Assembly (NCBI GenBank): GCA_029582155.1
Contig: CM055898.1
Span: forward strand, 29,210,745 to 29,274,744
Direction: 5' to 3'
DNA: 64,000 bases
DNA from: Panopea generosa
Taxonomy: Eukaryota; Mollusca; Bivalvia; Adapedonta; Hiatellidae
The notes under the pieces: generated by a model
Databases searched by the model: none
The model's input: the letters and a program-made list of their open reading frames with translations, nothing else
What the model was told of the DNA's origin: nothing
Program-made: the position numbers and the translations under genes
In this document: positions 1 through 64,000 of the stretch, piece after piece
How positions within the stretch are numbered: the first letter of the stretch is position 1
How the letters are laid out: the number at the start of each line of letters is the position of its first letter

Positions 1-521
1 CAAACTGAAAGGTGGAGGCTTGAGCAATTTCTCATATAGTTTATTTGTTACTTTGGCTAAGTTACAGTTATTTAAAAGCTAGTTGTTTTCACAACGAAGG
101 GATAAAACCAAAAACTGTTTCTGAGTTAATTTAATCCAGCAGATACGGAGATCAAGTTGTCTGGAGAAAATGTTTTTAATGTGTCGGTTACATTGTCAGG
201 AATGACATTAATACACATCGCTCTAGAAATATGTAAACCATAAACCATAAAATATGAATATATTAATATTATAATGTCACATTAAACTTTCAAAAGAAAA
301 TCTTAAAAAAAATCTTATTTCTCTCATTCCTGCAAACTTTAATTTTATTTGGATCAATTTTTTCTAAATTGGGAAAAAAACAAAACAAATTAAATTATAT
401 TCAAATAACATGCGCAGTATACAAATTAGTTTGGATGGGGAGAATAAATTCATTAAATGACTTTAAGTCACTCCACGATTTTTCAGTTTCAACTGGTACC
501 AGTTTGTATGAGAAATGGATC
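1..521. other. No recognisable feature
   Basis: AT-rich unique-looking DNA. I see no coding signal, tRNA or tandem repeat here. The short open frame running into the following SINE from about 457 is explained by the SINE itself. Confidence 0.6.
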
Positions 522-843
522 ACAGCATGGTCTTAGTAATAGTGGTAAAGCATCCGCCTTGCATGAAGAAGGTTGTGGGTTCGATCCCCAACCGGGTCAT
601 ACCAAAGACTTTAAAAATGGTACTAGAAGCTTCCTTGCTTGACGTTCAGCATTTAGAGTAGAGTTCTTGGTCTGGTCGGCCCAGTGTCAGTACAATGTGA
701 CTGGGTGGGGTATCATACGATGTGTCTGCGGCACGATACTCCAGTGTGACAGCGCTTAGAATACTGTCTTAAGTAGACACCGTCGCGATATGACTAAAAA
801 ATTGTTGAAAGCATTGATACTAAACACCACACAACTACAACAG
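522..843 (+). mobile_element. tRNA-Ala-headed SINE, family A (copy 1)
   Basis: The first ~75 bp resemble a tRNA. There is an A-box-like segment, an anticodon loop reading CTTGCAT (TGC, Ala) and a B box GGTTCGATCCCC. A body follows that is shared with the copies at 4688 and 42090, including CCAAAGACTTTAAAAATGGT, and the 3' end is a TTGTTGAAAGC...CTAAACACC module with a CAA-rich tail. The polymerase III-type head, shared body and simple tail define a SINE. It is non-coding and moves only with LINE machinery. I cannot give a family name from sequence alone. Confidence 0.85.
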
Positions 844-1114
844 TATGACAAATGAAGTTAAAGGAAATATCTTTCTGTGCTCTAAAGATTTCTTTAATTA
901 TCAAAACTAGCATGACACACATATCAAATTATATTACAAAAATATTTTTGTCTGAAATCCTTAAGAAGTTTCGGATAATGTAATCATACACAATAATGAA
1001 TTAGGATTTTGGAATGGATATTCTATCATAAATGGATTTGACGCATGAATATTATCAGTATAAATAAAATATATTTTAAAGTTGTGTTTGATTAAAACAT
1101 TTTCAACACTCTTC

Positions 1115-1265
1115 CAAAGTTAGTCAGAAGTGCAGTGAAAAGTGCTGGCCGCTCAAGCTAAAAGTTATGGATTCAAACCCCAACTCAGTCCAATGGTTTG
1201 TCAAAAAACAACAGTCCGGTAGCAGTTATACCAAGGAAGTGGATTCGAGAGCTCATTTCATATCT
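1115..1265 (+). mobile_element. Degenerate tRNA-related SINE, family D (copy 1)
   Basis: A tRNA-like head (GTGCTGGCCGCTCAAGC, then a weak B box GGATTCAAACCCC) is followed by a body similar to the copies at 12830 and 23998. The shared part is a motif near TACCAAGGAAGTGGATTCGAG. It is diverged and joins directly to an oppositely oriented family B SINE. Confidence 0.55.
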
Positions 1266-1289
1266 AAATTCTCAGTTTACTTTGCTTAA

Positions 1290-1500
1290 ATGAATGGGGG
1301 TTTAAACGCCATTTTCAACACATTTCAGGTTATATATGGTATATCCAGTTTTACTGGTGGAGGAAGACCTCAGACTGAGTCAGACTGAGAAGAACCACCG
1401 TCCTTCGGCAAGTAGCAGGCAAACTTTCTCACAAAGTTTTTAGAACGAGCAAGACTCAAACCTTCGACCTTAGCAGTGAGAGGTAAGTGATCTTGTTTTT
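1290..1500 (-). mobile_element. SINE family B (copy 1), 5'-truncated
   Basis: Read on the minus strand this matches the body of the better copy at 58345: the CTTACCTCTCACTGC block, an AAGTTTCCAGTTACTTGCGG-like core, the ACTCAGTCTGAGGTC block, CCAGTAAAACTGGATATACC, and a 3' end TTGAAAATGGCGTTTAAACC. The class II tRNA-like head is missing. Confidence 0.8.
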
Positions 1501-2019
1501 ATTTTAAAGTAATATCGTGATGGTGTCTGCTTGCAGAGACAGTAGACCAGTGTATTTCCAGAACAGACTTTCGGTATGGTACGTACCACTATACCCATAT
1601 GGCAATAGGCGATATGATACGCTGCTTAACATTAGAAAACAATCTTACTTTGAAGTTTTCATTGATATGAAAATTTGATATGTGTGAATTACGTTTAACC
1701 TACAACTGTATCACAGTACGGCAGATATGGACCCTGCCAATACAATACGCATTTTGCTCAGAAACGAACCGCAATAAAAAATGAGTATATCGGAACAGCC
1801 CTAATTCCAAGCACCAACACACTGGAGTACCATGCCGCAGAAACATTGGTATGACATCCTATCTTGACAAAGAGTCGGCCTGACCTAAAACTATCCTCTT
1901 AATGCTGAGCTGTGGGACCAATTAACTCACGAGTCCGAGTAGTGTGTTGAACTATTAATCCGCGAGTCGTGAATTTGAATTTGAATTCATTCATCTCTTA
2001 CCTCTGAATTAAGTGGGAA
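1501..2019. other. Unique AT-rich DNA, nothing recognised
   Basis: No reading frame, tRNA, tandem repeat or transposon end could be supported here. Segments such as 1560-1800 have weak mixed resemblance to repeats but no alignable partner in the window. Confidence 0.5.
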
Positions 2020-2165
2020 ATTTTTCAGTTACTTGCGGAGATGGAACCGAGTGCTCCAGTGCTGGTTAACCATCAAGGGTCCCAGGAAAAAGTGGCTAGA
2101 TGTGCTATACAGACCAAACTAATTTGACCCAGCTAAAACAAATTGGTATAAACCAATAATAGTGA
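2020..2165 (+). mobile_element. Chimeric SINE fragment (family C-like core, family D-like tail)
   Basis: The 5' part carries the core AGTTACTTGCGGAGATGG, followed by GCTCCAGTGCTGGTTAACC and GTCCCAGGAAAAAGTGG, which parallel the body of the family C copy at 37240 in reverse orientation. The 3' part GACCCAGCTAAAACAAATTG then GTATAAACC matches the tail of family D (copy at 23998). No complete tRNA head is visible. Confidence 0.55.
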
Positions 2166-2960
2166 AAGCTTAATCTTGAATTGCAGGCATATACCACTTC
2201 ACATGTACCTGTCACCCTGTCTTAATAATTGGTTTAACTCCAAATTACAGTTGATACACCTATAGGTCAAATATTTACCTTTCAACAATAATATCAAATA
2301 CTAATATTGAAAAATCTATACACCCCCAGGCATTGGTCAGTTTATTCAAATTAGAAAAGACAGCCAGACTGTGTTTCTGTTTTCAGACATTTAAGTATAT
2401 TTATACTGACAATTTATTGAAACGTAGTCTACATTTTTCAAAAGAAACGTGACATAAGTACACAAAATCTACTAAATATTTTTGCTTTTATCTTACGGTC
2501 AATCTCTTGACCACTCAAGCCATAGTGGTTTTAACCTGGTCATCCTCCATATTAATTATATCGTCATAATATAGAACAAGTATTTCAACAATACCCCTCT
2601 TGTATGCTCATAATAAGTGCAAAAAAAGTACCTTTTAATTTCATAAATATCGTATATTTTGCACCTTATTGCGTTGTTGGGACAATTAATGATACTCAGG
2701 TAGCTAATTTATCATTCACTGTTTTTTTGACTCACGCACTTTTTTGGTAAGTTTGGCCCCATTTACCTTGCCTAAACATGAAATAAAATTTACAGCGTTT
2801 TTTTTCTCTCAAGCTTATATTAGTAAAAATTCCCCTCAAAACTAAAAAGAAAATATCTAAATATATATATATAAGATATATATATAGATGCCAGATTAAA
2901 AGTTTAAAATAATGAATAACAGAGATGCTGACTTGCATACTGTTTTTTAAACATACAACC
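2166..2960. other. AT-rich non-coding DNA
   Basis: Contains a short TATATA tract near 2862-2888. No gene or repeat partner was recognised. The minus-strand open frame at 2732-2938 has no family resemblance and biased AT composition, so I do not call it. Confidence 0.5.
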
Positions 2961-3092
2961 AGTCAAACTTGTCTTAAAGCAGACAGTCAAGACAGGTTTT
3001 TCTTAATAAAGGTTAATAAGCTCTGTAAGCATAGAAATGGAAAATGCAAATATGGCAAGTGGCTGCTCAATAGAGGTGACTACAATTTGACT
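2961..3092. mobile_element. TIR MITE, AGTCAAACCTGTCTTAA family (copy 1)
   Basis: It starts AGTCAAACTTGTCTTAAAGC and ends with the inverse, GAGGTGACTACAATTTGACT. Internal blocks (AATAAAGGTTAATAAGC, CATAGAAATGGAAAATGC) recur in the copies at 16432 and 39118. It is short, non-coding and has terminal inverted repeats, as expected of a MITE. Confidence 0.65.
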
Positions 3093-3697
3093 TTGTTTTG
3101 ATTTGTTCTCCATTTTCATCATCACAACAACGTATAGAAGAGATGTCAATCCTCAAAAACCAAAAGGAACACTGCATCATTTGAATTGAACACAAAAGAT
3201 CAAGGGCTATACCATCCTCACATGACTAGTGACCAGTTTGAATAAAACTTGTAATGGCTAATTTTTTAATCAAGGGTCATTTCACACATTAAAAGCATAC
3301 GGGAATAAAAATTAATCTTGAGCTCTGGTCTTTGTACCTGTCTGCTGTTTTTTTCATTGCATTCATTTTCTTCCAAATACTTTTTTTATAATCCTTTTTT
3401 TAATTTGTTCCGGCTGAACACAGAGATTTTTAATCACAAATACCGTATACATTTTTTCCTTCGACAATGAATTTCCTGAATGTTGACAATCAAATCAATG
3501 CCGAGTTCCATACTTAAAGTCAAGAGTCTTCATCTTGATATATCAAGTCATAATATAACCAATCTCTCAGCCAAATTATGGATACTTCAAGCTTTTCCGA
3601 ACTGCCGGAGTGGACCGTTTCACAATCAATAGATTAATATAGGAGCATAATCCAGACTTTGCTGACTAAAATGGCTAAATTCCAGACATTGTCATGT

Positions 3698-3858
3698 ACA
3701 GTGAAACCTGAATAAGCAGCCACCTTTATTAAGCAGACTCATTTCTTATTTTTCGTTTCTATGTTTTCAGAAAGAATCAACCTGCATTAAACAACCACCT
3801 GACTTTATTTAAGGCCACTTGACTCACCAGGCTTCTTGCAGACAGGTGTGAGTGTATC
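3698..3858. mobile_element. TIR MITE, AGTCAAACCTGTCTTAA family (copy 2)
   Basis: It starts ACAGTGAAACCTGAATAAGC, then AGCCACCTTTATTAAGCAG, and contains TTCTATGTTTTCAGAAAG and CTGCATTAAACAACCACCTG as in copy 4 at 16432. The right end (GCAGACAGGTGTGAGTGT) is a diverged inverted terminus. Confidence 0.6.
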
Positions 3859-3944
3859 ATGTCAATTAGTCTCAACAACCGGCTGGTACAGTTAACTTAT
3901 TTTTTTTTTTATCAAGCATCTACAAGCATAGGAAGTATATCAGG

Positions 3945-4140
3945 ATTTTTAAAAAATTTAAAACATTTTTTGCCCCAATATATCATGCCTATATATACTC
4001 ACTGACCCTGTATTACCAAAAGGACATCTATTTAAACATGCAAAAAAAACATTTTGAAAAGGGAGTTCCTAAACTTGGGCTACGTGCCTAGGTTAGACTT
4101 AAATAGATTTCAGACTTAAAATTGCATATTTTGTGACATA
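3945..4140 (+). repeat. Dispersed repeat R1 (copy 1)
   Basis: This ~195-bp stretch aligns along its length with 26803-26992. Shared blocks include AAACATTTTTTGCCCC, TATATCATGCCTATATAT, CAAAAGGACATCTATTTAAA and GTGCCTAGGTTAGACTTAAA. It is non-coding, and the element class is not recognised because no termini are clear. Confidence 0.6.
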
Positions 4141-4687
4141 TTAAATGATAAGAATAGTAAACCGGTTTCATATACATTTAGACTTTGCAGTATTAGCAAA
4201 CACTGAGACAAGACTTCCATTGAATGCTTATAATCTTTTACTTGAAATGAAAATGAACTATCTAATGCATAAACCAGAAGAACAAAATAATTTGATTAAT
4301 AACAAGTTTGTTGAATTCCTGGAAACAATCTCAGGAAGATCTGTGGAGTAGAAGGATGTAACGATGTCTCAATATCATATCAACTCATACATGAATTCGT
4401 TATGATGCATGCACTTGTGGGAGCTATATTCATTATACTGCGAAACCGCGTTCTTATCTACATCGTGGTTTTCCCACCCCATCAAATCTACCTCAATATA
4501 ATGAGAATTGTTTTAATAATTTCCAAGAACTGTGATCTATCTTCTGATCTTCCAGGGGTAAAAACAAATATAAATGGCAATTCTAGGAAGGCGCTCTCAG
4601 AGAGTAGACAACTGATAAAAAAACTAGAATATTCTTACAAGAATATTCACTTATATCATCATGACAGGTTTTCTTCCCAATGTGAAC
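4141..4687 (+). other. Two short unassigned open frames in non-coding DNA
   Basis: Open frames of 68 and 97 codons lie end to end at 4145-4351 and 4402-4695. Neither resembles a family I know. The second runs into the following SINE, and there are no convincing splice sites. I treat them as chance frames in AT-rich DNA following a dispersed repeat. Confidence 0.4.
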
Positions 4688-4985
4688 TGCAATGATGGTC
4701 TAGTGGTAGAGCATCTGCCTAGCATGCAGACGGTTGTGGGTTTGATCCCATACCAAAGACTTGATAAATGGTACTAGAAGATTCTTCGCTTGCATGGCGC
4801 TCAGCATTAAAATAATAATTGTAGATCTGATTGGCTCAGTGTCAGTGTAATGTTACTGGGTGGTGCATTATACCATGCATCTTTGATACTCCAGTGTTGC
4901 AGCACTCAGAATACTGTCTCAAGTAGATATGTCAAGATATGACCGAAAAATTGTTGAATGTGATGCTAAATGCCATATAACAAAA
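4688..4985 (+). mobile_element. tRNA-Ala-headed SINE, family A (copy 2)
   Basis: The head is tRNA-like: TGGTCTAGTGGTAGAGC A box, and a TCTGC-CTAGCAT-GCAGA anticodon arm whose loop reads AGC (Ala). The B box GGTTTGATCCC is damaged and the T arm is truncated. The body and 3' module match copy 1, with a small internal deletion near CATTATACCATGC. Confidence 0.85.
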
Positions 4986-5140
4986 TTGTAGACTGTGTGA
5001 GGCAACTACTGACTGAGGACTTAGTGTAAAACTACCGTAGTTTAAACTCATTACAGACAAGAAGATAGATAGTCTAGCTTTGTGCTGAGTACTTGTCAGA
5101 TACATAACGTATCAATAAAATATAAATAACGTATAAATAT

Positions 5141-6063
5141 AACAAGAGGGCCAAGATTATATAATACATGTACACTCAAAATTCCAGAAAAACGAGATGG
5201 GCAAGTAGTTAGAATTTTGATTTGTTTTGAAGATGTTACAGATGCGTAAAAGAGTTGTGTGATAACAAAAGTATCTTTGTGCAGATATCTGGATATCAGA
5301 TATAGAAAGAAAGTTTTCACTATATATCCATAAAAAGAAAACCAGCCTCCCCTCCTGGCGACTATGTTTTTGGATGAATCGCAATGGCTGGAACAAACTT
5401 GGTAGAGGTTCATCCATGGTAAATGTCAATGAAATTACATAGAAATCAGGTCAGTAGATTCTGGCAAGAAGACTTTTGAAGATTTTACTATAGCTGCCTA
5501 TATAGTAAACTAGCACCTCATTGTGGCAGTCATGTTTTTTAACAAAACACAATGGCTTGAACAAACTTGGTTATGGGTCACCCAAGGAACATTTCTGCGA
5601 AACTGTTTTAAAATCGATCTGGTGGTTTCTGTCAAGAAGATTTATTAAGTTTTAACTATAGCTTATATAGTAAACTAATCCCACCCCATGGCCACAATGT
5701 TTTTTTCACAAATCACTACAGTTTGAACAAACTTGGTGAAAGTTCCTCTAAGAAACATTTCTGTGAAATTATTTTAAAATTGAGCCAGTAGTTTCTGACA
5801 AGAAGATTTTTTAAGTTAATACTAATTAATCTTGCCCTGCCCTCTGGCGACCATGTTTTTTGACGAATCAAGATGGCTTGAACAAACTTGGTAGAGGGTC
5901 ACCCTAAGAACATTTCTGTGAAGTTATATCATAATTGGCCCAGTGTTTTCAGAGAAGAAGTTGTTAGAAGCTAAAATTTAAAGACAGATGACAGACGGCA
6001 GACTACGGACACCAGGCGATCACAAAAGCTCACCTGTGAGCCTTTTGCTCAGGTGAGCTAAAA
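5141..6063 (+). mobile_element. Hairpin-ended dispersed element X (copy 1)
   Basis: It starts AACAAGAGGGCCAAGAT and ends with a hairpin AGCTCACCTG...CAGGTGAGCT followed by AAAAA. Between them, a segment with TTGAACAAACTTGG recurs at about 5393, 5561, 5728 and 5882, so the element is built of internal direct repeats of about 154-168 bp. A degenerate GAC-rich stretch (GACAGATGACAGACGGCAG) precedes the terminal hairpin. There is no coding capacity. I recall similar repeats as abundant in bivalves. The class is unresolved: it could be a non-autonomous Helitron-like or other DNA element. Confidence 0.7.
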
Positions 6064-6730
6064 ATATTGCTGTCAATAGTGACAAATCTAAAGACGTCAC
6101 CAGAAAAAAAAAATTAACTATCATTCCATTAATAGACACAAATGTTGTAATGTACACTGCTTTATTGAACCAACTCGATAAAATAATCAATGCTAATTGT
6201 AACAGGAGATTAACTAAATGCAATAACTCCACAATCCAAATAATGACTCCTCTTAATACAATACATTCGCTCTCTTACAAAAATACAACAGAAATATTTG
6301 CATGAAGAGAATGCCTTTAATATGCTGGGGATAGTAACACAAAACAGACAAAAATAATTTGATCTTTCAATCAGCATTACGGACACAAGAAGTGATAGAA
6401 GCGGTAAAAGATTGACTAGTTTTTGGGCTGTTCTGACATGTACACCTTAACTGCTCAACAAATCAGTGTCTCTACAGGAGGCCATTTTCGCTTATATTTC
6501 CCAGCAATATAATTAATGTCCTATACTGTAACACCAGTAGTTGGCAATTTTCATTTGTGGGATACCATTGTTATTGCCATAATTTATGTGATGTAAAGAA
6601 ATGACAAAGTCAATTATTATATTCTCGCACAGTTTCTCCTCAGAAACAGACTATGTGTTGAAACTCTCAGAAATTTTGGAGATGTCCGGATACACAGCAT
6701 TTTTATTGTGATGCCATTCCCATTTCTGTC
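6064..6730. other. Non-coding DNA, nothing recognised
   Basis: Separates element X from the 63-bp array. No gene, tRNA or repeat partner seen. Confidence 0.5.
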
Positions 6731-6734
6731 CTTT

Positions 6735-7109
6735 GTGTAGTCAAATGTTACCTGATGTAGACATCTGAATTATTAATTGATAATTTCACTATATTCTGTG
6801 TGCTCAAATGTTACCTGATGTAGACATCTGAATTCTTAATTGATAATTTCACCATATTCTGTGTGCTCAAATGTTACATGATGTAGACATCTGAATTATT
6901 AAATGATAATTCCACCATCTTCTGTGTGCTCAAATGTTACATGACATAGACGTCTGAATTATTAAATGATAATTCCACCATCTTCTGTGTGCTTAAATGT
7001 TACGTGATGTAGACATCTGAATTATTAACTGATAATTTCACCATCTTCTGTGTGCTCAAATGTTACATGATGTAGACATCTGAATTATTAAACGATAATT
7101 CCAACATCT
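6735..7109. repeat. 63-bp minisatellite, six copies
   Basis: The block GTGTGCTCAAATGTTAC recurs with starts near 6738, 6801, 6864, 6927, 6990 and 7053, an exact 63-bp spacing. Copies differ by a few substitutions. The period is a multiple of three, but the consensus is not continuously open, so this is not coding. Confidence 0.92.
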
Positions 7110-8650
7110 AATCAAATCTAAGAATAGTTTATCTTTTTGAGGACATACAAAAAAGTCATATTTCCACTGAAAATATTTTGACTGGCGGTATTGTTGATTT
7201 GACAGCAGGAAATGGCAAACAAACACTATTTTAATGTGGACTCTATGTATATTAATGAGTAAATAACATTGCAATGATCGCGACTTTTCATACAAGTTAC
7301 AATTCTGATATTCCTGTGTATATGAGCAATTGTTTCATCTCATCTTCCTCTGAGAGAACATCAACAAATAATAAACCTTTTGCATGTGTTAACCCAACAT
7401 AAACTGTGTTCATTTCACTTCAGTCTTACTTCATTTCAAATTATTTTTGTGAAACACTTCCCTTTCATGCAGAACTTATCACTTCTGACCCAGACTTAGT
7501 GCAAGAAAATGTGCCATGCTGGTAGAGCAATTAAAATTCACAAGTATAATAGTTAAAAATAAAAAAAAATTTGGGACCAGAAACTGTGTACGTACCCCAA
7601 TAACCCCTCCTTTAATCCCATACTCCACATCAGCTATATTAACATTTCAAAAATATTAACCCCCCCGCCCCAACCCTGACCCCACCTCAAAATATGAAAT
7701 CTTGAAACTGCCCCTGGTTCATAATAATATGATTATAATCTCAAACTTGATTGTTTACAAAATCTGTGTCGCAAAAAAAAGACAATAAATTTGAAAAAAA
7801 AAGCCGACATAATCAAGGTCGTTGCGTTTAAACAAATTTAAACAAAAGAACGAAAATTGAAGACCTCTCTGAATATTGACACTCACATCAATAAATAATG
7901 TTTATCAATAAATTTTAATAGCTTATAAACAATAAGTGTCTAGCACGACCCTGGTATTGAACCGCTAATGACGCTCATCAAAACATATCTGCGATCTCTG
8001 TTACCCAACTACTGTCTATACCAACTCTTTCATTCTTAAATTTATGTTGCCCTTTCCACTCAAGACCTAATCTGTATGCAATTTAAGTGGAACATTTTTT
8101 TAAAAAGCATATCAATGATTACGTCGACCATAATGAAACTTCAAGGTCAGGTGAGTTTTAGATAATGAGAACCATGATCGCACGAACACTTGAAACACGT
8201 CAATCGAAACTACTGGACACTTTCAAGCTTCCATGCATATTTTGTTTGAGAGCTACGGTCAATAACCTTGTATACTTTATTTGAATTTACTGTCTGCGGT
8301 ATGCTATATTTTACTGTGCAATGTGTGCTAATTTCAGATGAGACTGGCAGTATCCTGGAAACTAAATTTGACAATACTAGCAAATGCTTTCTGTTATTGA
8401 ACTCTTTAAGCAGTGACAATTGTTTACAACATTTTTTAGCTACAACTTTTACTTTATATAAATATACATATATATACATAATGTGCTACATAAAATGATA
8501 ATCTGGTATCATAAAATTAATTAATAATCAATATTTTTATCGACTATATATTTAGTTCTCCAATCTATGCAGAATATTCATTATTCATTCAACTAAAAAT
8601 TTTATTTGCACATTCGTTAGTTTGTTCATTTTGTCATTCATTCATTATAG
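7110..8650. other. Non-coding DNA, nothing recognised
   Basis: AT-rich, with short C-rich tracts (CCCCCCCGCCCC near 7661). Short opposite-strand open frames at 8210-8498 overlap each other and have no family resemblance. The ATTC/TTCATT-rich stretch at 8578-8646 is simple sequence leading into the next SINE. Confidence 0.5.
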
Positions 8651-8905
8651 GATCCTCCTTGGCCAAGCGGTCTAAGGTGTCTTCTCAATAACACTTACCT
8701 CTCACCGTTAAGATTGTAGATTCAAGTCCAGATTGCTTCAAAAACCTTATGTGAAAAAATTTCCAGTTACTTGTGGAAGGACAGTGGTTCTAGCTACTCT
8801 ATCTGACTCAGTCTGAGGTCTCTCTCCACCAGTAAAACTGGATATGCCATAATTTATATAACCTGAAATATGTTGAAAATGGTGTTAAACCCCATTCAAT
8901 CATTC
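8651..8905 (+). mobile_element. tRNA-Leu/Ser-headed SINE, family B (copy 2)
   Basis: Nearly full length. The head contains TTGGCCAAGCGGTCTAAGG, a class II tRNA A box, and a weakened B-box-like segment (GATTCAAGTCC). The body has ACTTACCTCTCACCGTTA, TTTCCAGTTACTTGTGGAAG, the TCTGACTCAGTCTGAGG block, CCAGTAAAACTGGATATGCC and the 3' module TTGAAAATGGTGTTAAACCC with an ATTC tail. Confidence 0.88.
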
Positions 8906-9267
8906 TTAAGTCACCTTTCTTACAATGATGAGTTATTAATGAATCTGCATTATCGTCTAGATTCCTTTTATTTACATATCTTCTCAAAGACAAGTCACAA
9001 TATAAATATACAATTATGTAAAGAGGTTCATGCTTGCAAACTGATAACAGTAGTCGCAAAATAAAACCCACAACAAAAACAATGTTACTAGGCTCAAGTT
9101 TAAAAACGGATGATTATGAAGTCTCAAGTCACACTAATTAAAAATATTTCAACTTCCTTTTCCACAAATTAACAAAGTTTAAATTAATGCAATGATTTTA
9201 AAGATACAGACACTCTACAAATGGACCATGAGCTCCACTCAACTTTTTTTCTTTTTTTTGTTTTTTT

Positions 9268-9521
9268 GAATGGGGTTTATTAAAAGCCATTTTCAACACA
9301 TTTCAGGTTATATAATTTTTATTATGGCATATCCAGTTTTACTGGTTGAGGAAGACCTCAGACTGAGTCAGACTGAGTAAAACCACGGTCCTTCTGTAAG
9401 TAACTGGAAACTTCCTCACATAAAGTTTTTGGAGCAAGCGGGAATCGAACCTACATCTTCAGCAGTGAGAGGTAAGTGATCTTGAGACGCTGCCTTCAGA
9501 CCATTAGGCCACGAAGGACCC
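9268..9521 (-). mobile_element. tRNA-Leu/Ser-headed SINE, family B (copy 3)
   Basis: Full-length copy on the minus strand, from a head reading GGTCCTTCGTGGCCTAATGG to GTTGAAAATGGCTTTTAATA next to a T-rich tail. The B-box region and core are preserved. It is an inverted partner of copy 2, about 360 bp away. Confidence 0.88.
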
Positions 9522-9559
9522 CTAAATAGTAATTGTGAATGATAATGAATCAGTCCAAA

Positions 9560-9721
9560 CACTGAATTAAATGGGGTAGAACAACGGCCCTTCAGCAAGT
9601 AAGAAGCAAACTTTCTCACATAAAGTCTGGATTAAGCTGGCTGGACTCAAACCCACAACCTCAGCGGCCATACATCTTGAGGATACACAGTAACAGACCA
9701 ATCAACCATGAAGGACCCTGA
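9560..9721 (-). mobile_element. SINE family B fragment (copy 4)
   Basis: Minus-strand head and core only. It includes GGTCCTTCATGGTTGATTGG, the B-box-like GGTTTGAGTCC, and the CTTTATGTGAGAAAGTTTGC core ending near the ACGGTGG-like block. The 3' half is lost or highly diverged. It lies next to copy 3 in the same orientation. Confidence 0.65.
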
Positions 9722-11149
9722 GGAGGAACTGTGTAAGTAGGGTATTTGATATTAGACATATTAATAACAAATGGCACCCAACGGTCCATGACATGAATTT
9801 AAACAAAACGTTCCTAAGCAAGACGACATGAAAAGCTAATCAGAGTATTATATGTATACACCCGGTGTCAAAGGTTTCAACATTGATATTTATGATTTTT
9901 CGATAGCATTTCTGTCATTCAAACTATCTAATCATTTTTTAACTGTGGCTTACTAACAATTCCTCAATCAGACCAACCTTTAAAAAGTGTTTTGTCATTT
10001 CAAACCATACATATCAATGCTTGAATCCCCAAATTGATTTCCGTTTGCTGTAAGTTTTAGTTTCACAATTGAGGTTTCTCCACAGGAAGGAATGCAAGGG
10101 CTGGGGTAAGAGCACGTAAACACCTACAACACTTTTTTCAAGCGCTGTGTAAGCCACTCACTGAAATATATTTCACTAGTAAAACTTGTATTAATTATTT
10201 AAAGTCATCAAAATACAGAATGTTTCATTGTAGGCATTAAAATGAGAAAAGATATGCAAAGAAAAATAATGATTTAGAGGAAAGTAAGCTTTTGCAATTT
10301 TTTTTTAAGAATTCAAGCGCCAGGGGAATACCATTTCTGATGTCAAGTGCTGGGGTGCCCCTGAATTGGCCTGTGGAGAAGCCTGCTGAAGTTTTTTCCC
10401 CCCTGTATATAGTAAATTATATCAGCTCCATTGAGAAGTAAGCTCGGAGTTAAATAAAACAAATCATCTCAAGTCAACTTCCTGGGTTACAATTATAATA
10501 ATAACCAGTAATCAGAATGTTGTTTATTTAGAGGTCATTGGGACTAACTTGAGATCAAACCTACAATCTCTTACATAAGTGGCAAGCACTCATCAACTGC
10601 ACTTCCTCTATGCTTTTCTTTCTAACTTTTTAGGGGCTTCACCTATAATTTTAAGTTACGTCTGCCATGCTCCAACTATTTGTAGTTTAAAAGAATCGTG
10701 TGACTTAAAAAATCAGTGCAATTTTCTGCAGCAACACCTTTTAATTTCTAGAATCCGTGTTGCAATAGCTAGGTCATCTATAGACAACTTTGTTCGCAAT
10801 TGTTTTATTATTTATCCTGAAAGTAACCCAACTGATTGTACGTCCCTTATAACCGGATATCAAAAGGTGTGTTAAAAATATTATGATGTCAATCTGCATG
10901 CACAATACAATTGTGTTCTAAATTATGAGATTGGTTGCAAATTGATGAGTATTGCTCCGATTTATAGTCAAGTCGTTGCACATTTCTTTGACATTCACCG
11001 GACATATTTTTCTGGTTTTTCGTTGTGGACTTTACAACAGGCAGGGATAGAGAGCAACAACAACACTTCACTTTCTGATCACAAATTCTTTATTACACAA
11101 GATGTTTCATAACAAAAAAATCATGAAATAACTTTAATAACGATTGATT
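9722..11149. other. Mostly unassigned non-coding DNA; one exon-like segment
   Basis: No repeat family recognised. An open segment at 10634-10866 is bounded by an acceptor-like TTTCTTTCTAACTTTTTAG and a donor-like CAAAAG/GTGTGT on the plus strand. It is listed as a finding and not as a gene because no homology supports it. Confidence 0.45.
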
Positions 11150-11370
11150 TACTGAATATTATGCATCATTTTTATGCCATCGAGGGCTTACAGACAATCA
11201 TTTAATCTAACCCTTATTTCCTGGGATCCTGAAAGGTTAATCAATACTCGAGCACACCCCCATCTCAGCAAGTAATTGACAACTTTCCCACTAAGATCAG
11301 CGGTGAGAGATGAATGACAATGAGACACAATGTCATACACAATCATGATTGCGGGTGGAATTCCAACTTT
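11150..11370 (-). mobile_element. SINE family C (copy 1)
   Basis: On the minus strand the 3' end reads GCCCTCGATGGCATAAAAAT then GATGCATAATATTC. Upstream are GAGTATTGATTAACC, CAGGATCCCAGGAAA and TCATCTCTCACCGCTGATC, matching the copy at 37240. The tRNA-like head is nearly lost (remnant GGAATTCCACCCGCAAT). Confidence 0.7.
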
Positions 11371-12218
11371 TATTAATAAAGACTGCATTGTAATAATTAA
11401 TATTTAATATTTTATTCTAAAAATATCAGAGTTGTAGGTGTCAGTTGTACAATTAAGGCTTCTGTTTCTGTTATGAAGACACACCACTTTACCCGGAGTG
11501 AGGTACATGTATATATACGGTCTAATAAGCAAATAGAATAGCGAGATTAATGACGTTTCCTAGGCTGGGTACATGAATGTTTAAGCGCGTGTATTTACGG
11601 AAGTTTTACTTAGATTTATGTCATATGTAAACACATTGGAAGCAAATTTCACTGAGGTATTTATGCACAATTATCAAACAGGGTAAGATAAAAAAGATAA
11701 TTAAAATTGGTCTTGTTTATATTATAATTGAATTAAATTTTATTGGCTAGAAAGCGGTATGTAAAAACGGTGTTTTTTTCATATCATAAATTAATGCGAT
11801 TGACTCGATGCATATCGTACACAATATCTGCTGCGAAAAGAAAGTGTTGACTTTGGATGAATTAAACATCTGAATTTTTGAAAAAGGTGTCGATAAAACA
11901 CAGAATCAGAATGTGTCCTAACGTAACGGTGAGATAATGGAGGAATACGAGCTGCACTGTTTTACCGGATTGTACGCCATCTGCTAAATGAAAAATTCAT
12001 AAGGAATTGAAACATAAAGATTTTAAATTGTTTAACATAAATTATTTATTTAAATGAACTCCTATATAAAGTGTCAGTTCAAATATTTTCTTCCAGCGAA
12101 ACTTTTCTCATTTACCCCCAGTACAACTTACAGGCATGGTACATGTACCATCATGAGTGATCCATTTTTTTCTATCTCAATAAACATCATGATTTCAGCT
12201 TTCTCAGTAAAAAAATAG
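11371..12218. other. Non-coding DNA, nothing recognised
   Basis: No open frame, tandem array or alignable repeat noticed. Confidence 0.5.
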
Positions 12219-12303
12219 TGACCCTCTATTAAGCAGCCACCTGTGTTAAACAGCAAGTTTGGCCATTTCCCTTGGTTGGCTGCTTAATACAGGTTAGACT
12301 GTA
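12219..12303. mobile_element. TIR MITE, AGTCAAACCTGTCTTAA family (copy 3, truncated)
   Basis: Retains CTATTAAGCAGCCACCTG, a central TTTGGCCATTTCCCTTGG and the right terminus TTAATACAGGTTAGACTGTA. The left ~80 bp are absent or replaced. Confidence 0.65.
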
Positions 12304-12829
12304 TATTCATTTACTTATTTTTAATTTATTTTTTTTTTATGAAAATAAAAAGGGTCGGGGCGGCATAAAAATGAGGGGGCGGGTGGGGATGATAATTTAG
12401 CAATTAATTTAATACGGCCTTATGTAAACATACAAGAATCTGCCCATTGGCGTAATTTACAAAAGACTGCACAGAGCAGACTGTTCTAATGGATTTATGT
12501 GACAGACAAGTGAAATTTTGTCAAAAACTGTCACTTGAAATGTTACCCCCCACCCATCTTGCTGAATCGTAAGTTACTTATATGCATGTATAGCCCAGTA
12601 CAATTAAAGTATATTAGGTAATAAAAGACAAACTAGGATCACAACATGATAACTTAAACAATTTTTAATATAGTTTAAACTTATTTTACTTTGATTGTAA
12701 ACAAACACGACTTTTTTGTCCCTGTTTTTTGGGACAATAAAATGAGACATTGGTAACAATGTACATGGGCAGCTGAATGAAACGCAAATAATGAAAACCC
12801 TGAACAGATGAGTTTAATATTCAAGTGTG
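12304..12829. other. Non-coding DNA, nothing recognised
   Basis: AT-rich with a G-rich stretch at 12352-12391. No repeat partner or gene seen. Confidence 0.45.
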
Positions 12830-13012
12830 GTCATAGTGCAGTCGAGCTCATGCCAGAGGTAGCAGGTTTGATTCAAGGTTCGACACGATTGCCTCTCAAA
12901 AACAATGCCCAGTTACAGTACTAGTTCCTGGCCCAGAAGACATACTCTAGCGCGATTCATATAAGGTTCTCGCAAATAAATTAGTATAAACTACCATTTG
13001 CAGCTTCTTCCG
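12830..13012 (+). mobile_element. tRNA-related SINE, family D (copy 2)
   Basis: The head reads GTGGTCATAGTGCAGTCGAG, then a B-box-like GGTTTGATTCAAGG. The body TTGCCTCTCAAAAACAATGC, CCCAGAAGACATACTCTAG and CGATTCATATAAGG is shared with the copy at 23998, and the 3' end AGTATAAACT with the other family D tails. Confidence 0.7.
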
Positions 13013-13499
13013 TGGACAACATTTTAAAATTATGGTATCATGCAGCAATGCTTAGAGAAGAGGAAGAGAGCTCAGACCTTCAAATAGATCAATTCAAAAT
13101 AGATTCTGAAGTTAAGAGAATTTTTAATGAGAAAGCACATAACTAATGCAGAAAGCAAATAAATCAAGTTCACAAGATGGAAAAGCTTCGAAAACAAATT
13201 AATCAAAAACCTGTGCATTTATCAATAAATATGGTGCAATAGCCGAATTCTGTACCAATGATTTATAAGTCATAAATTTATTTATTGCTCCATGCAGTCT
13301 CTATAAAATGCTTCTGGTGAACTGGAACTGGTTGCTGTTTGGTAGCAGTAGGTAAAAATCAACTACTTTAATTAAACGCACATAATTAAACTGAAAGCAT
13401 GGTGTTACAGTATTAACTTTTAAGGAATTGGGGCAGTTAACTCAAGTCAATTTAGTGTAATTGGGAATTGAAGTGTTGCTGAATAATCATATAGATAAT

Positions 13500-13552
13500 T
13501 GTTTGTTTGAATAGTTAGTGTCATTTTTATGCCATCGTGGGAAAAAATCCAC
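13500..13552 (-). mobile_element. SINE family C 3' fragment
   Basis: The plus strand reads CATTTTTATGCCATCGTGGG after GTTTGTTTGAATAGTTAGTG. This is the inverse of the family C 3' end seen at 11150 and 37240. The body is absent. Confidence 0.45.
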
Positions 13553-14344
13553 CGAAAACAAAAAGGTAAAAATCAATTAAAAGCACATAATTATAATGAA
13601 AGCAGGATGCTCCCTATAGTCATTTTTAATTGCAACTGGGGTCGGTAACTAAAGACAAATTAATGTGTAATTGGGAATTTTAGCTAGAGCAAGACTTTTG
13701 TGACCTTTGAGGAAAATGGAAAATATATTAAAAATTCTATTATTCAACGAAACATGGTCATGAATGTAATATATCAATCGCTGATGATCTTATTCAAAAC
13801 ATTGTTTTAGCTTAGCTGGGGGGGGGGGGGGGGGGGGGGGGGGGAAGAGTGCGACCAAAAATGAATACGAGGTGATATAACAATATATATATTACTTGTT
13901 ACATGCTAGGACTTATTTCGCATCATGGCCATGGTCTGCCTACTAATCAGTCAAAATTACAGATTTTTTTGTTTGAAAAAAAAGGAAAAGAAAAAAAAAG
14001 CACATTCAAATTCAGATGTAATCTTAAAACATGGTCATAGAGCTGAATTACTTTTAAAGAAATCTTACCTTCAAGGACCATCAGGGTCAGACAGAGTTTA
14101 CATTTTATACCCCAATTAATTCTTTTAGTTTTACTTTGAGTAGCCTGAAACAATGTTATAATTTTTACAATAATACAATAAATGCTACCTTGATGTTGAT
14201 GGTAATGTGTATTTATGTGACTAACTATACTAACAAACGAACTCTCTGACTATCCCCTATATTGACCGTATAGAATTTGATGTGGTTTCAATACAATACA
14301 ATAAAATATTATATTGATCATATATATCATGATTTTTCTTCTTC
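13553..14344. other. Non-coding DNA including a poly-G run
   Basis: Contains the G tract listed separately and a CAATACAATA-rich stretch near 14290. The opposite-strand open frames at 13925-14153 overlap each other and have no recognisable product. Confidence 0.5.
13818..13844 (+). repeat. Poly-G tract, 27 residues
   Basis: An uninterrupted run of 27 G in otherwise AT-rich DNA, adjoining GCTTAGCT on its left. It can form G-quadruplex on the plus strand, and its length is prone to sequencing error. Confidence 0.95.
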
Positions 14345-14555
14345 TTTTTTTAATAAGGTTCAACGCCATTTTTAACACACTACAGGTAACATTAGGCATA
14401 TCCAGTATTGGTTATTGGTTGAAATCTTCAGGACCTCAGAATGAACCTGTGTAGAACCTCCATCCTCGCAATCTCAAGAAACTGGTAATTTTTATTTCTC
14501 ACATAAAGTTTTTGGACTAATTGAGCTAGGCTAGAACTCAGGACCTGAGCGTTGG
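14345..14555 (-). mobile_element. SINE family B (copy 5), degenerate
   Basis: The minus strand retains the ACTTTATGTGAGAAAT core, the CCAGTTTCTTGAGATTG and GAGGATGGAGGTTCTAC blocks, and a 3' end TTAAAAATGGCGTTGAACC. It is diverged in the middle. The tRNA-like head is reduced to a remnant next to the 33-bp array. Confidence 0.65.
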
Positions 14556-14566
14556 GAGTATACGGC

Positions 14567-15642
14567 AATAACATGTACAAAATGTGCATCAAAACACATA
14601 ATAACATGTACATGATGTGCATCAAAACACATAACAACATTTACATGTTGTGCATCAAAACACATAACAACATGTACATGATGTACATCAAAACACATAA
14701 CAACATATACATGAAATGCATCAAAACACATAATAACATTTATATGATGTACACCAAAAACATATTACATGTACATGATGTTCATCAAAACACATAATAA
14801 CATGTACTTGATGTACATCAAAACACATTACAACAATAACATGATGTGCACCAAAACAAATAATAACATGTACATGATGTACATAAAAAAACATCACAGC
14901 ATGTACATGATATGCATCAAAACACATAACAACATGTACACGATGTGCATCAAAACACACAATAACATATACATGATATGCATCAAAACACATAATAACA
15001 TATACATGATATGCATCAAAACACATAATAACATGTACATGATTATGCATCAAAACACATAATAACATGAAGATTGTGCATCAAATCACATAATAACATG
15101 TACATGATGTACATCAAAACACATAATAACATGTACATGATTGTTCATCGAAACACATAACAACATGTACATGATATACATCAAAACACATAACAACATA
15201 TACATGATGTACATTAAAACACATAACAGCATGTACATGATATGCATCAAAACACATAATAACATGTACATGATGTGCATCAAAACACATAACAACATGT
15301 ACATGATGTACATCAATACATATAACAACATGTACATGATGTGCATCAAAACACATAACAACATGTACATGATGTGCATCAAAACATATAATAACATGTA
15401 CATGATGTACACTAAAAATACATAATAACATGTACATGTTGTGCATCAAAACACATAACAACATGTACATGATGTACATCAAAACACATAATAACATGTA
15501 CATGATGTACACTAAAAATACATAATAACATGTACATGTTGTGCATCAAAACACATAACAACATGTACATGATGTACATCAAAACACACAATAACATGTA
15601 CATGATTGTGCATCAAAACACATAATAACATGTACATGTAAC
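14567..15642. repeat. 33-bp minisatellite, about 32 copies
   Basis: The unit is 33 bp, with consensus parts ACATGTACATGATGTGCATC and AAAACACATAATAAC. The spacing is regular apart from small indels (for example at 15044, 15076 and 15141). Because 33 is divisible by three and the unit lacks stops in several frames, 11-residue repeat frames appear on both strands. These are artefacts of the array. Each unit contains a palindromic core close to TGTACATGATGTACA. Confidence 0.96.
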
Positions 15643-15949
15643 ATTGCTGACATGGTTATTATAAACAAGCAAAATTTGTGTCGTTCCAGCTTAAGAAAGA
15701 ATCATTTTCAATCTCTGTAGAGAGGCAGGAATCCTCCAAATGGGTGTCATGTTCATATTATCATTTTTTGTCATGTTCATTATTTTGGTGTGGTTCCAGA
15801 GAGCCATATGAGTGATGGCACGAAGTGACAATTTGAGTAATATGATAGAATTTGCTGAAACTCTTCAGTTCTGCAGGTATCAAGGTTCTAGGTTCATTCT
15901 GCATATTCATTTGTTAGGTTTTTTATCTTTATGTTAATTTGTTGTTTTT
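15643..15949. other. Non-coding DNA, nothing recognised
   Basis: Non-repetitive stretch with two nearby TCATGTTCAT motifs and no gene signal. Confidence 0.45.
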
Positions 15950-16096
15950 TTACACGCAGGGTGAACCTGGAATCTAACTTCCTGTCGGCGGCAACTAACC
16001 TATAATGTGGGTAGGCCATTTAACCCCATTCATTCATTCATTCATTCATTAATTCATTAATTCATTAATTAATTCATTCATTCATTCATTCATTCA
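15950..16096 (+). mobile_element. SINE 3' end with (ATTC)n tail
   Basis: The segment ends GGTAGGCCATTTAACCCC followed by about 65 bp of ATTC/ATTA repeats. This 3' structure, an AACCCC block joined to an ATTC microsatellite, is also seen at the end of family B. The 5' portion (GGTGAACCTGGAATCTAAC) is not alignable to the other copies here. Confidence 0.5.
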
Positions 16097-16431
16097 TAAA
16101 AAACAATATATATATATTCAGTAGGGACAATTATTTAATTATCATAAATGAATTCTGGGAACAATACTTTTGCTGAATGCTACATTAACATTATTGATAT
16201 TCCTTACTGAATATAATAAATTACAAGTAAAAAACAATAATTATGAATTCTAGGAATAATACATTTTATTATATATAATAAAAGGCTTTTCATCAAGAAT
16301 TCTGGGAACATTGACTTTTGGTTAAATATGAATAATATTCAAATATTCAGAGAAATTAATTAGAACATTGATCAATATGGCCATAAGTGTCGCTGTGCAT
16401 GCAAGCATTATGTTCAGTATTGAGCTTATAC

Positions 16432-16608
16432 ACAGTTAAACCTGTATAAGTGGTCACTTCTATTAAGCAACCACTTGTCTTAAACAGCCACAATGTTATT
16501 TACCATTTCTAAGTTTTCAGAGCAAATAAACTTGCATTAAACAACAACCTGTCTTAAAAGGCCATGTTTACTTCTCCTTGGCTGGTTGTTTAAGACAGGT
16601 TTGACTGT
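16432..16608. mobile_element. TIR MITE, AGTCAAACCTGTCTTAA family (copy 4, most complete)
   Basis: The left end ACAGTTAAACCTGTATAAG and right end TTAAGACAGGTTTGACTGT are inverted repeats, with TA on both sides (TATACACAG..., ...ACTGTATAA). Internally it has CTATTAAGCAACCACTTG and CTTAAACAGCCACAATG, which form further nested complementary segments. A TA target-site duplication would fit a Tc1/mariner-like parent. It has no coding content. Confidence 0.75.
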
Positions 16609-16924
16609 ATAAATGAATTTGGTGATGCAGCTCTTCGAGAACCTTCAAGTTCAGCATATTTTTGTTTATTTATCATACTATATGCAGACCCAATATAAGT
16701 CTTTGGCATTGGAAAAACAAGAGGGCCAACATGGCCCTATATCGCTCACCTGACTCACCTTGAGAAACCCAACATAAATAGATCATATAATACATGTACA
16801 CTCAAAATTCCAGAAAGACGAGATGGGCAAGTAGTTAGAATTTTGATTTGTTTTGAAGATGTAACAGATGCGTAGAAGAGTTCAAACTCAGTAGAGGTTC
16901 ACCCATGGTATAAATCAGTGAAAT

Positions 16925-17793
16925 TACACTGCGGTCCCGTTATAACGCGGTCCGATATAACGCGAATTCCGTTATAACGCGGTTTTTGCTTGGCTCCCAA
17001 TTTTTCGGCGGGGGGGAAGGTCGTGATACAAAACTTGAAAATATACGCGAATGACCAAATGACAACCAAACAATAGATCGTCGCCATGTTTTGATTTGAT
17101 AATCGCTCATCTTCTACTCACCAATTAGTCTTGATTATAACAAACTGTTATAACCATTACCTCATGGTGGTTTAAAGGATTGTTTAAGGGATTGATTCAT
17201 GCCAGCATTGACAATTAACAGTTTGTAATAATCCCGAGTGCTTCAATAAATGCTGACACGCGCCAAACACGGAAGCCATATTCAAACTTTGTTATTATCG
17301 AGTGATCACGTGATCAAGCAACGAAGCGGTTGACAGGTATTAATATATCGCGGGTATCTTATCGGATCGTAAACACAAACTTATTTTTATTATTTAATTG
17401 TTGTTAATACTTCAGATTTATATTTTTAATATTTTTATACTAACAGCGTTGAGTTTAAATTGAAGCGCGATTTTTTATATGGACACCGTTTTTTCTCCTT
17501 CCGGGTTAAACGGAAATGGCTGCCAATTTTAGTATAATCAAAACACGAAAACGTTTTTCTTTCTTTTCTTTTTTGTATTAATTTCATACATATCTAAGGG
17601 TATCTGTTGTAACTAAATACGCGTTGTATCATATTACAATGCAAACAATACCATTCACAGTAGGACAGCACGATAGGTGTGAAAAACCGACATCGATTTT
17701 TTTCGAGGTAATTATCGCTATAACGCGGTCCGCTTATAACGCGGTTTCGTTATGTGGACCCCAAGATCCGCGTTATAACGGGACCCGAGTGTA
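16925..17793. mobile_element. Nested pogo/Tc1-mariner-like MITE with TA duplication
   Basis: Terminal inverted repeats are CACTGCGGTCCCGTTATAAC on the left and, on the opposite strand at the right, CACTCGGGTCCCGTTATAAC. Both are followed by repeated ...TATAACGCGG subterminal motifs. The element body is 16927-17791, flanked on both sides by TA. The other copy of the host element at 5430-5450 has the uninterrupted sequence GAAATTACATAGAAATC with a single TA. That confirms the insertion point and the 2-bp target duplication. The interior has no transposase frame, so it is non-autonomous. Confidence 0.88.
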
Positions 17794-17879
17794 CATCAAA
17801 ATCGGGTCAGTATATTCTGACAAGAAGGCTTTTCAAGTATTAACTATAACTGCTAAGGCTTCAAACTAACATAAAAATC

Positions 17880-18462
17880 CAGTTCCAAAACAAAACTAAC
17901 CTGTTATGTTTGAGACAAACTAAAGCATCAGACTAAACTATTGTGCATGAAACAATCTACAGTTCTAGCACAATAAATATTCCTATGAGTTTCAAACACA
18001 AGCCTTCCGAAAGTCTATCGCTTGAAAGAATCTTTGTTGCAGTGCACTCTCCCACAAAAACAACTAAGCTCCTCCTCCAAGATTTCAAGTACACTTTGAC
18101 ACTGAAAATCTCAAGCAGACTTCTTGCTGTGATGAAACTAGCTAAAAATATGGTATTGCTTTATTATGAAGCAGTAAACCATCTCTGAACCATAAAAACT
18201 TTTGTATTCAGAAAAACACCATATTTTAAAATTGTTCATATATATATGAGTAATATTTCAGTCATTGACTATAATTGTATCATTCATCTTTTTATGACGA
18301 ATTATCTTTTAAAACTTATATCTGGAATAATATTGTATAATAATAGCATAAAAAAAGTTGATTTAAAGAGTTTATTACCTCTTCTTATAATAATTGCTTT
18401 AAACAGACATTTATGCTATAAAACAAGGGAAGAAATTTGACATAAAAAAGAAATTTGACATA
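17880..18462. other. Unassigned extra DNA inside element X copy 2
   Basis: This stretch has no counterpart in the copy at 5141. The boundaries carry a short direct repeat (AAACTAAC). It holds two short open frames (17943-18188 and 18246-18440) with no recognisable product. It may be another inserted element, or sequence lost from copy 1. Confidence 0.4.
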
Positions 18463-18840
18463 AAACTAACCCCACCGCCTGGCTGCACTGTTTTCCGATG
18501 AATCAAGATAGCTTGAACAAACTTGGTAAAGAGTCACCCAAGGAACATTTCTGTAAAATTATTTTAAAATCGAGCCAGAAGATTTAATAAGTTTTTACTA
18601 TAGCTTAAATAGTAAACTAACCCCGACCCCTGGCCGCCATGTTTTTTGACGAATCAAGATGGCTTGAACAAACTTGGTAGAGGGTTACCTAAGAAACATT
18701 TCTGAGAAATTATATCAAAATTGGCCGAGTGGATTCAGAGGAGAAGTTGTTAAAAGTTAAAAGTTAACGGACGACAGACAACGGACACCAGGCGATCACA
18801 AAAGCTCATCTGTGAGCCTTCGGCTCAGGTGAGCTAAAAA

Positions 18841-19689
18841 TAGTGTGATTGTGGGGAAATTGGGACTTTATTTAAGGCTTTAGCAAAGTGGACAATAAAG
18901 AGTAACACTGTTAACCACAATAACACTTGTTTCTTTATCCCCTTATTTATGAAAAAAAAATTCATTTTGAGAATTTTTCTTGCCTAAATTGGGATAAAAC
19001 CGAAAGTCGGCCTCTTTTTAATAAGGCAAAAAGTAAGCAATTATTTATTATGGCCTAATAACCTACTTTTTTGTAGAACATTGTGTAAGTCGCAGGAAAT
19101 GACTTTGAACATATAATCTCACAGATAATGAACATCAAAAAGAAATTTGTTTCTTAAACAAAATTGCACAATTACGGAGATTTAATTTTATTGCATGTTC
19201 TACTTTAGTATAATTAGGCCATTTAGTTGTAACCCAAGTGATTTTCTGAACCATGTTTAAATGACGTCAATGTCGAAATTCCAATGAAATTATAACCTGT
19301 AATTAATGTACATGTCAAGGTGTTCCTACGTGCGAAATGTCAGAGCTCTGCAATATATGTGTAATTTGAAATTCAAATGCTTTCACAAAATTTATATTAA
19401 AGCAAGAATGTATATATATGTAATGTATATGTATATAATAATGTTGTTAAAATTCATGAATTAAAATTAATTGATTGTAAGGTAAAATAAATAAATAAAA
19501 TGATTTTTTAAGTATTTATGCACACATGTGTAAACTTTGCCACATCAATCACACACAAATATATAAAATTTATGCAGGATTCAGCAAAGTTCTCAAAGTA
19601 ACAAGTCTCATGAATTGAAAACTTGAATTCAATCAATGTTATTTACAAATTTATTAAAAAAATGCCAGCAACAAACCACTCGGCCAAAG
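18841..19689. other. Non-coding DNA, nothing recognised
   Basis: AT-rich with a TATATG-rich patch near 19410-19440. No gene or repeat partner found. Confidence 0.5.
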
Positions 19690-20480
19690 TATTACTGATA
19701 ATGAATTTGTTTCATCAGTCATGAATCGCCCACCTCTGAATATGTGGGGAAGTAATTATGAATATCCCACCTCTGAGAATCAGGGGAATTAGTCATGAAT
19801 CTCCCACCTAATATCTCCCACCTCCCACTGAATATGTGGGGAAGTAGTCAGTAATTTCCCATTTATAAATATATGTGGAAGTAGTCATGAATCTCCCAGC
19901 TCTAAATATTGGGGAAGTAGTCAGTAATCTCCCAGCTCCATGAAGGCAAGAAGTGAATATCCCACCTCAGGATTATGTAAAGAAGTAGTCAGTTATTTCC
20001 CATCTCTGTATATAATACGGGAAGTAGTCAGTAACTTCCCACCTTTCAAAATGTGGGGAAGTAGTCATGAATCTCCCACATATGAATGTGTGGGGAAGTA
20101 TTCATGCATCTCCAACCTATGAATGTGTGGGGAAGAAGTCATGAATCTCCCACTTCTTAATATGTGGGGAAGTTGTTTATGATTTCCTACCTCTGGATAT
20201 GTAGAGCAGTGATCATGAACCTCCCCCTCTGAAAGTGTGGGGAAATAGTCAGTAACCTCCCACCTCTGAATATGTGGGGAAGTAGTCATGAATCTCCCAC
20301 ATCTCAATATGTGGGGAAGTTGTCAGTGATCGCCCACCTCTGACTATGTAGGGAAGTAGTCATGAATCTCCCACCTTTCAATATGTGGGGAAGTCATCAG
20401 TGATCTCCAACCTCTGACTATGTGAGGAAGTAGTCCTGAAACTTCCATCTATAAATATGTGAGGAAGTAGTCAGTACAGT
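19690..20480. repeat. ~37-bp minisatellite, about 20 diverged copies
   Basis: The unit is close to GTAGTCATGAATCTCCCACC followed by TCTGAATATGTGGGGAA, 37 bp when undisturbed. Copies vary in length and at many positions (TCAGTAATTTCCC variants alternate with TCATGAATCTCCC variants). CCCAC...GTGGGG gives each unit a small hairpin. Short frames on both strands are array artefacts. Confidence 0.9.
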
Positions 20481-20518
20481 CTTGTATTCAGACATATATG
20501 TCATATACCAAGACGGAA

Positions 20519-21060
20519 GAAGAGTTAATAAATGAATGAGTGCATGAATGAACGAATCAGTGTAAATCACTCACTAAACATATATATGAATGAATAAAAG
20601 AATGAAAAATGAATGAATGAGCTGACTAATGAATGAAAGGACATATGAGTGAATGAATGTGAAGAAATGAATGAATGAATGAACAAACAAAGAATTATAG
20701 AACTTTATTAATTAATGAAAAATGCACGATTGATTATTGAATGAAAAATATGTGCTAATTCAAATCAAACTTTTATGTTGTCATGTTATGTTTGTATGTA
20801 CGTATTAATAATAACAGGTCATAATATGGCTAAAAAAAAAAGAAATGATGATATGTAAAAGAATAATAATATTATACTGAATTTAAACAGATAGCCTCTT
20901 ACCGTTATGACAATCATTATTGATTAATTAGTATTATAATGTAAAATAAGTTTCTATCATTGAATGAATGAATGAACGAATGAACGTATAAATGAGTGTA
21001 ATTAAACAATCAAATGAATGAATGGTTATAAAATGAATAATGCATGATGAATATGATGAT
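20519..21060. repeat. TGAA-rich simple sequence flanking a small duplicated segment
   Basis: Two patches of imperfect (TGAA)n, about 20524-20690 and 20960-21030, alternate with unique DNA. The segments 20750-20840 and 21085-21180 resemble each other (TTGTCATGTTATG, a TATGTATG-rich stretch, AATAATAA...GGTCAT), so a roughly 340-bp unit appears to have been duplicated. Confidence 0.6.
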
Positions 21061-21204
21061 TATTAAATGATGTTGGGGTATACATCTTAATTCAATATAT
21101 CAAAATTCTGTATTGTCATGTTATGCTTAATATGCTATGTATGTGTATGTATGTGTAAATAATAAACGGGTCATTAATCTTGACTCACAAAAAAAAAGGC
21201 ACTA

Positions 21205-22870
21205 CCCCCAACACACAGAGTCTGAGATGTCTTTATTAAGGGAATTACTCTCAACACACACAGTCTGAGATGTCTTAATCAATGACAGACATGACCCCAA
21301 ACACACACAGTCTGAGATGTCTTAATGAATGACATGACCCCCAACACACAGTCTGAGATGTCTTTATCAATGACATGACCCCCAACACACAGTCTGAGGT
21401 ACTTTTATCAAGGGTATTACCCATAACACAGTCTAAGATGTCTTAATCAATGACATGACACTAACACACAGTCTGAGATGTCTTTATCAATGACATGACC
21501 CCTAACATACACAGTCTGAGATGTCTTAATCAATGACATGACCCCTAACACACAGTCTGAGATGTCTTTATCAATGACATGACCCCTAACATACAGTCTG
21601 AGATGTCTTAATCAATGACATGACCCCTAACACACAGTCTGAGATGTCTTAATCAATGACAATACTCCCAACACACAGTCTGAGATGTCTTAATCAATGA
21701 CAACACCCCTAACACACAGTCTGAGATGTCTTAATCAATGACAATACTCCCAACACACAGTCTGAGATGTCTTAATCAATGACATGACACTAACACACAG
21801 TCTGAGATGTCTTAATCAATGACATGACCCCTAACACACAGTCTGAGATGTCTTAATCAATGACAATACTCCCAAAACACAGTCTGAGATGTCTTAATCA
21901 ATGACATGACACTAACACACAGTCTGAAATGTCTTAATCAATGACAACACTCCCAACACACAGTCTGAGATGTCTTAATCAATGACAACACCCCTAACAC
22001 ACAGTCTGAGATGTCTTAATCAATGACAACACTCCCAACACACAGTCTGAGATGTCTTAATCAATGACATGACCCCAACACACAGTCTGAGATGTCTTAA
22101 TCAATGACAATACCCCCAACACACAGTCTGAGATGTCTTAATCAATGACATGACCCTCAACACACACAGTCTGAGATGTCTTAATTATTGACATGACCCC
22201 CAATACACAGCCTGAGATGTTTTAATCAATGACATGACCCATGCAACACACAGTCTGAGATGTCTTAACCAATGACATGACCCCTAACACACAGTCTGAG
22301 ATGTCTTTATCAATGACATACCCCCAACACACAGTCTGAGATGCTTTTTTTAAGGGTATTACCCATAACACAAAGTCTGAGATGTCTTATTCAATGACAT
22401 GACCCATAACACACAGTCCGAGATGTCTTAATCAATGACATGACCATAACACACAATCTGAGATGTCTTAATCAATGACATGACCCCAAACACACACAGT
22501 CCGAGATGTCTTTATCAATGACATGACCCCTAACATACAGCCTGAGATGTCTTTATCAATGATATGACCCCTAACACACAGCCTGAGATGTCTTTATCAA
22601 TGATATGACCCCTAACACACAGTCTGAGATGTCTTTATCAATGACATGACCCCTTACACATAGCCTGAGATGTCTTTATGAAGTGATCAAGACCTAACAC
22701 ACAGTCCGAGATGTCTTTATCAAAGACATTCATGACCCCTAACACACAGTCTGAGATGTCTTAATCAATGACGTGACCCCTAACGATGTCTTTAACCCTC
22801 TAACACAATATGAGATATCTTTATGAAGTGATCGAGATCCTACACACAGTATGAGATATCTCCATCCAAA
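21205..22870. repeat. ~43-bp minisatellite, about 38 copies
   Basis: The unit is ACACACAGTCTGAGATGTC followed by TTAATCAATGACATGACCCC and TAAC. Length varies between about 41 and 45 bp, mainly in the ACACA and CCC tracts. Two sub-variants (TTAATCAATG and TTTATCAATG) are interspersed. It decays at the right end after 22780. No frame stays open, so it is purely satellite. Confidence 0.95.
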
Positions 22871-23130
22871 AAGCCGAGCCAATACTTTATTTAAGCATGG
22901 GGGATTATCGCATACACAGTCTAATTAATCCTTACTTAATACAACAAAATATCTCACTAGAACTGTTGACCTGCAGTAATTCTAATAAAACACACAGCAA
23001 AATATAAACACATTTCGTTCCGTATTTTTTGTACTTTTTGTACATAACTATATTCATTTTAATTTAATTTAGAAAAGAAAACTCAGATCTTACTTGAGCC
23101 CGATTCATGAGTAGAACTAAGTACTGAGAG

Positions 23131-23965
23131 TTGTTAAATGCGAACATAAGCTCAGCACACTCAGCCACGAACTTTCTCTACATTAGAGCTAAAATAAGCT
23201 CAGCACACTCAGCCATGAGCTTTCTCCACATTCGAGCTAAAATAAGCTCAGCACACTCAGCCATGAGCTTTCTTCACATTCATGCTAAAATAAGCTCAGC
23301 ACACTCAGCCATGAGCTTTCTTCACATTAGGGCTAAAATAAGCTCAGCACACTCAGCCATGAGCATTCTTCACATTCGAGCTAAAATAAGCTCAGCACAC
23401 TCAGCCATGAGCTTTCTTCACATTCGAGCTAAAATAAGCTCAGCACACTCAGCCATGAGCTTTCTTCACATTCGAGCTAAAATTAGCTCAGCACACTCAG
23501 CCATGAGCTTTCTCTACATTCGAGCTAAAATAAGCTCAGCACACTCAGCCATGAGCTTTCTCCACATTCAAGCTAAAATAAGCTCAGCACACTCAGCCAT
23601 GAGCTTTCTTCACATTCAAGCTAAAATTAGCTCAGCACACTCAGCCATGAGCTTTCTTCACATTCGAGCTAAAATAAGCTCAGCACACTCAGCCATGAGC
23701 TTTTTCACATTAGAGCTAAAATAAGCTCAGTACACTCAGCCATGAGCTTTCTTCACAATCGAGCTAAAATTAGCTCAGCACACTCAGCCATGAGCTTTCT
23801 CCACATTCGAGCTAAAATAAGCTCAGCACACTCAGCCATGAGCTTTCTCCACATTTGAGCTAAAATAAGCTCAGCACACTCAGCCATGAGCTTTCTTCAC
23901 ATTGGAGCTAAAATAAGCTCAGCACACTCAGCCATGAACTTTCTTCACATTCGAGCTAAAATAAA
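23131..23965. repeat. 48-bp minisatellite, about 17 copies
   Basis: The unit is AAAATAAGCTCAGCACACTC then AGCCATGAGCTTTCTTCACA and TTCGAGCT, 48 bp, highly uniform. As 48 is divisible by three, a 197-codon plus-strand frame (23131-23724) with a 16-residue repeat appears. It ends inside the array at a 1-bp indel, and I regard it as non-coding. AGCTCA...TGAGCT gives each unit a hairpin. Confidence 0.95.
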
Positions 23966-23997
23966 TTAGGATATTTATCTAAATATTATATAACATG

Positions 23998-24185
23998 CAC
24001 GATGGTGGTGCAGCGGTTAGTGTTGAATGTTCATGGCAGAAGTAACAGTTTGATCCCGAGTTTGACCTCACTGCCTCTCAAGCACACAGTACTACCCAGG
24101 AAACCAACTCTAGACCAATTCATATATCTGAGCTTACAAGTACTATCTGATCCAGCCAAAATAAAGAAGTATATAAACACAACAT
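23998..24185 (+). mobile_element. tRNA-related SINE, family D (copy 3)
   Basis: The head reads GATGGTGGTGCAGCGGTTAG with a B-box-like GTTTGATCCCGAG. The body has CACTGCCTCTCAAGCACAC, CCCAGGAAACCAACTCTAG and CAATTCATATATCTGAGC, and the tail TCCAGCCAAAATAAAG then TATATAAACA. It is the best family D copy in the window. Confidence 0.8.
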
Positions 24186-26629
24186 AATATATATTGTGCG
24201 TTAGGATTTACCAGGCATTCATGATTACTCTGTGCACATCTGTTAATTAATTTTCGGTGTCCATAATTTTCGGTGTCCAAACATAAATAGTTATTATTAC
24301 TGTTGATTAAATCAACATCATATTGCACTCATGAATAGCTGCATGGAGATGGTTTTCAACGCTCAAACATATTTCCGAGGATTAATGAGCGCCAGGTAAA
24401 ACCTTACGGGCAATACACCATAATTTATATACTTCTAGAACACCAAAGATCTATATATAATATATACATCCCAGACTAGTTCCCTGCAACAGTAGTTATT
24501 TATGATAAATCACCTCACCTTGACTCAGGGAACAGGTGATAAATGACAGTAAACGTGTCTGACAGAGGTGTCATTTGTCACACTGACCGAGATAATAGTA
24601 TAATCATAATTATTGGACCTGAAGCTATTCATACAGCAGTGTTGAAAAATATCAAACACACATATATATTTATCTGCTAGATTTAGATCCACCGAAAATG
24701 GCCTTGACCTAAACCTTGAATGGCCTTGATCTTAAAAATAAGTGAGGAGTTCAGTGAACTTTCATTTCAAACTAGCTGCAATATTTTCATTTTTTTTTTA
24801 TCTAGACTGTGTTTAAAATTGTAATTTATACACAACTTAGGCATAAAAATGGAACGTAGTTGAAAAGCCAATGCTTCCTAGTCAAACATTATAGTAGTAG
24901 ACAAAGAGGTCTGAAAAACCTCCCAATGCTTATAAAAGAAGGAACAAATGAAAAAGATGTTAATGGAATCATCCATTCTTTAAAAAGCTAGACACAAACC
25001 TTGAAAAGGACTGGTAAACTAATGAATAACTGTGCATAGTTAAAAGATATGTATGTGAGCATATAATTATGCGCATTGATTCATACAAAATAAAAACAAC
25101 TGAACAAAAATGTTAGATGTTCATGCTAAGAGTTACCTGACAATGGAATAAACGATATTGATTTAAGCTGATATGAAATCTATTTAAATATAAGTCGTTA
25201 GCACATGTAGGGCAGTGATACAAAAAGTAACACTGATGCGGCAAATCGAAATTTAAGGCGCAATAAAATAACTTCTGCTTCATCATGGAACCCCCACTGG
25301 CAATCAGGTATAGACCATGCTACAATTATATTATTTCAGAGCCCCAGATAATTTTTTAAGCCGATGAGTAATTACTCATAAAAATCCGAGTAGACGAGTA
25401 TTCTTGAGTTTTTCAGAATAGTGACGAGTATTGCGAATATGATAATAACCAGTGCAGAGTTGACACTTCAATGTTAAATTGTAATTAAATTATTGTTTTT
25501 ACTATTGCTTAATGGTTTTGTCAATTTATTTTAGAACCATCATGTTTTTTTTGTTTGAATGCATTTTACATGATTGACCAATTCCTTCAGTATTCTCCTG
25601 ACCTAGCCTGATAAAATAAGGCGTGAATGGACATCTTTTTTATTATTTGGATATCCGATCTGCTGTCCATGGAGACACAAAATAAAAAATCTTTGAAATG
25701 CTCCATAGAGAAATATGTCACACTCCTGACCATAACCTCAGCAGAAACATCATGCTTTTTGGTGATAAACAAACTTAATTTTTTGCTTTTTAGTGTAAAA
25801 CTCTTTAGTTTAAACATATTTTATTTCATTATCTATATGTTGCAATACAATAACATGTAATATTTTATAAGCTGTAAGAATGATACACAGATAGAAAATG
25901 GATTGGATTGAAAGCATGCTTATGTAAATCCGCTCTTTGCTTAAACAGATACAATGATGGCAGATAAACGTTTAATGTTATTGGTAATGTTTCAGTACCT
26001 AATTTACGTTAATAAATTGTGTAGAAAGTTAGTAGAACAAAAGGACTCTTTGCTTATATATGCGTAATAGATACGCACGTAAAACAAATTTGATGCGTAT
26101 CCATCAATCTTTAATGCGTCATATACGCAGATACGCATCTTATCTGGTGATCTGGTATTTACAATTATCAATGTTTTAAAAACACATTTTCATGCCGAGT
26201 TATATAAATACTCATCCAATCTTGTACACGGCCAATACTATTACAGCAAGTGCAGGTCAGAATTAAGAGATAGAGAGCCAAACAATGTAAATCCTAATTT
26301 GACTACCAGTCTGACCAGGGTCTACTGTTTGCAATTCATCATATAACTGGGATGAACAATAAGCCTTGGAACGTTAGCCGAGAGCTGTAAATATATTACA
26401 TAAAAATAGCTGATATTTCTAACCAATATAATTATTAACTTTGATGGGCCCGTCACACTGCAACATGTTGCAATGCAATTATAGTTATGCATTAACTAAT
26501 TATACCCTGCAAGCAATTCAGAAACTTTCATTACGATTATACCTAAGCAATAAAACCTCTTTAAATATCTTTGTATATATTGTTCAATCCAGGACAAAAG
26601 ATTAAAAATTTGGCTTGGTTTATTATGAA
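24186..26629. other. Non-coding DNA, possibly PDE3 intron
   Basis: No repeat array or family hit recognised. Overlapping opposite-strand frames at 25587-25860 have no convincing homology. I looked for PDE3 downstream exons on the minus strand and saw none. If the PDE3 gene runs to the left, this is intron 1. Confidence 0.45.
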
Positions 26630-26735
26630 GTGTGAGGTCCAGTGGCAGAGCGTCAGACCAACCATCCAGGGGTCCGCACATACGCTTAAAACTGGTTCTA
26701 CCCAGCAAGACTTCAAGCGTGATATGTCTTAGTTG
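26630..26735 (+). mobile_element. SINE family E fragment
   Basis: A tRNA-like start GAGGTCCAGTGGCAGAGCG is followed, after an internal deletion, by TAAAACTGGTTCTACCCAGC AAGACTTC. This matches the 3' region of the copies at 38470 and 63128. Confidence 0.6.
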
Positions 26736-26802
26736 TAAGAACTTGCTCACAAAATTTTATGATGTAAAATAATTAAGCTAAAAGAGAATTCATCATGACT
26801 TT

Positions 26803-26992
26803 TCAAATTTTTAAAATTGGCTAAAAACATTTTTTACCCCTATATATCATGACTATATGTTCAAACTGACCCGTGTTGCCAAAAGGATATCCATTCAAAC
26901 ATGCTAAAATAATGTATTGAAAAGAGATTTCGTGCCTAGGTTAGACTAAAATTGATTTCCCACTTAAAATTGCAACATATTTTGTGAGTCAC
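26803..26992 (+). repeat. Dispersed repeat R1 (copy 2)
   Basis: Aligns with 3945-4140. Shared blocks include AAACATTTTTTACCCC, TATATCATGACTATATGT, CCAAAAGGATATCCATTC, GTGCCTAGGTTAGAC and TTAAAATTGCA. Confidence 0.6.
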
Positions 26993-27178
26993 ATGATTTC
27001 ATTTGGATTTCAATTTTATCCTTTATACAGATTTACACATAGTAAAAATTGTTTCATCTTAGACAGAGTCAGAATGACATTGCAAAGGTCGTCAAACAGT
27101 ATTTAAGTGCTGTCTAGAATGGGGATTTTGTTTCCTGTTTACCGCTCCAATTCATATATCAATTTTCTCACTTTTTAG

Positions 27179-27418
27179 TGGATTAACCCTTTCCTCAACA
27201 ATAAGCATTTTCTTGCACTCTTCCAAATTGAAAGCATTAATTCACCACGTATCAGAAATGGGTGAATTATGTTTATATCAACTGACAGAGTGGAAAACAG
27301 TGCAGGAAGTGTTCAGATTGCTCGTCACGAGCAATCGGAACTCTTCCTGCACTGTTTTCATAGGCCTGCTGTGATTGATGCGGGAAAACGCATATCTATG
27401 GAGTAAAGGATTAAGTGG
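27179..27418. mobile_element. piggyBac-like MITE with internal palindrome
   Basis: The left end TTAACCCTTTCCTCAACA and, on the opposite strand, the right end TTAATCCTTTACTCCATA form imperfect inverted repeats of about 35 bp that include GCATTTTC/GCGTTTTC. TTAA at both ends (27183-27186 and 27411-27414) and termini beginning CCYTTT-like fit the piggyBac pattern of TTAA duplication. The centre is a 67-bp near-perfect palindrome (27293-27359). There is no coding sequence. The superfamily call is inference. Confidence 0.65.
27293..27359. repeat. 67-bp near-perfect palindrome
   Basis: Left arm 27293-27325 and right arm 27327-27359 are complementary at 31 of 33 positions with a single-base spacer. 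The arms start GAAAACAGTGCAGGAAG and meet at GATTGCTCGT. A one-base loop argues against a microRNA precursor and for a cruciform-forming foldback. Confidence 0.95.
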
Positions 27419-29052
27419 CATATGGAACCATTCGGATTTTTTTATAAATGATAGTGAGATGCTTTTTATTCATTCAAAGAGTTCTGGTAGCACAGAAACA
27501 TAATAACAGAATCAATGATTTTTTTCCTTGTTAGCTCAACTTTTTGGAGAAAAAAATATGGAAAGCCATTATTATGTCCCACGGCATCGTCACTTGTCGT
27601 CATTCGCTAACGTTTAACTCAGTGTTTTCTCTGTTGTAGAACAAAGTACCAATCTATTAGAGGCCACGCTTCAAATTTTAACACATTTATACCGTGCCAT
27701 ACAAGCATGTATAAGTTTCCATACTTTTAGCTATAAAGCTGTTTGTTTAAAGCTCAGGTTTTTTTTTATTTAATAGGTCTATAATTATTGAGTTTTCAGT
27801 AAAAGTATTGATTCTGTAAAGTGATCATCATCATGTTAAAAAATTTCACATCACTGACTTGACCTAATGGACTTAAATAAAGACAAGCGCCTGTACCCTG
27901 CTTGTGGTGTTCTGTATTGATATTAATGATAGCAATTTTGCCTGGCGTCATTATAAATCTTGTGAGTGTATGGCAACTAGGTCGACATCTGAGCAATATC
28001 ACAGCCATCTGTCTTGTGGACAAACTGCAAAATTACCTTACAGCTGAAATTTTTTTTATTTTCGTGTGTTGTCTTTCTTTATATAGGTCAAAGAATTATG
28101 TAAAGAAGGAAAGGCAATTGATTAAGATTTTGTGAATTCTCGCGTATTCACACAAAATCTTGTGACATCTCAGGAACACAGATCAAAGTATGGAATTGTC
28201 ATGAAAACAATGCCATTTCTGAAAATTTGTGTTTAAAATTGTTAAAATACTTATGATTACAAAATTTGTATACTGTAGCTAAAATAACAACAAATTATGA
28301 GAAATTTTCCTTCAAACCTCAACATCTTTAATTCAAGATTATTTTGCATGATTGAACCTTGTTTAAATATCTAAGATTCCATACAACTTACAGTTTATGT
28401 TAAGAAATCAGTTGCCTGTGAGTTATGAATGATTAATTTACTAAATAATGAATCTTGTGTGCTGTTTTATCGACATTTAGTCAGGAGATGCAAGTTTCCT
28501 ATCCTTCTATACAAGTCCTTGTATAGGTACACGACAGCAAGATTATGATAAATAATTCTTAATATGATGGCCAATCTGCATGGCCTATCTAAAATGCTTA
28601 TTTTCATTAAGCTCTTTGAGGTTATAATAATTGATATGCGTATATTTTTTTAAGAAAATCGGAAAATATATATATCAGTTATATAGATACAGAACTTTTT
28701 AATTCAAATTGATTAAAATTTATTAGCAGTTGACTTCTCTCATTTAATCACCGTAATATGGGTGAGACTAGTGGACTATCAAATAAAAAAAAAAATTGTT
28801 CTACAACGTGCTTTGATATGCACTTTTAAGCCATTAAGCCATTAAATCCTGATCCATCATGTGAGCTTTACTATCAGTATTGCAGTCTTGTTTCCAACTA
28901 TAAGTACAAGTTGTTGATGTGGACATTGTAAGCAAGAGATGTCACTTACAATTTTTATCAAATTTTTGGAGCGTCAATTACTTTCCAAGATTGTGAATTA
29001 TTTAATTATTTAAGGTGTACATTATGGAATGTATAGAAAATGTAACTATGAC
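27419..29052. other. Putative 5' part of PDE3 intron 1
   Basis: Non-coding AT-rich DNA directly downstream (in minus-strand sense) of the PDE3 exon 1 donor. A short imperfect inverted repeat GATTTTGTGAAT...ATTCACACAAAATC lies at 28126-28159. No exon was recognised. Confidence 0.5.
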
Positions 29053-29058
29053 ACTAAC
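29053..29058 (-). other. Splice donor of PDE3 exon 1
   Basis: On the minus strand the sequence reads AATCAG/GTTAGT. The exon ends after a complete CAG codon (phase 0), and the intron begins GTTAGT. The reading frame continues only 18 more codons into the intron before a stop, and those residues do not resemble PDE3. Confidence 0.85.
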
Positions 29059-29892
29059 CTGATTCTTTGGTATTAATGCTGGCAAAGATGTTCTCCGCGC
29101 CGATCTGTGTGTAGAGAATGCATGTGCTGTCGACGAACTTGATCTGCGTCGCTTGATGACTGGAATCTTCCCATCATGCGTCATAAAGTTGTTAATAGGC
29201 GGTTTCAGCACAGTTTCCATATATTTAGATACAACAAATCCACCAAGGCCACACACGTAGGCCAAATATGGGCGTAATCCCTGGGGTAAAACAACCACTG
29301 ACGAACATACTAAAAACCGTGAAAAGCTCACCAGCGAAATTACGATAGCACTATGCGTTGTTTCCAAGGAAGAAAATATACTCGCAACACATATGGCTAG
29401 CAAGACGACAAATAAAATTAGTGGTCGGTTCAGGTTACCCTCCACGGTGGCCACACTGGGGTCGAGCCCCCATCGACCAAAGGTCAGCTGGGCAAATGTC
29501 TCCCCTATGAAGCAAGCACAGAACAGCAGATACACACTGGTTGTATTCCAAGTTTTTCTCAAATAAAGAGATACCCAATAGAATACACAAACAATTGTAA
29601 ACATAGGAACAAAAAGAGAACACAGTTTTTGAAATATAATTCCCATATCACAAATTTGGTAAATCACGAAACTGGCCACAAGAAACGCAATCCCATATAT
29701 AAAACCGACGTGCTCCGTAACTGGATTAGATTCATTAATACCGATCCAATTTGATAGAAGACTGCATACATTTCCTCTATCTAATGGCTTCACTAATACT
29801 TGTATATACCCGTTATTATCCGTATCCTCGTCATCTTTGCAAGATTCATTCTTAGATCCCCTCCTCGACAAAGAAGTTCTTTGGAGGGCCAT
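29059..29892 (-). CDS. PDE3-type cyclic nucleotide phosphodiesterase, first coding exon (partial gene)
   Basis: This exon encodes the 278-residue N-terminal membrane-association region of a cGMP-inhibited phosphodiesterase (PDE3), the enzyme that hydrolyses cAMP at internal membranes. Six hydrophobic segments lie near residues 62-80, 90-111, 117-138, 156-174, 181-201 and 208-224. The diagnostic part is residues 207-278. It contains RPYLAYVCGLGG, then IPVIKRRRSSSS, then RRTSLPALIPKNQ, aligning colinearly with vertebrate PDE3A (RPYLAY..., IPVFKRRRRSSS, RRTSLPCIPREQ). The basic-serine motifs are sites of PKA/Akt-type phosphorylation in vertebrates. The ATG (GGGAAAATGG context, MALQRTS) is the first in frame; a longer frame upstream starts only at TTG, and an in-frame TGA lies at 29971-29973. 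The hydrolase domain is not in view and must be encoded by downstream exons at lower coordinates or outside the window. The exon itself is intact. Confidence 0.9.
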
Positions 29893-30045
29893 TTTCCCTC
29901 TTCGGCACAGCACCGACTGTGTGATGATCAGAGAATACACACAGTACAAGGAATCTTGGGAAATGTCAGATCAATTTGTGTATTGAAAGGCGCCCTCTAG
30001 TGGGAATCACCTGCATAACGCGGAAGTAAACATTAACACGTGGTG
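29893..30045 (-). promoter_or_regulatory. Putative PDE3 5' UTR / proximal promoter
   Basis: This immediate upstream region is less AT-rich and dense in factor-like motifs (plus-strand coordinates). A CTCF core GCCCTCTAGTGG lies at 29992-30003, an ETS-like CGGAAGT at 30021-30027, a forkhead-like GTAAACA at 30026-30032 and an E-box CACGTG at 30037-30042. No TATA box is evident in a fitting position. Motif matches are seen; function is inferred. Confidence 0.45.
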
Positions 30046-31059
30046 AGTGTAAACACAATTGACACGCAACAGTTTAAGCGATAAACTGTGAATAACAACG
30101 TTTTGGTACGTTTTGTTATAACCATAAAAGTGATATTTGACAATAGTGGAAACGTTAATTTATGCTCGAATGGGAAATTACCAGGATGTTTCTGGCTTGG
30201 ATGACGTAGCATTTGTTTGCGCACAGCATCAGAGATATATAGTACACAGACAGCGGAGTGATTAAATGGCATGTTTGTATGCCACTGCACATATGGTACA
30301 TGGATTCTAGATCAAGTTCTATAGCAGGTTTTTTTTCTGTTCTAACTAATACTTTTTAAATTCATACTTGCTTATTTTTACTTGATTACGTTGAAAGCTC
30401 AGAGCTTGTCGAGATCGTGTGTTACGCTGCTCGTTCTGTTTATTTAGGTAAATAAGTGAAATAACACACAAGTCCAACTTCTATTTCTTTCCTTTTATAT
30501 ACAATAATCTTTATCATCTTTTAACAATTGGAAAACCAAATTTATTTATCTATGTCGGTATAACCAGACAAAGCTTCCTTTTGGATCCTTATTCACATAT
30601 CTAATTTATCTGAAATATTTATATCGAAATGTTTGTATAAATATGTATTACTGTGAATAAAATCAAATTTATTTGGTGAGACCCACGCTTAATTACGTAA
30701 AAAAAAATATTTCGAATATAAGCCTATATTTGAAACAACATGTTAAGAAGTAATATTCTGTTTCTACTAAATTTTTTAAGAACATAACTTAAAAACTCTA
30801 TTTGAACGGTCAGTAACATATGTATACATGTACTAGTTTCTATTTCAAGAGTAGGTGAACTTAATTTCAAACCAAAAGCTAACTTTCTTAAGCTATCATT
30901 GTTAATTTTATCCGGTTAAATAATCATCATAACAGAAATCTTTTTTTTTAATTCAGTTACATAGTAATCGAGTTAAGGAAAATTATTTACACTGATCTCG
31001 CGTACACACCTTTAAATAAAGGTAAACAATTCTTTTTTTATATTCTTTTTTTTTTTTTG
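30046..31059. other. Upstream intergenic DNA
   Basis: AT-rich DNA upstream of PDE3 with no recognised repeat or exon. The open frame at 30033-30290 has no family resemblance. Confidence 0.45.
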
Positions 31060-31280
31060 ACTGGGGTTTAACGCCAGTTTCAGGTAGTAAATGGCATATT
31101 CAGTTTTACTGGTGAAGGAAGACCTCAGACTGAGTAGAACCACCATCCTTCCGCAAGTAACTGGGAACTTTTTCACATACAGTTTTTGGAGCGAGCAGGA
31201 CTCGAACCTACGACCTTGTAGCGATTAGAGGTAAGTCATCTTGAGACGGCGTCTTAGACCACTCTCCACGGAGGACCCTG
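31060..31280 (-). mobile_element. SINE family B (copy 6)
   Basis: Minus-strand copy from head GGTCCTCCGTGGAGAGTGGT to GCGTTAAACCCCAGTC beside a T tract. The B-box region GTAGGTTCGAGTCC is well kept, as are the core (CCCAGTTACTTGCGGAAGG) and the CAGTCTGAGGTCTTCC block. A short deletion (CATTTACTACC junction) lies near the 3' end. Confidence 0.85.
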
Positions 31281-31767
31281 ATAAATTATTCGTATCACTG
31301 TTAAAAATTGTTTATCAAATTTCAGTACTTACTCTTGTTTGTGAAAGGTCACCGGATTGGCCTTGGAATAGAAGCGATCTCCGCTAGATATTCACTGTTA
31401 TGTCGTCCCTGTTAAACTGTTGTGTTAAAACAGTTATTAGTAGTAAGCAAAACTTTAGAGATTTTTTAAAAATAGACATGTAAAATTAGTTTTACTTCGA
31501 TGAAAGTTTCTAACTCTAAGTGTGTCCTGTAATTATCAACAGTTACTGAGCACATCGCATAGAGAGCGCATATTTAAATCGCTAGGAAACTAGAAGTTGG
31601 TTATATCTAAAATAACCGACAACAACATCATGGTGTAATTGCCTTTTAACGTTTTTAAAATAAAATTGTACAACATAAATATGAACTTTTCAACCAAAAA
31701 TGCTTATAGATATATTTTTTCATACAGATAACACATTCTTTCTTCATATGTATGCACTTCTTTTATT

Positions 31768-32265
31768 ATGTCACCTGAGACTTTGTCTCAAGGGACCTTT
31801 TGCGGTCGTCGTCCGTCGTGCGTCTGTAAACAATTGACATTTTCGACTTCTTCTGAAAAACCGTAAGCTCAATCGTAATGAAATGTTGTATGGGGCTTTG
31901 GTACCTAAAGGTTAATCAAAATTGAGAATTGCATGGTCCCCAGCCACCTTGGGCTTTTGGGGCAGTGCCAAAACTGTCAAATTCCAGGTAAACATTAAAA
32001 ATCCGAAGTTCTTCTTTTAGAATATAGGACGCACTAGGAAACACAGGGTGAGCATGATTATGAACGTATATGAGTCCTTTATAAAATTGTGAATTGCATG
32101 TTCCTGTGTCTCACGGTTTGGCCCTAGAGGTTGGGGCCTCGGTGGAGCCTACTTTATTAAATGTATATAAAACAAAATTGGCAAAAAAAAATATTTCTGA
32201 TGACTGAATAGACTTATGTGAATGTTGTTTTGATAATCAGGTGACCATTAAGGTTCATGGTGGCA
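31768..32265 (+). mobile_element. TCACCTGAGAC...CAGGTGACCAT dispersed element
   Basis: It starts TGTCACCTGAGACTTTGTC and shows the GTCGTCCGTCGTGCGTCTG stretch typical of a repeat I recall from bivalve genomes. It ends with the complementary CAGGTGACCATTAAGG. The 5' TCACCTGA and 3' CAGGTGA are inverted, similar in style to element X. No coding content. The class is unresolved. Confidence 0.55.
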
Positions 32266-33999
32266 GTTCTTTTTTATGAGCAAGGAATTCTTCTATAGGT
32301 TCTTATTCTGATCGATAGATACATCGTTATTTTTTGCTTAAAACAATATATTAAACTACATGTAGTAACATTATAAAAATTATGCCGAAGCATATATCTT
32401 AATCTTTTTATTGCCATTTAATATTCTTTGTTGGGCATCATAATTAGAAATGTCCATGGATGTGTCTTGGGATTCGCAGAAGTTATATTGTCGCAGCATT
32501 TTTTTTTTTAGATATACTACAAAAAGGGCTCCCACAGGTTTGAAGTAATTATACCTTTTTTCTTAAATAGTATTTGTCCTTTAAGATATAGTACCACCAT
32601 TTGAAACAGGAGGTGCTTCAGTGGTGTAGTCGCATAATGGCGATTATAGATAATCATTGTTTCTTCGTCTTTAAAAATGCATTTTCCATTTTTTGATGCT
32701 CATTTTTTATTTGAATGGCATTATTGATGTATTTTGTATGGGGTGCCGTTTTACTTTTTAGCCTCAATAAGTGATATCACTTATTCGAATAAGTTATATC
32801 ATTCATTTGAAATTGTAATGTTTCGTTTTCTAACTCATTAATATCATTATAGAACATAAGCATCTTTACTCAATATCACGTTTACTCCGAAATGCGTTTT
32901 ATTGATATTCATCATTATCAAATTGCGGCTACAAAGTATACAATTGTTATCTCCCTTGATTTGTAACGCAACACATGAACATTGCACTATTTGTTATTTG
33001 TCTTTATCGACTCAGATTGAATAATAAAAACAACGCTCTTCGTTGTGTTGTTTCGGGGTGAAATACGAAATATTTAATATGTTTAGTGCGTAGGGATGTG
33101 ACAGCTTCTTTTAAACTATAACATTCCAAATTGTATATTGATGGATGGGTGAATGGATGTTCGGATGGAAAGATCGATTAGTGGACAGCCGCTGAGCCTA
33201 TTGGATGGGTGGGCGGACGGACAGGCTGATGTTGCTTTGGATGAACGGACGTACTGGTGGGTGGGCGGTCGGACGGACGGACGGATCGACATAAACATTG
33301 TCAGATAGGTAGGCAGAAATGACAAAAGCAAGTGAATGTTAGAAATAGCAACAGAAATTTCATTTGACATGTATTTATAGGAGTAGAATTGATTCATTTA
33401 TTTGAAGTGGGAGGTTGTGAGGACCCCCCCCCCTCCTGATGGTTGTGCTACGGGGACGTTCCCCAGAAATTTTCGATATCTTCAAAATTAAAGGCTGTGT
33501 TTTAGTGAACGTTTAGGATAAATTATGATAGTTATTTAATTCACAATAATTTGTTCTTAGAGAAAACTATTGTTTTTGTTTTTTTAAAAAAAAACCCGAA
33601 TATCCAGCGGGTTTTTGGAACCGTGCCCGTATTCACTGGAAACCATGACGCAGGGGGAGAATGTAACAGTGACATACTCTCCCGATTATGGAAGAATTAA
33701 AGACCAAATGCTGCAATTCTTGTGTGTTTTTAAGATGAAAAAAATGGTTGTTCATTAAATAAGTTATAACTTTTAACAGTTTTTATTAAACACACTGTCA
33801 CACATAAAAATGAAAAACTATCAGATCTATAAGAAGAAGAAAAGTAAGCCTCCATTGCTCCCACTTCCACCCATCAACCCGGTGCCAAAGTATATGGTAA
33901 TAAAATATGAACCAAAGAGGTTTTCATAAATGGGGATAAAGGCCAATTCCGCCAATACATAACATGTTATATTTCACAACCAGTACTTTTGGTGTAGAA
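32266..33999. other. Non-coding DNA with diffuse local duplications and a GGAC/GGAT tract
   Basis: 32340-32475 resembles 37560-37660 and 41840-41940 (ATGCCGAA...CATATCTT, then TTTGTTGG-like blocks). At 33140-33295 there is degenerate GGAT/GGAC simple repeat (GGTCGGACGGACGGACGGAT), which explains the open frame there. No gene recognised. Confidence 0.5.
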
Positions 34000-34145
34000 A
34001 AATCTCACTAGTCAGAAGCATGAATATTATTGTGAAGAACTCCCGTTTTTCAGCAAGTACCGAATGGGACTCAAACTCACAACCTCACAACATCAGTTGT
34101 GATAAGTAAGTGATCCTGAGGCAGCCACTAGGCCACGACACAGAT
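34000..34145 (-). mobile_element. Degenerate SINE family B-like fragment (copy 7)
   Basis: On the minus strand it has a TGTCGTGGCCTAGTGGCTGC head, GATCACTTACTTATCACAAC, GTTTGAGTCCCATTCGG and ACTTGCTGAAAAACGGGAG. The order matches family B but identity is low and the 3' half is lost. Confidence 0.5.
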
Positions 34146-34569
34146 GACTTCCCACAGAGATTTGAACGATTCACATATGCATACATTGGAATCATGCCAT
34201 ATTCTTATTATCATTTCTACATTTCTTTAACATACTCAGAGAACACCTTGGATACACACCCTTGAACTGACACTTATAACAATACTGATACACTATCTAC
34301 TGATCAATCACATCTTACAGTAATGAAATAATAAATACAAAAAAAAATAACAAAGGAACGAATAAACTATTTATTTTCATTGCTAATGACCTTTAATGTA
34401 TCGTGAAGTAGTTATAGTATTTCAAATACGTTTGTTCATTTATTTCGAAATAAATGATGCGAGTTATGTTGTATTTAGTATTATTATTATAAAAAGTACA
34501 CGCTATATATGTTAGTTATATTTGGACTTGACAGTGTGTGCGTGTACTCTTCTCTCTAATGTTTTAGTT
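34146..34569. other. Non-coding DNA preceding the 124-bp array
   Basis: 34390-34510 resembles 39880-40010 (TATCGTGAA, TTTCGAA, TTGTATTTAGTATT), part of the diffuse duplication of this region. No gene seen. Confidence 0.45.
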
Positions 34570-37090
34570 GTTTTATAACCGCCTTGTGACTGGCAATACA
34601 CATGTTAATGTAATGCATAGTAAAGCATTGAAATGATCGCAAACCGTCTTGTGACTGGCAAAAGACATGTTAATATAATGCATAGTAAAGCATTGAAATG
34701 ATCGCAAACCGCCTTGTGACTGGCAATAGACATGTTAATGTAATGCATAGTAAAGCATTGAAATGATCGCAAACCACCTTGTGACTGGCAATAAATATGT
34801 TAATTTAATGCATAGTAAAGCACTGAAATGATCGCAAACCGCCTTGTGACAGGTATAATAAAATGTAATGTATAGCAAAGCATTGCAATGATCGCAAACC
34901 GACTTTCGACAGGCAATAAACATGTAATGTAATGCAAAGTAAAGCACTGAAATGATCGCAGGCTGCCTTGTGACAATCATTGTAAAGTATAATGTATAGT
35001 AAAACACTGAAAGGATCGCAAACCGACTTTGGGCAGACAATAAACATGTAATGTAATACATAGTAAAGCATTGGATTGATTCCAAACCGCCTTGTGACAA
35101 GCGTAGTAAAAATGTAATGTATAGTAAAGCATATGATTGATTCCTAACCACCTTGTGACAAGTGTAGTAAAAATGTAATGTATAGTAAAGCATATGATTG
35201 ATTCCTAACCACCTTGTGACAAGCATAGTTAAATGTAATGTATAGCAAAGCATTGCAATGATCGCAAACCGACTTTCGACAGGCAATAAACATGTAATGT
35301 AATGCAAAGTAAAGCACTGAAATGATCGCAGGCTGCCTTGTGACAGGCAATACACATGTTAATGTAATGCATAGTAAAGCATTGAAATGATCGCAAACCG
35401 TCGTGGGGCAGGCGATAAACATGTAATGTAATGTATAGTAAAACATTGAAATGATCGCAAACCGCCTTGTGACAAGCATAGTAAAATGTAATGTATAGTA
35501 AAGCATTGAAATGATCGCAAACCGTCGTGGGGCAGGCAATAAACATGTAATGTAATGTATAGTAAAACATTGAAATGATCGCAAACCGCCTTGTGACAAG
35601 CATAATAAAATGTAATGTATAGTAAAGCATTGAAATGATCGCAAACCGTCGTGGGGCAGGCAATAAACATGTAATGTAATGTATAGTAAAACATTGAAAT
35701 GATCGCAAACCGCCTTGTGACAAGCATAGTAAAATGTAATGTATAGTAAAGCATTGAAATGATCGCAAACCGCCATGGGGCAGGCAATAAACATGTAATT
35801 AATGCATAGTAAAGCATTGGATTGAATCCAAACCGCCTTGTGACAAGCGGAGTAAAAATGTAATGTATAGTAAAGCATTGAAATGATCGCAAACCGTCGT
35901 GGGGCAGGCAATAAACATGTAATGTAATGTATAGTAAAACATTGAAATGATCGCAAACCGCCTTGTGACAAGCATAGTAAAATGTAATGTATAGTAAAGC
36001 ATTGAAATGATCGCAAACCGTCGTGGGGCAGGCAATAAACATGTAATGTAATGTATAGTAAAACATTGAAATGATCGCAAACCGCCTTGTGACAAGCATA
36101 GTAAAATGTAATGTATAGTAAAGCATTGAAATGATCGCAAACCGTCGTGGGGCAGGCAATAAACATGTAATGTAATGTATAGTAAAACATTGAAATGATC
36201 GCAAACCGCCTTGTGACAAGCATAGTAAAATGTAATGTATAGTAAAGCATTGAAATGATCGCAAACCGCCTTGGGGCAGGCAATAAACATGTAATGTAAT
36301 GTATAGTAAAGCATTGAAATGATCGCAAACCGCCTTGGGGCAGGCAATAAACATGTAATGTAATGTATAGTAAAGCATTGAAATGATCGCAAACCGCCTT
36401 GGGGCAGGCAATAAACATGTAATGTAATGTATAGTAAAGCATTGAAATGATCGCAAACCGTCGTGGGGCAGGCAATAAACATGTAATGTAATGCATAATA
36501 AAGCACTGAAATGATCACAAACCGCCTTGTGACAAGCATAGTAAAAATGAGCTTGTAATGTAATGCATGGTTAAACATTGAAATGAACACAAACCGACCT
36601 GGGGCAGGCAATAAACATGAAATGTAATGCATAGTAAAGCATTGAAATGATCTCAAACCGCCTAATGACAAGAATATTAAAAATGTAATGTATAGTAAAG
36701 CATTGAAATGATCGCAAAGCGCCTTGGGGCAGGCAATAAACATGTAATGTAATGCATAGTAAAACATTGAAATGATCGCAAACCGCCTTGCGACTGGCAA
36801 TACACATGTTGATGTTAGGCATAGTAAAGCATTGAAATGATCGTAACCTGCTTTGTGACAAGCATAGTAAAGATGTAATGTATAGTAAAGCATTGAAATG
36901 ATCGCAAACCGACTTGGGACAAGCAATTAACATGTAATGTATAGTAAAGCATTGAAATGATCGCAAACCGGATTGGTGCAAGCAATAAAAATGTAATGTA
37001 ACATTTGTATAATAAAACATTGAATTGATCGTAAACCACCTTGTGATAGGCAATCGATACGTTAATGTTATGCATAGTACAGTAATGAAT
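34570..37090. repeat. 124-bp higher-order satellite made of ~58- and ~66-bp half-units
   Basis: Every half-unit shares AGTAAAGCATTGAAATGATC then GCAAACCG. Alternating half-units end in TTGTGACAAGCATA or TGGGGCAGGCAATAAACATG. The marker TCGTGGGG recurs at 35401, 35525, 35649, (35773), 35897, 36021 and 36145, exactly 124 bp apart. The flanks (34570-35350 and 36250-37090) hold single diverged half-units. The minus strand lacks stop codons in the consensus in all three frames. Three overlapping long frames (up to 450 codons) result, all repeat translations. Confidence 0.96.
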
Positions 37091-37239
37091 TGAAGAAAAA
37101 ATGAATTGACCGTTAAACAGAACGTTAATTTCAGATTTATAGAAAGATTATTTTAGGTATGATATATTTACATAAGCTTTATCAAGTTTATTTTCAGATA
37201 ATTACGAGTTTGTACCTCTGTGTTTATAATAATATGTTG
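37091..37239. other. Short non-coding spacer
   Basis: Joins the satellite to the next SINE. Nothing recognised. Confidence 0.5.
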
Positions 37240-37535
37240 ATTGACTGAATATTTAGCATTATTTTTATGCCATCGAGGGCTAACAGACGATCAGTTAACC
37301 TAACCACTGTTTCCTGGGATCCTGAAAAAGCTAACCAGTACTCGAGCACATCCCGTCACCGCAAGTTACTAATAAATTTCTTATTTGAATCAGCGATGAG
37401 AGACGAATAATAACAAGACACATTGTCGTATATCAGTCATCACGGAGACTGTTGCCGGGAGGGTATTGGAACTCACGACCCCCGGATTGATAGTCAGACG
37501 CGTATCCGATTGAGCTAATCGGGCCCGGCATATAA
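37240..37535 (-). mobile_element. tRNA-headed SINE, family C (copy 2, full length)
   Basis: The minus-strand head (37530 to ~37457) looks like a tRNA: acceptor GCCGGG pairing with CCCGGC, A box GATTAGCTCAATCGGATACG and a degenerate B box GAGTTCCAATACC. The body includes TCTCTCATCGCTGATTC, AGTAACTTGCGGTGACGGG, TGCTCGAGTACTGGTTAGC and CAGGATCCCAGGAAACAGTG. The 3' end is GCCCTCGATGGCATAAAAAT then AATGCTAAATATTCAG. Confidence 0.82.
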
Positions 37536-38469
37536 TACTATGTGAAATATAACAATATATATGTCGTTTGAACCAAATTTTATGCCGAAACATATCTTTG
37601 TCTGGCTATTTTATATTCCCTGCTGGACATTATAATTTAGGAAATGTAAGAGATTAGCACAAAATGGTTGCGTGACCTGGCATTCACATATGCTTTATTG
37701 TTTTAGTATAAAATATATTTGTTATAAAATATAATACCACAACCTCACACAGGTTTGAAGTAAGATATTATATTGATTGCTGTGAAATATTGTTTGTTAC
37801 TGATATTCGATGATTTATTCTACAATGAAACCATTGCAGAGTCACATTTAAACATCTTTTAGCAGATGCCCCGATTTAAAGGAGATGCACAAACGTTCAT
37901 TTTAAGCCTTTTGGCTATTTTGCGGATGTTCTAGTGTTTTAATACTATAATCACTCGTATATGCAGTTTTATTTTCTAAAATCCAACAGGCACGCAGGTC
38001 TGTCTGGTAAGTATATATACAATGTATGCTTTAGGTGGTTTACGTGCAATTCTCAGCTTAAGAAGACAACAAAGCGGAAGTTGAGATGGCGGTGCACTAC
38101 ATGCGGATGTGCGTGTGCGCATGCGCATGCAAAAAATTGAAACAATTTCCAAGTGAAAAGCACCATGTCATAAAAGGAATAACTATTGGCATAATTTAGT
38201 ACTATTAGACATAGATGGCTTAAGTTCTGACTTGAGTAGATTTAGATATCGAATATAAAAAGTTTAATTGTGCTAATATTTTTCGATTTAAAGAAGTATA
38301 TACTATAACCTTGTATATTGTTTTTCTCCAGTAATATTTATCAATAAGCCTATACCCTTTTATCAGTTCCAAATATGCCACTCATTTGATGATAAAATAA
38401 TATTCATATTCTTGTTTTACATACGCTGCACTTTCATTCTTCTAAGTGAGTTTTAATTGAGCGACGTGC
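37536..38469. other. Non-coding DNA with diffuse duplicated blocks
   Basis: 37560-37660 pairs with 32340-32475 and 41840-41940; 38320-38420 pairs with 41950-42040 (CCAGTAATATT, TTTTATCAGTTC). A GTGCGCATGCGCATGC alternating purine-pyrimidine stretch at 38112-38130 could adopt Z-DNA. No gene recognised. Confidence 0.5.
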
Positions 38470-38625
38470 TGTGGAGCACATGGTCCAGTGGTAGAGCAAA
38501 ATCGGAGGGTCGTGGGTTCGATCCTCCGTCGCGGCTATGTGATGTGGCCATTGAGCAAGATACTTTATCTGCAAGAGCTTTATACTGATTCTACCTAAGA
38601 AACTTGGAGTATGAGTTGGATTAGT
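38470..38625 (+). mobile_element. SINE family E (copy 2)
   Basis: The tRNA-like head has A box TGGTCCAGTGGTAGAGC and a strong B box GGGTTCGATCCTCC but lacks the anticodon arm. The body reads CGGCTATGTGATGTGGCC, TTGAGCAAGATACTTTATC, and TTTATACTGATTCTACC. It matches the minus-strand copy at 63128. Confidence 0.75.
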
Positions 38626-38939
38626 GGAACTTGGCATGTGGATAGGGGACAATAAGGAGATAATGCAGTTTTGTTTTGGTGGGAAACAATTGTGCCTGCT
38701 TTAGGGAACAAACTTACTAGGTTAAATTTCAATACAAGCTGGATCCTATGATAAACCATCAATGGCAAGCGAAGTTTCATGAATAAAGCTTGGATTTTTT
38801 TTGCGTTTCTGTAATTTTACCAATTGTGTTGCCATAGCAAGCACATTTTTGTCCGACTGAAAAAATAAAATGACCTGCATTATCTCCTTATTGTCAACTA
38901 TTCACACGCAAAGTTTCACAAACGTAGCTTGGATACCTG

Positions 38940-39050
38940 TTAGTAATATTTCCGGACGGACGGCCGACGACGGACGAACGGACGGACGACGACGGACGAA
39001 CAGCGGGTAAAGCTGTAGTTCCATCCGGTGAAGCCGCACTGGACTAAAAA
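38940..39050 (+). repeat. GGAC-rich 3' end of a dispersed element
   Basis: The stretch CGGACGGACGGCCGACGACG and following units, then GTAAAGCTGTAGTTCCATCC, resembles the GAC-rich tails preceding the ends of elements such as X. The upstream part is not alignable, so only a remnant is called. Confidence 0.4.
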
Positions 39051-39117
39051 ATAATTTAAGTAAATAGATAAAACGACATGTTCTACAGTTAAAACAAGTT
39101 TGGAATGATCAGTTAAT

Positions 39118-39299
39118 TACTGTCAACCCTGTCTTAAGCAGCCGGTCAAGGGAATAAGCAAAAATCGCCTTTTAAGACAGGTTAATGCTTAATACAGGTA
39201 AAATTGCTCTGAAAGCATAGCCATGTGAAATATCTCATGTTGCTGCTTAAGACAAGTGGCTGTTTAATAGAGGTGACCGCTTACACAGATTTGACTGTA
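39118..39299. mobile_element. TIR MITE, AGTCAAACCTGTCTTAA family (copy 5)
   Basis: The left end ACTGTCAACCCTGTCTTAAG and right end GAGGTGACCGCTTACACAG then ATTTGACTGTA are inverted. Internal blocks TTTTAAGACAGGTTAATGC and CTGCTTAAGACAAGTGGC match copies 1 and 4. Confidence 0.7.
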
Positions 39300-41312
39300 A
39301 TTCATTATAAAAACACCACTTGCTGACTCCGACAAACAAACGTGACGGCCTATAATACATTGGTCTTTTATCGTTAAAATAAATAATTCCAGATGACCTT
39401 GATGTAGCCACAAATTGTAATGTATTTATCTTGCAAATGAAAATGACATATTCTGAACAGAACAGTTAGCTCGCCACTTCCGTACATGTATTTCCAAAAT
39501 CTTCGTCAAAATATTGAGTTCGCATACGACTCAACAGTCATTTACATAGTCTGAACGTTCTTTCTAAGTAAGTCCGAATGATATGAAAATTGCTCAGTTT
39601 AAAACTTTTTGAGAAAAAAACAAAAACATTTCAGGTACATAATGTCACTTAAAATCTAATCTATTTCGTTTATTTAGTTAAAAATACCATTTAGACACGA
39701 ACCTCGTGTGTAATATTTATAATAATAATAATAATAATAATAATGATAATAATAGTAATAATAATAATAATAAAGAGTATATAATTCCTTGGTATATATT
39801 ATAGTTGTACTGTAATACTGACTGTATCAAGGGGAAATTCTATTTTTATTATTATAATTAGCCGCGTGATGTTTTCTTACATTTATATGAGTTTAATAGT
39901 TTAATATATCGTGAAATATTTAAAGTATTCGTAAATTAATTTCGAAGGGGTTGCCTTACAATATATGATACGCGTTCTATTGTATTTAGTATTGTTATAT
40001 AACGCTCCCTATAAAATATTTTTTAGGATTCATTTCCTGCATTCTGAGGGCATTTTCAGGAGATATACTTAAATATGCAAGAAATAAAAACAAGTAAAAA
40101 GTGTGCAAGCCCAGGCGTATAGGCATAAAGGCAGCTACATCGCTGTTAAGATACACCTTTTAAATTATTTTCGAAATCAGTAATTTATTTGATATATAAT
40201 GAACGTAATGACAGTTACATGTATTTCCAATGTGAATATGTTTTTTTCTTCTGCGGTGAATCTTTTTCACGTCCAAATTTATAACAGCAAAATCGCGTAT
40301 TTGTTTTTCGACCTCAGTTGAGTTTTATCTAATGTATAGAATCGAAACATATATCACCACGTACACATTCGACGGATGTATGTATTTACAAATGCAAAAA
40401 TTACGATGAATCCAAATTCTGAAAATACTAGCGAAAAACGGAAAATATTTCCCCATTCTCTCGATTGATTTTTCGCTTCATATTAAAATCACAAAAAAGT
40501 AAACTGAGCGATTTTTTAATGATTTTTATATGATTTTATACAAAATATTGTACAAAGCTTTGGAGATTTCTAGAACAATTGACAAACTAGATTTTTCACT
40601 TTATTCAATTATTTGAAAGGTAAATTCTTCATAATTATAGATTGATACGTTTTGATCGTTTAAAGATTAAATCAATTTATTAAAGAAACTATTCATTACT
40701 AATTTAGAAATTTAAAAACTTTGCACTTCTCCACTTCCTTTTTAATTTCGGATCAGCACATGGTGGAGACATGGAATCTGTGGAGGCTCCGGTTAATTTT
40801 CAAATAAAATGAAAATTTAGTTACCCACCCACCTGCTCCCATACAAACCTTGTTCTGCTGCTGTTTTATTTATAATTTCAGACACGGACGTTAATCTTCA
40901 CAAAGTTTAAATAGAAAGTTCAGACACAAAATAATTTCACTTCGTCACGGCTTCAGTACCAGAGGGAACGTATACTCATTCCTATGGCTGTCACCAGTAA
41001 ACGTGGACTTTGCTGCTCGTCAAGAGTACCATAGTTAAATGAAAATTTGATTGTGGATTGTGTTTTCATTACCATGCGACGGGCTTTACATCTTGTCACC
41101 AGCTCCATAAACAGTTGAACCATTACAGACATGTTTTAAATTTATTTTATGTTAGCAATATCTCTTTTGTAAATTAAGTTCAATCTGATCACGTGATCGG
41201 CTGATCCCAGAGTTCACTTGATTGCTGTTACTACATTTAACTGCAGATAGTCAGTTTAAATAATTTGATAATATTAATACATGTCTATTGTTATTTCTCT
41301 AATAAATATTTG
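39300..41312. other. Non-coding DNA with one microsatellite
   Basis: Contains a TAA microsatellite (next entry). A less AT-rich stretch at 40740-41110 has short open pieces on both strands but no defensible exon. Confidence 0.45.
39717..39774. repeat. (TAA)n microsatellite
   Basis: About 58 bp of near-perfect trinucleotide repeat with single interruptions (TGA, TAG). Confidence 0.95.
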
Positions 41313-41338
41313 TATTATTATTATCATTATAATTATTA

Positions 41339-41388
<50 letters not shown>
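41313..41388. repeat. (ATT)n microsatellite
   Basis: Interrupted at the left (TCATTATAATT) and then about 48 bp of perfect ATT repeat. Confidence 0.95.
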
Positions 41389-41389
<1 letters not shown>

Positions 41390-42089
41390 TCATAAAATCA
41401 CTGAAGCTGTGGCCTAGATTTGCCATTAAAAGTACTTAAAGCTTATTTATAACTTCCGTAGTTTTCTTTTATAAACAATTGTCAACGACGAAGCCAATGC
41501 CGACTTATATGGATTTACCTTCAAGTCAGTCAAAGTTTAATCAACTGATTTTAATCTATTATGGACAACAGGTATGGTAAACAAGCCAGGTTTCATTTTT
41601 CAATGTTTCTTCTTTTGGAGGCAGTCCTCAGCATCTAAGTGACATTTGATAACAGCACGAGATACTGCTAATATCATGAAGTACATAACAGATACATAAA
41701 ACACATTGATACCTAAAACTGTAGTTAGAGAGATACATCTCTTATTTCTAATTTCCTTGAAAGTTCAAGACTGAAACTTTACATTCTGAGCGATCGATAG
41801 TACAGGATTCATTTTCTTATTTAAAATAATATGTTATAAGTTACTTTATCAAATTTTATGCCGAAACTTATATTTTTTATTTTGCCATTTTATTTTCTTT
41901 GTTGGATATTATATTTTAAGAAATGTGCATGATAAGGCACGTTAGGTATGTTCCAGTAATATTCATCAGTATATACTTTTATCAGTTCAGAATATAACAT
42001 CCATTTAATAATAATTACGGTGTTCATCTTCTAATGCTAGTTTTATTTCATCTACACGGTCATTCATCAAAGGTCTTCTTAAAAACATG
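41389..42089. other. Non-coding DNA, nothing coding
   Basis: Includes the third copy (41840-41940) of the ATGCCGAAAC...TTTGTTGGA block shared with 32.4 and 37.6 kb. Confidence 0.45.
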
Positions 42090-42347
42090 GACCCCCGCCG
42101 GTTCATACCAAAGACTTTAAAAATGGTACTAGAAGCTTCTCGCTTGACGCTCAGCATTTAGAGGAGAGTTTTAGGTCTGGTAGGCCCGGTGTCAGTATAA
42201 TGTGACTGGGTGGGGTATCATGCCATGTGTCTGCGGCATGATACTCCAGTGTGACAGCGCTCAGAATACTGTCTCAAATAGACACTGCCGCGATATGACT
42301 GAAAAATTGTTGAAAGCGACGCTAAACACCATACAACAACAACAACA
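42090..42347 (+). mobile_element. SINE family A (copy 3), head-truncated
   Basis: Begins within the T arm (GGTTCATACC) and has the complete body and the best-kept 3' module: CGATATGACTGAAAAATTG, TTGAAAGCGACGCTAAACAC and a CAA microsatellite tail. It sits about 60 bp before a same-strand LINE remnant. Confidence 0.88.
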
Positions 42348-42399
42348 TAAAAACATGGAGCAGAGTATTTTTATGACAATTTTTCTTTAGCTTAACCTG

Positions 42400-43500
42400 T
42401 CTATAGTTCTTTATCATTTTCTGCCCCATCAGTTCAAGATATTGAATGTATCAATAATCATGAAATAATGATTATTTCCCAGTGGACTAAAACTTGGTGG
42501 GTTAATTTTAACCCGAACAAAACAGAAGCTATGCCCATTTCATTAAGCGGTTACGACTCTTTACTGAGTCTTTATTTTCAATGTAAACTTTGTTGATTCT
42601 CACAAACGCTGAGGGCTTACTTTTCGAAATGATGGCAAATGGACAGAACATATAGAAAATAGTGTGTGTTCAGCATCTAAAATAATAGGCATAGAGCGCA
42701 AACTTAACAGTCCATAGCAAGAAAAGCTCGGCAACCAAATGTATATTTCATATATTTGTCCTATTTTAGATTATTCCTCTCTGGTTTAATGAGGTTGTAC
42801 TGATTTAACTGCAAACAGAGGCTGCAATGATTGTTATATGTATTACAAGATCAGCATCTTTGCAAAAACTATAAACAGAATGTGGGTGGGAAACTCTCAA
42901 ACATCGAAGAACATTGCAATAACGTTTATTTATGTACACAGTACGTAATAATAAAGCTCCATCCTAAATTACAGACTTATTTCTCCATAACGTTAATAAA
43001 AAAACAAATTATAAGTTAAGAAATAGGAATGGTTGTTATGTATCGTGCTCAAGAACTGAAATTATGAGAAAGTCATGTATTCACTCTTCAATATCATTAT
43101 GGAACCAGTTGGTTCCCATTCTTAATTCGGAACCTTCTCTTCCAGCTTTTAAACAATCAATAAATAAAACATGTACACATATATCCCAGCATTTCTATTA
43201 ATGTAAATGACAGTATGCGATTCTGTTTGCTAGAATTAGAAATAATTGTAGTGATTTAAACAATGATTCGTATAATAATCGTCTTCGCCAAGACCCTATT
43301 TATCCTCATTGTTGCTCTATTGAAGATGCTGGACATTACTTTTTCAATGTACAATGTACAGAAATCAGAGTTTAATCATGTTCCATTGAACGAGACGTTA
43401 TCCACATTACTAAGTTTTTATTATATGGGGATGAACAACTGTCATATGAAGCATTAATTATTTTTTATAAATGATTCAAAACATTTTTAATTTCTTATAA
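42400..43500 (+). pseudogene. Decayed LINE: reverse transcriptase thumb and C-terminal part
   Basis: The protein is readable only by switching frames. Pieces in order: ISQWTKTWWVNFNPNKTEAM (42465-42530, the block downstream of the catalytic YxDD box in non-LTR reverse transcriptases), a KWTEHIENSV-like stretch (42630), LDYSSLVW (42768), a TECGWETL block (42875), SISLWNQLVPILN (43090), and an RLRQDPIYPHCC...EDAGHYFFQC zinc-knuckle-like end (43290-43355). The family is a CR1/Jockey-like LINE. The 5' half including the catalytic palm is absent, and several frameshifts and stops make it dead. The short open frame at 43263 is a shadow of the C-terminal block. Confidence 0.75.
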
Positions 43501-43600
43501 AATACATCCTACTATTTTCTTGTATAATAGAATATATGATGTACATTTTTGTTTTCATAAACTAATGTGTTGCTCTCATTCTGAGTGGATACTGAACTGA

Positions 43601-43603
<3 letters not shown>

Positions 43604-43668
<65 letters not shown>
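43604..43668. repeat. (CT)n microsatellite
   Basis: About 65 bp of uninterrupted CT dinucleotide repeat. Confidence 0.97.
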
Positions 43669-43670
<2 letters not shown>

Positions 43671-43759
43671 ATTCTAACTACTAAAATTTATAATTGTTTT
43701 CACTTGTTAACACTTACACATATATTGTATAAAACTGTAGAGAGAAGGCCAAATCTAAA

Positions 43760-44110
43760 AAATCTTTGAAAAAAAAAAGTTTTTTTTATAGATATATTCA
43801 CTAAATCCCTGTAGCAAGAACAGATAAAGATAAAGTGGCTTTTATCTTCCACCTCAGTTGAATTACAACATAAACAATATTGCTCTTTCTTGGAATATGA
43901 TTTCTTGTATAACGACTTGTTTGAATTCTGAGAATATGAGTAGATAATCTAATTATAGTAACAAACAATAGTAAATCGTATTTGATAATATCTAAATATT
44001 GTTCATATGCAAAATTGCTTTTAAAATACGTATAGTCTTCAATAATATGACTTTTATTAACTGTACCATGTCATTCTTGAATAAACAACCAGTAACACGT
44101 TTTTGAATTT
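43760..44110 (-). pseudogene. LINE 3' remnant (C-terminal zinc-knuckle region)
   Basis: Reading the minus strand downward from about 44110 gives RLSTHILRIQTSRYTR (43945-43900), then, after a frameshift, EQYCLCCNSTEVEDKSHFIF followed by C...YRDL (43885-43815). This CxxC...H...C arrangement is the C-terminal motif of many non-LTR retrotransposon proteins, also seen in the larger element at 59.4-62.5 kb. Only the end of the element survives, in the opposite direction to the LINE at 42400. Confidence 0.6.
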
Positions 44111-44195
44111 ACATGGACATGTTTTGCTATCAAATGAAGTATTACATATATATCTATATACAAGAGCACATTTGTACGGTGTACGAAACGTGCGT

Positions 44196-44231
44196 AGAAG
44201 AAGAAGAAGAAGAAGAAGAAGAAGAAGAAGA
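44196..44231 (+). repeat. (GAA)n microsatellite
   Basis: Perfect GAA/AAG trinucleotide run of about 35 bp. The poly-Arg and poly-Glu frames covering it are artefacts. Confidence 0.95.
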
Positions 44232-45537
44232 TTTTATTTCCTCATCGAATGTCATTTTGGTGTCGAGGCCATCCCCAATTATCATTACAAAGTTCCATAT
44301 AAATTGATGCATTAGTCACAAATGGCCATGAGCAAACAGATAACATAATAACAATAATACAAACATGTGTGTTCAATGGCACGCAAATCATATGAACTAT
44401 ATTGATCTACCTATATGTTTAAACATATTCCTTTGTAAAGAAACATTTCCCCAAATGCCATTATAAGCTAGACATATTTTATTCTTTAAACATATTCATG
44501 AAACAAATAATGATATTACTTATTTTTTGTCATAAGCTTTAGTGTGATTTCATGTTCAACTTTAACTCAACACACAGTTATGTAACCTTCACAACAGGAG
44601 AGTGTTGTTAATTTTCAAAAATAAATGTAGTTCTGATATCAAAAGCTTTGAATGTTGAATGTTGCTAAGTTTTTAATCCGAGTTTCGTTATCAGATTGTC
44701 ATAAATCTACGGTCTTGTACATGCTGCGGTTTCATAGAAATTAAGGTTTTAGGTACTTACATCGTATGTTATTATATGCACTGCATTGGAATAAAAAATT
44801 AAAATACGTGCTCCAGTATATAACAAATTCTGCATTTTCTGTTTTCTCTAGGAGCTTTAATTTGTTGTTTTTTCCATCGTCCTGTTTCTCTTTCTAACCT
44901 ATGCGCAGATAAACCAAATCTTAATTATGCTTTTCTAAATTTTGGAATGTTCACTATTTCTAAATATGACTAAATTAAAAATAGAAAAAAAACCTGTAAA
45001 ATGTTGCCCGTGAGGAGTTACTTAATCGTTCATTCAAATTTTGAATATAATTATCTCGTATTGTTTGTTTGAATGCTGAAAGAAATACATTTATATCATC
45101 CACTCCTTGCGCTAACCACACATAATAAATTCCTTATGTAATGTGGTAAACAAAGTTGTTTGTTATTTGTCTTTGAGACGCATGTTCCGAGAAACCTTGA
45201 CGATACACTATATATGTAACGTAAATGTCTTTGTTCTCTGATGCCTTAATTAATAAACAATGATTTTGTTACTTCCGTGTTTCCTCAGGGTAATCTAGGA
45301 TAATATTTCACCACCTGAAATTACCGCGTAATTACCAGAATCCGGCTATGTCTTTCTAGATCTATATCTATATATCATATGAACCCAGTTGTTTGCACAA
45401 TTATGAGAAATGGGCGGTACGGGGTCACAGGGGTTGGGAGGGACAAAGGAGAATGGCCACTTTTTATTTACTAACGATAAAAAGATAACAACTGTTAATA
45501 AAATGTGTTTTTATTTAAAAAAAAAAACTACAACAAA
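44232..45537. other. Non-coding DNA, nothing recognised
   Basis: AT-rich with no gene, array or transposon terminus that I could support. Confidence 0.5.
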
Positions 45538-45640
45538 ACTGGCGGTAGTGCAGTTGATAAGTGTTGGTCGCTCACGTTAGAGGTTGCGGTTGCAGGTCCG
45601 ATCCCCGGCTTGACCTGTTGGCCTATTAAAAGACAACATT
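45538..45640 (+). mobile_element. tRNA-related SINE head, family D (copy 4, truncated)
   Basis: TGGCGGTAGTGCAGTTGATAAG with a good B box GCAGGTCCGATCCCCGGC, then TTGACCTGTTGGCC, parallel the family D heads at 12830 and 23998. The 3' body is missing. Confidence 0.6.
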
Positions 45641-45685
45641 CAGTATTGGATCTACATCAAAAACGTATTTGTAAGCTTTGCAAAC

Positions 45686-45760
45686 AGCCAGTCCGAGACT
45701 CGAACCCGGTACCCTTCGCTTACAGGGCGAATGCTCTACCGTCTGAGCTAACCGAACCGC
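45686..45760 (-). tRNA. tRNA-Thr(TGT)-like sequence, probably a pseudogene
   Basis: On the minus strand there is an A box TTAGCTCAGACGGTAGAGC, an anticodon arm TTCGC-CCTGTAA-GCGAA (anticodon TGT, Thr) and a T arm CCGGG-TTCGAGT-CTCGG, all well formed. The acceptor stem (GCGGTTC against ACTGGCT) has several mismatches even when shifted, so a working tRNA is doubtful. It may be a tRNA pseudogene or the head of a lost SINE. Confidence 0.6.
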
Positions 45761-45802
45761 TTACATAAATTCCTCTCCTGGTAGGTTACGTACACACTGA
45801 CA

Positions 45803-45852
45803 CAATTATTATTATTATTATCATTATTATTATCATTATTATTATTATTATA

Positions 45853-45912
<60 letters not shown>
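45803..45912. repeat. (ATT)n microsatellite
   Basis: About 110 bp with a few TC or TA interruptions. Poly-Asn and poly-Ile frames over it are artefacts. Confidence 0.97.
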
Positions 45913-46115
45913 AAGCTTACACATGTACTTCTTGTGAAACAATAGGTGACTTCTTTCAAAAACGTATAAAAAAAATACGTTAAGAAAATCGTGGTTTCAA
46001 AGTTTCGGTGCAAGTTATATGTAACAGTGCGTGTGTACGGTTTCAGATATGTCGACTAGTAACTTTACTAACCAACAATCTCATTCTTTATAAAATTTTC
46101 GTTTTGTATTCATCG

Positions 46116-46962
46116 TACCGAGTTTTCAGTTTACTTTCTGAGATTAAACTATTAATCTCTAGAACGGACCCAGTTCTCCCGATTGAATCCGTTAAATAGC
46201 AATATTGGGAAAGCCACATTGAAACACGTTGATTGGTCAGTTTCGTTCAACTGCTTTGAATTGTGGGACAGGCATAGAATTCCCTGCTTTTTTGTATTGG
46301 AGGTTAATAGACCTGATTCGGGAGATATCTAGATAACTAAATAACAATTGTGTTTCTGGAGAAAAGTATACATGCAGAAAAGAGAAAAAGAAGAAAAAAA
46401 TTCTTTTTTTTCTGGAATCGATAAATGAAAAGAAAAACTGATTTAATCTTTTACAACTTACAAAATAAATAAATATTTGTTACATATACTATGTAGGTGT
46501 GTGTAAGGTGTATAGAGGGATGACCCATCCCGACCTTCATACACCTCACCATCACGGGTGATTAAATGGACCACCATAAACTAATATGGTGGTTAAAATT
46601 AAAAAACACAGTCCTATTTCTACTTGGAAACCGGGCCAACTCATTCTCAACCCAGTTCATTTTTGTTTTAAAATGATAGTATGACTTCTAAATCAGTTCT
46701 GCTGGAGTTACAGACCTGTTATATCATACTCTACTCTAGTCTATCCTAGAACAGGATATCTCTGGAATCAGGTCTATTAACCCCCAATTAAAAAAAAGCA
46801 GGACATTCTATGCCTTACCCACATTTCATAGCAATTGAACGCTTACTAAACTGACGTCATTCAATTTTCAGTTAACTGACCAGTCAAACTGCTCAAATGT
46901 GGCTTCCCCAACATTGCTATTTAACAGACCTAGTCCGTTCTACAGACTAACTATACTCGGTA
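46116..46962. mobile_element. Foldback element with ~220-bp inverted arms
   Basis: Left arm 46116 to ~46340 and right arm ~46740 to 46962 are inverted copies. Examples are TACCGAG/CTCGGTA at the outer ends, AGAACGGAC/GTCCGTTCT, TATTTAACGG-like blocks with GCAATATTGGG/CCCAACATTGC, and GGAGGTTAATAGACCTGATT against AATCAGGTCTATTAACCCCC. The 400-bp centre contains two smaller hairpins, one a perfect ACCACCATA/TATGGTGGT at 46570-46593. There is no coding content. It is a non-autonomous long-TIR element; the superfamily is not recognised. Confidence 0.75.
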
Positions 46963-47146
46963 AATACTGGCATGCAATCTTCTTAAACAATTAAAGCAAT
47001 TACCACGACGGTATTAGTGGACTTTTGAAGTTACGACGGGTTATGTCTATGATAATCATTATGTAGATGATTGTATGTGAAGAGGCTTATGATCATATTA
47101 TTGTTGCAAAGGTCGCAACCTATTTGTACTTGTGTGGAACAATTAT

Positions 47147-47262
47147 TTGTCTGTTTGAATATTTGGCCTCATTTTTATGTCATCGAGGGCTAACAGACGA
47201 CCAGCTTAATCACTCTTTCTAACAACAACCAGTCGGTCCATCGATTACGGAATGATCTTGGT
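47147..47262 (-). mobile_element. SINE family C 3' fragment (duplication copy 1)
   Basis: The plus strand reads GGCCTCATTTTTATGTCATC, GAGGGCTAACAGACGACC, the inverse of the family C 3' end. An identical fragment lies at 51346-51461 in the second duplication copy. Confidence 0.6.
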
Positions 47263-47549
47263 AGCGGACACATGGGAACACAAACATAGGTGGTACAGTA
47301 TTGCCACTAGCTTGAACTGGTTTAAACATATTTTATTGCCATATATATACAATTTGGTCGGGTCATAGGTTCTTATAACGTTAAAACAATATACAGAATG
47401 GCTATAAATCTTTTAGAAAGTTCTGCTTTTATTAATAAATTCAATGCTTAAACGAATTCAATTCATTCACTGCCGCACACATAGTGACAAGTTCATCTAT
47501 GTCAGCAGAAATGAGCGATCCCACTTACTTCATTCCTTTAGAAGCTACA

Positions 47550-48115
47550 TCATAACGGAGAATCTGGAGAGAAGTTATTCCAGTTTCGTCAATGTTCCAG
47601 CATTACGGAGATTCTGGAGAGAAACTTTTTCCAGTTTCGTCAATGTTCCTACATTACTGAGATTCTGAAGAGAAGTTATTCCAGTTTCGTCATTGTTCCA
47701 GCATAACGGAGATTCTGGAGAGAAGCTTTTCCAGTTTAGTCAATGTTCCAGCATTACGGAGATTCTGGAGGGAAGACATTCCAGTTTCGTCGAGATTCTG
47801 GAGAGAAGCTATTCCAGTTTCGTAAATAATCCAGCATTACAGAGATTCTGGAGAGAAGCTATTCCAGTTTCGTTAATGTTCCAGCATTACGGAGATTCTG
47901 GAGAGAAGTTATTCCATTTTCGTTAATGTTCCAGCATAACGGATATTCTGGAGAGAAGCTATTTCAGTTTCGTAAATGTTCCAGCATTACGGAGATTCTG
48001 GAGAGAAGCTATTCGAGTTTCGCCAATGTTCAAGTATTACGGAGATTCTAGAGAGAAAAGTGATTCCAGCATCGTCAATGTTCCAGCATACATTCTGGAG
48101 AGAAGTTATACTAGT
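47550..48115. repeat. 50-bp minisatellite, about 11 copies
   Basis: The unit is GGAGATTCTGGAGAGAAGCT then ATTCCAGTTTCGTCAATGTT and CCAGCATTAC, 50 bp, with some shortened units (47785-47805). Short plus-strand frames (47444-47926) are array translations. It abuts the 25-bp array directly, and an identical copy is at 51749-52314. Confidence 0.93.
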
Positions 48116-48118
48116 TTT

Positions 48119-50797
48119 GTAGACAAGGAGTAGCACCAACAATGTAGACAAGGAGTAGCACCAACAACGTTGACAAGGTGTAGCGCCAAAAAACGTAGAC
48201 AAGGTGTAGAATCCACAATGTAGACAAGGAGTAGCACCAACAACGTTGACAAGGTGCAGCACCAACAAGGTAGACACAGAGTAGCACCAACAACGTAGAC
48301 AAGGAGTAGCACCAACAGCGTAGACAAGGTGTAGCACCAACAACGTAGACAAGGAGTAGCACCAACAACGTAGACAATATGTAGCACCAGCAACGTAGAC
48401 AAGGAGCAGCACTTACAACGTAGACAGGGAGTAACACTAACACCGTAGACAAGATACAGCACCAACAACATAGACAAGGTGTAGCACCAAGAACGTAGAC
48501 AAGGAGTAGCATCAACAACGTAGACAAGGAGTAGCAACAACAACGTAGACAAGGAGTAGCACCTACAACGTAGACAAGGAGTAGCAGTTATAACGTAGAT
48601 AAGGAGTAGCACCAAAAACGTAGACAAGGTGTAGCACCAACAACGTAGACAATGAGAAGCACCAACAACGAGGTGTAGCACCAGCAACGTAGACAAGGAG
48701 TAGCACCAACAACGTAGTCAAGGAGTAGCACAAACAACGTAGACAAGGTGTAACACCAACAACGTTGAAAAGGAGTTATATCAACAATGTAGACATATCG
48801 TAGCACCAACAACGTAGACAAGGAGTAGCACCAACAACGTAGACAAGGAGTAGCACAAAAAACGTAGACAAGGAGTAGCACCAACAACGTAGACAAGGTG
48901 TAGCACCAACAACGTAGACAATGTGTAGCACCAGCAACGTACACAAGGAGTAGCACTTACAACGTAGACAGGGAGTAACACTTACACCGTAGAAAAGATG
49001 TAGCACCAACAACGTAGACAAGGTGTAGCACCAAGAGCGTAAACAAGGAGTAGCATCAACAACGTAGACAAGGAGAAGCAACAACAACGTAGACAAGGAG
49101 TAGCACCTACAACGTAGACAAGGAGAAGCAGTTATAACGTAGATAAGGAGTAGCACCAACAATGTAGACAAGGTGTAGCACCAACAACGTAGACAATGAG
49201 AAGCACCAACAACGAGGTGTAGTACCAGCAACGTAGACAAGGAGTAGCACCAACAACGAAGTCAAGGAGTAGCACTAACAACGTAGACAAGGTGTAACAC
49301 CAACAACGTTGACAAGGAGTTATACCAACAATGTAGACATAACGTAGCACCAACAACGTAGACAAGGAATAGCACCATCAACGTAGACAAGCAGTAGAAC
49401 CAACAACGTAGACAAGGAGTAGTGCCTACAACGTAGACAAGGAGTAGCACCAACAACGTAGTCAGTGAGTAGCACCAACAACGCAGCGAGGAGTAGCGCC
49501 AACAACGTAGACAAGGAATAGCACCAACAACGAAGACAAGGTTAAGCTCTAACAGCGTAGTCAGGGAGTAGCACCAACATCTTAGACAAGGTGTAGCAGC
49601 AACAACGTAGACAAGGAGTAGCACCAACAACGTAGACAAGGTGTAGCACCAATAACGTAGACAAGGAGTAGCACCAATGACGTAGACAAGGTGTAGCACC
49701 AACAACGTAGATAAGGTGTAGCACCAACAGCGTTGACAAGGAGTAGCACCAACAACGAGGTGTAGCACCAACAACGTAGACAAGGAGTAGCACCAACAAC
49801 GTAGTCAGGGAGTAGCACCAACAACTTAGACAAGGTGTTGCGTTGCACCAAGAATATAGACAAGGTGTAGCACCAACAATGTAAATTAGGAGTAGCACCA
49901 ACAACGTAGACAAGGAGTAGAACCAACAACACAGACAAGGTTTAGCACCAACAACGTAGACAAGGAGTAGCACCAACAACGTAGACAAGGAGTAGCACCA
50001 ACAACGTAGACAAGGTGTAGCAACTACAACGTAGACAAGGAGTTGCACCAACAACGTAGACAATGTGTAGCACCAACAACGTAGACAAGGTGTAGCACTA
50101 ACAACGTAGACAAGGTGTAGCACCAACAACGTAGACAAGGAGTTGCACAAAAAACATAGACAATGTGTAGCACCAACAAGGTAAACAAGATGTAGCGCTA
50201 GCAACGTAGACAAGGTGTAGCACCAACAACGTAGACAAGGTGTAGCGCCAACAACGGAAACAAGGTGTATCAACAACAACGTAGACAAGGAGTAGCACCA
50301 ACAACGTAGACAAGGAGTAGCACCAACAACGAGGTGTAGCTCCAACAACGTAGACAAGGAGTAGCACCAACAACATAAACAAGGAGTAGCACCAACAACG
50401 TAGACAATGTGTAACACCAACAATGATGACAAGAAGTTATACCAACAATGTAGACAAGGAGTAGCACCAACAACGTAGACAAGGAGTAGCACCAACAACG
50501 TAGACAAGGATTAGCAGCAGCAACGTAGACAAGGAGTAGCACCAACAACGTAGACAAGGTGTAGCACCAACAATATGACAATTGTAGCAGCAACAACGTA
50601 GACAAGGAGTATCACCAACAATGTAGACCGGGAGTAGCATCAACAATTTGGACAGGGGGTATCGCCAACAACGTAGACAAGGAGTAATGCTAACAATGTA
50701 GACAGAGAGTCAGACCAACAACATAGACAAGGAGTAGCACCAACAACTTAGACAAGGTGTTGCACCAACAACGTAGACAAGGTGTAGCACCAACAAC
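48119..50797. repeat. 25-bp minisatellite, about 107 units (duplication copy 1)
   Basis: The unit is GTAGACAAGGAGTAGCACC then AACAAC, 25 bp, T-poor on the plus strand. A shortened marker unit (AACAACGAGGTGTAG) recurs at about 48668, 49212, 49755 and 50329, defining a higher-order period near 544 bp (574 for the last). The minus strand is largely stop-free in all frames. Because 25 is not a multiple of three, every frame reads the same 25-residue Leu/Val/Cys-rich repeat. None of these frames is credible as a gene. Confidence 0.96.
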
Positions 50798-51345
50798 TTA
50801 AAAAACACAGTCCTATTTCTACTTGGAAACCGGGCCAACTCATTCTCAACCCAGTTCATTTTTGTTTTAAAATGATAGTATGACTTCTAAATCAGTTCTG
50901 CTGGAGTTACAGACCTGTTATATCATACTCTACTCTAGTCTATCCTAGAACAGGATATCTCTGGAATCAGGTCTATTAACCCCCAATTAAAAAAAAGCAG
51001 GACATTCTATGCCTTACCCACATTTCATAGCAATTGAACGCTTACTAAACTGACGTCATTCAATTTTCAGTTAACTGACCAGTCAAACTGCTCAAATGTG
51101 GCTTCCCCAACATTGCTATTTAACAGACCTAGTCCGTTCTACAGACTAACTATACTCGGTAAATACTGGCATGCAATCTTCTTAAACAATTAAAGCAATT
51201 ACCACGACGGTATTAGTGGACTTTTGAAGTTACGACGGGTTATGTCTATGATAATCATTATGTAGATGATTGTATGTGAAGAGGCTTATGATCATATTAT
51301 TGTTGCAAAGGTCGCAACCTATTTGTACTTGTGTGGAACAATTAT

Positions 51346-51461
51346 TTGTCTGTTTGAATATTTGGCCTCATTTTTATGTCATCGAGGGCTAACAGACGAC
51401 CAGCTTAATCACTCTTTCTAACAACAACCAGTCGGTCCATCGATTACGGAATGATCTTGGT
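51346..51461 (-). mobile_element. SINE family C 3' fragment (duplication copy 2)
   Basis: Identical to 47147-47262, displaced by 4199 bp. Confidence 0.6.
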
Positions 51462-51748
51462 AGCGGACACATGGGAACACAAACATAGGTGGTACAGTAT
51501 TGCCACTAGCTTGAACTGGTTTAAACATATTTTATTGCCATATATATACAATTTGGTCGGGTCATAGGTTCTTATAACGTTAAAACAATATACAGAATGG
51601 CTATAAATCTTTTAGAAAGTTCTGCTTTTATTAATAAATTCAATGCTTAAACGAATTCAATTCATTCACTGCCGCACACATAGTGACAAGTTCATCTATG
51701 TCAGCAGAAATGAGCGATCCCACTTACTTCATTCCTTTAGAAGCTACA

Positions 51749-52314
51749 TCATAACGGAGAATCTGGAGAGAAGTTATTCCAGTTTCGTCAATGTTCCAGC
51801 ATTACGGAGATTCTGGAGAGAAACTTTTTCCAGTTTCGTCAATGTTCCTACATTACTGAGATTCTGAAGAGAAGTTATTCCAGTTTCGTCATTGTTCCAG
51901 CATAACGGAGATTCTGGAGAGAAGCTTTTCCAGTTTAGTCAATGTTCCAGCATTACGGAGATTCTGGAGGGAAGACATTCCAGTTTCGTCGAGATTCTGG
52001 AGAGAAGCTATTCCAGTTTCGTAAATAATCCAGCATTACAGAGATTCTGGAGAGAAGCTATTCCAGTTTCGTTAATGTTCCAGCATTACGGAGATTCTGG
52101 AGAGAAGTTATTCCATTTTCGTTAATGTTCCAGCATAACGGATATTCTGGAGAGAAGCTATTTCAGTTTCGTAAATGTTCCAGCATTACGGAGATTCTGG
52201 AGAGAAGCTATTCGAGTTTCGCCAATGTTCAAGTATTACGGAGATTCTAGAGAGAAAAGTGATTCCAGCATCGTCAATGTTCCAGCATACATTCTGGAGA
52301 GAAGTTATACTAGT
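51749..52314. repeat. 50-bp minisatellite (duplication copy 2)
   Basis: Identical to 47550-48115, shifted by 4199 bp. Confidence 0.93.
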
Positions 52315-52317
52315 TTT

Positions 52318-55300
52318 GTAGACAAGGAGTAGCACCAACAATGTAGACAAGGAGTAGCACCAACAACGTTGACAAGGTGTAGCGCCAAAAAACGTAGACA
52401 AGGTGTAGAATCCACAATGTAGACAAGGAGTAGCACCAACAACGTTGACAAGGTGCAGCACCAACAAGGTAGACACAGAGTAGCACCAACAACGTAGACA
52501 AGGAGTAGCACCAACAGCGTAGACAAGGTGTAGCACCAACAACGTAGACAAGGAGTAGCACCAACAACGTAGACAATATGTAGCACCAGCAACGTAGACA
52601 AGGAGCAGCACTTACAACGTAGACAGGGAGTAACACTAACACCGTAGACAAGATACAGCACCAACAACATAGACAAGGTGTAGCACCAAGAACGTAGACA
52701 AGGAGTAGCATCAACAACGTAGACAAGGAGTAGCAACAACAACGTAGACAAGGAGTAGCACCTACAACGTAGACAAGGAGTAGCAGTTATAACGTAGATA
52801 AGGAGTAGCACCAAAAACGTAGACAAGGTGTAGCACCAACAACGTAGACAATGAGAAGCACCAACAACGAGGTGTAGCACCAGCAACGTAGACAAGGAGT
52901 AGCACCAACAACGTAGTCAAGGAGTAGCACAAACAACGTAGACAAGGTGTAACACCAACAACGTTGAAAAGGAGTTATATCAACAATGTAGACATATCGT
53001 AGCACCAACAACGTAGACAAGGAGTAGCACCAACAACGTAGACAAGGAGTAGCACAAAAAACGTAGACAAGGAGTAGCACCAACAACGTAGACAAGGTGT
53101 AGCACCAACAACGTAGACAATGTGTAGCACCAGCAACGTACACAAGGAGTAGCACTTACAACGTAGACAGGGAGTAACACTTACACCGTAGAAAAGATGT
53201 AGCACCAACAACGTAGACAAGGTGTAGCACCAAGAGCGTAAACAAGGAGTAGCATCAACAACGTAGACAAGGAGAAGCAACAACAACGTAGACAAGGAGT
53301 AGCACCTACAACGTAGACAAGGAGAAGCAGTTATAACGTAGATAAGGAGTAGCACCAACAATGTAGACAAGGTGTAGCACCAACAACGTAGACAATGAGA
53401 AGCACCAACAACGAGGTGTAGTACCAGCAACGTAGACAAGGAGTAGCACCAACAACGAAGTCAAGGAGTAGCACTAACAACGTAGACAAGGTGTAACACC
53501 AACAACGTTGACAAGGAGTTATACCAACAATGTAGACATAACGTAGCACCAACAACGTAGACAAGGAATAGCACCATCAACGTAGACAAGCAGTAGAACC
53601 AACAACGTAGACAAGGAGTAGTGCCTACAACGTAGACAAGGAGTAGCACCAACAACGTAGTCAGTGAGTAGCACCAACAACGCAGCGAGGAGTAGCGCCA
53701 ACAACGTAGACAAGGAATAGCACCAACAACGAAGACAAGGTTAAGCTCTAACAGCGTAGTCAGGGAGTAGCACCAACATCTTAGACAAGGTGTAGCAGCA
53801 ACAACGTAGACAAGGAGTAGCACCAACAACGTAGACAAGGTGTAGCACCAATAACGTAGACAAGGAGTAGCACCAATGACGTAGACAAGGTGTAGCACCA
53901 ACAACGTAGATAAGGTGTAGCACCAACAGCGTTGACAAGGAGTAGCACCAACAACGAGGTGTAGCACCAACAACGTAGACAAGGAGTAGCACCAACAACG
54001 TAGTCAGGGAGTAGCACCAACAACTTAGACAAGGTGTTGCGTTGCACCAAGAATATAGACAAGGTGTAGCACCAACAATGTAAATTAGGAGTAGCACCAA
54101 CAACGTAGACAAGGAGTAGAACCAACAACACAGACAAGGTTTAGCACCAACAACGTAGACAAGGAGTAGCACCAACAACGTAGACAAGGAGTAGCACCAA
54201 CAACGTAGACAAGGTGTAGCAACTACAACGTAGACAAGGAGTTGCACCAACAACGTAGACAATGTGTAGCACCAACAACGTAGACAAGGTGTAGCACTAA
54301 CAACGTAGACAAGGTGTAGCACCAACAACGTAGACAAGGAGTTGCACAAAAAACATAGACAATGTGTAGCACCAACAAGGTAAACAAGATGTAGCGCTAG
54401 CAACGTAGACAAGGTGTAGCACCAACAACGTAGACAAGGTGTAGCGCCAACAACGGAAACAAGGTGTATCAACAACAACGTAGACAAGGAGTAGCACCAA
54501 CAACGTAGACAAGGAGTAGCACCAACAACGAGGTGTAGCTCCAACAACGTAGACAAGGAGTAGCACCAACAACATAAACAAGGAGTAGCACCAACAACGT
54601 AGACAATGTGTAACACCAACAATGATGACAAGAAGTTATACCAACAATGTAGACAAGGAGTAGCACCAACAACGTAGACAAGGAGTAGCACCAACAACGT
54701 AGACAAGGATTAGCAGCAGCAACGTAGACAAGGAGTAGCACCAACAACGTAGACAAGGTGTAGCACCAACAATATGACAATTGTAGCAGCAACAACGTAG
54801 ACAAGGAGTATCACCAACAATGTAGACCGGGAGTAGCATCAACAATTTGGACAGGGGGTATCGCCAACAACGTAGACAAGGAGTAATGCTAACAATGTAG
54901 ACAGAGAGTCAGACCAACAACATAGACAAGGAGTAGCACCAACAACTTAGACAAGGTGTTGCACCAACAACGTAGACAAGGTGTAGCACCAACAACTTAG
55001 ACAAGGTGTTGCACCAACAACGTAGACGAGGTGTAGCATCAACAACGTAGACAAGGAGTAGCACTAACAACGAGGTGTGGCACCAACAACGTAGACAAGG
55101 AATTACACAAACAACGTAGACAATGAATAGCACCAACAACGTAGACAAGGAGTAGCACCAACAACGTTGACAAGGTGTAGTACCAACAACGTAGGCAATG
55201 TGTAGCACTAACAACGCAGACATGGTGTAGCACCAACAACGCAGACGAGGTGTAGCACCAACAACGTAGACAAGGTGTAGCACCAACAACGCAGACAGAC

Positions 55301-56845
55301 AAGGTGTAGCACCAACAACGCAGACAAGGTGTAGCACCAACAACGTAGACAAGGAGTAACACCAACAACGAAGACAAGGAGTAGCACCATTAATGTAGAC
55401 AAGGTGTAGCACCAACAACGTAGACAAGATGTAGCACCAACAAGGTAGACAAGATGTATCACCAAAAACGTAGACAAGATGTAGCACCAACAACGTAGAC
55501 AAGGTGTAGCACCAACAATGTAGACAAGGAGTAGCACCAACAGCATAGACAATGTGTAACACCAACAACGAAGACAAGGAGTAGCACCACCAACGAGGTG
55601 TAGCATTAACAACGTAGACAAGGAGAAGCACCAACATTGTAGACAAGGAGTAGCACCAACGATGTAGACAAGGAGGAGCACCAACAACGTAGACAAGGAG
55701 TAGCACCAACAACGTAGACAAGGAGGAGCACCAACAACGTAGACAAGGTGTAGCACCAACAACGTAGACAAGGAGTAGCACCAACAATGTAGACAATTAG
55801 TAGGACCAACAACGTAGACAAGGAGTAGCAACAGTAATGTAGACAAGGATTAGAACCTACAACGTAGACAATGTGTAGCACCAACAATGTAGACACGGTG
55901 TAGCACCAACAACGTAGACAAGGAGTAGCACAAACAAAGTAGACAAGTAGAAGAACCAACAACAAAGACAAGGAGTAGCACCTACAATGTAGACAAGGAG
56001 TAGCACTAACAATGTAGACAAGGAGTAGCACCAACAACATAGACAACGAGTAGCACCAACAATGTAGACAAGGAGTAGCACCAACAATGTAGACAATGAG
56101 TAGCACCAATAACGTAGACAAGGAGTAGCACCAACAATGTAGACAATGAGTAGCACCAACAATGTAGACAAGAAGTAGCACCAACAATGTAGACAAGGAG
56201 TAGCACCAACAACGTAGAGAAAGAGTAGCACCAACAACGTAGACAAGTAGAAGCACCAACAACGTAGACAAGGAGTAGCACCTACAACGTAGACAAAGAG
56301 TAGCACCAACAATGTAGACAAGGAGTAGCACCAACAACATAGACAATGAGTAGCACCAACAATGTAGACAAGGAGTAGCACCAACAACGTAGACAAGGAG
56401 TAGCACCAGCAATGTAGACAAGGAGTAGCACCAACAATATAGACAAGGAGCAGCACCAACAATGTAGACAAGGAGTAGCACCATTAATGTAGACAAGGAG
56501 CAGCACCAACAATGTAGACAAGGAGCAGCACCAACAACATAGAAAAGGAGTAGCACCAATAATAAAGACAAGGAGCAGCACCAACAACGTAGACAAGGAG
56601 TAGCATCAACAATGTAGACAAGGAGTAGCACCTACAACATAGACAAGGAGCAGCACCAACGACGTAGACAAGGAGCAGCACCAACAATGTAGACAAGGAG
56701 CAGCACCAACAACGTAGAATAGGAGTAACACCAACAATGTAGACAAGGAGCAGCACCAACAATGTAGACAAGGAGTAGCACCAACAATGTAGACAAGGAG
56801 TAGCACCATTAATGTAGACAAGGTGTAGCACCAACAATGTAAACA
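52318..56845. repeat. 25-bp minisatellite, about 180 units
   Basis: The first part (to 54996) is the duplicated array. Beyond it the same 25-bp unit runs on to 56845 with its own variation. From about 55990 rightwards the units become more uniform, with AATGTAGACAAGGAGTAGC common. The longest minus-strand frames (295, 321 and 341 codons) are repeat translations. Confidence 0.96.
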
Positions 56846-57040
56846 TTATATTTACATATTAATTTATTCCGTATAAAGAACAGTAACTATAAAATATGTC
56901 ATCTGATTAAATTATCTATCTTACGTTTGCATATTGTTAAAAAAATCTATCAAAGAAACAAACACACTATGATCTGTTAGAAAAATGTTTAAATACAAAA
57001 ATTATTTGTGGCGTTTCCAAAGAGTCGGAGGGGATTGATA
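56846..57040. other. Non-coding spacer
   Basis: AT-rich DNA after the end of the 25-bp array. No feature. Confidence 0.5.
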
Positions 57041-57072
57041 GGAGAGAGAGAGAGAGAGAGAGCGAGAGCGAG

Positions 57073-57112
<40 letters not shown>

Positions 57113-57138
57113 AGGGAGGGAGGGGGGAGGGAGGGAGG

Positions 57139-57175
<37 letters not shown>

Positions 57176-57201
57176 AGGGAGGGAGAGAGAGAGAGAGAGA
57201 G
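57041..57201 (+). repeat. (GA)n/(GGGA)n microsatellite
   Basis: A 160-bp purine-only (apart from a few C) tract alternating GA, GAGC and GGGA blocks. It could form triplex DNA. Ser/Leu/Pro and Arg/Glu frames over it are artefacts. Confidence 0.97.
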
Positions 57202-58344
57202 TCGATGTTTGTAACATTTTCTTGATCTGGTGTGTTTCACACGATAAAGGTAGTAAATAGTTAATTATATTACATCCCCATGTGTACGATTTGCTTCGAT
57301 CCACGAGTTAATCACCACAAAATTGGCCTAAAGAGACTACCGGTGATGTTTACGCTGTGTTATTACCTGTCGAAGTATAAAGTAATGCATTTTTGCATGT
57401 ATAATGTTTTTTTTTATTAACTTCAATGTGTATGCTGCAAATCAGTTCTTTTCTGAACTGATCAAAAGGGGTAATCGATACTTTAAGATATTTTTTTATA
57501 TTGCGCAATAGTGCTCTTTTTTTTACTTGTCAGAGTTTTAGTATTTTATTTATCTTAACACACTTTTAATCAATCGATTTGCAGCACTACACAGTCATAG
57601 TTTTATTATGTGAATAGTTAATTGTCTTTTTTATTATTTGAAAGTCTCTTGTAATTCATATATTTAAATGACTATACATAAATCACATAACGTTCGTGTA
57701 TGATTAAGGAATGATTGAGTCTAAAACGAAAGGTAATATATTACACATGCAAAATTGTTTCATCGATTTTAATTATATTCTAGTTTTAATCAATGGACAC
57801 ATAATGAGACATCTCATTGATTTAAAAGACAGAATCGAACACAGTCTGTAATACTAAATTTCCATTAATTAAAATAATTAAAATAAGCGAACCTTTTTTT
57901 GTGTGTGTCAGAATCAATCTCAGACCGCCCGGCGACAATTCACAGACATGACCACTGTGCTATGTATGGATATCACAAGATCGGTGGTATGAATTTAACT
58001 TAACCGCTTTCCCTGAATTATCGATGCTGTCTGGAAATTTCCGGATGTTTACTAATATAACTTAGATAAGAATACACTAAATCATTTACGTCATATTACG
58101 GGTCTGATCTAATTCAAATATTACGATACTACCGCATTTATATACCGATTTTTGACGATAAGCAATGGTATATTTGCACAAGATAGAATCAAGATAGTCA
58201 CAAGTATTACAATTATACCATTTTTTTTTAAATTAAATTAAAACGGTAGAAATTACCAGTTATGTCGCTTAAAGTGCACCCTATAACTATCAGTCAAAGC
58301 CAAAGGATTTCGTACAAATCACTTTTCACCTCCTATCCCTTTTA
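57202..58344. other. Non-coding DNA, nothing recognised
   Basis: AT-rich, no repeat partner or exon found. Confidence 0.5.
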
Positions 58345-58580
58345 GAGTCCGCCGTGGCTGAGTGGTCTAAGGCGCCGTCTCAAGATCACTTACCTTTCAC
58401 CGTAAAGGTTCGAGTCCGGCTCGCTCCAAAAACTTTATGTGATAAAGTTTCTAGTTACTTGCGGAAGGACGGTGGTTCTACTCAGTCTGATTCAGTCTGA
58501 GGTCATCCTCCACCAGCAAAACTCGATATGCCATAGATAATCTGAAATGTGTTGAAAATGGCGTTGAACCTCATTCAAAA
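58345..58580 (+). mobile_element. tRNA-Leu/Ser-headed SINE, family B (copy 8, best preserved)
   Basis: The head reads GTCCGCCGTGGCTGAGTGG then TCTAAGGCGCCGTCTCAAGA, a class II tRNA A box, and the B box GGTTCGAGTCC. The core is CTAGTTACTTGCGGAAGGAC then GGTGGTTCTACTCAGTCTGA, followed by GTCATCCTCCACCAGCAAAA. The 3' end is TGTTGAAAATGGCGTTGAAC. Confidence 0.92.
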
Positions 58581-58596
58581 AATAATTGACTTCAGT

Positions 58597-58803
58597 AAAG
58601 ATCACTTACCTCTCACCGCAAAGGTCGTAGGTTCGAGTCCCGCTTGCTCCAAAAACTTTATGTGAGAAAGTTTCCAGTTACTTGCGGAAGGACGGTGGTT
58701 CTACTCAGTCTGATTCAGTCTGAGGTCTTCCTCCACCAGTAAAACTGAATATGCCATATATAACCTGAAATATGTTTTAAAAAAAGCCGTTAAACCCCCT
58801 TTA
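58597..58803 (+). mobile_element. SINE family B (copy 9), 5'-truncated, in tandem with copy 8
   Basis: Starts at AGATCACTTACCTCTCACCG, within the head, and keeps the B box GGTTCGAGTCC and the whole body. It directly follows copy 8 in the same direction after a short A-rich spacer. This is either a dimer, a nested insertion or recombination between heads. Confidence 0.88.
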
Positions 58804-59439
58804 AATGTATGTGAATGTCAAATAAGTAGTAAAGAATAGTAATATAAATCCTATTAGGGGGAAATAAGTACAGGTGTACGCTTACACCTTCTTTCACTAT
58901 TTATAGATATAGTGACGTCAAACTTAAATTAGACTGATATATATAACTACTTGAACTGATTGTCTTAATCTTTTATTCCATTTATACTTGAATCTATTAA
59001 GAGTTTGTACCATGAATGCTCAGCAGCAGTTAACGTTAAAGGCAGTTACACAGATTTTTTTTTTTATACCACATCCGGTGTTAAATAATGGGACGTAATC
59101 TCGCAGACTTAATTCTCTATTTTTATAAATGACCTTGCATCTGATATAAAAGTACTGGGTTTCAGGAGTTTCCTTGGATAATGAACTTAAAGTAGGCATT
59201 TTGGCGGCCATATTAGATTTGGGACCAAACGCCCCAACAGCTGTTAGTATACGAATACAAATACGAATACGAATATTCTATCAAGCATAAAACATAAATA
59301 CAATGTTGATAGCCTTCACACATTGAATTTAAGGATGGGTGAATAACATGAAATAGATCATTTAACAGAGTAGCAATACATATATTATCTATGTAAGTTA
59401 CATATATTCATATGCATACATGTTAAGAATTAATTTAAC
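58804..59439. other. Non-coding DNA, nothing recognised
   Basis: No repeat or gene signal beyond short AT-rich tracts. The open frame at 59020-59211 has no homology I recognise. Confidence 0.5.
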
Positions 59440-62400
59440 ACATTCATAGTTGTTAGTTCATAGAATGTCAATCGCTATTATATGTAAATATTTTAACTGT
59501 ACACATTAGTTTTATGGTGTATGTTTATAATGATCGGTTAATAAAGTGTTTTCTTTTCTGCGTTGTATATGAATTTTGCTATGTTTGTTAACAAAGCTTT
59601 TGAGTTTGTGGATATAAGTGATTGAATTTTTTTTATCGCTTGCCAACCACAGTAGTATTTTTTATAGTAGGTATTCCTTAAGTGTCTATATTCGGGACAC
59701 GCCAGAAGGAAATGATATTCATTTTCGATTTAGTTCATTTTGCATTTTGTACAAATTCTGTTTTCTCTTGGTTATTGTTATTGTATCTTCCTGTTTCTAT
59801 AGCTAAATTATGTGACAATATGCGAAATCTTGAAAATGCGTATTTATATTTATTTTCTTTTATTGCGTCTAAGTATTTAACTGTTTTAAAGTCGTGTTTA
59901 AATAAGCTATAACACTGTAATCCGGATGAGTTGTTTATTTCTGAGTACCAGGTATCATGTTTTAGCATTGAATAGCTATTTTTAGCTAAGGAGTTTCGTC
60001 TAGAGGATTTTTATCCAGCATTTTGTCATGTTGATTGTTTTGATAACTTGTAGTGGAACTCTTGCTAGTTCTCCATAAAGTGTATTCAAATGTGTAGATT
60101 TTTTAACTCACAATATTCGTCTAAGAAATTTGCTATATACTCGTTCGATATCAGTGGCTTTATATTCACCCCATATTCCAGAGCCAAAGTCTATAATTAT
60201 CCTACTTAGCAATCAAACATTTTGCATTGATCTTTTATAGGTGGTTCAATGTTAGGAATAGTTTAAATATATTGTATAATGCAAAACTTCCGTACTGTGC
60301 TAGATGTTTTTGACTTTGATTCAAATTACTGTTTTTAAATAATTGTATTCCTAAGTACTTAAATAGTGTAACTGTTTCTATTGGAGTTTTATATATGTAG
60401 AAATCTTGGTGTGTATGGCGTCTTTTTTCCAATATGACAGTTTTAGTTTTGGTTGTGTCTATTTTAAGACCCCATTGGTTACAATATCGTTCAATATCAT
60501 TAAAATTGATAATCGGCATCGGTATCGGCATCGGCGTATATAATTAAGAACAACTTTAATTCATTGTGAATAAAATATCCTGTAAGTTACTATTGATGTT
60601 GTCTTTAATATCATTAAGGAAAAGCACGTAGGGCAGGCTTGGGCTGGGATCCCCTTGCTTTACTCCCATGTGTGAGTCGATAAAATCCGAATATTCCGAG
60701 TTATACCTAACGCATGCTTTTACGACTTTGTACATTTAATTGATTTGATAGCTTCGACTACTTTACAACTTATGTTCTCATTTAGTAGTTTTTGCCACAG
60801 AAACTGCCTATCGATGCTGTCGTAGGCTTTTTCGAAATTTATGAAAACCCAGTAGAGCTTTTCTCTCGAGTTAAGAACTTTTGTAATTATGGAATGTAAT
60901 AAGAATATACAGACTTCAATAGATTTACCCTTTTGGTAAGCAAATTGGTTGTTGATAATTTTGTCATATTTTTGTGATTATTCCGATAGTCTGTTCACTA
61001 AAAGCTGCGAGTATATTTTTCTTAATATATTAACGAGTGTAATAGCTCTATGGTTTTTTGTTACATTTATATTTTTTGTAGACGGGTACAATAATCCCAC
61101 GGCCCCATTCCTCTGGATATTCACTTTTGTTGAACATTCTGTTGTATAATTTTAATAGAAATGGTGAGATTATGTTGAAAGATGATTTGAATAGTTCGCT
61201 AAAAATTCTTCCAAACCACGACTTTTGTTAATCTTGCGATGACATTGCGGGTCTTTGTTCTTGTAAACTTATATCTGTATCTAAAGTTGGATCGTTAAAT
61301 ATTATGTTATCATTTTCGTTATTAACTGAGTTGTCTCTGAATTGTTTTCGCGAACCACAAGTTAAAAATGATTGTAAAAATCATTTGCGTTTAATGTTTC
61401 AGTATTATTATTTCTATGTGTGGTTTTTATTTTCTTCCTAAATTGTCTTGGGTGTGTTTTTGCTAAATTAATTTCCTTCTTTGAATTTAAATGCTCTCAT
61501 TGACATTTGCTTAATTATTTTTATATTTTGTGCGTGCTTTGGAAAATTTAAAAAATAAAATTCTGTTTTCTTTGTTTCTATTATTGTTGAAAATGTTTCT
61601 TTTTTTTTTTAAATTCTTCTTTTGCTTTATGTCGTTTTTCATCAAACCAAGGCGTTTTTATTCTGTCTACACGTGGTTTCACTGTGTTCTTAGCTGTGCG
61701 ACTTACCGATTATATCGGACACGTTATCCTTCATGAACTCTGTGAATGTAGAAACCACGCAGTTTAGGGGGTCATTGGAGATACTATTACTTAGTTGTTG
61801 AAGCGTAGTATTTTTGTTTAACAGGTGTGACCTGAATTGGTCAGTTTTTGTCTCGTCCCATACTATTTTGTTGACAGGTTGACTGTCCGCTCGTGCGTTA
61901 TTTTGTGTTGATATACTTTTTTTATAAAAACAAAATAAAATAGGCGAGTGATAAGAAAATTCATTTGGTTCTAGTATTTGAAAGTTATACAGAGTTGTAA
62001 AATCATGAAAATTCATCAACAAATTATCGAATGTTCCATTGATACAAATATTCGCCTACAGTATCATTGTATAGCCTGCCATTTGCTATGAGAAGTTCTG
62101 TGGACTGACAGACGCCCATTTGCGTCGAGCACGTGATCTTTATTTGCGCGTAATGGTATGTCGTGTGAATCTTCAAGCATGGGTGATAAAGTCTTGCGTG
62201 TTTGCGATTCTACTGTTTAGATCTCCACAAATAGATATATATCCAAGAAAAAAAAACATTTGTTCGAAAAAATCAAAATTGTCTGAGTTTATTATTTTTG
62301 AACAAATTGGGGTTATGTAAACATGACAAATATGCGCATCTTCATTAAATATCAATAAATCAGCATCAATTTTCAGCCAGATTAATCCATATTGCTCTTT

Positions 62401-62490
62401 CTCTTTAATGTTTATATATTCACTTACATTATTTTTAAAATAAAATGATAATCCGCCGCTGTAAGGTCCTTTCTTTTGGTATTTTTTTTA
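59440..62490 (-). pseudogene. Dead non-LTR retrotransposon (LINE), endonuclease to C-terminal zinc knuckle
   Basis: Reading the minus strand: apurinic endonuclease blocks GPYSGGLSFYFKNN (about 62465), ICGDLNSRIAN (about 62212) and a YHSPI motif standing for SDHSPI (about 61945). A linker follows. Reverse transcriptase blocks come next: YPEEWGRGIIVPV (about 61110), NNQFAYQKGKSIEV (about 60945), FINFEKAYDSIDR (motif A, about 60845) and VKQGDPSPS (motif B, about 60665). Then thumb YCNQWGLKI, KYLGIQLF and FALYNIFKLF, and a C-terminal CTKC...H...C knuckle near 59700. Stops and frameshifts are numerous. The catalytic YADD site is gone, replaced by a short CCGATG repeat. The 5' end is truncated. It groups with CR1/Jockey/L1-like elements; the clade is not resolved. 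Confidence 0.9.
60509..60537. repeat. GCATCG/GTATCG hexanucleotide repeat inside the LINE
   Basis: Four to five copies of ATCGGC/ATCGGT (plus strand) lie exactly where the reverse transcriptase YADD motif should be encoded. The catalytic motif is replaced by an MPIPMPI-type read-through. Confidence 0.85.
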
Positions 62491-63127
62491 TTTATAAACT
62501 TCAATATGAACACTGTTATAATAAGAAATGGATTTTCGATCTCTGCATACATTTTACCTCTAGAAACATGTCTTAAATCTTAATCAACACTACCTAGCTC
62601 TGGGACTATACCGATGATGTGGTTTTAATGAACTTTTAAAAAACTGGTCTCTAAAATATTATGGACATACGCCACCAGTAGTTGTGTAAAAAAGAAGAAT
62701 AAATATAATCCATATACATGTGGTGTGATTGTTTTAATGAAGCTAAATCTGAGTACAGAAAGTGTACCAAAATTGGAGTCTTGGTCCAAATGAAACTGTG
62801 TCTTGGCATAGAGTATAGCTGCTTCAATGTGCGTTAAATCCAACGGTATAAATGTATGCAATCAACTCAATGAACCTTTCTTGGTTTTGTTAATTCAGGT
62901 ATACACGAATACTGACTTCGTTATCTCAAAATATATTTTATTGCCATATAATCACATATTACATTTAATTTTGTGGCTATAATTCATACACGATTATAGG
63001 GCAAAAAGCGAATTTTGTCCTGTTACTTCCTTAAAGATGCATAACCGTATTGTCATACATGTTAAAAATGTGAACTTAGTTTAAACTTTATTTATTTTTA
63101 CTTTGATTGTGATATCAACTTAGACAA
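62491..63127. other. Non-coding DNA upstream of the LINE
   Basis: No further endonuclease blocks are readable beyond 62490, so the element is 5'-truncated here. Nothing else recognised. Confidence 0.5.
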
Positions 63128-63275
63128 ATCACACACGAAGTCTTCCTGGGTAGAACCAGTACAAAGCATATGCGGAAAAGTGTCTTGCTCAAGGACGCCA
63201 CACATAGCCGTAGCAGAGGATCCCTCCGATCATGGGTTCGGTGCTCTACCACTGTACCACGCGCTCGGGACAACC
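63128..63275 (-). mobile_element. SINE family E (copy 3)
   Basis: Minus-strand head GAGCGCGTGGTACAGTGGTA then GAGCACCGAACCCATGATCG. The body CGGCTATGTGTGGCGTCC, TTGAGCAAGACACTTTTCC and GTACTGGTTCTACCCAGGAA matches the copy at 38470. Confidence 0.75.
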
Positions 63276-64000
63276 TTATAGAGGAAGAAGTTCACCAACA
63301 TCTTCAAATGATCCTGTTTAATGTAACTGAATTAAAACTTATTTTGTTTTTCAAAATTTTATGTTTTTCATTTTAATCGTACTTTATTCTTTTGAAAATA
63401 TATATTTTGTTTTTCAATTTTATTTTGTTCGTTTAATACGGTACTGTTTAAGTGTAAATATACCATTTTCCTACATTTTAAGCAATTGTATGTAAATATA
63501 TCATGGTTTTAATAGTGAAGTTATTCTTGTCACAAGGAAATAGTTGTACATATTACTCAGAGCGTACTATACAATGATCAGGATAAATATGTTTGTGTAG
63601 CAAGATTGCCTTCATTACAAAAATAATATATTTAAATGCGAAAAATAGGACATAATTGGTGGAAATGAGCATTTTCCTTAATAGTTTTTGGAGCCATTCT
63701 ATGAATAGAAAAAACATGAAATTGAAAAATAAAAGTTACATATTTCAAAAAAAAAAAATAAAATATTTAATACAAATAAACCAAGCTTTGCTGAAAAGTG
63801 AGTATTTTTTAGGAAAATTATTTCTCAGTGCCAATATTCGGGCTTCGTGAAGACCAGGGTTTTCGGTATTTTCTTCAAAATTTACAAAAAAAGTTTTGCA
63901 TCTCTAGATCGTAGGAATATAAAAACGACAACTTGAAACATTTTGAGAGGCTATAGATTTTGTACAAGATATATTTCGAAATGCCTAATCATTATAGATA
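63276..64000. other. Non-coding DNA, nothing recognised
   Basis: Very AT-rich to the window edge. Short open frames have no recognisable product. Confidence 0.5.

Follow-up and report, generated by a model that had tools for sequence, protein, structure and literature searches.

The 64-kb window, by which we mean the whole stretch of DNA that was analysed, carries a 4199-bp sequence twice in immediate succession, and our leading, if tentative, reading of this arrangement is a real, very young and probably still polymorphic direct tandem duplication produced by one-step microhomology-mediated template switching. The earlier note had described an apparently identical tandem duplication and proposed a self-alignment at an offset of 4199 bp with a mismatch count. 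Comparing copy 1 (46599..50797, + strand) with copy 2 (50798..54996, + strand) in this way, we found 0 mismatches in 4199 positions, which corresponds to a 95% upper bound of about 0.07% (rule of three). The sole exact run of at least 15 bp at this offset measures 4202 bp, positions 46599-50800 being equal to 50798-54999. The copies are adjacent and equally oriented, their offset is the length of the unit, and the junction between them is gap-free, the N count of the window being 0. We also searched the genome (1.47 Gb in 39 contigs, the window lying on a 93-Mb contig) with positions 46500-47500, and the unit was matched at this locus alone among the matches scored, which were 40 of 4841 first-look candidates, a sample that rare longer relatives could escape. 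Elsewhere in the window, Pfam and PDB searches with a 315-aa frame at 29002-29949 yielded nothing useful, nor did a scan of the window and 40 kb of flanks for the phosphodiesterase catalytic motif.

The unit is made up of 0.95 kb of non-array sequence, a 50-bp minisatellite (47551..48121, + strand, Tandem Repeats Finder; again at +4199) and about 2.68 kb of a 25-bp minisatellite, in agreement with the approximately 2.7 kb per copy given before. In copy 1 the 25-bp array (48119..50797, + strand, Tandem Repeats Finder and array parse) is truncated at the junction, while in copy 2 it runs on to an undisturbed right end (52318..56845, + strand; 4528 bp, parsed into 183 pieces). We take the latter as the pre-duplication array, the first 2679 bp of which were duplicated. 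With one copy removed, a single continuous array stands between the left and the right flank, so that one event explains the whole arrangement. Within the single-copy array, the longest exact repeat is 60 bp, the best listed self-alignment reaches 88%, and its first 600 bp have their best other match at 91% identity. Since exact repeats inside the array go no further than 60 bp, every other sizeable duplication that the array contains must be much older than this one; this supports the recency that had been claimed for it. The earlier note had listed a recent event and a polymorphic copy-number variant as separate options, and these are effectively one explanation, as so young a duplication is expected to be polymorphic. 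For comparison, we scanned six control blocks of 20 kb (120 kb in total) from six other contigs for repeats that reach 60 bp or more at an offset of 100 bp or more. Apart from the duplication, exact repeats extend to 290 bp in the window and to 142 bp in the 40 kb of flanks, and the six control blocks hold none above 478 bp; no other large exact tandem duplication was seen in the controls or the flanks. In a genome search with the 25-bp array, 15 of 19 matches fell within this locus and the other four elsewhere, at 64-71% identity, each of them (4/4) in a tandem array. The outside loci were chosen through this genome-wide search, and the units of three of them were compared with the 25-bp unit by shuffling, the fourth locus, L050, having a 27-bp unit: none of 300 shuffles was as similar as the units of L047 (22 bp) and L048 (25 bp), whereas 7 of 300 reached the likeness of the 13-bp unit of L049. 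These arrays may be distantly akin to that of the locus.

The exact run exceeds the unit by 3 bp, TTA, which are common to the two breakpoints and, as had been claimed, are the only homology that these share. At the left breakpoint (46599..46601, + strand) the exact run starts, the preceding base being A (46598) against C (50797); at the right breakpoint (54997..54999, + strand) TTA forms the first three bases of the array monomer TTAGACAAGGTGTTGCACCAACAAC in the phase of the repeat finder. The novel junction (50798..50800, + strand), where an array monomer runs into TTA and the left-hand sequence of the unit, is clean, with neither inserted or templated bases nor serial switches. The long homology between breakpoints that marks non-allelic homologous recombination (NAHR) was not found, the two sharing 3 bp only, and a 3-bp TTA is a microhomology of the kind seen in FoSTeS/MMBIR. 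By itself it is weak evidence, because, when positions in 45700-48000 are joined at random to positions in the array (200,000 draws), 5.0% of the joins share at least 3 bp, or 2.6% with the left breakpoint held fixed. These figures, like the window cover of hairpins below, were calculated after the features had come to notice and do not amount to a test.

Two candidate fork-stalling structures are found at the left breakpoint. The hairpin noted earlier is indeed present at 46570..46593, ending 5 bp outside the breakpoint, and is a perfect 9-bp stem with a 6-nt loop (ACCACCATA-AACTAA-TATGGTGGT) that is single-copy and unduplicated. Folded as DNA, its + strand gives -8.0 kcal/mol (0 of 200 shuffles equally good) and its - strand -7.6 kcal/mol (1 of 200). 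The window contains 12 hairpins of this type, which, with margins of about 6 bp, take in 0.7% of its positions. The second structure was absent from the earlier note: two inverted copies of a dispersed repeat of about 200 bp (inverted repeats I1-I4, 82-89% complementary) enclose a 425-nt loop, and the left breakpoint falls inside it. The left arm of the pair lies at 46152..46329 (- strand) and the right arm, within the unit, at 46737..46950 (+ strand), and again at 50936-51149. Loops between inverted arms of at least 60 nt make up 1.5% of the window minus one copy, and this location is a weak feature because such loops cover 7.2%, 0% and 7.1% of the three control blocks, out of six, that were scanned for them (20 kb each).

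The dispersed nature of the arms comes from the search with 46500-47500, a query that takes in the hairpin, in which 44 matches were listed, two of them being the local copies. Among the remaining 42, 41 lay within query positions 226-450 (window ~46725-46949) and one at 653-720 (47152-47219), a second short dispersed piece. We considered a transposon-like unit ending in the hairpin and rejected it, given this confinement of 41 of 42 non-local matches among those scored. Less firmly, we rejected a fold-back element spanning 46152-46950: in 20 of 20 loci fetched around other copies of the repeat (L021-L040), one unit of about 200 bp alone matched both arms. Most of these loci hold a single copy. 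A further copy within the fetched stretch is inverted in three (L021, L038 and L039) and in direct orientation in two (L031 and L040), so inverted neighbours occur elsewhere too. From these comparisons we read the pair at 46152-46950 as two probably separate insertions.

Template switching is favoured because of the identity of the copies (0/4199), the clean 3-bp junction, and the hairpin and inverted-repeat loop at the left breakpoint. A leftward fork would have replicated as far as 46599 before stalling just ahead of the hairpin ending at 46593; its 3' end, TAA, would have re-annealed to the already copied TTA of the array at 54997-54999, and the fork would then have copied the same 4199 bp again. 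The duplication resembles those ascribed to FoSTeS/MMBIR or serial replication slippage in its direct orientation, few shared bases, lack of long end homology and non-B DNA near a breakpoint, but differs from them in having one breakpoint inside a minisatellite. Unlike in FoSTeS/MMBIR, templated insertion is absent here, which leaves the replication model unproven; such insertions or serial switches are diagnostic if present, and simple events need none. In Drosophila, 41% of 644 copy-number breakpoints are reported as simple ends with microhomology of at least 2 bp and breakpoints as enriched in non-B DNA; tandem duplications were only 2 of 50 polarised insertions there, which counts against our explanation (PMC4056370). 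So do the position of the right breakpoint in a repeat array, a setting in which assembly programs also go wrong, and the lack of a comparable duplication in the controls and flanks. In reality there may be more than two copies, if the locus was not spanned by the reads behind the assembly. It is improbable, in our judgement, that the hairpin and the inverted repeat act as a standing replication barrier at which flank-plus-array duplications recur, in a growing, highly polymorphic macrosatellite of which some individuals would carry more copies than were assembled.

The earlier proposal of fork stalling and template switching therefore stands in so far as it fits the hairpin, the microhomology and the inverted repeat, but end joining gives an equal junction. 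A real duplication formed independently of replication, by microhomology-mediated or classical end joining of staggered sister-chromatid breaks or by re-insertion of an excised circle, fits the insertion-free 3-bp junction equally well, and the two kinds of model are described as hard to distinguish at simple breakpoints (PMC4056370). Long inverted repeats have been linked to end-joined breakpoints (PMC4319165), in a study whose subject is deletions rather than duplications. We nevertheless find this origin unlikely: it requires two breaks and has no need for a hairpin, yet one lies at the expected stall site of a leftward fork. Ordinary expansion of the minisatellite, through unequal crossing over or NAHR, is scarcely credible. 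The unit does contain 2.68 kb of minisatellite and, as in VNTR expansions, a variant-rich 25-bp array, but it adds 0.95 kb of non-array sequence and the 50-bp array, its left breakpoint is about 0.95 kb from its nearest array, and the junction is non-homologous; with that homology missing, these mechanisms are refuted for the present junction. We also consider it very improbable that the duplication is old and its identity maintained by gene conversion or unequal exchange. Repeat arrays can undergo homogenisation, but here identity reaches the last base at both ends and spans the non-array sequence and the 50-bp array, and the 25-bp array, to go by its internal divergence, is not homogenised.

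A more serious alternative, though less likely than our leading reading, is an assembly artefact in which the same 4199 bp were entered twice through read chimerism, ungapped joining of contigs or wrong gap filling. A bookkeeping error yields perfect identity, one end of the unit lies within a minisatellite, no comparable exact duplication occurs in the controls or flanks, and amplification chimeras could show microhomology and a hairpin alike. GA/CT-rich repeats flank the locus (43605-43668 and 57042-57201); such repeats lead to poor HiFi coverage, which is relevant here only if HiFi was used. As in false duplications, the neighbouring copies are of extreme identity, and perfect copies match the homotype class, described as free of heterozygous k-mers; in some false duplications, incorrect gap filling leaves read-depth gaps that join the copies (PMC9516828). 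Here, in contrast, the junction holds no N, although an N gap is usual and not obligatory in such cases, and allelic differences are absent: an allelic (heterotype) duplication should, outside a homozygous stretch, show heterozygous differences. Moreover, a 3-bp overlap is too short for a repeat-graph overlap, so that the junction would have originated in a molecule, in a read or through a blind join, and a blind join predicts neither microhomology nor hairpin.

The exact duplication is an ordinary kind of event, whether copying accident or assembly error, and general understanding is unchanged whether it is real or false. As an assembly error, it would be a useful case of a duplication introduced without a gap. 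If real, it captures a tandem duplication beside a minisatellite in a clean state, its copies still unmarked by mutation, and it predicts which way the stalled fork was moving, which can be tested.

The window was compared with itself by script at an offset of 4199 bp, keeping exact runs of at least 15 bp, and a single run was obtained, in which positions 46599–50800 match 50798–54999 over 4202 bp. The two copies of the 4199-bp unit (46599–50797 and 50798–54996) show 0 mismatches in 4199 positions. On the left the run is bounded by a mismatch (A at 46598 versus C at 50797), and the three bases beyond 4199, TTA, are common to the left (46599–46601) and right (54997–54999) breakpoints. The earlier note had proposed this very self-alignment with a mismatch count, and its coordinates, length, microhomology and adjoining hairpin were all correct; its observation was fully borne out, and its interpretation was supported in part.

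The window corresponds to positions 29210745–29274744 of a 93-Mb contig in a genome of 1,474,161,289 bases and 39 contigs. This size is in the eukaryotic range, and the gene-like frame at 29002–29949 points to an animal. We listed exact repeats of at least 60 bp at offsets of at least 100 bp in six 20-kb control blocks, each from a different other contig, and the longest measured 147, 166, 161, 84, 478, and 67 bp. The second-longest exact repeat of the window is 290 bp, versus 4202 bp for the duplication, and the 20-kb flanks, one per side, gave 142 bp and none. Among four loci fetched for other reasons (L047 to L050), the values were none, 382 bp, 92 bp, and none. Nothing approaching 4202 bp was found in the sampled DNA, and the 120 kb of controls represent only a small fraction of the 1.47-Gb genome.

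The left end of the unit, about 0.95 kb, is free of arrays and holds a copy of a dispersed repeat of about 200 bp (46737–46950) and a short dispersed piece (47152–47219). It is followed by a 50-bp minisatellite (47551–48121) and by a 25-bp minisatellite, which occupies 2679 bp of copy 1 (48119–50797). A genome search with 46500–47500 returned 44 matches among the 40 candidates scored of 4841 found at first look: two are the local copies, 41 fall in the dispersed-repeat part of the query, and one corresponds to the short dispersed piece at 47152–47219. In copy 2 the 25-bp array extends to 56845, and therefore the simplest ancestor is one array of 4528 bp; of the 183 pieces into which it parses, 169 measure 25 bp. 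A monomer boundary coincides with the right breakpoint in the phase chosen by the repeat finder, a phase that is partly convention, and no inference was drawn from it.

With 0 differences in 4199 sites, the divergence of the copies is below about 0.07% (95%, rule of three), and a duplication this young, if real, is probably polymorphic. Apart from it, the array carries no other fresh sizeable duplication, although short, recent slippage over a few monomers is possible: the best listed self-alignment of the ancestral array is 88% identical and its longest exact repeat is 60 bp. With a query of 600 bp from the start of the array, we obtained 19 matches, 15 in this locus (the best of them, duplication aside, 91% identical and 549 bp away) and four elsewhere at 64–71% identity. 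All four outside loci contain tandem arrays, and we compared the units of three. Those of 22 bp (L047:1782–4200, a large array on contig C6) and 25 bp (L048:1672–4694, a large array on contig C11 with exact internal repeats up to 382 bp) were nearer to the 25-bp unit than all 300 shuffles, and the likeness of the 13-bp unit of L049 was equalled in 7 of 300. As the loci were chosen by a genome-wide search, the shuffle result does not establish kinship of the arrays; a scattered, diverged minisatellite family including the L047 and L048 arrays is possible. Further minisatellites lie in the window at 6734–7109 (63-bp unit), 14567–15638 (33 bp), 21213–22784 (41 bp), 23146–23964 (48 bp), and 34577–37093 (64 bp). 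Judged by exact repeats alone, several control blocks also hold short-offset clusters (from 1 to 162 pairs in a 20-kb block), so arrays of this kind appear to be common across the genome.

Elsewhere in the window, a 315-aa open frame on the minus strand (29002–29949) contains several hydrophobic segments, and its tail reads RRRSSSS...RRTSLPALIPKNQ. We take it to resemble exon 1 of a PDE3-type phosphodiesterase; it had no match in Pfam or the PDB, and a scan of the window and 40 kb of flanks detected no phosphodiesterase catalytic motif. Judged by appearance alone, broken open frames at 60238–62487 (minus strand) resemble the remains of a non-LTR retrotransposon reverse transcriptase. A tRNA-Thr (anticodon TGT; 45685–45757, minus strand) was called by ARAGORN and Rfam roughly 840 bp before the left breakpoint; 45700–45815 has a weak match in a control locus, L043 (72%, 116 bp), and the tRNA may be a true gene or may belong to a dispersed element.

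The hairpin at 46570–46593, with a stem of 9 bp and a loop of 6 nt, is not part of the unit; 5 bp separate it from the left breakpoint. Its folding energies as DNA, −8.0 and −7.6 kcal/mol for the two strands, were equalled by 0 and 1 of 200 shuffles, respectively. The window has 12 such hairpins, with 0.7% of positions inside one or within about 6 bp. The left breakpoint also falls in the 425-nt loop between inverted dispersed-repeat copies (46152–46329 and 46755–46950), which are 82–89% complementary in four ungapped pieces. We read the pair as two insertions in preference to a single fold-back element, since one unit of about 200 bp matches both arms in all 20 other loci fetched; a further copy lies nearby in inverted orientation in 3 of the 20 and in direct orientation in 2. 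Such loops account for 1.5% of the window once one copy is removed; in the three of six control blocks that were scanned, the values are 7.2, 0, and 7.1%. At least 3 bp were common in 5.0% of 200,000 random joins between 45700–48000 and the array, in 5.5% of those between 1000–45000 and the array, and, with the true left breakpoint fixed, at 2.6% of array positions. These chance figures were computed after the features had been seen, so their support is only moderate.

A leftward fork halting just short of the hairpin would leave a nascent end, TAA, at 46599, which could anneal to TTA at 54997–54999 in the array already copied; resumed copying would then yield exactly the observed product. End joining of two breaks would produce an identical junction, and replication and end joining are described as hard to tell apart at simple breakpoints (PMC4056370). 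With only 3 bp of homology, this junction cannot have arisen by homologous recombination.

Repeat arrays and GA/CT-rich repeats are places where assemblies fail. One end of the unit lies within a repeat array and GA/CT-rich repeats flank it on both sides, which would suit an assembly artefact, an explanation that we consider plausible but less likely: there is no gap between the copies (the window holds 0 N bases) and no allelic difference, although differences can also be absent from false duplications of the homotype class. PMC9516828 names as marks of false duplication a read depth that is halved or very low, gaps separating the copies, and discordant read pairs, with single-copy k-mers as a further mark of the heterotype class. 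We favour a recent tandem duplication in direct orientation, joined at microhomology, over an assembly error. The locus would then add one more case to a familiar class of event.
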